Below are positions 1 through 27,451 of a stretch of DNA of 27,451 nt, piece by piece. The translations under genes were made by a program, and so were the position numbers. Each line of letters begins with the position of its first letter. Positions within the stretch are counted from its first letter, which is position 1. Source of the DNA: a virus; the IMG/VR virus record IMGVR_UViG_3300031746_000136, positions 1 through 27,451 of that record. The stretch is one strand, 5' to 3'. Below the pieces are notes generated by a model. That model saw nothing but the letters and a program-made list of their open reading frames with translations, was not told the origin of the DNA and made no database searches.

Positions 1-165
1 CTCTTTGGCCCGAGCCTCGGGTCCGAAAAGGAAGTGCTCGCCGCGCGGGAGGCGAGGATCCCCGTCTATCGTTCCGTCGAGGAGTTTCTTGTGGCCGTGG
101 GCGTGGTCGCCAAAGCCGAAACCGGCGCGTCATCGAGGTCCGTCACCTGCAACCCGGATGGATAG
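1..165 (+). CDS. C-terminal fragment of a small protein, possibly DUF4406/deoxyribosyltransferase-like
   Basis: Frame 1 is open from the first base to a TAG at 163-165, giving 54 residues without a start, so the gene is truncated by the contig edge. The visible part contains GSEKEVLAAREARIPVYRS followed by VEEFLVAV. This resembles the end of phage DUF4406/DUF1937-type Rossmann-like proteins related to nucleoside 2-deoxyribosyltransferases, where a conserved G-x-x-x-E-x-x-x-A segment leads into a strand of the form IPV(F/Y)xS. The next gene has its SD overlapping this stop, consistent with one operon. The family call is inference from a short fragment. That the frame is coding is supported by its composition and by the downstream SD placement. 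Confidence 0.5.
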   Translation, partial: LFGPSLGSEKEVLAAREARIPVYRSVEEFLVAVGVVAKAETGASSRSVTCNPDG

Positions 166-175
166 GAGGTCGATC

Positions 176-466
176 TTGGACGAGTTCACGGAATGGAAGT
201 GCAAGCTCTGCGGGTTTAGCGTCTGGCGGTACACGCTCGCCAAGGAGAAAAAGATCACCCGTGTCGAGTTCCCGCACTCGAAGATCCACCCGGACGGAGA
301 CGACCCGCCGTGCCCGGGGTGGGTCTCGAGGACGGGGAAAACGCGCGAGGGATATGTCGACGAGGTACTCTCCCCCGGCGCCTACGCGAACAAGTACCCC
401 AAGATCAAGGTCAACTATGCTCACGTCTACCGGCCGGAGCGGGCGGAGACGAGCGGGGTGAGATGA
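176..466 (+). CDS. Small hypothetical protein with a CxxC motif
   Basis: The best start is TTG at 176, six bases after a perfect AGGAGG (164-169). An in-frame ATG at 158 has no SD, and the open frame further upstream overlaps the previous gene in another frame. The product is about 96 residues. It begins LDEFTEWKCKLCGFSVW, with one CxxC pair near the N-terminus that could be half of a zinc site, and is otherwise polar with no membrane segment. Its stop overlaps the next start (ATGA at 463-466), so it is translationally coupled. I do not recognise the family. Position among replication genes suggests an early accessory protein; function unknown. Confidence 0.6.
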   Translation: MDEFTEWKCKLCGFSVWRYTLAKEKKITRVEFPHSKIHPDGDDPPCPGWVSRTGKTREGYVDEVLSPGAYANKYPKIKVNYAHVYRPERAETSGVR

Positions 467-636
467 AAAAATATCCACTCATCGCACGCGCCACAGAAGA
501 GGCGCTTTCCCGCCTGAAGAGAAAGATTGGACGGCTCGAACGGGAGGGCGCAGAGCGAGAGGCCATCCTCGCGGCCGATGACTACCTCCGGCTGAAGAGG
601 GAACTCGTCTCCCTCCGCGCAGACGAGGGGGAGTGA
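463..636 (+). CDS. Short charged alpha-helical protein, function unknown
   Basis: A 57-residue product starts at the ATG of the ATGA overlap with the upstream gene and ends at TGA 634-636, overlapping the helicase ATG at 636. It is almost entirely charged helix with heptad-like spacing (ALSRLKRKIGRLEREG, then LRLKRELVSLRADEGE), so a short coiled coil is likely. The upstream GAGCGGGGTGAG serves as a loose SD. Coupling on both sides to a helicase gene suggests a small replication-associated partner, but nothing in the sequence defines a function. Confidence 0.6.
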   Translation: MKKYPLIARATEEALSRLKRKIGRLEREGAEREAILAADDYLRLKRELVSLRADEGE

Positions 637-1940
637 TGGGATTCCCCGAAGTCGATCAAAGCTCAGCCGAGCGGCACATTATCGGGAACCTGTTGCAGTA
701 CCCGGAACGCGCCCACGAGATATTCGGGGGGACGCTCACGGAAACCTATTTCCGTAACAAACATTACGCCGCGATATTCAAACACGCCAAACGCATCCAC
801 GAGGCGGGGCGAACCATATCCACGCTCAACCTGCGGCGGGAGTTCCAGGAGAACGGCGGGCCACCGGCATGGCTCGAAATGACCATCATGGACGCGATGG
901 CGGACGCCCAAAGCTACCCCGGCGTGATCGAGGACGCGAGCCGGATAATGGTCGATGCGACACACCTCGCGAAGATCCGCGAGCAGGCGGCTCGGGCGCA
1001 CACAATCGAGGACTGGCTCGCGTTTGTTCAGTTTGTCGCCGGGCTCGAACAGGGGCGCGAGTCGTCGAACGTCTTATCCATTGGCGAGATCCTGCGGCAA
1101 TCCGTCGAGCGACAAGAGGGGATCACCGCCGGATCCATCGAGGCCGGCTACTCGTTCGGCATCCCGGCCCTCGACTATTTCGTCCGTCTGGAGCCTTGCA
1201 AGTTCTACGTGATTGCCGGGATCAAGAAAGGCGGGAAAAGCCTTTTTCTCCTCCACGTCCTCCGGCACAACTTCGAGGCGAATGTCCCCTGCTACCTCTT
1301 CACGCTCGAAATGGCCCACGCGGAAATCGGCCGGAAGTACCTGTCGACGAAGACCCGGATCGACTCCCATTCGATCTACACCAAATACCTTCCCGCGGCG
1401 CACGTTGACGAGATGCGGGCTGCGGCAAAGAGGGGCAAGGACTTACCCTGCTACGTGAACGACAACCCCGTGCTCGGAACGCCCCAACTCCTCCGGGATG
1501 CGATGCGGTGGAAGTACCAGCAAAACGTGCCGGACGGGGAGGGGATTATCGGCGTCGACTTCCTTCAGCTCGTCGAGAACACACGGGAGCGGGGGGAGAG
1601 CGAGGCATCGGCGCTAAAGCGAGTCGCCTACGACCTGGCCCGCATGGCGAAGCAACTGAAATGCGCCGTTATCGCCGCCGCACAGTTCCGAAACGAGGCG
1701 GAGGGGCAGGAGCCTCACCTGCGATTTTTGGAGGGCTCCGGTGCGATCGCCCAGGCGGCAGAGGCGATCCTGATCGTGGACTACCCCGAGCGTAGGACGG
1801 ATGAGCGGACGAAGGAATGGCCCAAGGACTACAAGATCATCGTCGCCGCCCAGCGGACCGGAGAAAGCGGGAAAACGATCGAGTGCAAAGTGGACTTGAG
1901 GACCGGGGACTTCAGGGAGGTCGATCAGTTTGGGTCGTAA
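636..1940 (+). CDS. DnaB-like replicative DNA helicase
   Basis: A 434-residue protein with the two-part layout of replicative helicases. Residues 5-110 look like the helical DnaB N-terminal domain (SSAERHIIGNLLQYPE, then a YFRNKHYAAIF segment). Residues about 170-425 form a RecA-like ATPase core, with Walker A GIKKGGKS at G195-S202, a YLFTLEM strand after it, and Walker B IIGVDFLQL with D308. Length is slightly below the roughly 450-470 typical of DnaB. The start is taken as ATG 636 (TGATG overlap with the previous stop); a GTG at 633 adds one residue and is equally possible. It would unwind DNA at the phage fork and is followed by a replisome-organizer-like gene. Confident as a family call. 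Confidence 0.9.
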   Translation: MGFPEVDQSSAERHIIGNLLQYPERAHEIFGGTLTETYFRNKHYAAIFKHAKRIHEAGRTISTLNLRREFQENGGPPAWLEMTIMDAMADAQSYPGVIEDASRIMVDATHLAKIREQAARAHTIEDWLAFVQFVAGLEQGRESSNVLSIGEILRQSVERQEGITAGSIEAGYSFGIPALDYFVRLEPCKFYVIAGIKKGGKSLFLLHVLRHNFEANVPCYLFTLEMAHAEIGRKYLSTKTRIDSHSIYTKYLPAAHVDEMRAAAKRGKDLPCYVNDNPVLGTPQLLRDAMRWKYQQNVPDGEGIIGVDFLQLVENTRERGESEASALKRVAYDLARMAKQLKCAVIAAAQFRNEAEGQEPHLRFLEGSGAIAQAAEAILIVDYPERRTDERTKEWPKDYKIIVAAQRTGESGKTIECKVDLRTGDFREVDQFGS

Positions 1941-2487
1941 AAATCGGTGGTATAAAATGTTTGCGGCGGAAACCCTGGGGGACGTGAAAATCCGGAAATT
2001 GAGCATCCATGAGCAGGGGGTTTTGTTCATCACGTGGAACCTTTTGCGCTCCCAAACCGACGAGCCGGGACGGTTCATCACCGCCGGAAAACCGTGGACT
2101 GAAGACGAGATTGTGGATGCCATCCGCGAGGCAGCCTCCAGGGATGCTACCAATAGGCGATGGGTATGCTCGTGGTATGCTCGCCTTATCCTCGTGGGTA
2201 TCCTCCAGGTGGATGCTCATGGGGTGCACTACTCCCCTAGAATCGTAGAAGAGGACGAAGAATCAAAGGCTAACGAGATCGGAGGCCACGCGAGACACGC
2301 CTCAACCGGTGACCGAACCGGTGACCGAACCGGTCACCCTAGAATAAGAATAAGAGAAAGAAGAGAAGAGCCGGTCACCGGTACGCCCCAAAAGTCCTAC
2401 TACCTGCCCGGTATTCCCAAGCCCGATTCCGAGCGGTACAAGAAATGCGAGTGGCCCGAAAAGCCGGTTGAAAAGGAGACGCCATGA
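1930..2487 (+). CDS. Replisome organizer / helicase-loader-like protein
   Basis: TTG at 1930 overlaps the helicase by 11 bp and lies about 11 bases after GGGAGG; ATG 1957 is an alternative. The N-terminal RWYKMFAAETLGDVKIRKLS resembles the winged-helix start of phage replisome organizers (the form K-W-Y-K-x-F ... D-x-K-x-R-x-L). A wHTH-like region of about 110 residues is followed by a low-complexity polar stretch (TGDRTGDRTG) encoded by iteron-like DNA repeats, then a C-terminal tail with CEWPEKPVEKE that may contact a partner. Placement directly after a DnaB-like helicase fits an origin-binding or loading role. This is inference from motif and context. The stop overlaps the next ATG (ATGA at 2484-2487). 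Confidence 0.55.
   Translation: MGRKNRWYKMFAAETLGDVKIRKLSIHEQGVLFITWNLLRSQTDEPGRFITAGKPWTEDEIVDAIREAASRDATNRRWVCSWYARLILVGILQVDAHGVHYSPRIVEEDEESKANEIGGHARHASTGDRTGDRTGHPRIRIRERREEPVTGTPQKSYYLPGIPKPDSERYKKCEWPEKPVEKETP
2304..2382 (+). repeat. Iteron-like repeats, candidate replication origin
   Basis: The octamer GGTGACCG occurs at 2308-2315 and 2320-2327 with a 12-bp period, each preceded by AACC. Its inverse CGGTCACC follows at 2331-2338 and 2372-2379. Copies two and three form a perfect 8-bp stem with a 3-nt loop (2320-2338). Between the third and fourth copies lies a 30-base all-purine A-rich stretch apart from three T residues (about 2341-2370), unusually AT-rich for this genome. Iterons within a replication-initiator gene beside an easily melted stretch is the lambda O/ori arrangement. 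Origin function is inference. Confidence 0.5.
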
Positions 2488-2975
2488 TCCTAGCCATCGA
2501 CCCCGGGACGGAGCAGAGCGCGTTTGTGGTTTACGACCCAGAACTCAGGATGATTCTTGCATCATGCGTTGTCCCAAACGCGGAACTCATCGCCATGTCT
2601 CCGCCCTACACCCCCAAGGTCGTCGAATGGGTCGAGTCCTTCGCGCTACGCGTCGGCTCCGAACTCTTCGAGACCGTGTACTGGATCGGCCGATTCGACC
2701 AAGCGTTCGGACCCCTCGCCCGCGTCACCCGGAAGCAAGTCAAACTCCACCTGCTCGGTACCTGCCGCGGGGGAGACTCGGACATCCGGGCCGCCCTTAT
2801 CGAGCGCTTCGGCCCCGGGAAGGCGAAGGCCGTGGGGAGTAAAAAGCAACCCGGCCCCTTGTTCGGCCTGAAGTCTCACGAACTCAGCGCACTCGCCGTC
2901 GCGATTACCTACGCCGAAACCCGTGCGATGATTGTTTCAGAATTATCTTGCAACCAAAGCAAAACTGTGAAATAA
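2484..2975 (+). CDS. RuvC-like Holliday junction resolvase / RNase H-fold nuclease
   Basis: A 163-residue product starting at the ATGA overlap. The N-terminal MILAIDPGTEQSAFVVYD matches the first strand of RuvC-type resolvases, with catalytic-type Asp6. Downstream RKQVKLHLLG, a GDSDIRAALIERFG segment and PGPLFGLKSHELSALAVAIT match a widespread phage RuvC-like family of about 160 residues. Its expected role is to resolve branched DNA before packaging, which fits its place between replication and terminase genes. In classic RuvC the last helix carries an Asp pair, whereas here the equivalent region reads KSHELSALAV, so the metal-binding set would rely on His/Glu. Family call fairly sure; substrate inferred. 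Confidence 0.75.
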   Translation: MILAIDPGTEQSAFVVYDPELRMILASCVVPNAELIAMSPPYTPKVVEWVESFALRVGSELFETVYWIGRFDQAFGPLARVTRKQVKLHLLGTCRGGDSDIRAALIERFGPGKAKAVGSKKQPGPLFGLKSHELSALAVAITYAETRAMIVSELSCNQSKTVK

Positions 2976-2976
2976 C
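2948..2976 (+). promoter_or_regulatory. Candidate sigma70-type promoter before the terminase genes
   Basis: TTGCAA (2948-2953), a 17-base spacer, then AATAAC (2971-2976); four of six bases match each consensus hexamer. It lies at the AT-rich end of the resolvase gene, just before the 87-base gap leading to the small terminase. Transcription would begin near 2983 and carry both CGTACCCC elements in the leader. Weak consensus; inference only. Confidence 0.3.
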
Positions 2977-2998
2977 TTCCCGCGTAACACCCGCCGAA

Positions 2999-3048
2999 CG
3001 TACCCCCTATCCTCTCGACGGGCCCCTCTCAAGTCTGAATCGTACCCC
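2999..3048 (+). repeat. CGTACCCC element pair in the terminase leader
   Basis: CGTACCCC occurs at 2999-3006 and 3041-3048 in the only sizeable gap of the first 10 kb. The second copy reads AATCGTACCCCAGAA (3038-3052) and ends 14 bases before the TTG start of the small terminase. The same word recurs in the gap at 14548-14672. Function unknown; an operator or a translational control element is possible. Confidence 0.45.
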
Positions 3049-3062
3049 AGAATCGATCTTCG

Positions 3063-3587
3063 TTGTCCTCCGGGCGTAACGGTAAGAACGGCAACGGGAA
3101 CGGCGTCCAAAAATGTCCGTTCGATGGGTTGTCTACCAAACAAGACCGCGCGGCCTATCTTCTTGCGGGTTGTGAGGGTAGCAAGACCGACGCCGAGATA
3201 TCGCAGGACGATCAAGTCCGTGTATCGACCCGCCAACTGACCCGCTGGAAAAACCTCCCAGCGTTCAACGAGAAATGGCAAGCATACTGGCAGCAATCCC
3301 GCCCAGCAATCATTCCGCGAACATACCGGAAACTTGAGGCGTTTGCCGATAACCCAACCGTGCCAACTAGCGTCAGGGTCCAGGCGCTCAACTGCATTCT
3401 CCAGCACGAGCGCAACGCGGGGAACGTCAACGTCTCCACAAGCGTCACGGTACACACACCCGCCCAAGAACTCCGCGAGAAGCCGCGTACCGAGCTGGGC
3501 GAAATCCTCGAACGGGAACTCTCAACCCTCAACCGCCTAAGTGAAAAGGTGCTTGTTGGAAGCGACCCTAAGCCCGGAAACAACTAA
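3063..3587 (+). CDS. Terminase small subunit
   Basis: A 174-residue protein directly before the large terminase. The Gly/Asn/Lys-rich N-terminus (SGRNGKNGNGNG) is followed at about residues 25-75 by a helix-turn-helix-like stretch: KQDRAAYLLAGCEGSKTDAE, then STRQLTRWKNLPAFNEKW. This matches DNA-recognising small terminases (alternating helices ending in R-W). The C-terminal part contains a helical segment and ends in LSTLNRLSEK, perhaps for oligomerisation or TerL contact. The start is TTG 3063 with no obvious SD, unusual here; no better start is visible. The 3' end overlaps the large terminase by 47 bp. It would bind the phage packaging site and recruit TerL. The call rests on motif plus position. 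Confidence 0.75.
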   Translation: MSSGRNGKNGNGNGVQKCPFDGLSTKQDRAAYLLAGCEGSKTDAEISQDDQVRVSTRQLTRWKNLPAFNEKWQAYWQQSRPAIIPRTYRKLEAFADNPTVPTSVRVQALNCILQHERNAGNVNVSTSVTVHTPAQELREKPRTELGEILERELSTLNRLSEKVLVGSDPKPGNN

Positions 3588-5049
3588 CGAGGTCGTAGAC
3601 CGAATTCTCTACGCCCGCGCGCTCTCGCAAGAGATCATCCGCCGGGCCGTGCTCGAAGACGGCGACGTGGGCTTGTTCGCCTCTGACGTGTTGGGCTACG
3701 AGGTCCGGCCGTTTCATCAGCAGATGCTCGACTGGCAAGACGCGCACCAAGAGAACTTGATCCTTGCCCCGCGTGGGTTCGGTAAATCGACGATCTGCAC
3801 CGTCGCGCGTGTTGTGTTTGAGGTCATCCGAAATCCGAATATCCGCATCCTGCTCGTCTCGAATACCCAACTCCAAGCCGAGATGTTTCTCCGGGGGATC
3901 AAATCGCAATTCGAGCAGAACGAGCTTTTGCGGGAACTGTTCGGCGATTTCGTTTCCAGCGACAAGTGGGACACCCGAGAGATCGTAGTTTCTAAGCGCA
4001 CGTCAGGCTGGCGGGAATCGACCGTCTCGTGCGTCGGGATAGGCGGCCCCGTCGCGTCCCGCCACTACGACTTGATCCTCTGCGACGACCTCGTTGACGA
4101 GGACAACGCACGCACGGAGGGGCAGCGGGAAAAGGTCAAGAGTTGGTACTATCAAACCCTCATGCCGTGCGTCGCGGGAGAGGACTCCCGGATCTACGTC
4201 AACGGCACCCGCTACCACTACGGGGATCAGTACGGCTATCTCTCCAAAAACGATATGGCGGAGTCCACGCTTGTGATCCCCGCGATCGACGCCGACGGTT
4301 CAACCCCGTGGCCCGACCGCTACTCCCTCGACTGGCTCCTTGAGAAGAAACGCAAACAGGGCTCGATCATCTTCAACGCGCAGTACCAGAACGACACCTC
4401 GCTCATGAAGGGGAACATCTTCCGCGAGGAGTGGTTTCGCGAGTACGAGGTTGAGCCGGACTGGTCGAAGATGCGCTACGTCATGGGATGCGATCCCGCG
4501 GCGACCCGCAAGGACGTGCTCCTCTCGAAAGACAAGGCGAGTTCCGACTGGTGGACGATCATTGGTGGTGCGATGCCCACGGGTCAGCTTGCCGAACCCG
4601 TGATATACGTCCGCGACATTTGGCGGGACCGATGCACGAAGGACGCCTACCTCCGCGAACTCAAGCGATACAACGCGCTCCGAAAGCCGATCAAGGTCGG
4701 GATCGAGTCAGTCGCCGCGCAAGAATACCTCGCGCAAGACGCCCAGAAGTTTATGCCCGTGCATCGCGTCGAGCGCACGACCGACAAGATCGCCCGCGCC
4801 TACTGGCTCCAAGCCTTTTTCGAGAACGGGCAGGTGCTCTTCCCGGCCAAATCTCTTTGTCACGATTACTCACTCGTCGAGGCGCTGAAAGACGAACTGC
4901 TGCTCTTCCCCGAGGGCGAACACGACGACCTTTTCGACGGTTTGCAGACGATGGTCGAGTGTGCGTTGAAGTTCCGCAGATCGGGTGAGGGCGGGAGTTG
5001 TTCAACGCGGCCGATGACTGAAAGGGGCGTCGATGATCTCTGGTCTTGA
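3541..5049 (+). CDS. Terminase large subunit (TerL): packaging ATPase and nuclease
   Basis: About 502 residues, the usual TerL size. ATPase domain: adenine-binding-like segment RPFHQQMLDW, Walker A APRGFGKST (K82), and Walker B LILCDD (D182/D183) followed by VDED. Nuclease domain: MGCDPA with D318, VGIES with E389, and EHDDLFDGL (D462, D463, D466), the expected acidic metal-binding set of RNase H-fold terminase nucleases. It translocates DNA into the prohead through the portal and cuts the concatemer. The start lies inside the small terminase gene: GTG 3541 has no SD, while TTG 3553 has an AAAGG a few bases upstream, so the first four residues are uncertain. The 3' end overlaps the portal gene by 17 bp. 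Very confident in function. Confidence 0.95.
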   Translation: MKRCLLEATLSPETTNEVVDRILYARALSQEIIRRAVLEDGDVGLFASDVLGYEVRPFHQQMLDWQDAHQENLILAPRGFGKSTICTVARVVFEVIRNPNIRILLVSNTQLQAEMFLRGIKSQFEQNELLRELFGDFVSSDKWDTREIVVSKRTSGWRESTVSCVGIGGPVASRHYDLILCDDLVDEDNARTEGQREKVKSWYYQTLMPCVAGEDSRIYVNGTRYHYGDQYGYLSKNDMAESTLVIPAIDADGSTPWPDRYSLDWLLEKKRKQGSIIFNAQYQNDTSLMKGNIFREEWFREYEVEPDWSKMRYVMGCDPAATRKDVLLSKDKASSDWWTIIGGAMPTGQLAEPVIYVRDIWRDRCTKDAYLRELKRYNALRKPIKVGIESVAAQEYLAQDAQKFMPVHRVERTTDKIARAYWLQAFFENGQVLFPAKSLCHDYSLVEALKDELLLFPEGEHDDLFDGLQTMVECALKFRRSGEGGSCSTRPMTERGVDDLWS

Positions 5050-7399
5050 ACGATTTCGAGACGCCGGGCGCGCGCTATTCGCAGCGCCCAAGAAAGCCGA
5101 TCCCCCGAAAGAGCGCGTGAAGGGTGAGAGCGCCGCGTCCGAGAGCAGCCTCACGGCGTTGTTCGGGCTTCAGAACCCAGACTTCCTTATCTCGCGTAAG
5201 GGCCTCTCAATCATCGACGAGATGCGACTCGACGACGCGCTGGGCTCGTTCATGGATATGAAAAAGGGCGCCGCGCTTGCAACCGATTGGGAGGTTGTCC
5301 CGGCAAGCGAAGACGAGGCGGATATCGATCTCGCGGATTTCGTGACATACGTTTTCGCGAACCTCCCAGGCTCGTTCAAGGAACGACTCCGGGACATCTT
5401 GACCGCGATGGAGTACGGGTACTCGATCACGAATAAGCCCCTTGTGGTGCTGCCCTCGGGGCCATACGCGACGAAGATCGGGCTACTCGATCTCAAGACG
5501 AAAGAGCCTCACCAGTTCCGCTTCGACGTAGACGAGTTCCGTAACGTGACGGGCCTCCTCCACACGGGGCCGGACTACAAAGTCACGAAGCTCGACACCA
5601 CGGATTTCGTCGTGTACTCGTACCGGCGCGAGTTCTGCAACCCCTACGGCACGTCGGATTTCACGCGCTGTCACCGCGCGTGGAACTTCAAGAAGCAAAT
5701 CTACAAGTTCTGGGGCGTCTACCTCGAACGCTTCGGCGGTGCATGGCTCGATATCGAATACGACCCGGACCTCAAGACGGACGAGGACCACGAGGTTGCG
5801 AAAAAGCTCGTGAATGATCTTCAGACGCGGAGCGGCTATCTGCACCCCAAGAGCTACATCGCGAAGATTCAGGAGTCGAGCGGACGCGGGCACGAGGCAT
5901 TCAAGGACGCGATCCGCGAGCAGAACATTTACATGGCGCGCGCGGTCTTGATCCCCGACCTGTTGGGCTTCTCCGAGCGGCCGGGTGGCGCGTACTCCCT
6001 CGGGCAAAAGCAATTCGATCTTTTCCTCGACGGCGTGATCGGCGAGATCCAGAAAGACCTCGCCGAGACGGTTGTGCAAGAGCAGCTCATCAAACCCCTC
6101 GTCGACTTGGCGCAAGCGAACGTCGAGACCTACCCCAAGTTCCAGTTCAAGTCATTCTCGGAAGAGGATCAAATCGCCATTTGTACGATGCTCCTTGCGG
6201 CGGTCGATAAGGGCGTCCTCAAACCCGACCTCGACATGCAGAACTACGTCCGGCGTGTGGCGGGGCTGCCGGAGTTGGACGAACTCGACTTGCCGGATCC
6301 GAAACCGGCGCCAGTGTTTCCTCCGGGATTCCCGCCGAAGAAACCCGACGAAGACGACGTACCCGACGACAAGCCAAACGCCGTCGCCGACGAAGAGGAT
6401 CTCGCCGCGCGCGCGGGGAAGGTATTCGCCTTCCAGAAGCCGAAGTTCAACCGGAAGCTCACGACGTTCGAAAAGAAGATCGACTTCGAGCGGATTCTTT
6501 CGACGCAAGACGACCTTGAGGCGCAGATCACGGAGACCTGGGCGGAGCTTTTCAAGGTCGCGAGAGACGATCTTGTCGCGCAAGTCAAGAAGCGGCGGAT
6601 TGTCGAAGACGAGAAGGAAACGGAAGTCGCCTCGATTTCCCTTGCCCGCCGGGAGGACATGAAGAAGTCCCTCTCGCGGTTCATGCTGTCGAGTTTCTAC
6701 TACGGCGCGTTGGAAGCCCAGAACGAGATCGCGTCGGTGCGGGGCGAGAAGTACGAATCGCCCCAAGCCTACCAGTTCGAGCTTGGCGGGAAACCGCTCA
6801 CGGACATCGAGGCGGAGTTTGCGAAGAAGGGCTTGTCGATGACCCCTGCGATTCGGCAAGCCGCGCGAGAGATAACCCGCCGGGCGTTCTTTGTCACCGG
6901 GATAGAGACCGAGAAAGTCCTGTCACGGGCCAAAATCATCGTCATGAACGGTCTATCTCGCAAAGACGTTGCGTGGACCGAAGGGGAGCTTAAAAAGCTC
7001 TTTGAGGGCTTTATTTCGCAGGGGCAGATCACAGACAAGACGCTCGGGGAACTCTGGCGGATCGGGACGGTCGTTCGGATGCAGTTCAACACGGCGTTCA
7101 ACGACGGGCGTCGGCGGAAGTTCGACGACCCGGACGTTGCCGATTTCGTCGTCGCCTACGACTGGTCGGCGGTCTTGGACGATGCGACCACCCTGTACTG
7201 CCAAGCAATGGACAAGGGCGGCCCGTACCGCAAAGAGGCGATCAATCGCGAGGGCTGGCCCCCGGCGCACTTCAACTGCCGGTCGATTGTTGTGCCGGTA
7301 ACGCAGGGCGAGAAGTTCGAGCTACACGACCTACCCGCGGGCGCGGGGCCACGGGGCGAGGGGTTTGAGCTGGCGGCGTGTTGCCGCGAGGAGAAATAG
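5033..7399 (+). CDS. Portal protein (DUF935/Mu gp29-like) fused to a MuF head protein domain
   Basis: A 788-residue protein starting at ATG 5033, five bases after AAAGGGG. Residues about 1-415 match Mu gp29-type portals: a repeated W/E-V-V-P segment near residue 85, ILTAMEYGYSI, and NPYGTSDFTRCHRAWNFKKQ followed by KFWGVYLERFGG. Residues about 419-460 form a Pro/Asp-rich linker (DLPDPKPAPVFPPGFPP and an acidic run). Residues about 470-788 are helical and end in the MuF signature: WSAVLDDATTLYCQAMDKG, then GWPPAHFNCRSIVVPV, with the conserved Cys, PP-x-H and NCR. Mu makes portal and F separately; here they are one frame with no internal stop. The portal ring is the DNA channel, and MuF proteins line the prohead or exit with DNA. 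Each half is recognised confidently. Confidence 0.9.
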   Translation: MISGLERFRDAGRALFAAPKKADPPKERVKGESAASESSLTALFGLQNPDFLISRKGLSIIDEMRLDDALGSFMDMKKGAALATDWEVVPASEDEADIDLADFVTYVFANLPGSFKERLRDILTAMEYGYSITNKPLVVLPSGPYATKIGLLDLKTKEPHQFRFDVDEFRNVTGLLHTGPDYKVTKLDTTDFVVYSYRREFCNPYGTSDFTRCHRAWNFKKQIYKFWGVYLERFGGAWLDIEYDPDLKTDEDHEVAKKLVNDLQTRSGYLHPKSYIAKIQESSGRGHEAFKDAIREQNIYMARAVLIPDLLGFSERPGGAYSLGQKQFDLFLDGVIGEIQKDLAETVVQEQLIKPLVDLAQANVETYPKFQFKSFSEEDQIAICTMLLAAVDKGVLKPDLDMQNYVRRVAGLPELDELDLPDPKPAPVFPPGFPPKKPDEDDVPDDKPNAVADEEDLAARAGKVFAFQKPKFNRKLTTFEKKIDFERILSTQDDLEAQITETWAELFKVARDDLVAQVKKRRIVEDEKETEVASISLARREDMKKSLSRFMLSSFYYGALEAQNEIASVRGEKYESPQAYQFELGGKPLTDIEAEFAKKGLSMTPAIRQAAREITRRAFFVTGIETEKVLSRAKIIVMNGLSRKDVAWTEGELKKLFEGFISQGQITDKTLGELWRIGTVVRMQFNTAFNDGRRRKFDDPDVADFVVAYDWSAVLDDATTLYCQAMDKGGPYRKEAINREGWPPAHFNCRSIVVPVTQGEKFELHDLPAGAGPRGEGFELAACCREEK

Positions 7400-7401
7400 A
7401 C

Positions 7402-8736
7402 ATGGCTGAACTGGAAACCCGGGAACTCGAAAACGTCCCGATCTTCTCCGCTGGGACGTGGACGAATTCCGCGGGCAGCAAGCGGACGTGGACCGAAGAC
7501 GACCTGGACGAGATGGTCGAGAACGCCGGGAAGTTGGCCGACAAGGTGATCCCGTTCCTTCGCGTGGACCACACGGACGAAAAGACGCACAAGCGGATCA
7601 CGGGGCGGTTCAAGATCGGGGACTTGACGAACGTCAGGCGCGTGGGCAAGCAGCTCGTTGCCGATATCGTGAAGATCCCCCGCAAGGCCTACGAGCTGAT
7701 GAAGGCGGGTATCTTCGGACGGCCGTCAGCCGAAATCTTCCCGACGTTCAAAGACGAGGCATCGGGCGCGACGTTCAAGAACGTGCTCTCGGGTGCCGCG
7801 ATTCTCTCGGGGAAGCACCCGGCGGTTACGACGCTCGACGATATCTACGACCTCTTTGGGATGGCGATTGAATTTCACTCCGTCAGTGCGACGGAGCTTT
7901 TCGAGTGGAGGCAAGACGTGGATCATTTCGCATACGTTACCCAGCGAGAGGACGGCAAGTGGGTTGTCAAGGATGCGGGTTACGGGCCTGATGTATCGGA
8001 CGTGGTTGTCTCCGTTTGGGAGACGGAAGAGGAAGCCAAGAGTGAAGTAGAAAAACGGTTGAAGGCGAAGTACACACAAGCCACCGAAGGAGGTGACGAT
8101 ATGACACCAGAGGAAGTCAAGAAAATCGTCGACGAGGCGGTTGCGAAAGCGACCAAGGAACAGGCCGACAAGGTAGCGGAACTCTCCGCGGCTTTGGAAG
8201 CCGAGAAGACCCGCGCCGATTCGGCCACGGGCGAGATCGCGAAACACGACGCGGCAGACTTCTCGCGGGACTACGACGCGCTCATCGCGAAAGCGAAGGG
8301 CGAAGGTCGGTTGACGCCCGCGCAGGAACCGGCGCTCAAGACGATGGTCGACGGATGGAAGCTCGGCGCGAAGGACGGGAAGATCGAATTCCAGTCCGGC
8401 GCGGAGAAGAAGTCCGGCTCGATCCTCGAAGCGTTCGGCGCGTATCTCGACGCGCTGCCCGTCGTCGTGAAGCTCGGCGAGCAAGGAACTCAAACGAAGC
8501 CCGACGAGGCTCGGGGAGGTGACCTGAAAGTGAAGACTCCAAGAGATGTGGAGCGGTACATGAAGCGCGAAGGCATCGAGCACGACACCGACGCGGCCGA
8601 ACTCAACGAGAAGGTTCTCGAAGTCAAGCGACAGAGAAACATGACCTACGAGCAGGCGCTGAACGAAGTGACCGGGGCGAGCGAGGCCAGCGAGCCGTCC
8701 CCGATCACGATCCGTAGCGACAAGGTCAAGGAATAG
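7402..8736 (+). CDS. Head maturation protease with C-terminal scaffold (Mu gpI-like)
   Basis: Start ATG 7402 is eight bases after GAGGAG; an in-frame GTG at 7378 would overlap the portal gene. The product is 444 residues. Residues 1-155 match Mu I-type prohead proteases: an IPFLRVDHTDE segment (H57), then GRFKIGDLTNVRRVGKQLVA, then AYELMKAGIFGRPSAEIFPT (S109), and a GAAILSGKHPAVTTLDDI segment. H57 and S109 are plausible catalytic residues, by inference. From about residue 225 the protein becomes charged, coiled-coil and scaffold-like (EEVKKIVDEAVAKATKEQAD). A near-perfect SD and ATG inside the frame (8101) can produce the scaffold alone, as in Mu I/Z and lambda C/Nu3. It acts in the assembling prohead. 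Confidence 0.82.
   Translation: MAELETRELENVPIFSAGTWTNSAGSKRTWTEDDLDEMVENAGKLADKVIPFLRVDHTDEKTHKRITGRFKIGDLTNVRRVGKQLVADIVKIPRKAYELMKAGIFGRPSAEIFPTFKDEASGATFKNVLSGAAILSGKHPAVTTLDDIYDLFGMAIEFHSVSATELFEWRQDVDHFAYVTQREDGKWVVKDAGYGPDVSDVVVSVWETEEEAKSEVEKRLKAKYTQATEGGDDMTPEEVKKIVDEAVAKATKEQADKVAELSAALEAEKTRADSATGEIAKHDAADFSRDYDALIAKAKGEGRLTPAQEPALKTMVDGWKLGAKDGKIEFQSGAEKKSGSILEAFGAYLDALPVVVKLGEQGTQTKPDEARGGDLKVKTPRDVERYMKREGIEHDTDAAELNEKVLEVKRQRNMTYEQALNEVTGASEASEPSPITIRSDKVKE
8101..8736 (+). CDS. Scaffold protein from an in-frame internal start (Mu Z-like)
   Basis: AAGGAGGTGA (8087-8096) is the full complement of the 16S rRNA 3' end and lies seven bases (from GGAGG) before ATG 8101, in the same frame as the protease. 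The resulting 211-residue protein starts MTPEEVKKIVDEAVAKAT and is highly charged and coiled-coil forming up to about residue 45. It then has an AKGEGRLTPAQEPALKTMVD segment typical of phage scaffold tails. This matches the known I/Z and C/Nu3 nested arrangement, where the free scaffold is made in excess over the protease fusion. The initiation signal is as strong as those of the separate virion genes here. Production of the product is inference. Confidence 0.75.
   Translation: MTPEEVKKIVDEAVAKATKEQADKVAELSAALEAEKTRADSATGEIAKHDAADFSRDYDALIAKAKGEGRLTPAQEPALKTMVDGWKLGAKDGKIEFQSGAEKKSGSILEAFGAYLDALPVVVKLGEQGTQTKPDEARGGDLKVKTPRDVERYMKREGIEHDTDAAELNEKVLEVKRQRNMTYEQALNEVTGASEASEPSPITIRSDKVKE
8530..8736 (+). 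CDS. Possible second nested start in the scaffold region
   Basis: GGGGAGGTGA at 8513-8522 precedes an in-frame GTG (8530) with spacing similar to the neighbouring genes. It would give a 68-residue protein starting VKTPRDVERYMKREGIEHD. The segment also makes sense as the C-terminal capsid-binding tail of the scaffold. The Gly-Gly-Asp codons used to encode this site also appear at the 8087 SD. It may be a real third start or a relic of gene fusion. Low confidence. Confidence 0.3.
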   Translation: MKTPRDVERYMKREGIEHDTDAAELNEKVLEVKRQRNMTYEQALNEVTGASEASEPSPITIRSDKVKE

Positions 8737-8773
8737 CCCCAAGCGAACGGGGCGATGAGGAGGTGAGTCAAGA

Positions 8774-9172
8774 ATGGCAGTCAAGAATCAAATGTGCTCG
8801 ATGGAGCACGTCGAGTCGTGGATCGCCGAAGCGGCCATCGAGAAGTACGACGCCGTAAAGCTCGGAACTGTCGAGGGACAACTGTTGAAGTCAGCCTCGG
8901 CGAACGATGTGGTCATCGGATTCGCGCTGAACGACGCCGCGATAGGAACGTCCGTCGATATTCAGCGGGACGGAACCGCGCGGGCGCGATGCTCCGCCGC
9001 GATCCTTTTGGGTGCGTCCGTCATGGCGACGGCCGACGGAGAGGTCGTTACCGTGGCCGCGTCGAGCAACGTGCAGTACCACTGCATCGGACAAGCGGCT
9101 TCCGCTACGGGTGCGGCGAACGAGATTCTTTCGGTCGTCATCAACCCGCACTCGAATTACACACACGCGTAG
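8774..9172 (+). CDS. Capsid decoration-like protein (DUF2190 type), copy 1
   Basis: Start ATG 8774 follows GAGGAGGTGA closely. The 132-residue product begins MAVKNQMCSMEHVESWIAEA, continues with beta-rich Ala/Val segments (VVIGFALNDAAIGTSVDIQR) and ends near ATGAANEILSVVINPH. Size, position between scaffold and major capsid genes, and the closing motif fit small beta-tulip-like head decoration proteins (lambda D or DUF2190 functional class). The next gene is a clear paralogue. It would bind the outside of the expanded capsid and stabilise it. Functional call from position and shape; no catalytic residues seen. Confidence 0.65.
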   Translation: MAVKNQMCSMEHVESWIAEAAIEKYDAVKLGTVEGQLLKSASANDVVIGFALNDAAIGTSVDIQRDGTARARCSAAILLGASVMATADGEVVTVAASSNVQYHCIGQAASATGAANEILSVVINPHSNYTHA

Positions 9173-9189
9173 CAAGGGAGTGATCTGAC

Positions 9190-9609
9190 ATGGCAGTAAA
9201 GAATCAGATGTGCTCCGTCGCGGGTGTGGAGAGTTGGATTGCGGGCGCCGAGATCCATATGTACGACGCGGTGAAACTCCACACGACCGAAGGACAGGTG
9301 GTTCACACCGTCGCTCCGGTTGAAACGGGTGGATTCGTCGGGGACGTTATCGTGGGCTTCGCCCTCGAAGACGCTACGACGGGTCAGCCAGTTTCCGTGC
9401 AGACGAAGGGAACGGCCCGCGGTCGGGCCTCCGACGTGATCGCGCTCGGCGCGAGCGTTATGGGAACCGATGACGGAGAACTAGTCACGGCGGGAACGAC
9501 GGCTCACAAGGCCTACATCAACATCGGGCAGGCCGCTTCGGCGGCTGGCGCTGCGAATGAGATCATTTCCGTCGTCATCAATCGACACGAAATACACTCC
9601 AACACGTAA
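9190..9609 (+). CDS. Capsid decoration-like protein (DUF2190 type), copy 2
   Basis: A 139-residue paralogue of the preceding gene. It shares the opening MAVKNQMCS and VESWIA, the central GTAR (GTARAR in copy 1, GTARGR here), LGASVM and DGE, and the ending GQAASA, GAANEI and SVVIN. It carries a short insertion around residues 40-46 (APVETGGFVG). The start has AAGGGAGTGA upstream. The tandem pair probably arose by duplication and then diverged. The two could occupy different positions on the capsid, or one could be an alternative cement protein. Function inferred from context. Confidence 0.65.
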   Translation: MAVKNQMCSVAGVESWIAGAEIHMYDAVKLHTTEGQVVHTVAPVETGGFVGDVIVGFALEDATTGQPVSVQTKGTARGRASDVIALGASVMGTDDGELVTAGTTAHKAYINIGQAASAAGAANEIISVVINRHEIHSNT

Positions 9610-9629
9610 CGCGTGAAAGGAAGTGAGAC

Positions 9630-10562
9630 ATGCCGGACTACAGAGACGTAAGGGTCGATATGACCCTAACAAACTTCGTGAGAAACTATCCGTTCACGCA
9701 ACTGGTTGGCGTGGCGGATACCGTCGCTCCCGTCAAGCCGGTCGGCTCCTCGGTCGGTCGGTACAAGACCTGGGGGCGCGAATGGCTTCGGGTCAACATT
9801 TCGGACGCCGTCGCCCAGAGAGGCAAGGCGAACGAGATTCGATTCGAGGCGGGCGAGGGGACCTACGAGTGCATGCCGTATGCGCTCAAGACCCTCGTCA
9901 CGGACAGGGAAATCAGAGAGGCCGCGAACGCGCTCGATCCGTTGAAGCAGGCCGCGCTCCTCGTGACCGCGGGCCTCAACCTTCGGAAAGAGATTCGCGT
10001 CGCGACTCTCGCCGCTTTGAACACGACTTACGTGGTCGCGGACGTGACGGATTGGGACAACGACGCGGCCGTCATCGTCGCGAACATCAACGCCGCGAAG
10101 ACGGTAACGAAATCCGCGATGGGCGGCATCCCGCCGACACACATTCTTTTCGGCGATCACGTCGCCGATGAGATCGTCGGCCAGCAGGACATTGTTGCGA
10201 TGCTCCAGGCCGCGGCGGCGATGTCGAACCCGCAGGCCATGTTTGGGGCGCTCACCGCGGAGGCGCTTCCCCCGTCGATCATGGGATTGAAGAAGCTCGT
10301 GCCGAATCTTTGGTACGACTCGGCCGTCGAAGGGCACGCGACGGAGCACCTCCTCCACTCGTGGGGAGACGACGCCTACGTGTTCCACATCGATCCCGGT
10401 ATGGAGACCGCGACATGGGCGATCCAGCCGGAGTCTCTTGGATTCACGATTACCCGGTGGAGAGAGAACGATCCGGCGGGCTGGTGGATCAAGGCCGAGA
10501 TGGAACGCGACGAAGTCGAAGTCACGGCGTATGCGAACTGCAAAATCATCGACGTGACGTAA
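9630..10562 (+). CDS. Major capsid protein
   Basis: A 310-residue protein with ATG 9630 preceded by AAAGGAAGTGAG. It follows protease, scaffold and decoration genes, the standard place for the main coat protein. The sequence fits a family of HK97-fold-type coats of about 300-350 residues. An N-terminal arm leads to a TYECMPYALKTLVTDREIRE segment (about residue 75), then a long helix AALLVTAGLNLRKEIRVATL. A loop with VTDWDN is followed by a PPTHILFGDHVADEIV region and a late LLHSWGDDAYVFHI segment. No decoration-like or Ig insertion is visible. The fold assignment is inference; role by gene order is confident. Confidence 0.85.
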   Translation: MPDYRDVRVDMTLTNFVRNYPFTQLVGVADTVAPVKPVGSSVGRYKTWGREWLRVNISDAVAQRGKANEIRFEAGEGTYECMPYALKTLVTDREIREAANALDPLKQAALLVTAGLNLRKEIRVATLAALNTTYVVADVTDWDNDAAVIVANINAAKTVTKSAMGGIPPTHILFGDHVADEIVGQQDIVAMLQAAAAMSNPQAMFGALTAEALPPSIMGLKKLVPNLWYDSAVEGHATEHLLHSWGDDAYVFHIDPGMETATWAIQPESLGFTITRWRENDPAGWWIKAEMERDEVEVTAYANCKIIDVT

Positions 10563-10569
10563 AGTCTTA

Positions 10570-10617
10570 GTGTGGATATCGCGCCAAGTCGCGTTTGCGT
10601 TGGCGCGGTCCCCACAC
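10570..10617 (+). promoter_or_regulatory. Two-tier hairpin between capsid gene and next gene
   Basis: GTGTGG (10570-10575) pairs with CCACAC (10612-10617), and CGCGCCAA (10580-10587) pairs with TTGGCGCG (10600-10607), with a 12-base loop and a 4x4 internal loop. It begins seven bases after the capsid stop and ends five bases before an AAGGAG SD. No T-run follows, so it is more likely an mRNA stabiliser, processing site or partial attenuator than a strong intrinsic terminator. Confidence 0.6.
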
Positions 10618-10631
10618 GACGAAGGAGAAGC

Positions 10632-10913
10632 ATGGCAAAGACGAAATACACGGCGCGGTCAACGGTTTCACTGGGCAAGGTTCCCTATGAGCCGGTTGGC
10701 TTTGAGAAGCAGGCATACTTTCTTGTCCACGCAGGACAAGAGTTCTACGCGGAGAGCGACGCCGTACAGAAGCTCGTGCGCTTGGGCCTGATCGTGCCGG
10801 TCGTCGCAGAAAGCAAGCCGGAGGAGATCCCGCAAGCGGAGCGCGCCGTCGAGAACAAACCTGCAAAGTATGCGCCGGTTCACGACAAGCGGCGCGGAGG
10901 TACGAAACGATGA
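10632..10913 (+). CDS. Small head-region protein, unknown function
   Basis: The 93-residue product starts at ATG 10632 after AAGGAGAAGC; the open frame further upstream runs through the hairpin and is not credible. The N-terminal half contains strand-like segments (YTARSTVSLGKVPYEPVG, then QAYFLVHAGQEFYAESDA) and a hydrophobic LVRLGLIVPVV. The C-terminal half is charged and Pro/Ala-rich (RAVENKPAKYAPVHDKRRGG), probably disordered. The stop overlaps the next start in ATGA. The arrangement, a short globular part and disordered basic tail right after the coat gene, is common for small head-associated proteins. The family is not recognised. Confidence 0.65.
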   Translation: MAKTKYTARSTVSLGKVPYEPVGFEKQAYFLVHAGQEFYAESDAVQKLVRLGLIVPVVAESKPEEIPQAERAVENKPAKYAPVHDKRRGGTKR

Positions 10914-11497
10914 AGCGGATTCTTTCCCTCGCGCTTGCGCTCCTCGTACTGGGCGCGGCCGCGAGCTACGCGCAGACGCTCACGCAGACAACCGCGAAGT
11001 GGAATGCGTTAATCCACACTGGGCGTCTGGTATCGAGTGGGACGTATGCCGTGACGACCGCGCAACTCCTCGATGCGGATAGCTCGATCCAGAGTGTCGT
11101 GATCGACTTGACGAACGGATCGGCCAGGCGACCGGGGAGCATAGTGTTTACTTTTACCTGGGCGGGCATGGTTGGTGGAAGTGCGCTTTCGGAGATCGAC
11201 ATAAAACCGTATGCCCATGCGTCTGCGACGGCGACGGCGGGGTCAAGTAGCGTGTTCTCAACCAACGGGAATGGTTTGTGTATCGGGCCAAACTATGGCA
11301 ACGCGGAGTTCCCAGTTACGCTCGTCATCGGCACGTCGGATGCGGGATCAGAGATCGGCAGGTTAATGACAACCACCGGGATCATCCGCGAGTTAAATAT
11401 GCCCCGATTCGTCTCGTTCACGATCGACAAGGAGGGCGCGACGGGCAGGTGGAGTGCCGGGACGTTCACGATCGGTTGGGAGTGTTACGCACCTTAG
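10910..11497 (+). CDS. Exported protein with Sec signal peptide, unknown function
   Basis: A 195-residue product beginning MKRILSLALALLVLGAAASYAQ: a textbook Sec signal peptide with a basic n-region, hydrophobic core and likely SPase I cleavage after S-Y-A. The mature part is Thr/Ser/Gly-rich and beta-like (SGTYAVTTAQLLDADSSIQS, then GSIVFTFTWAGMVGG), without Cys pairs or lipobox. GGAGG is nine bases upstream. A cleavable signal in a gene between capsid and connector genes is odd for a virion protein, which assembles in the cytoplasm. It could be a host-derived gene, an envelope-modifying or exclusion protein, or a structural protein keeping an ancestral leader. Confidence 0.7.
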   Translation: MKRILSLALALLVLGAAASYAQTLTQTTAKWNALIHTGRLVSSGTYAVTTAQLLDADSSIQSVVIDLTNGSARRPGSIVFTFTWAGMVGGSALSEIDIKPYAHASATATAGSSSVFSTNGNGLCIGPNYGNAEFPVTLVIGTSDAGSEIGRLMTTTGIIRELNMPRFVSFTIDKEGATGRWSAGTFTIGWECYAP

Positions 11498-11505
11498 AGG
11501 AACCG

Positions 11506-12882
11506 ATGTCGGTTACAGCCTATAAGAACCCGTCTGATAACGGCGACATCGGCGCGGAGTTTTCCAATCCGTCCAATGCCTACACGTCGAACAATGTTGA
11601 CGCAACGGCGGATACTACGGGCGGTGAATATGTGCAGCACGACTACACCGGGTTTGGGTTTACGACATCGGACGTTCCGGCGGGGAGTGTACTTGACGGG
11701 TTTGAGGTATCTGTAGAGGGGGGTACGGGACTTAGCCTCGACGAGCAGGTTGTCGATATTGCGATGGTAAAGGTGGGCTCCGGAGTCGGTTTTTTAGCCA
11801 ATACGCAGTCATTTACTAGGGTAGCCGACGCCACAAAAGTTATTGGCTCATCGACAGACAAGGCCGGGACCACATGGTTAGACACCGATGTTATCGCTGC
11901 AACCTTCGGGGTTATTGTACGAGTTTACAATAACGGCACCCTGACGGACCAGTTCCAGTTAGATCACGTTAAACTGCGGATATATTATCATGCACCCCCG
12001 GCTCAGACGGGGAGAGTTACCGCCGCGCAGGCCGACATCACGTATAGCCGGATGACGGGACGCGTGGTCGCCGCGCAAGCGGACGTAAGCTATTCCCCGA
12101 CGACCGGGCGTGTTAGCGCAATCCAAGGCGACATCGTCTACAACCCGAAAACGGGACGGATCACCGGGATTCAGGGCGATCTCACGTATGACCGCATGGG
12201 CGGGCGGATCACCGCTATGCAAGGGGACATCGTCTACACCGTCCCAACGGGACGTATCACCGCGGTAGACGCAACACCCGTCTACGGCGAGATGTGGTAC
12301 ATGATGGGGCCGGTCTACTGCACTATGTTCGGCCAGTACAAGAACGAATGGACGGACGCGGGTTTCGCCCGAATCGAAGAAGGAATCTATGCAAGCTCGC
12401 TGGGAGATGATCCCGCGAACGACGAGCAGGATTATTACCGTTTCCTCATGCCCGCGCTTCCTGCCGACGCGATCCCCAAGGGCATCATTGTAACCGTGGC
12501 CGGATCTTGTTCGCACGTCGGCTCCGTGATGACACTCGAAGCACAACTCCTCAAATACGTGGGTACGACTCCGACTCCCGTCGGCACTCCGATTCTCAAT
12601 ACGTGCGATTTTACGGATGATCGAGGTCTCGTCTACGGCGGGCAAGAACTTATGTGGGATGCCTCTCTCACGCGGGCGGACGTGAGCAATCCCCATTTCG
12701 GCGTATATTTTCGCACGAGGCGCGTAAGCGGTACGGACGGCTTCCGGGTCGATTGGGTCAGGATGGAAGTGGCTTACGTGCTACCCAGCCAGCTCGACGG
12801 GGTTTCCGTCGTCAAGGTCGAAAGCTCGGGCGGAGAAGTACGAAGCATCGTCATACCGGGAAAAGTGAGGAGCGTGAACTAG
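11506..12882 (+). CDS. Repeat-containing beta-rich virion-region protein
   Basis: Start ATG 11506 follows AGAGGA; the open frame upstream is a shadow of the previous gene. The 458-residue product has three parts. Residues 1-165 look like a jelly-roll sandwich: YVQHDYTGFGFTTSDVPAGS, LDGFEVSVEG, and DHVKLRIYYH at the end. Residues 168-263 are six tandem 16-residue repeats of the form TGRITAxQGDIxYxxx. Residues about 265-455 form a second sandwich ending in RVDWVRMEVAYVLP. Such sandwiches occur in phage and bacterial surface proteins and often bind surfaces. The DNA of the first third is less GC-rich than its neighbours, suggesting later acquisition. It could be a head fibre or decoration; function not known. 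Confidence 0.7.
   Translation: MSVTAYKNPSDNGDIGAEFSNPSNAYTSNNVDATADTTGGEYVQHDYTGFGFTTSDVPAGSVLDGFEVSVEGGTGLSLDEQVVDIAMVKVGSGVGFLANTQSFTRVADATKVIGSSTDKAGTTWLDTDVIAATFGVIVRVYNNGTLTDQFQLDHVKLRIYYHAPPAQTGRVTAAQADITYSRMTGRVVAAQADVSYSPTTGRVSAIQGDIVYNPKTGRITGIQGDLTYDRMGGRITAMQGDIVYTVPTGRITAVDATPVYGEMWYMMGPVYCTMFGQYKNEWTDAGFARIEEGIYASSLGDDPANDEQDYYRFLMPALPADAIPKGIIVTVAGSCSHVGSVMTLEAQLLKYVGTTPTPVGTPILNTCDFTDDRGLVYGGQELMWDASLTRADVSNPHFGVYFRTRRVSGTDGFRVDWVRMEVAYVLPSQLDGVSVVKVESSGGEVRSIVIPGKVRSVN
12007..12294 (+). repeat. Six tandem 48-bp coding repeats (16-residue GRITA repeat)
   Basis: Six in-frame units of 48 bp encode successive variants of TGRITAxQGDxxYxxM. The third to fifth units are the most alike in DNA (for example GGGCGGATCACCG and GGGACGGATCACCG). 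Protein identity exceeds DNA identity, so the repeats are kept as protein. Related units occur in the genes at 15658 and 22241. Confidence 0.85.
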
Positions 12883-12883
12883 G

Positions 12884-13228
12884 ATGCCGCTCGCAATCAG
12901 TATGCACTATGGGAAGGGAGACCGCGGGCCGGATTTCGTCGTGGAAGTCGCCGAAAGGGACGGCACGGTGAAAGACATCACCACGGCCACCTCTCCCCTG
13001 TACTACGTCTACGACCTGGTTAATAGCATCATGCTCGTGAACGGATCGGCGGACGGCGTTACAGTCGTTCCCCCCAACAAGATCAAGCGGGTGATTCAAC
13101 CTTCGGACACTGCAACCGAAATCGAGGACGCCGTCGCGTGGTTCACCTACCAGCTCGGCGGGAAGGTCGAATCGACCTACGCCGTGGGCTTCATCGTCTC
13201 CGAGCGTTGGAAAAGGGTGATGCTCTAA
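12884..13228 (+). CDS. Small Ig-like/BppU-like beta protein
   Basis: A 114-residue product starting at ATG 12884, one base after the previous stop, with GAGGAG upstream. The pattern GKGDRGPDFVVEVAERDGTV, then an ITTAT segment and a C-terminal TYAVGFIVSERWKRVML, resembles short N-terminal BppU/Ig-like baseplate domains. In those, a substrate-like strand pair is followed by DGT-x-V-x-(D/N)-(I/L). The genes at 16114 and 16444 have a similar overall plan. Position between the repeat protein and the connector suggests a virion accessory. The family call is tentative. Confidence 0.5.
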   Translation: MPLAISMHYGKGDRGPDFVVEVAERDGTVKDITTATSPLYYVYDLVNSIMLVNGSADGVTVVPPNKIKRVIQPSDTATEIEDAVAWFTYQLGGKVESTYAVGFIVSERWKRVML

Positions 13229-13229
13229 C

Positions 13230-13682
13230 ATGGCAACCTATACCGATACCAAAGTGTTTCTGATGAGCCTCCCCGAAAACTCGATCGAGCGGGGTTTCGT
13301 CCGGGAAGCCGCAGGGATCGCCTACGAGTACATCAATTCGGCTTTGAACGGAACCTATTCGGTGCCCTTCTCGCCAGTACCAGGGACGATTGAAAAGATA
13401 TCGAACCTTTTGACGAGAGCGATCGTGCTGGCACTCGTGGCCAAGGGCACCATCACTATCAAGGACATCAAGGAGCGGAGCGCAATCGATCCCGTCGAAT
13501 GGCTCGAAGATTTGCGGAAGGGAAAGCGGTCCATCGCGGGTGTGTCGCGAATCTCAGGCGGTTCATCGTGGCTCTCGACGGCCGACGAGATGCACATCTT
13601 CGACCTCGATCACGAAATCGCGCACGACGTTGACCCGGACCGACTCGACGAACTGGCCGATGAACGAAAGGCGTACCCGTGA
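13230..13682 (+). CDS. Head-tail connector, gp36/DUF1320-like
   Basis: A 150-residue, mostly helical protein. The key region YEYINSALNGTYSVPFSPVP followed by KISNLLTRAIVLALVAKG closely follows the pattern of Mu gp36-like DUF1320 proteins. These place INxxLxxRYxxP before PxxIxxxxxxLAxYxL near residues 35-75. An AAAAGGGTGA lies eight bases before ATG 13230. Such proteins form the adaptor ring under the portal. The acidic C-terminus (HDVDPDRLDELADERK) overlaps the next gene by four bases (GTGA). Consistent with the other Mu-like head proteins around it. Confidence 0.7.
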   Translation: MATYTDTKVFLMSLPENSIERGFVREAAGIAYEYINSALNGTYSVPFSPVPGTIEKISNLLTRAIVLALVAKGTITIKDIKERSAIDPVEWLEDLRKGKRSIAGVSRISGGSSWLSTADEMHIFDLDHEIAHDVDPDRLDELADERKAYP

Positions 13683-13873
13683 GCGAATATCATCCTGAGA
13701 TTCACGGTAAGATTATCTTGGGAGTGCAGTTCAAGGCGGAGTGCTCGGCGTGCGGCTGGAATCTTGTGATCGACAAGATCGCCGTCGGGGACACGCTCCC
13801 GCCGGATACTATCCCCTGCCCGCGGTGCTTGCTCATGCAGCAATGGGAAACGGTCAAAGTGGTGAGAGCGTAA
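13679..13873 (+). CDS. Small zinc-ribbon-like protein
   Basis: A 64-residue product starting at GTG 13679 (GTGA overlap) and stopping at TAA 13871-13873, overlapping the next ATG. Two CxxC pairs (CSACGW near residue 23 and CPRCLL near residue 47), about 24 residues apart, look like a zinc ribbon. The remainder is short strands (KIILGVQFKAE, ETVKVVR). Such small ribbons are common between phage connector genes but their role is unclear; a DNA, RNA or protein-binding function is inference. Confidence 0.65.
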   Translation: MSEYHPEIHGKIILGVQFKAECSACGWNLVIDKIAVGDTLPPDTIPCPRCLLMQQWETVKVVRA

Positions 13874-14547
13874 TGGATATCGACTACGGGATGCTTGGAG
13901 AATACAGCGCCGGAGGGGCTGGAGTTGCCGGTGAATACCGGACGTGGCCCGAGCTTGATATTGACCTCCGGGAGTTTCAACGTATCCCCGCGATCCTGAA
14001 ATACATCGAAGACCACGGCGGGGACGCGCGGAAGCCGCTGAAGCGGTTCAACGTCTACATGATGGGGCAGGTCGATAAGACCTTCAAGAACTCGGGGCGC
14101 GGGTTTGTGAAATGGGCGCCCCTTGCACCGCTAACCGTCATCATGCGCGCGTATCGCAAGCGCGGGAGCGGGCGCACGGGTCCGCGAAAGCCGCTCATGG
14201 ATACCGGCAATCTCAAGAACTCGACGGAGACGGAAGTGTTGCAGCTTGGTAAAAGTCTCGGGTCCAGGATTTTCAACGACGTGCCCTACGGCAAGACGCA
14301 CCAGTTCGGCGGCGAGATGAAGATCCCCGAGAAAACGATCAAGGCAAGAAAGGCCGCGGCGCTCCACTTCTTTACCAAGTGGGGCGAACAGGTATTTTGC
14401 AAAAGCGTCTTTCAACCGGCGCACACGGTAAAGGTTCCGGCAAGACCGTTTCTCTTTTTCCTTGAACAAGACAAGGACAAGGCGATAGAACTTTTTCTCA
14501 CGCACGCGCGCGAAGTGAGCGAACGAGGTTTGGAGCAGAGGGCGTAG
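13873..14547 (+). CDS. Virion morphogenesis / tail completion protein, Mu gpG-like
   Basis: The start is ATG 13873 at the TAATG overlap; the frame upstream overlaps the zinc-ribbon gene and is a shadow. The product is 224 residues. Diagnostic pieces of the gpG/phage virion morphogenesis family (PF05069-like) are in order: WAPLAPLTVIMR near residue 80; PRKPLMDTGNLKNSTETEV near 110; GSRIFNDVPYGKTHQFGGEM near 135; and the closing VPARPFLFF near 195. It acts at the head-tail joining interface. The N-terminal 40 residues (GEYSAGGAGVAGEYRTW) are Gly-rich and atypical. The gene is followed by a GC hairpin and a 125-base gap. Confidence 0.75.
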   Translation: MDIDYGMLGEYSAGGAGVAGEYRTWPELDIDLREFQRIPAILKYIEDHGGDARKPLKRFNVYMMGQVDKTFKNSGRGFVKWAPLAPLTVIMRAYRKRGSGRTGPRKPLMDTGNLKNSTETEVLQLGKSLGSRIFNDVPYGKTHQFGGEMKIPEKTIKARKAAALHFFTKWGEQVFCKSVFQPAHTVKVPARPFLFFLEQDKDKAIELFLTHAREVSERGLEQRA

Positions 14548-14559
14548 ACGCCGCTCAAG

Positions 14560-14591
14560 GGGCCGGGGAAGTAGGGGTACGACCCCGGCCC
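14560..14591 (+). terminator. GC-rich hairpin after the gpG-like gene
   Basis: GGCCGGGG (14561-14568) is perfectly complementary to CCCCGGCC (14583-14590), extended one pair outward by G14560/C14591. The loop is 14 bases and contains GGGGTACG, the reverse of the CGTACCCC element. It begins 12 bases after the stop codon. No T-run follows, so termination would be weak or factor-dependent. Confidence 0.45.
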
Positions 14592-14605
14592 TCCCAGAAC
14601 ACCCC

Positions 14606-14656
14606 AAGTACCCCAATCGTACCCCGCAAACCGTACCCCAAGGCCAATCGTACCCC
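14606..14656 (+). repeat. Cluster of TACCCC elements before the tail terminator candidate
   Basis: AAGTACCCC (14606-14614), AATCGTACCCC (14615-14625), ACCGTACCCC (14630-14639) and AATCGTACCCC (14646-14656) lie in a 125-base gap without a gene. An inverted GGGGTACG sits at 14574-14581. The last copy is followed by GGAA and ends 16 bases before the GTG start at 14673, matching the arrangement at 3038-3063. The remainder of the gap holds only the hairpin above. Confidence 0.6.
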
Positions 14657-14672
14657 GGAAAGTCCGTTTCAA

Positions 14673-15179
14673 GTGTCCGCATACGGGACCGCAACGACAC
14701 CGCAGGAACTCCTGATTGCGATGCGCGACAAAGCGCGTCAGGACACTGCTACGCTCGGGTATCTCCGGACGGTAGAGGTAGCCTTTCCTCCGCTTGATAA
14801 CGTGCCGCTGAACCAACCCGCGCTTTACATCGTGTGGACCGGCTCGCCCGAGGAGTACAAGGGCGGCGAGGGCGGAGTCAAAGTCAAGGTCGCAACACAC
14901 CAAGTCACGCTTTATTGCGCGGTCTACGTCCCGTCGCACGACGACACGGCGGCGATCCTCGGGGATGGTCATTCCCCTGGAATTCTCAAACTCACGGAAG
15001 ACGTAATCGACTTTTTCGCGGGGAACCTCTTGGGCCTCTCGGGGCTCGATGAGGCGAACGCGCCGGATATCGAGGCTCCGGCCAATGCCCACGCGATTGT
15101 CCAAACCCTCGATGACAAATGGATGCACGTCGTCGGTCTGGTCTACCAGGCGCGGACGAAGTATTTCGAGCGATCGTAA
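14673..15179 (+). CDS. Tail terminator-like protein (possibly Mu gp37/DUF1834-like)
   Basis: A 168-residue product starting at GTG 14673. There is no strong SD (only GGAAAG 14 bases away) and no alternative ATG or GTG upstream in frame. The N-terminal PQELLIAMRDKARQ is followed by VEVAFPPLDNVPLNQPALYI, where strands present a Pro-x-hydrophobic-x-x-x motif. A central HQVTLYCAVYVPSHDD segment is followed by a helix with KLTEDVIDFFAGNLLG. This is the alpha/beta plan of tail terminator or minor tail proteins, and the position, after gpG and before the tube, agrees. The regulatory-looking upstream gap is shared only with the small terminase. Moderate confidence. Confidence 0.6.
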   Translation: MSAYGTATTPQELLIAMRDKARQDTATLGYLRTVEVAFPPLDNVPLNQPALYIVWTGSPEEYKGGEGGVKVKVATHQVTLYCAVYVPSHDDTAAILGDGHSPGILKLTEDVIDFFAGNLLGLSGLDEANAPDIEAPANAHAIVQTLDDKWMHVVGLVYQARTKYFERS

Positions 15180-15207
15180 CGGATTCACTCAACGGAGGTG
15201 ACTGAGA

Positions 15208-15642
15208 ATGGCAACCACGACACTTTACCCGGATGGTGATGTCGGAACCGTCCAGTGGGATACCACGACGGGAACTCTTCACTACACGGAGATCGACGAG
15301 GGGACCGCTTCGCCCAACGATGCGGACTACATCGAGACGACAACCGCGGACGATACCGATGTCTTCTCGTTCGGCGCGACCCCGGCGAATACGGACGTGG
15401 TTACGCAGGTCGATGTCAAGGTCCGCGGCAAAGTAACGGACGCGGCCAACGTGGCCCACTTGCATGTCGAACTGTGGCACACGGGAGAAACCGTACAGAT
15501 CGGCGCGACGAAGGCGATCTCGACGACCGACTTCGGCGGGTCCGGGACGCTCGGAACCGTGACGCTCTCGTGGACGGGTCTAACGCTCACCAAGGCGCAG
15601 GCCGATTCGATGTCGGCGAAGGTCATCTTCAAGGTCGCGTAA
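15208..15642 (+). CDS. Beta-sandwich accessory virion protein
   Basis: ATG 15208 follows GGAGGTGACTGAGA. The 144-residue product begins MATTTLYPDGDVGTVQWDTT and contains a TDVFSFGATPANTDVVTQVD segment, then DVKVRGK and a final SWTGLTLTKAQADSMSAKV followed by IFKVA. This is the pattern of the jelly-roll-like domains that form both ends of the protein at 11506, but as a stand-alone gene. No enzymatic residues are apparent. It sits with three other small beta proteins between the terminator candidate and the tail tube. A surface-exposed decoration or adhesion role is inference. Confidence 0.65.
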   Translation: MATTTLYPDGDVGTVQWDTTTGTLHYTEIDEGTASPNDADYIETTTADDTDVFSFGATPANTDVVTQVDVKVRGKVTDAANVAHLHVELWHTGETVQIGATKAISTTDFGGSGTLGTVTLSWTGLTLTKAQADSMSAKVIFKVA

Positions 15643-15657
15643 AGGAGGGCTGAAATC

Positions 15658-16095
15658 ATGGCTGGCGAAACATCACGGATCACAGCCGTTCAAGCGGACC
15701 TCGACTACGACGCGATGAAGGGGAAGATCACCGCGGCCGAAGCGGAACTCACCTACGACGCGAAAACGGGGCGTATTGTAGCCGCCCAAGCGGACCTCAC
15801 GCACGGTCTTATGACGGGGCGCGTGACAGCGGTCGGAGCCGTCGCGACGCACACGGTCACGGGGACCGATCTTGCAGACGACGGCGTGCGGATCATGGCG
15901 ATTCAGGCGGACGTTACGCGAACCATTCGCCACGTCATGCACTACGCGACGACGGGCTGCGAGACGACGCTCTCATATCCTAGTCCGGCTCCGACCGAGC
16001 TTCGGTACGCATCTCCGATCGATGAGACTACGTTCGAAGGGGTTATCTCTCCGCCGCGCGGCGGGACAGACCCTGGCGAAATGGAAGAGGTATAA
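15658..16095 (+). CDS. GRITA-repeat protein
   Basis: ATG 15658 is preceded by AAAGGAGGGCTGAAATC. The 145-residue product consists largely of the 16-residue repeat. Units begin TSRITAVQADLDY, KGKITAAEAELTY, TGRIVAAQADLTH and TGRVTAVGAVATH, then after a short break comes GVRIMAIQADVTR. The C-terminal 55 residues change character: HVMHYATTGCETTLSYPSPA, then an acidic Pro/Gly-rich tail ending DPGEMEEV. The gene lies directly after a stand-alone sandwich protein, so the pair reproduces in two genes the sandwich-plus-repeat order found fused at 11506. Fold and function unknown; an extended beta structure is likely. Confidence 0.7.
   Translation: MAGETSRITAVQADLDYDAMKGKITAAEAELTYDAKTGRIVAAQADLTHGLMTGRVTAVGAVATHTVTGTDLADDGVRIMAIQADVTRTIRHVMHYATTGCETTLSYPSPAPTELRYASPIDETTFEGVISPPRGGTDPGEMEEV
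15670..15927 (+). repeat. Tandem 48-bp coding repeats (16-residue GRITA repeat)
   Basis: Four contiguous 48-bp units (15670-15861), then an 18-bp break and a fifth diverged unit (15880-15927). Each encodes a (T/K)G(R/K)ITAxQADLxYxx-like block. Relatives occur at 12007-12294 and as a single unit near 23579-23626. Confidence 0.75.
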
Positions 16096-16113
16096 AAAGG
16101 AGGTGTATAGGAA

Positions 16114-16425
16114 ATGGCAGACAGTAGCCAGATCATCACGCTGCAAAGCTGGGGACAGAAGCTAATCATCGAGACGGGAGCGACTCTCGTCGGGCAAACC
16201 GCGCTCGATCTCGTCTTCCAGGATCCGGCCGGTGGAACGAACACGGTATCCGCGACAACCGACAGCGAGGTTGGCGGAGAGGTCCATATCGATATCGCCG
16301 AAGACTTCTGGTCGGACAACGGCACGGCCGGGACGTGGAAGGTCATCGCAAAAGTCACGCGCGCGACCGGGATTCTCTACTCGCGGCCCGTGACGCTTTA
16401 CGTGCGCGACATGTGGGCCGACTGA
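16114..16425 (+). CDS. Small BppU/Ig-like accessory protein, copy 1
   Basis: ATG 16114 is preceded by AAAAGGAGGTGTATAGGAA. The 103-residue product has a QIITLQSWGQKLIIETGATL opening, then a TALDLVFQDPAGGTNTV strand pair, an EDFWSDNGTAGTWKVIAKVT segment and RPVTLYVRDMW. This series, an entry strand with T-G-A-x-(I/L), a (K/Q)-x-P-x-G/D turn, then GTW-x-(V/A) and a final strand, is the layout of BppU-like N-terminal Ig domains on receptor-binding proteins. The next gene follows the same plan, indicating duplication. No fibre part is attached, so it may be a free tail or head decoration. Confidence 0.6.
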   Translation: MADSSQIITLQSWGQKLIIETGATLVGQTALDLVFQDPAGGTNTVSATTDSEVGGEVHIDIAEDFWSDNGTAGTWKVIAKVTRATGILYSRPVTLYVRDMWAD

Positions 16426-16443
16426 GAGGGAGGTGGTTTACCG

Positions 16444-16731
16444 ATGGAAGTCACCAAACAGGGATACGGACAAACGATCACGCTCGAAACCGGGATCGAT
16501 ATCACGGGCGCGACGCAGATCAAGATGCTTTTCAAGCCCCCGAACGATGACGAAGTCGTCGTCACGGGAACGTGCGCCGATACGACGGTAGGCGATGTCT
16601 ACTGGACGAGCACGGCAGGGTTTTGGACGGTGGCCGGGGTGTGGAGGGCGCTCGCGCGTATCCGATTCGATACGGACGAGCTTATCTACACGCGGCCGGT
16701 AGCCTTTACGGTCGTCGATCAGTTTGCATAA
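16444..16731 (+). CDS. Small BppU/Ig-like accessory protein, copy 2
   Basis: ATG 16444 follows GGGAGGTGGTTTACCG. The 95-residue product has the same blocks as the preceding gene: KQGYGQTITLETGIDITGAT, then IKMLFKPPNDDEVVVTG, a turn with TSTAGFWTVAGVWRALARI and a closing RPVAFTVVDQFA. The shared positions include GQ-x-(I/L), ETG, the P-P/P-A turn, and RPV. The duplication adjacent to the tail tube gene suggests a virion location. Functional role not determined. Confidence 0.6.
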   Translation: MEVTKQGYGQTITLETGIDITGATQIKMLFKPPNDDEVVVTGTCADTTVGDVYWTSTAGFWTVAGVWRALARIRFDTDELIYTRPVAFTVVDQFA

Positions 16732-16752
16732 CAGACAGGAGGATGAAACAAA

Positions 16753-17271
16753 ATGGCAGGAACCACAGCCAACATCTGCATAGGCGGGGCCATTCTCAAA
16801 GTGGCAAACAACGCAAGCCCCGGCGTCCCAACCGACGTGGGATTCATCAAGGACGGCATCGTCATCACGCCGAACTTCGAGATGTTCCGCGTCGACGGGG
16901 CCGAGGGTTTCCCCGCGGTGCTCGCCATGCGGCGCACGAAAACGGAGTACACGGTGAAATCGACTCTCATGGAGCCGACGCTCACGAACATCCAAAAGGC
17001 GTGGGACACGTACCTCGCGGGAGTCAGTGACCCGACGAGTCCGCTCAATCTCACGGCGTCGTCGAACGTCAAGGAACGCAAGATCGAGATCACGGCCAAC
17101 AAGAACCTGGCGGGCGGAACGCGGACGATTACCTTCTGGCGCACGATCGTCGAGTCGCCGGGAGAGTACAAGGTCACGGACTACGAGGCTTCGCTTCTCC
17201 CCGTGACGTTCGTCTGCATGTACGACAGCGCGGCCAGTCCGGCCGGTATCGGAACGATTGCCGACACGTAA
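16753..17271 (+). CDS. Major tail (tube) protein
   Basis: ATG 16753 is preceded by CAGGAGGATG. The 172-residue product has an N-terminal segment NICIGGAILKVANNASPGVP, then DVGFIKDGIVITPNFEMFRV. The V-G-x-x-x-x-G-x-x-I-x-x-x form at this point is characteristic of siphovirus tube subunits. It continues with MRRTKTEYTVKSTLMEPTL and a C-terminal YEASLLPVTFVCMY strand. Length and position (before the assembly chaperones and tape measure) agree. It polymerises into the hollow tail tube. No sheath gene occurs nearby, so the tail is non-contractile. Confidence 0.8.
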   Translation: MAGTTANICIGGAILKVANNASPGVPTDVGFIKDGIVITPNFEMFRVDGAEGFPAVLAMRRTKTEYTVKSTLMEPTLTNIQKAWDTYLAGVSDPTSPLNLTASSNVKERKIEITANKNLAGGTRTITFWRTIVESPGEYKVTDYEASLLPVTFVCMYDSAASPAGIGTIADT

Positions 17272-17298
17272 ACCCGTCGAGGGATCGAAGGGGAGATA

Positions 17299-17751
17299 GT
17301 GCCGTTTGTCAACAGCGATGTTCTCAGTCCGACGGATTTCGCGAAGGGACGCGCGAAGGTCTTCGAGGTACGCGAGCGCGACGGAACTGTCGCGGTCGAA
17401 GATATCGTCGAGATCGCGATGTATATGGCGACGGGCTACTCGTGGCCGAATCTCTCGTACCGAAACGGGAAGAGCCAGCTTCGCGAGAAGATGCCCGGTA
17501 CGCGCCCCGGAGCCATTGAAATCTACCGGAGACAACGAACGACCGGTGAGTACGAATGGACCGTGCTTTTCGTGTTTCACGGGGATGTAGAGACGCTGCG
17601 CCGACGCAGGATGCTTTTTAACAACGCGGAACTCTACATCCCCCCACAGGATTTATACGATTTGCAGATGGAAGTTTTTGCGATCCGAGCCGAGCAGATC
17701 GAGAAAGCAAAAGCGAGCGCGGCTCGCGTCGAAGGGGGAATCGTTACATGA
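17299..17751 (+). CDS. Tail-region protein, unknown function
   Basis: A 150-residue product from GTG 17299, preceded by AAGGGGAGATA. It has an N-terminal FAKGRAKVFEVRERDGTVAV segment, then VEDIVEIAMYMATGYSWPNL and RPGAIEIYRRQRTTGEYEWT with a following strand LFVFHGD, and ends in a charged helix MEVFAIRAEQIEKAKASAAR. No family is recognised. Its place between tail tube and chaperone, and its four-base ATGA overlap with the chaperone, tie it to tail assembly. It could be a tail-tube accessory or an additional chaperone. Confidence 0.65.
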   Translation: MPFVNSDVLSPTDFAKGRAKVFEVRERDGTVAVEDIVEIAMYMATGYSWPNLSYRNGKSQLREKMPGTRPGAIEIYRRQRTTGEYEWTVLFVFHGDVETLRRRRMLFNNAELYIPPQDLYDLQMEVFAIRAEQIEKAKASAARVEGGIVT

Positions 17752-18260
17752 GCTGGAAGGACGCAATCAAGGATCTGATCGGGAAACGGGACGACGTAGA
17801 CGCCCTCGTGAACGACGGGGTCGAGATCGTCGTCGGGGGCGCCGGGGTATCCACCAAGAAAACCGTGCTTCTCAGGGAGCCGTCGATGGCGCGATTCGCG
17901 AAACACGTCAAGGTCTTGGCCTCGGGCGTTCGCGTCGCGTTTAACGAGATCCAGGGCGAGGAACTTCTGAAGTCTATCGTTCCCGACTTGAAGGCGGGGA
18001 AAACGCCCACGATGCCCGATGCCGGGGCGCTCTTGCGTGCAAAGCCGGTCGTCGACGCCTTGACCGACCTCATTGCCGACCTCGTCGGCGAAGACCGTTC
18101 CTACGTCGAAAACGAGATGACCCCAAAACAGGTCGGGAGGGTACTCGCGACCTACGCCCGGCTCATCGGGTGGGAGACGATTGAGCGTTTTTTCGTCCAA
18201 GCCCTGACACGGGGCACGGAGTACGTGGAGAAAATGGCGACGGAGGCGAAGGCGCAGTAA
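17748..18260 (+). CDS. Tail assembly chaperone (gpG-like)
   Basis: A 170-residue, mostly helical protein starting at ATG 17748 in an ATGA overlap. Its position between tube and tape measure and the overlapping downstream frame identify it as the short tail assembly chaperone. Segments include VEIVVGGAGVSTKKTVLLRE, SMARFAKHVKVLASG, and the helical PKQVGRVLATYARLIGWETI. A programmed -1 shift at residues 148-149 (T_TTT_TTC) would extend it into the T frame. The unshifted C-terminus is FVQALTRGTEYVEKMATEAK. It would bind the tape measure during tail assembly and is absent from the final virion in known systems. Confidence 0.75.
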   Translation: MSWKDAIKDLIGKRDDVDALVNDGVEIVVGGAGVSTKKTVLLREPSMARFAKHVKVLASGVRVAFNEIQGEELLKSIVPDLKAGKTPTMPDAGALLRAKPVVDALTDLIADLVGEDRSYVENEMTPKQVGRVLATYARLIGWETIERFFVQALTRGTEYVEKMATEAKAQ

Positions 18261-18604
18261 CGCCGGGGGCCGCGTTCAACGCGGCACTCGTGGAGGTGGG
18301 CCGTGCGTTCTCCCAAACCCCCGCCCGAGTCTACGAGACGATGGGCCTCAACGAATTTCAAGAGGCCTATCGGTGCATCATGCACGCGCAAGGGCTTGAG
18401 TTCCGCGCGTCTATCCTCGCCAGTTTCTACGGCTCGCGCGCCGACGCGGACAAACTCCCGGCGATTCTTGATCGCATCTCGATCGGCTCCGAACCGCTGG
18501 CGTCCCCGAGCGTCGCAGATATCCCGCTTCCATACGTACCAACCGCAACCCTTGTTGACCAAGGGTTCGAGAAAGTCGAGATAGACGATGGGGCTGGGCA
18601 GTAG
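17748..18604 (+). CDS. Tail assembly chaperone GT fusion by -1 frameshift
   Basis: The -1 frame is open from 18185 (after TGA 18182-18184) to TAG 18602-18604, overlapping G by about 76 bases. A shift at 18188-18194 gives a fusion of 149 G residues plus 136 T residues (285). After the shift comes a Gly-rich linker, then TPGAAFNAALVEVGRAFSQT and YETMGLNEFQEAYRCIMHAQ, a good protein-like stretch. The independent start GTG 18290 would drop the sensible AFNAALVE segment and so is less likely. The overlap of T with the tape measure start is 17 bases. Matches lambda G/GT organisation. Confidence 0.75.
18188..18194 (+). other. -1 ribosomal frameshift slippery heptamer T_TTT_TTC
   Basis: In the G frame the codons are CGT TTT TTC, so the heptamer T TTT TTC fits the X_XXY_YYZ rule exactly; both tRNAs re-pair after slipping back one base. 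It lies just after the last T-frame stop (18182) and 66 bases before the G stop, the only window where the shift can occur. Confidence 0.8.
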
Positions 18605-21293
18605 AAGCGTCGAAATCTTCCTGATTGCGAACGCCGACAAGTGGGTCAAGGGGCTTGACCGGGCCACGTCGTCAGCCGAAGAGTTCGGGCGGGCGCTCAA
18701 GAATCAAAAGAAGCTCGCGGACATGACATTCAAGGCGGGGGCGGCCCTCGTCGTTTCCGCCGCCGGGATGATCGCCGCAACCGTTGGACCCGCGACAAAG
18801 CTCGAAGACGCCGTGAACCGCGTCGCATCGCTCACCGGTAAAACGGGCGCGGAATTCACGGCCCTTACGGCGGGGCTCATTGCCGACGCGAAGAGGCTCT
18901 CGGTTAGAATGGGCGCGTCGCTCGATAACGTCACGGCGGCTTACGAGTCGGCCGTGGTGAACGGGATCGACCCCACGACGGACGCCTTCAAGCGGTTCGT
19001 GACCCAAGCCCTGCAAGTGTCCCGCGTCACCGGGCAGGATGTTGCGGCCAATATCGCGCTTGCCGACGAGGTGTTGGATCGCTTCGGAAAGAAACTCGCG
19101 GATTCACCCGACGCACTAGCCGAACTCTACAAGATGTCGGGGGCCGCGGAGGGCGGTTTTGCGCCGTTCCTCCAAACCATCGGACAAGCCGGGGCGATTG
19201 CCGGACAGCTCGACGTTCCGCTCAAGGAAGTCGCGGCGACGGTCGCGCTCATGTCTCAACAGGGGATCAGCGGGAGTCGGGCGGGGCTCGCGCTCGGCAA
19301 TATGCTGATGCGCCTCTCGGGCGCGAGCGACAACGCTTCCGATAGTCTACACAAACTCGGCATTGAAATCATTGACCCCGCGACGGGGAAGGTAAAAAAC
19401 CTCGCCGACGTGTTCGAGCAGTTACGCGCCGTGCTGGCCTCCATGTCCGAACAAGAGGCGAATAAACTCTTGACGGAACTCGCGGGCGGGCAAGGCGTCA
19501 AGGCGCTTGGCGGCTTACTCCGAAACGTGACGGGCGATTACCGCGCCATGTTCGCCGCGATGGAGGACGGAAAGTCCCTTCAGGACGCATTCAACGAGCG
19601 CACCGAAACGACCAAATTCCAAATCGACCAGGCGCGGGCGTCTATCGAGGCGGCTCGGGCGGATATCGGGGCGGCATATCTACCGATGCTCGCGGATGTC
19701 GCTACGAAAATCGCGGGCGCCACGAACGCCATGCGGCCGTTTATCACCGCGCACGCGGACGCGATTCTCCCGGTAACCGGCCTCGCCGTCGCGGTCGGGC
19801 TCCTCGCAATGGGGATCGGGAAATCAGCGCTTCTCATTAACGCGATGAAGCTCGCGTTCCCCGCGCTTGTCGGCATGTTCGGCCCGGTCGCTCTCGTTAT
19901 CGCGGGAGTGACCGCCGCGCTCATCGCCACCGCTGCCGCGTCGAAATCATTCGAGAGCAAAATCGCAGGGATGGAAACCGCACTCTCCGGGAGTGAGGCG
20001 AAAGCCGCTCTCCTACGGGAACGGATCGCAGAACTCGAAAAAGAAGAAAAGACGTACTTCGAGACGACCGGGAAGGGAAACCCCGTGCTGGCGTCTCTAC
20101 GAGGCGAATTCGACGAACTGACGAAGACGATCGAGAAACAAAAGGGGAAGCTCGTCGAGCTTGGCGCCGCGTGGACTCAGAACACCGTCTTCGCAATCGA
20201 CGCCGCGCTCGGAACGATCCGCGCGAAGCGGGAAGAACTCGAAGCGGAAATGACTGTCGGCGGATGGGAAGGCGGCGAGGGCGCCCCGATCTTCGCGCCG
20301 CAAATCAAGGAACTCGAAAAGCTCGCGCTCCAAACCGAACGCCTCATGGATCGGCGCAAGGAACTCGTCGCCGCGGGGGATGTTCTTGCGGCGAGCACAG
20401 CGGACACGACTGCGGAGACGGTTACCGGAACCGGCGCGATGAAGGCCGCAACCGAAGCCACAACCGACTTCGGGAAAGCGATCGCGGCGCTCGTTGCCGA
20501 GCAGAAAAAAGCACGGTTAGAAGCAAGTTGGATCGCGCCGCCAGTATCCGCCGAGGCCGTAACTCCGATGGGGCCACCCGCGCCGATTGTGCCTGACTTC
20601 GGTGCGGATGCGATCGAACAGATGGATCTTGTCGGAGTGAAGGCGACCGAGACCGGCGCTCTCGTTCAGGCCGCGTTCTATGACGCTTTCAATCAGACGG
20701 ACTCGCTCCAGATGTTCGCGGACGATTTCGTCTCTATCTTCGACCAGCTCGTCAACTCCGGGGAGAACGTCGGGAAGTCGTTCGCGAAGGCCCTCGGGAT
20801 GGCGCTTATCCAAACCGTCAAGATGGCTATTCGCACCGCGATGATGGAGATCCTGGCTTTCAAGATCAAGGAACTTGCGAAAGCCGCGATGGGTGCGCCG
20901 CTCTCATTCGGCGCGACGCTCGCCGCGATTGGCCCGATCATGGCCGCCGCCGCCGCGGGAACGGCCGCTCTGTCGGCAATCGAAGGGAAGATGGTCAAGG
21001 GTTTTTATAGCGGGGGGATCATTGACAAGACCGGGATGATCCTCGCGCACGCGGGCGAGCGCGTGATAAACCCCGCGGTCAACACGACCAAAGACGTGAT
21101 CGACATGCTCTCGGGCACTCGACTGGCGGCGGCCGTAAGTCCGGCTGTCTCTTCCCCCGTCGGAGCTGGTGGAATGGCCGCCGCGCCGATCTATTTCCAC
21201 ATGCCCATCTACGGGCCGGTGTCGTCGGAACTCGACTTGGAGAAAATCATGCGTAGGGCGGCGGACGTGTTCCGTGCCTCGCACGGCGGGTGA
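18588..21293 (+). CDS. Tape measure protein (TP901-type)
   Basis: A 901-residue protein, the usual TMP position after G/GT. It starts at ATG 18588 inside the T frame. Residues 40-75 contain a hydrophobic helix (LVVSAAGMIAATVG). Residues about 80-270 match the TP901 tail tape measure core: GAEFTALTAGLIADAKRLSV, MGASLDNVTAAYESAVVNGI, APFLQTIGQAGAIAGQLDVP, and LLTELAGGQGVKALGGLLRN. Hydrophobic segments are at about 393-445 and 770-800, with coiled coil at about 450-540 (AALLRERIAELEKEEKTYFE). A C-terminal GGIIDKTGMILAHAGERVIN is typical. By the rule of about 0.15 nm per residue the tail would be near 135 nm (inference). Confidence 0.9.
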   Translation: MGLGSRSVEIFLIANADKWVKGLDRATSSAEEFGRALKNQKKLADMTFKAGAALVVSAAGMIAATVGPATKLEDAVNRVASLTGKTGAEFTALTAGLIADAKRLSVRMGASLDNVTAAYESAVVNGIDPTTDAFKRFVTQALQVSRVTGQDVAANIALADEVLDRFGKKLADSPDALAELYKMSGAAEGGFAPFLQTIGQAGAIAGQLDVPLKEVAATVALMSQQGISGSRAGLALGNMLMRLSGASDNASDSLHKLGIEIIDPATGKVKNLADVFEQLRAVLASMSEQEANKLLTELAGGQGVKALGGLLRNVTGDYRAMFAAMEDGKSLQDAFNERTETTKFQIDQARASIEAARADIGAAYLPMLADVATKIAGATNAMRPFITAHADAILPVTGLAVAVGLLAMGIGKSALLINAMKLAFPALVGMFGPVALVIAGVTAALIATAAASKSFESKIAGMETALSGSEAKAALLRERIAELEKEEKTYFETTGKGNPVLASLRGEFDELTKTIEKQKGKLVELGAAWTQNTVFAIDAALGTIRAKREELEAEMTVGGWEGGEGAPIFAPQIKELEKLALQTERLMDRRKELVAAGDVLAASTADTTAETVTGTGAMKAATEATTDFGKAIAALVAEQKKARLEASWIAPPVSAEAVTPMGPPAPIVPDFGADAIEQMDLVGVKATETGALVQAAFYDAFNQTDSLQMFADDFVSIFDQLVNSGENVGKSFAKALGMALIQTVKMAIRTAMMEILAFKIKELAKAAMGAPLSFGATLAAIGPIMAAAAAGTAALSAIEGKMVKGFYSGGIIDKTGMILAHAGERVINPAVNTTKDVIDMLSGTRLAAAVSPAVSSPVGAGGMAAAPIYFHMPIYGPVSSELDLEKIMRRAADVFRASHGG

Positions 21294-21296
21294 TCG

Positions 21297-22235
21297 ATGC
21301 AGAATCTTGAATCTTCTCTCTACCGCATAGAACTCTGCTGCCCAGGTATGGGCGTCGGCCCGGAGCAGCCTGTTATCGGCGCGACCTCGGGCGAACGGCT
21401 CTCGCTTTCGCAATACGGCTTCCGCATCGTAAATCCATACGATGTCATGGGGAGCGTCTCGACGTTTCCGCTCCCGTTCCGCGCTGGGTCCGGCGTTATC
21501 ACGAGCGGGTATCTCGCATCGCACGACGTGCAACTTGTCGGGACTATCTTTGACAATACCTCTTACGCGCTGTGGAACTCCGTCGCGCGCGACTATCTCT
21601 TGCGGTGGCTCTCGATCGCCGCTGTGCGGCGGGACACGTACTTGCGGATCGGGCTTTGGACCGGGTCGGTATTCAACTACTACCGCCTCTATTGCGTGCT
21701 CAGAGAGTCAAACATCCCATTTGTACCGTACACGACGATGACGGTCGCGTCACCTGTCACGCTCAACTTCTTCGCCTACGACCCGATCATGTACGAGGAT
21801 ACCGAGGGATTGGTTGCCGTTTCCGTCGTCAATTCTACGGGTGGTTTCGGGCGAGGATCGGGAGGCGCAACGCTCCCGGGGGCGAGTCGCCCGATCTTCC
21901 GCTCGACGTACTCGTGGACCTGCCCCGATGCGAATCCTATCGCGAGGTCAATTATCACGGAAACGTATACGGGGATTGTCACGACGATCGATACGTCCAT
22001 TACAGGCATCGGGCAACAAGTCGTCGTGGACAACTGGAACGGACTCGTCTACGGCGGGTCAACGACCTTGTTTACGAATCGGATCGATAAACTCTCTGGG
22101 TCGTTCTGGTGGAGCGGAAAATCATCGGCCTGGTTCTACATCCTGACTGACAACATCCCGACGAGCTATACGTTTTACTGCCGATACTTGAAACCCGCGG
22201 CGAACTACTTCTTGCCACAAACATATAGCGGGTAA
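21297..22235 (+). CDS. Distal tail (Dit-like) protein
   Basis: A 312-residue beta-rich protein directly after the tape measure. The first 100 residues contain RIVNPYDVMGSVSTFPLPFR, then GSGVITSGYLASHDVQLVGT, followed by a SVARDYLLRWLSIAAVRRDT helix. The second part includes TVASPVTLNFFAYDPIMYED, the strand that in Dit proteins precedes the galectin-like domain (form V-x-L-x-F-x-A-x-D-P). The final region (SSAWFYILTDNIPTSYTFYC) is jelly-roll-like. Dit forms the ring joining tube tip and hub. The start at ATG 21297 follows GGCGGGTGATCG. The call uses position and the D-P strand motif. Confidence 0.7.
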   Translation: MQNLESSLYRIELCCPGMGVGPEQPVIGATSGERLSLSQYGFRIVNPYDVMGSVSTFPLPFRAGSGVITSGYLASHDVQLVGTIFDNTSYALWNSVARDYLLRWLSIAAVRRDTYLRIGLWTGSVFNYYRLYCVLRESNIPFVPYTTMTVASPVTLNFFAYDPIMYEDTEGLVAVSVVNSTGGFGRGSGGATLPGASRPIFRSTYSWTCPDANPIARSIITETYTGIVTTIDTSITGIGQQVVVDNWNGLVYGGSTTLFTNRIDKLSGSFWWSGKSSAWFYILTDNIPTSYTFYCRYLKPAANYFLPQTYSG

Positions 22236-22240
22236 CTCGC

Positions 22241-25200
22241 GTGGCACTCTACTACATCAAACAAACAGGCAACGACAGCGCTGCCGGAACCTCGTGGGCA
22301 ACCGCGTGGCAGACGCTCGACCATCTCGTTACAGCCGACCCGCTCGACAACGGCGACACGGTTATCATCCGGCCCGGCGTCGCGTCGGCCCCGTACTATC
22401 CGCTCGTTTCAATCCGATGGTGGAATAGCCATATTACCTTCATCAGCGAGGACCGGGCCGTCGCTCTCGGAATCATTGCCGAGGACGGCGGGCACCTGCA
22501 CGGGAAACCAATCATCGACGGGACGAACATTGCCAGCTCGACGCTCGACATATTCCGCCCCGATATACACGGGATTGTTAAACCCGGCGGGCCGTGGGAT
22601 TGCCACGGGGTTATACTCGACGGCCTAACGCTCAAGAACGCCAAAGGCTCTGCGTTCTGGGCGGCGATGGATATTACCTACGACCGGGCGACCAATCGGG
22701 ACCACGCCATCCGAAATTGCCTCATCGACACTTCGTTCTCGTCCGGGATATTTGTCAGCCGTGCGGACTACTTCACACTCGAACAATCCGAGCTTAAGAA
22801 TTGCGGGACAGACCCGACAAGGTACAATCTGAATCACCCGATGTATATTTGTCGGTCTGACTTCCCGACCATCCAAGACAACATCGTCCATGATTCCCCC
22901 GGTCGTTACGGCGTATACGTAAACGGGAGCATGACGGACAACGTGCAGGAATTCATCGTCGAGCCGACGATACGCCGAAACACGTGCTACAACTGCATGG
23001 GGAACGGCATCGGTGTTTACAACGCGGTCGGTGGGCGGGTAGAAAACAATCTCATTTACGACACGCTCTTTATGTTCCAGTCGAGCGACGGCGGAATCCG
23101 TATCGGTATACAGGATGACGTACCGAATGCCGTCCCGAGTAACGGCGTAGTCGTCACATGCAACACGATTATCGAATCCCTGCCCAATACGAGAGGCGTC
23201 ATTCTCATCCACAAGCCCGAGGGTGGCCCGAACGATATCGGCTCGGCCAACTGTTACGTATTCGATAACACGATTCTCACGGCCACTGGAACTCCCGCGC
23301 AAGCCGTTGAATACAATACGGCGGGGAATCACACGGTCGAGTCGAACTTCATCGCGCCGTACACGACGCCCAATCTGACGAACTGGTTTACCAACTATGC
23401 CGCGAAAGACTTCCACCCGAAAGCCGCCGCGCCGTGGATAGATACCGGTGAGGAGTCGGCCTACAACAGCGCGTGGGGAAGAAAGCTCGCGCCGACGACT
23501 GACTTCGACGGAGCCGCGCGCCCCCAAGGACGACACACCGAGCCGGGGTGTTTCGAGTATCCGTCTGGGGCGCTCGATTACGTAGCGCGAATTACGGCAG
23601 TTCAAGCAACCCTCACGCACAGCGAGACGCCGACGATGCCGGTTCTCGTTGCTCCACTTCAGACGTTCGTTATTCCTGACTGGCGGATCGATGTCTCCTC
23701 ATGGGGCGGCACGTTCAAGGATACGATCCAAAAAGCATCGGGCTACAATGCGATGGTCAAACTTGAGTTTGAACTCCTCCGCGACGGCGGATGCGGAGAC
23801 GCCACGATTGAACTCATGCGCGAGCGCGTTCCCGGCCCCCCGAGAGCGGCTCAATTCGGCTACAAGATCGCGCCCGGCGACGTGATAGACATCTATCTTC
23901 ACTCGTGGTACTTCGGCGACATAACAACGAAGTGGTATCAGGGCGTCGTGACCAAGATGGACGACCCCGAGGGCTTCGGAGAAACAATCACGATCAAGGC
24001 CGAGGGACTCTGGAAGTTCCTATCAAAGCGGCTCGTCACGAAATACTACGAGGGGAAGGCGATTAACTTGATGGTCGCCGACATCCTCGCGGACGTATAT
24101 GCCGAGAGTCGGTTATCGAGTGGAGCGTCAGGGATAAGCATCACATATCCCTACACGATCTCGGACGTTGAGTTTGAACTAACATCGTTCTCCGATGCCA
24201 TTGCGGCGCTCGCGGCCGTACAGCTCAATGTCCAATATGGCATAGATCAAAACGGGCTGCTCTACTTCAGGGATATTTCGACGACGACGATGCTCACGAA
24301 GCAAGTCGGCATCAACGTGTCGAGTTACGAGAAATACGCCGAGGCCGACGATCTCACGAATCACTACCTTTTGCAAGCCAAGCAACTCGTTGGTGGCGCG
24401 AACCTCATTCTGTCGAAAGAATCGGCGGCATCCATTACCTCATACGGGCGCCGGACAAAGGTGCTCCCGGTGACGGGCCTCCAAAACTTGAGTGACCTCG
24501 CACGTTACGGCACCTCGCTACTCGACGAAACCGACGAGCCCAACACGCACGTCGAACTAGATGTCGTCGGCGACGTTTATTACCTATTCCCGCGGGGGAA
24601 CTGCAAGATTGTGAAGCTAGACCGCACGGTAATGGACCTCCCGATCCGGTCCGTAAAGTACACGTTCGCGGGGAATGCGACGATGAAGCTGGGCCTCGGG
24701 GATGCGCCCGAGAACTCGCTCTCCGAAGAGATCCGAAGGATGACCCGCCAGGTGACCGTTGGGAAACAATCGTCGATGTCGAACACGAAGATCGAACACA
24801 CGAAGAACGAGGAATGGGCGCAATCGGTACGGATCGATGCGGGGAAACAGGGGAACCTCACGCTCTATTACGATGTCTTCGATAGCGCGCGCGGGCTAGA
24901 CCCTGCCTCGCGAGGGTATCTACACGACACAACAATCGGCTGCATGCGGAACCGTCTACCGCCGGGGACGATGCCATACACCGATATGTATTCCATACCG
25001 ATTGACATCGGGGCGGTTGTGGGAACCGTCCGGGCGCATCTCTGGATCGATCAACTCGGGATCGTCGAGTTCAAGAGTTCGGACGTGCTCCGCGAATACT
25101 TCTCGGACGCGAATAACTCGTGGACATGCGAAACCGTGGGGCTTGTCTCGTCAAGCCGTACCGACAAGATTCTTTGGGAGTACGAAGCCCAGCAGCCTGG

Positions 25201-25813
25201 GCCTGCGTATACGATACACGCATGGGTCACGAGTGGCGCAATAGATGACGCTGGGCACTATCAGGACATCATCTTCAATTATGCGGACGATAACAACTAC
25301 GGGGGGTTGCGTTTCGTACACGCTGCAGCGAACGTGTGGAAGGCGAAACTTTTCAAGTACGTGAGCGCCGCATACTCAGATGTCGCGTGGGCGGAAATGA
25401 CGGTCGCGCCGGTAAAGGTCGAAGTAGACGTTAGGAATAGTCCGACCGATACCACGGCGCGAGTTTACGACACATACGGGAACGTGATCGCGACCGTCGT
25501 GCTCGCGGTTCCGGGATATACCGCCGGATCAAGCACGCTTCGGACTTGGGGATTTGTCGGATGGGATAACCCGGCGGGGATGTATGTGACAAAGGCCGGA
25601 TGGGTCGAACTCGGGGGCGCGTTCAACGTCTACGTCAAGCGCAACACGGGCACCGGATGGGTGACGGCCGTCTCGGGGCTTGTCACGGACGGAGAAGTCA
25701 ATGTGGACGTTGACGTGAGTTCGCAAGCGACTGGAACGACCATCCAAATGCGTTGCTACATGCGCGGCAATATGGCGCTCAAAGGTTGGGGTTGGTCGGC
25801 AAAGACAACGTAG
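22241..25813 (+). CDS. Tail hub protein with N-terminal beta-helix and C-terminal lectin-like region
   Basis: An 1190-residue product from GTG 22241, six bases after the Dit stop, with only a weak SD. Residues 1-443 form a right-handed parallel beta-helix: opening ALYYIKQTGNDSAAGTSWAT, a GDTVIIRPG strand, rungs such as NCLIDTSFSSGIFVS, RVENNLIYD and NCYVFDNTIL, and a closing DFHPKAAAPWIDTGEE with DFDGAARPQG. A single GRITA-type unit lies at about 447-462. Residues about 466-880 match a tail-associated hub: YKIAPGDVIDIYLHSWYFGD, WYQGVVTKMDDPEGFGETIT, and GLWKFLSKRL. From about 945 to 1130 a LamG-like sandwich follows (AYTIHAWVTSG, WGFVGWDN). The protein may combine glycan recognition or degradation with baseplate function. 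Confidence 0.75.
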   Translation: MALYYIKQTGNDSAAGTSWATAWQTLDHLVTADPLDNGDTVIIRPGVASAPYYPLVSIRWWNSHITFISEDRAVALGIIAEDGGHLHGKPIIDGTNIASSTLDIFRPDIHGIVKPGGPWDCHGVILDGLTLKNAKGSAFWAAMDITYDRATNRDHAIRNCLIDTSFSSGIFVSRADYFTLEQSELKNCGTDPTRYNLNHPMYICRSDFPTIQDNIVHDSPGRYGVYVNGSMTDNVQEFIVEPTIRRNTCYNCMGNGIGVYNAVGGRVENNLIYDTLFMFQSSDGGIRIGIQDDVPNAVPSNGVVVTCNTIIESLPNTRGVILIHKPEGGPNDIGSANCYVFDNTILTATGTPAQAVEYNTAGNHTVESNFIAPYTTPNLTNWFTNYAAKDFHPKAAAPWIDTGEESAYNSAWGRKLAPTTDFDGAARPQGRHTEPGCFEYPSGALDYVARITAVQATLTHSETPTMPVLVAPLQTFVIPDWRIDVSSWGGTFKDTIQKASGYNAMVKLEFELLRDGGCGDATIELMRERVPGPPRAAQFGYKIAPGDVIDIYLHSWYFGDITTKWYQGVVTKMDDPEGFGETITIKAEGLWKFLSKRLVTKYYEGKAINLMVADILADVYAESRLSSGASGISITYPYTISDVEFELTSFSDAIAALAAVQLNVQYGIDQNGLLYFRDISTTTMLTKQVGINVSSYEKYAEADDLTNHYLLQAKQLVGGANLILSKESAASITSYGRRTKVLPVTGLQNLSDLARYGTSLLDETDEPNTHVELDVVGDVYYLFPRGNCKIVKLDRTVMDLPIRSVKYTFAGNATMKLGLGDAPENSLSEEIRRMTRQVTVGKQSSMSNTKIEHTKNEEWAQSVRIDAGKQGNLTLYYDVFDSARGLDPASRGYLHDTTIGCMRNRLPPGTMPYTDMYSIPIDIGAVVGTVRAHLWIDQLGIVEFKSSDVLREYFSDANNSWTCETVGLVSSSRTDKILWEYEAQQPGPAYTIHAWVTSGAIDDAGHYQDIIFNYADDNNYGGLRFVHAAANVWKAKLFKYVSAAYSDVAWAEMTVAPVKVEVDVRNSPTDTTARVYDTYGNVIATVVLAVPGYTAGSSTLRTWGFVGWDNPAGMYVTKAGWVELGGAFNVYVKRNTGTGWVTAVSGLVTDGEVNVDVDVSSQATGTTIQMRCYMRGNMALKGWGWSAKTT

Positions 25814-25854
25814 GAATGGTTTGCAGGTTCGGGGGATAACAGCTGGAGCAACCA

Positions 25855-26235
25855 ATGACGGGATTTAAGGCCTACCGGAAAGAGCATAACGGGGTTACTT
25901 GGGATCAATACCTACAGGAAGTCATTCTGAGGATTGAGGAGACATCGAGACTGCGGGAGGAAAATGCGGAACGGTCTTTGGGCCTCGCCAAACAAGACAT
26001 GGATCGCCGCCTAGAGGCGATGAACGAGTTCCGGGCGCAGTTAGAAAAACAGGCAGTTACCTTCCTGACGACCGAGCGATATGAGGCGTGCCACGGGAGG
26101 TTAGTCGATCAAATCGCCAACCTGGAAAAGCAACAGGCGGCAGGGGAGGCGCGGGCGAAGATATACGCGGTCGTGGTGGCCGCCACAATATCGCTTCTTG
26201 GTGCGCTAATCGTGTTCGTCGTTACCGGGAGATGA
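25855..26235 (+). CDS. Coiled-coil protein with C-terminal membrane anchor
   Basis: A 126-residue protein with a long charged helix (ILRIEETSRLREENAERS and MDRRLEAMNEFRAQLEKQAV) and a TTERYEACHGRLVDQIANLE segment. It ends in a single membrane segment (KIYAVVVAATISLLGALIVF) with a short polar end. Such one-TM coiled-coil proteins are common in phage lysis regions next to holins (XhlA-like in plan). It begins 41 bases after the hub gene; that gap (25814-25854) shows only GGAG before ATG. It overlaps the next gene by ATGA. Function in lysis is inference from location. Confidence 0.65.
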   Translation: MTGFKAYRKEHNGVTWDQYLQEVILRIEETSRLREENAERSLGLAKQDMDRRLEAMNEFRAQLEKQAVTFLTTERYEACHGRLVDQIANLEKQQAAGEARAKIYAVVVAATISLLGALIVFVVTGR

Positions 26236-26618
26236 CCATGATTCAAGTCTTGCTTTTGTTTGCGGGTCTCGTGCTCGCATGGTTCGTGTTCGTGGTGTGG
26301 CCGATTGAGCTTCGGCGCTTGCGTCGTGGTGTATTCGGCTTGGACAACAAACTAGATGCGATCCTGCACAAATTGTGGGAAAGCAAACGAAGGGAGATTG
26401 CTATGTCACTCGAAATGGACGAACTGGTCGCGGCGGTCGAAGAGAATACGTCGCTCGACGATTCGATCATCGAGTTCCTCAACGGCTTGGTCGATCAGAT
26501 GCTCGACGTGGCCGGAGACAAAGAGAAGGCCGTCGCACTCGCGGAAGAGGTTCGCGTGAAGACGGCTGCAGTTGCTGCGGCGCTCGCGGCGAATACGCCC
26601 GCGGCCCCGCCGGAGTAA
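26232..26618 (+). CDS. One-TM protein fused in frame to a small phage helical protein
   Basis: From ATG 26232 (ATGA overlap) the product is 128 residues. An N-terminal TM segment (IQVLLLFAGLVLAWFVFVVW) is followed by a basic hinge (ELRRLRRGVF), then a helical section LDNKLDAILHKLWESKRREI. The last 71 residues (from M58, base 26403) look like a small phage protein usually encoded alone: MDELVAAVEENTSLDDSIIE, then FLNGLVDQMLDVAGD and an Ala-rich end with ANTPAAPPE. A good internal SD lies before 26403, so both a membrane form and a free soluble form may be made. Lysis-region context; function not known. Confidence 0.6.
   Translation: MTMIQVLLLFAGLVLAWFVFVVWPIELRRLRRGVFGLDNKLDAILHKLWESKRREIAMSLEMDELVAAVEENTSLDDSIIEFLNGLVDQMLDVAGDKEKAVALAEEVRVKTAAVAAALAANTPAAPPE
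26403..26618 (+). CDS. Small helical phage protein from internal start
   Basis: AGGGAG at 26391-26396 is six bases before the in-frame ATG 26403, giving a 71-residue product MSLEMDELVAAVEENTSLDD onward. Its composition (helical acidic start, VDQ-x-L middle, and Ala/Pro end with AANTPAA) fits a widespread stand-alone phage protein found between tail fibre and holin genes. The longer reading from 26232 is also possible; both may be used. Role unknown. Confidence 0.5.
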   Translation: MSLEMDELVAAVEENTSLDDSIIEFLNGLVDQMLDVAGDKEKAVALAEEVRVKTAAVAAALAANTPAAPPE

Positions 26619-26640
26619 CGAGGAGACAACAGAACAATCG

Positions 26641-26660
26641 GTGGGGGCACCTGCCCCCAC
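26641..26660 (+). terminator. Perfect GC hairpin before the holin-like gene
   Basis: GTGGGGGC (26641-26648) pairs perfectly with GCCCCCAC (26653-26660) around an ACCT tetraloop. It starts 22 bases after the preceding stop and ends ten bases before the GAGGAG SD of the next gene. A T-run is missing (TTCACCC follows), so it may attenuate transcription or control translation of the holin rather than end the transcript. Confidence 0.6.
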
Positions 26661-26685
26661 TTCACCCAAACGAGGAGTGTGTATC

Positions 26686-26901
26686 ATGGCAGGATCAAGT
26701 GCGTTTTCCCTGAACGGAATGGACTGGAAAAAGATCGGCATCGGCTTACTCGTGGCGCTCGCCGGAGCCGTTCTCACCTACGGGACCGAATGGCTCTCGG
26801 GCGCGGACTTCGGAGCAACGACGCCGATTATCGTCGCGGCGTGGAGCGTTGTGGCGAACATCGTCCGTAAGTGGATCGCCAACAACCAGACGGCGCCGTA
26901 A
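26686..26901 (+). CDS. Holin-like small membrane protein
   Basis: A 71-residue product starting at ATG 26686 after CGAGGAGTGTGTATC. It has two hydrophobic segments: IGIGLLVALAGAVLTYGTEW (residues about 17-36) and TPIIVAAWSVVANIVRKWIA (about 46-65). A short Gly/Ser/Asp loop lies between them and a mildly charged end (NNQTAP) follows. Size and topology fit a class II-type holin. It sits between small membrane proteins and the endolysin start, and is coupled to the next gene by TAATG at 26899-26903. The product would form lesions in the inner membrane. Start codons GTG 26641 and 26677 exist in frame but have poor SD spacing. Confidence 0.65.
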   Translation: MAGSSAFSLNGMDWKKIGIGLLVALAGAVLTYGTEWLSGADFGATTPIIVAAWSVVANIVRKWIANNQTAP

Positions 26902-27143
26902 TGGGGAAATGGATCGCGCTCGTGGGCGCGCTCGTAACCCTCGTCTCGGTGCTGCTCATCGAGGCGCGGGGGAGGAGGAAACAACGTGCAACGGCTGATG
27001 CTTTGCGCGCTGATGCTATTCGCGATTACGGCGACAAGCGGAGCGAGGGCGGAACCACTCAGGACCGACTCAACCGGCGTATTCGCGACCTATCCGACAA
27101 GTACCGGCGCGGTCGTCGTCCTGACGGAGGCGCAAGCCGATAG
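26901..27143 (+). CDS. One-TM small protein, possible inner-membrane spanin-like
   Basis: An 80-residue product from ATG 26901 (TAATG coupling). An N-terminal hydrophobic segment (WIALVGALVTLVSVLLIEAR, residues 4-23) is followed by about 55 very charged residues (RRKQRATADALRADAIRDYG, then RLNRRIRDLSDKYRRGRRPD) that could lie in the periplasm as a helix. This is the plan of Rz-type inner-membrane spanins, though shorter. The last half of the gene is overlapped out of frame by the gene at 26986. Spanin function is inference; no sequence signature is available for this diverse group. Confidence 0.5.
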   Translation: MGKWIALVGALVTLVSVLLIEARGRRKQRATADALRADAIRDYGDKRSEGGTTQDRLNRRIRDLSDKYRRGRRPDGGASR

Positions 27144-27312
27144 CCTCGTCCGGCTGCTCGACGAGATGGAGCTGACGATAAGGCTCCTCGAGGCGGACTT
27201 GGCGGAGGTGCGCCCCGAGCCGGAGCCAACAAGCGGGTGGATCGTTCGGGCGATAAAACCCGTCGCCGTGTTCGTCTCGGGCGTGGTGGTGGGTTGGCTA
27301 ATCGCCCGGTAA
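26986..27312 (+). CDS. Exported protein with C-terminal TM, overlapping the previous gene
   Basis: GTG 26986 follows a strong GGAGGAGG. The 108-residue product has an N-terminal signal (RLMLCALMLFAITATSGARA, cleavage after A-R-A likely). Next come about 60 residues with a helix (TEAQADSLVRLLDEMELTIR) and Pro/Glu linker, and finally a TM segment VAVFVSGVVVGWLI. No lipobox Cys is present at the cleavage site. It overlaps the previous gene by 158 bp in another frame, as Rz1-type genes overlap Rz. The signal-coil-TM order could span periplasm and membrane in one chain. A lysis role is inferred from location. Confidence 0.6.
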   Translation: MQRLMLCALMLFAITATSGARAEPLRTDSTGVFATYPTSTGAVVVLTEAQADSLVRLLDEMELTIRLLEADLAEVRPEPEPTSGWIVRAIKPVAVFVSGVVVGWLIAR

Positions 27313-27384
27313 GGCATGACCGTTTGGGGGCCGACCGGAAGATGGTCGCGACAATCTTACGACACGCATTGCGACAAGGAAGCC

Positions 27385-27438
27385 ATGCCGTCATTTTCCG
27401 CCACGTCACAGCAGCATCTTGACACCTGCGACCCGGTG
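27385..27438 (+). CDS. N-terminal fragment of an M15 peptidase-like endolysin
   Basis: ATG 27385 follows AAGGA. Eighteen codons (beginning MPSFSATSQQHLDTCDP) are visible before adapter sequence. Phage M15-family L-alanyl-D-glutamate or D-Ala-D-Ala peptidases commonly start with F-S-x-x-S-x-x-x-L-x-T-C-x-P before a catalytic domain, so this is the likely endolysin, in the expected place after the holin. An in-frame ATG at 27316 lacks usable SD spacing. The catalytic residues (Zn-binding His/Asp) are outside the window. Region 27313-27384 holds no other gene. Confidence 0.55.
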
Positions 27439-27451
27439 AGATCGGAAGAGC
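27439..27451. other. Sequencing adapter remnant at contig end
   Basis: The last 13 bases, AGATCGGAAGAGC, are exactly the start of the Illumina TruSeq adapter. They are not phage sequence. The true sequence ends at 27438, where the assembly reads ran into adapter. Confidence 0.93.

What the first reader, a model, noticed from the sequence alone, without database searches (positions are those of the whole stretch)
11506..23626. A 16-residue GRITAxQADxxY repeat shared by three different virion-region proteins
Six tandem copies lie at 12007-12294 in the protein at 11506, four to five at 15670-15927 in the protein at 15658, and one near 23579-23626 (VARITAVQATLTH) at the joint between beta-helix and hub in the 1190-residue protein. 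The units have the same length and key positions (G, R/K, I/V, A, Q, A/G, D, Y/H), while the surrounding domains differ. That suggests a mobile protein module, possibly beta-hairpin or beta-solenoid, used as a spacer or docking motif between virion parts. I know no named family for it. Shared use by head-region, tail-accessory and hub proteins could mean they assemble on one another.
Basis: partly seen in the sequence, partly recalled or inferred. Interest (0 to 1): 0.8.

Follow-up and report, generated by a model that had tools for sequence, protein, structure and literature searches.

The report
Shared beta-repeat joint in phage virion proteins
An uncultured bacterial virus uses one 16-residue protein repeat in three different particle proteins (head, neck and tail hub), and a related virus shows that whole domains have been swapped or added exactly at these repeats, so the repeat looks like a reusable, extendable connector of virus parts.

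Summary
A 16-residue unit (consensus T[GA]R[IV]TA[VA][DQ]xDLTY plus a 3-residue turn) occurs 6x in head-region protein A, 4x plus one degenerate copy in neck-region protein B, and once in tail-hub protein C; models trained on A or B alone find all other units (0 of 1000 shuffles). No named family covers it. Six further proteins on four IMG/VR contigs carry it. The closest relative, G001, is syntenic and again has units in three proteins, but is rearranged exactly at the arrays: its A homologue has an unrelated N-terminal domain before a conserved array and C-domain, while the window's A-type N-domain plus five units is fused to the front of its hub. In two other related phages the same tail protein has 21 versus 2 units. 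Third codon positions are diverged, so the protein sequence is what is kept. I read it as a selected, length-variable beta-strand connector at which accessory virion domains are exchanged. The fold is not settled: AlphaFold2 gives a beta-solenoid for one regular array, a known artefact risk, and nothing for protein A's array. Docking of the three proteins on one another through the units is untested.

The parts
11506..12882 (+). Protein A (458 aa), head-region gene between a signal-peptide-like 195-aa protein and the head-tail adaptor genes
   Evidence: ORF; neighbours' PHROG hits; syntenic homologue in G001
11506..12006 (+). N-terminal beta-sandwich-like domain J1 of protein A; homologous to the N-terminal domain of the G001 hub and to a separate G001 protein, unrelated to the N-domain of the G001 A homologue
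   Evidence: alignment z 37.8, 35.8 and -1.5 respectively; low-to-middling confidence model
12007..12294 (+). Array of six 16-residue units in protein A
12295..12882 (+). C-terminal beta-sandwich-like domain J2 of protein A, conserved in the G001 A homologue and distantly related to J1
   Evidence: z 78.8 to G001; J1-J2 z 7.0
15658..16095 (+). Protein B (145 aa), neck/tail-region gene between the tail-completion genes and the tail-tube candidate
15670..15861 (+). Array of four units at the N-terminus of protein B
15883..15930 (+). Degenerate fifth unit of protein B (GVRIMAIQADVTRTIR), also present in the G001 homologue (GARVHAVHAVATRPIH)
22241..25813 (+). Protein C (1190 aa), tail hub with N-terminal right-handed beta-helix
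   Evidence: PF13229 1.8e-7; G001 homologue matches phrog_1887 tail protein 7.7e-7; 44% identity to the G001 hub over 1235 alignment columns
23582..23629 (+). Single unit at the joint between beta-helix and hub in protein C, kept at the same place in G001 (YGRVTAVNAVATYTEL)

Best explanation
The 16-residue unit is a selected, all-beta connector module of virion proteins. Shown: units recur in three proteins of the same phage and of its relative; arrays vary in copy number; domains in front of the array are replaced or added with the breakpoint at the array; the amino-acid pattern is conserved while DNA is diverged. Inferred: tandem units form a short beta-structured stalk whose length is set by copy number and which carries accessory beta-sandwich (possibly glycan-binding) domains away from the virion-anchored part. 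Because all arrays present the same kind of surface to the next domain, one accessory domain can be exchanged for another, or moved from a head protein to a tail protein, without breaking the fold: the array is a standard joint. Where the array is N-terminal with nothing in front (protein B), it would be the exposed end itself.
For: Units in A, B and C above every shuffle. The second phage, G001, has units in the same three proteins. Architecture change at the arrays: A and its G001 homologue share array + C-domain (49% over 282 aa) but their N-domains are unrelated (z -1.5); A's N-domain plus array is 41% identical over 254 aa to the N-terminus of the G001 hub, a part that the window's hub lacks; the rest of the two genomes is syntenic. 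Copy number 21 vs 2 in homologous tail proteins L016/L017. An unrelated hub-like protein (L006) has about 11 units between its N-terminal domains and the rest. Third codon positions agree far less than first and second: L016 0.76/0.80/0.40, A 0.64/0.61/0.44 identity, and identical residues use different codons in 36-58% of comparisons, so selection acts on the protein. Column pattern of 56 units: hydrophobic at 4, 6, 7, 9, 11, 13 and polar at 3, 5, 8, 10, 12.
Against: In protein B, L016 and L017 the array lies at the N-terminus, so it does not connect two domains there. Protein C has one unit only, too short for a stalk. The array of A is not modelled by AlphaFold2 (pLDDT about 30). Only one close relative was found, so the direction and number of domain moves are unknown, and G001 is a metagenome assembly whose reads I could not check. 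The longest identical DNA word between arrays of different window genes is 10 nt, so recent homologous recombination through the repeats is not shown.
Confidence: 0.55

Rival explanations
1. Docking module: units of proteins A, B and C pair with one another by beta-strand addition, so head, neck and hub proteins (or copies of one protein) assemble through them.
For: Same unit in three virion proteins in two phages; N-terminal exposed arrays in B and L016; single conserved unit at the beta-helix/hub joint of C and the G001 hub.
Against: From their gene order A, B and C are expected at distant places in the particle; the L006, L016 and L017 records show the unit in one protein only, though they may be fragments. 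No direct test was possible.
Confidence: 0.15
2. The array itself is the functional surface, for example a weak multivalent binder of host or environmental glycans, with copy number setting avidity.
For: N-terminal exposed arrays in B and L016; the neighbours of A's array resemble carbohydrate-binding-module folds, at middling scores only (CBM15 Z 8.0, CBM6 Z 7.8); copy number varies from 2 to 21.
Against: No sequence or fold match to a binding repeat; the conserved positions form a hydrophobic/polar strand pattern expected for structure rather than for a binding site.
Confidence: 0.15
3. Neutral repeat expansion: tandem duplication at loose linkers, without function in the particle.
For: Copy number differs between relatives; some units of one array are near-duplicates (up to 85% DNA identity).
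Against: Strong codon-position bias (0.76/0.80/0.40) and columns conserved across unrelated protein contexts; retention of the single unit in C and the G001 hub.
Confidence: 0.1

Closest known systems
Ig-like domains on tailed phages (Fraser et al. 2006, as cited in PMC10385173 on T4 Hoc)
   Same: An accessory beta module reused in different virion proteins, and strung in series to present something away from the particle.
   Different: Ig-like domains are independent folds of about 90 residues (own knowledge); here the unit has 16 residues and no Ig model was hit by A, B or the arrays.
Domain mosaicism of phage proteins (Smug et al. 2023, PMC10684548)
   Same: Fragments shared between otherwise unrelated phage proteins, marked in receptor-binding and other tail proteins.
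   Different: Here the shared fragment is a short tandem repeat at the swap boundary, and the sharing is within one genome across head, neck and hub.
'Tail tubular protein A' of MW202473.1 (L004): J1-like domain plus 22-residue repeats
   Same: Related N-terminal domain (26-28% identity; E 7e-4, 7e-13) followed by a long tandem beta-like repeat and then another part of the protein.
   Different: Repeat period is 22 residues with a different consensus; the array profile A5 does not hit this record.
Beta-solenoid proteins (EtpA, HxuA, tapirin, pectate lyases)
   Same: The AlphaFold2 model of ten L016 units aligns to them (EtpA Z 12.5, rmsd 2.5, 164 residues).
   Different: Foldseek E-values are above 1, and AlphaFold2 is known to over-predict solenoids for repeats (PMC11795689).

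Membership tests
PF08875 DUF1833 | Whole-protein score at or above Pfam's curated cut-off (21 bits) over most of the 150-position domain | tested here: not met
   G001 hub full length 14.0 bits, B 11.8 bits. An isolated four-unit fragment reaches 23.4 bits, but as two partial stretches, the best covering 24 of 150 positions, and four other arrays do not match
PHROG families (phrog_11793, phrog_3163, phrog_13349, phrog_11261) | Significant full-profile match shared by most arrays | tested here: inconclusive
   phrog_11793 is matched by 4 of 8 arrays at best E 0.0039 over about 17 residues; L016 alone matches phrog_11261 at 3.5e-5 and phrog_13349 at 3.9e-5. These profiles may contain related units; their members could not be read
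Beta-solenoid | Coil with one repeat per turn, in a confident model that independent methods agree on | tested here: inconclusive
   Ten L016 units: pLDDT 76.6, pTM 0.69, solenoid matches. Array of A: pLDDT about 30. AF2 bias documented in PMC11795689
Triple beta-spiral fibre shaft | Trimeric shaft built of about 15-residue repeats | not testable with these tools
   Needs multimer prediction or an experimental structure
Right-handed beta-helix (N-terminal part of protein C) | Pfam PF13229 above its curated cut-off | tested here: met
   31.3 bits against 25.9
Ig-like accessory domains | Match to an Ig-like family model | tested here: not met
   No Ig family among the Pfam, NCBIfam or PHROG matches of A, B or the arrays

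The most novel reading that the evidence does not exclude
The units of the head, neck and hub proteins are a common beta-strand adhesive: they pair across proteins, so that one repeat code wires separate parts of the particle (or several particles) together, and domain exchange between genes is guided by it.
Probability: 0.12. Interest if true: 0.75.

Novelty: new variant of a known kind. Interest (0 to 1): 0.5.

Why it matters
Shared accessory modules are known in phages, but usually as whole domains. Here a 16-residue repeat that no named family describes, and that I did not find in 50,697 phage records, marks the exact boundary at which accessory domains differ between a head protein and a tail hub of related phages. 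If confirmed it gives a concrete, testable account of how phage structural proteins gain and swap domains without losing function, and a compact length-tunable connector.

Tried and rejected
Origin of the unit from the terminal strand of the neighbouring beta-sandwich: the strands look alike by eye (..VDWVRMEVAY..), but a PSSM of 56 units gives no score above 3 there; rejected. Recent DNA duplication between genes: longest shared word 10 nt, mean inter-array DNA identity 52-55%; rejected. Cellular distribution: the two-unit pattern scan of 84,980 species genomes gave 18 stretches, none of which looked like the unit on translation; a profile search of 993 distinct genomes gave one hit, antisense to another gene and judged chance. 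Sequenced phages: tblastn with A, B, the L016 array, the L006 array and an artificial consensus found no convincing array; weak hits in Xanthomonas phage XbC2 and a Vibrio phage lie in unrelated contexts. The low-complexity filter may have hidden some, so this is not proof of absence. Searches of IMG/VR with A, B, the capsid protein and two hub alignments found no close relative beyond G001. PDB sequence searches with A, the hub profile and the array profile gave nothing useful. Literature searches for such a repeat gave nothing specific.

Full report
Setting. The window is a 27,451-base uncultivated virus record. Gene order is that of a tailed phage with a tape measure: DnaB-like helicase, terminase, portal with head-morphogenesis domain, protease, two paralogous head proteins, major head protein, head-tail adaptor, neck genes, tail genes, tape measure, a gene at the Dit position and the hub (the Dit and hub names rest partly on gene order). 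Protein A (11506-12882) lies between the major head protein and the head-tail adaptor; protein B (15658-16095) lies between the tail-completion genes and the tail-tube candidate; protein C (22241-25813) is the hub.

Observation. The 16-residue unit is real. Cross-trained models find every unit of the other proteins above all of 1000 shuffles, and the 12 places stand clear of everything else in six frames. The unit in C is single but scores 24.5 and 24.6 with models that never saw it.

Relatives. Single-sequence searches failed, so I scanned IMG/VR for degenerate DNA patterns of one and then two consecutive units. These found G001 (L005/L014/L018), G002 (L006), G003 (L016) and G004 (L017) and no false hit. 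A four-unit profile hits three proteins in G000 and in G001, and one in each of the others. L016 carries 21 units at the N-terminus of a tail protein (phrog_1082, 6.8e-83); its homologue in L017 has 2 units, while the sequence before and after is conserved. L006 has about 11 units between repeated N-terminal domains (period 130 residues) and the rest of a long protein.

Domain exchange at the array. G001 is syntenic with the window gene by gene, at about 32-82% identity. The exceptions lie at the arrays. (i) The A homologue keeps the array and the C-domain, but its N-domain is unrelated (z -1.5, against 78.8 for the C-domains). (ii) The hub of G001 starts with a relative of A's N-domain and five units (41% over 254 aa), joined to the beta-helix at which the window's hub begins (44% over 1235 columns). 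(iii) A further G001 gene just before the hub consists of the same kind of N-domain and a cysteine-containing tail. The conserved single unit sits at the same joint in both hubs. I cannot tell which state is ancestral.

Selection. Within arrays, first and second codon positions agree much more than third positions (A 0.64/0.61/0.44, L016 0.76/0.80/0.40). Arrays of different window genes share no DNA word above 10 nt. The likeness is therefore old and kept at the protein level.

Fold. The columns of 56 units alternate hydrophobic and polar, with a phase change between positions 6 and 7 and a turn at 14-2; this suggests two short strands per unit (inference). AlphaFold2 with ten L016 units and eight other array segments gives pLDDT 76.6 and pTM 0.69. 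Its structural matches are mostly parallel beta-solenoids (EtpA Z 12.5, rmsd 2.5) and left-handed beta-helix enzymes (higher Z but rmsd near 11), with Foldseek E-values above 1. AlphaFold2 is known to make confident but unrealistic solenoids from repeats (PMC11795689). In the unit the charged residues fall on the polar phase, which argues against one of that paper's warning signs (charges stacked inside), but protein A's own array has pLDDT about 30. I hold the solenoid at roughly even odds. The flanking domains of A look like beta-sandwiches resembling carbohydrate-binding modules and other jelly-rolls at middling scores (Z 7.5-10.2), on a low-confidence model.

Known families. Pfam, PHROGs, NCBIfam and PDB sequences hold no family that describes the unit. 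DUF1833 crosses its cut-off for one isolated fragment only, through two partial matches, and is rejected. Weak PHROG matches suggest that some described but uncharacterised families may contain related units.

Mechanism. The most likely reading is a standard, extendable beta connector at which accessory domains are exchanged. What is shown is the sharing, the copy-number change, the position of the breakpoints and the selection. The stalk geometry, any glycan binding and any docking between proteins are inferences.

Noticed in passing
window 10910-11497: A 195-aa head-region protein starts with a signal-peptide-like stretch (MKRILSLALALLVLGAAASYAQ); G001 has two homologues side by side, both with a hydrophobic start. 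Unusual for a virion-region gene.
   Followed up: partly
window 15931-16095: The C-terminal tail of protein B and of its G001 homologue seems to carry a second short repeat, about 10 residues (THASPINATL in G001, autocorrelation lag 10; weaker in B), then a conserved SPPRGG end.
   Followed up: partly
window 8774-9172 and 9190-9609: Two tandem paralogous head proteins (58% identical; phrog_673); G001 has three copies.
   Followed up: partly
window 16114-16425 and 16444-16731: Two adjacent small paralogues (30% identical) without PHROG match, also paired in G001.
   Followed up: no
L004 10248-12509: 'Tail tubular protein A' of MW202473.1 has a J1-like N-domain followed by a long 22-residue tandem repeat: an analogous layout with a different repeat.
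   Followed up: partly
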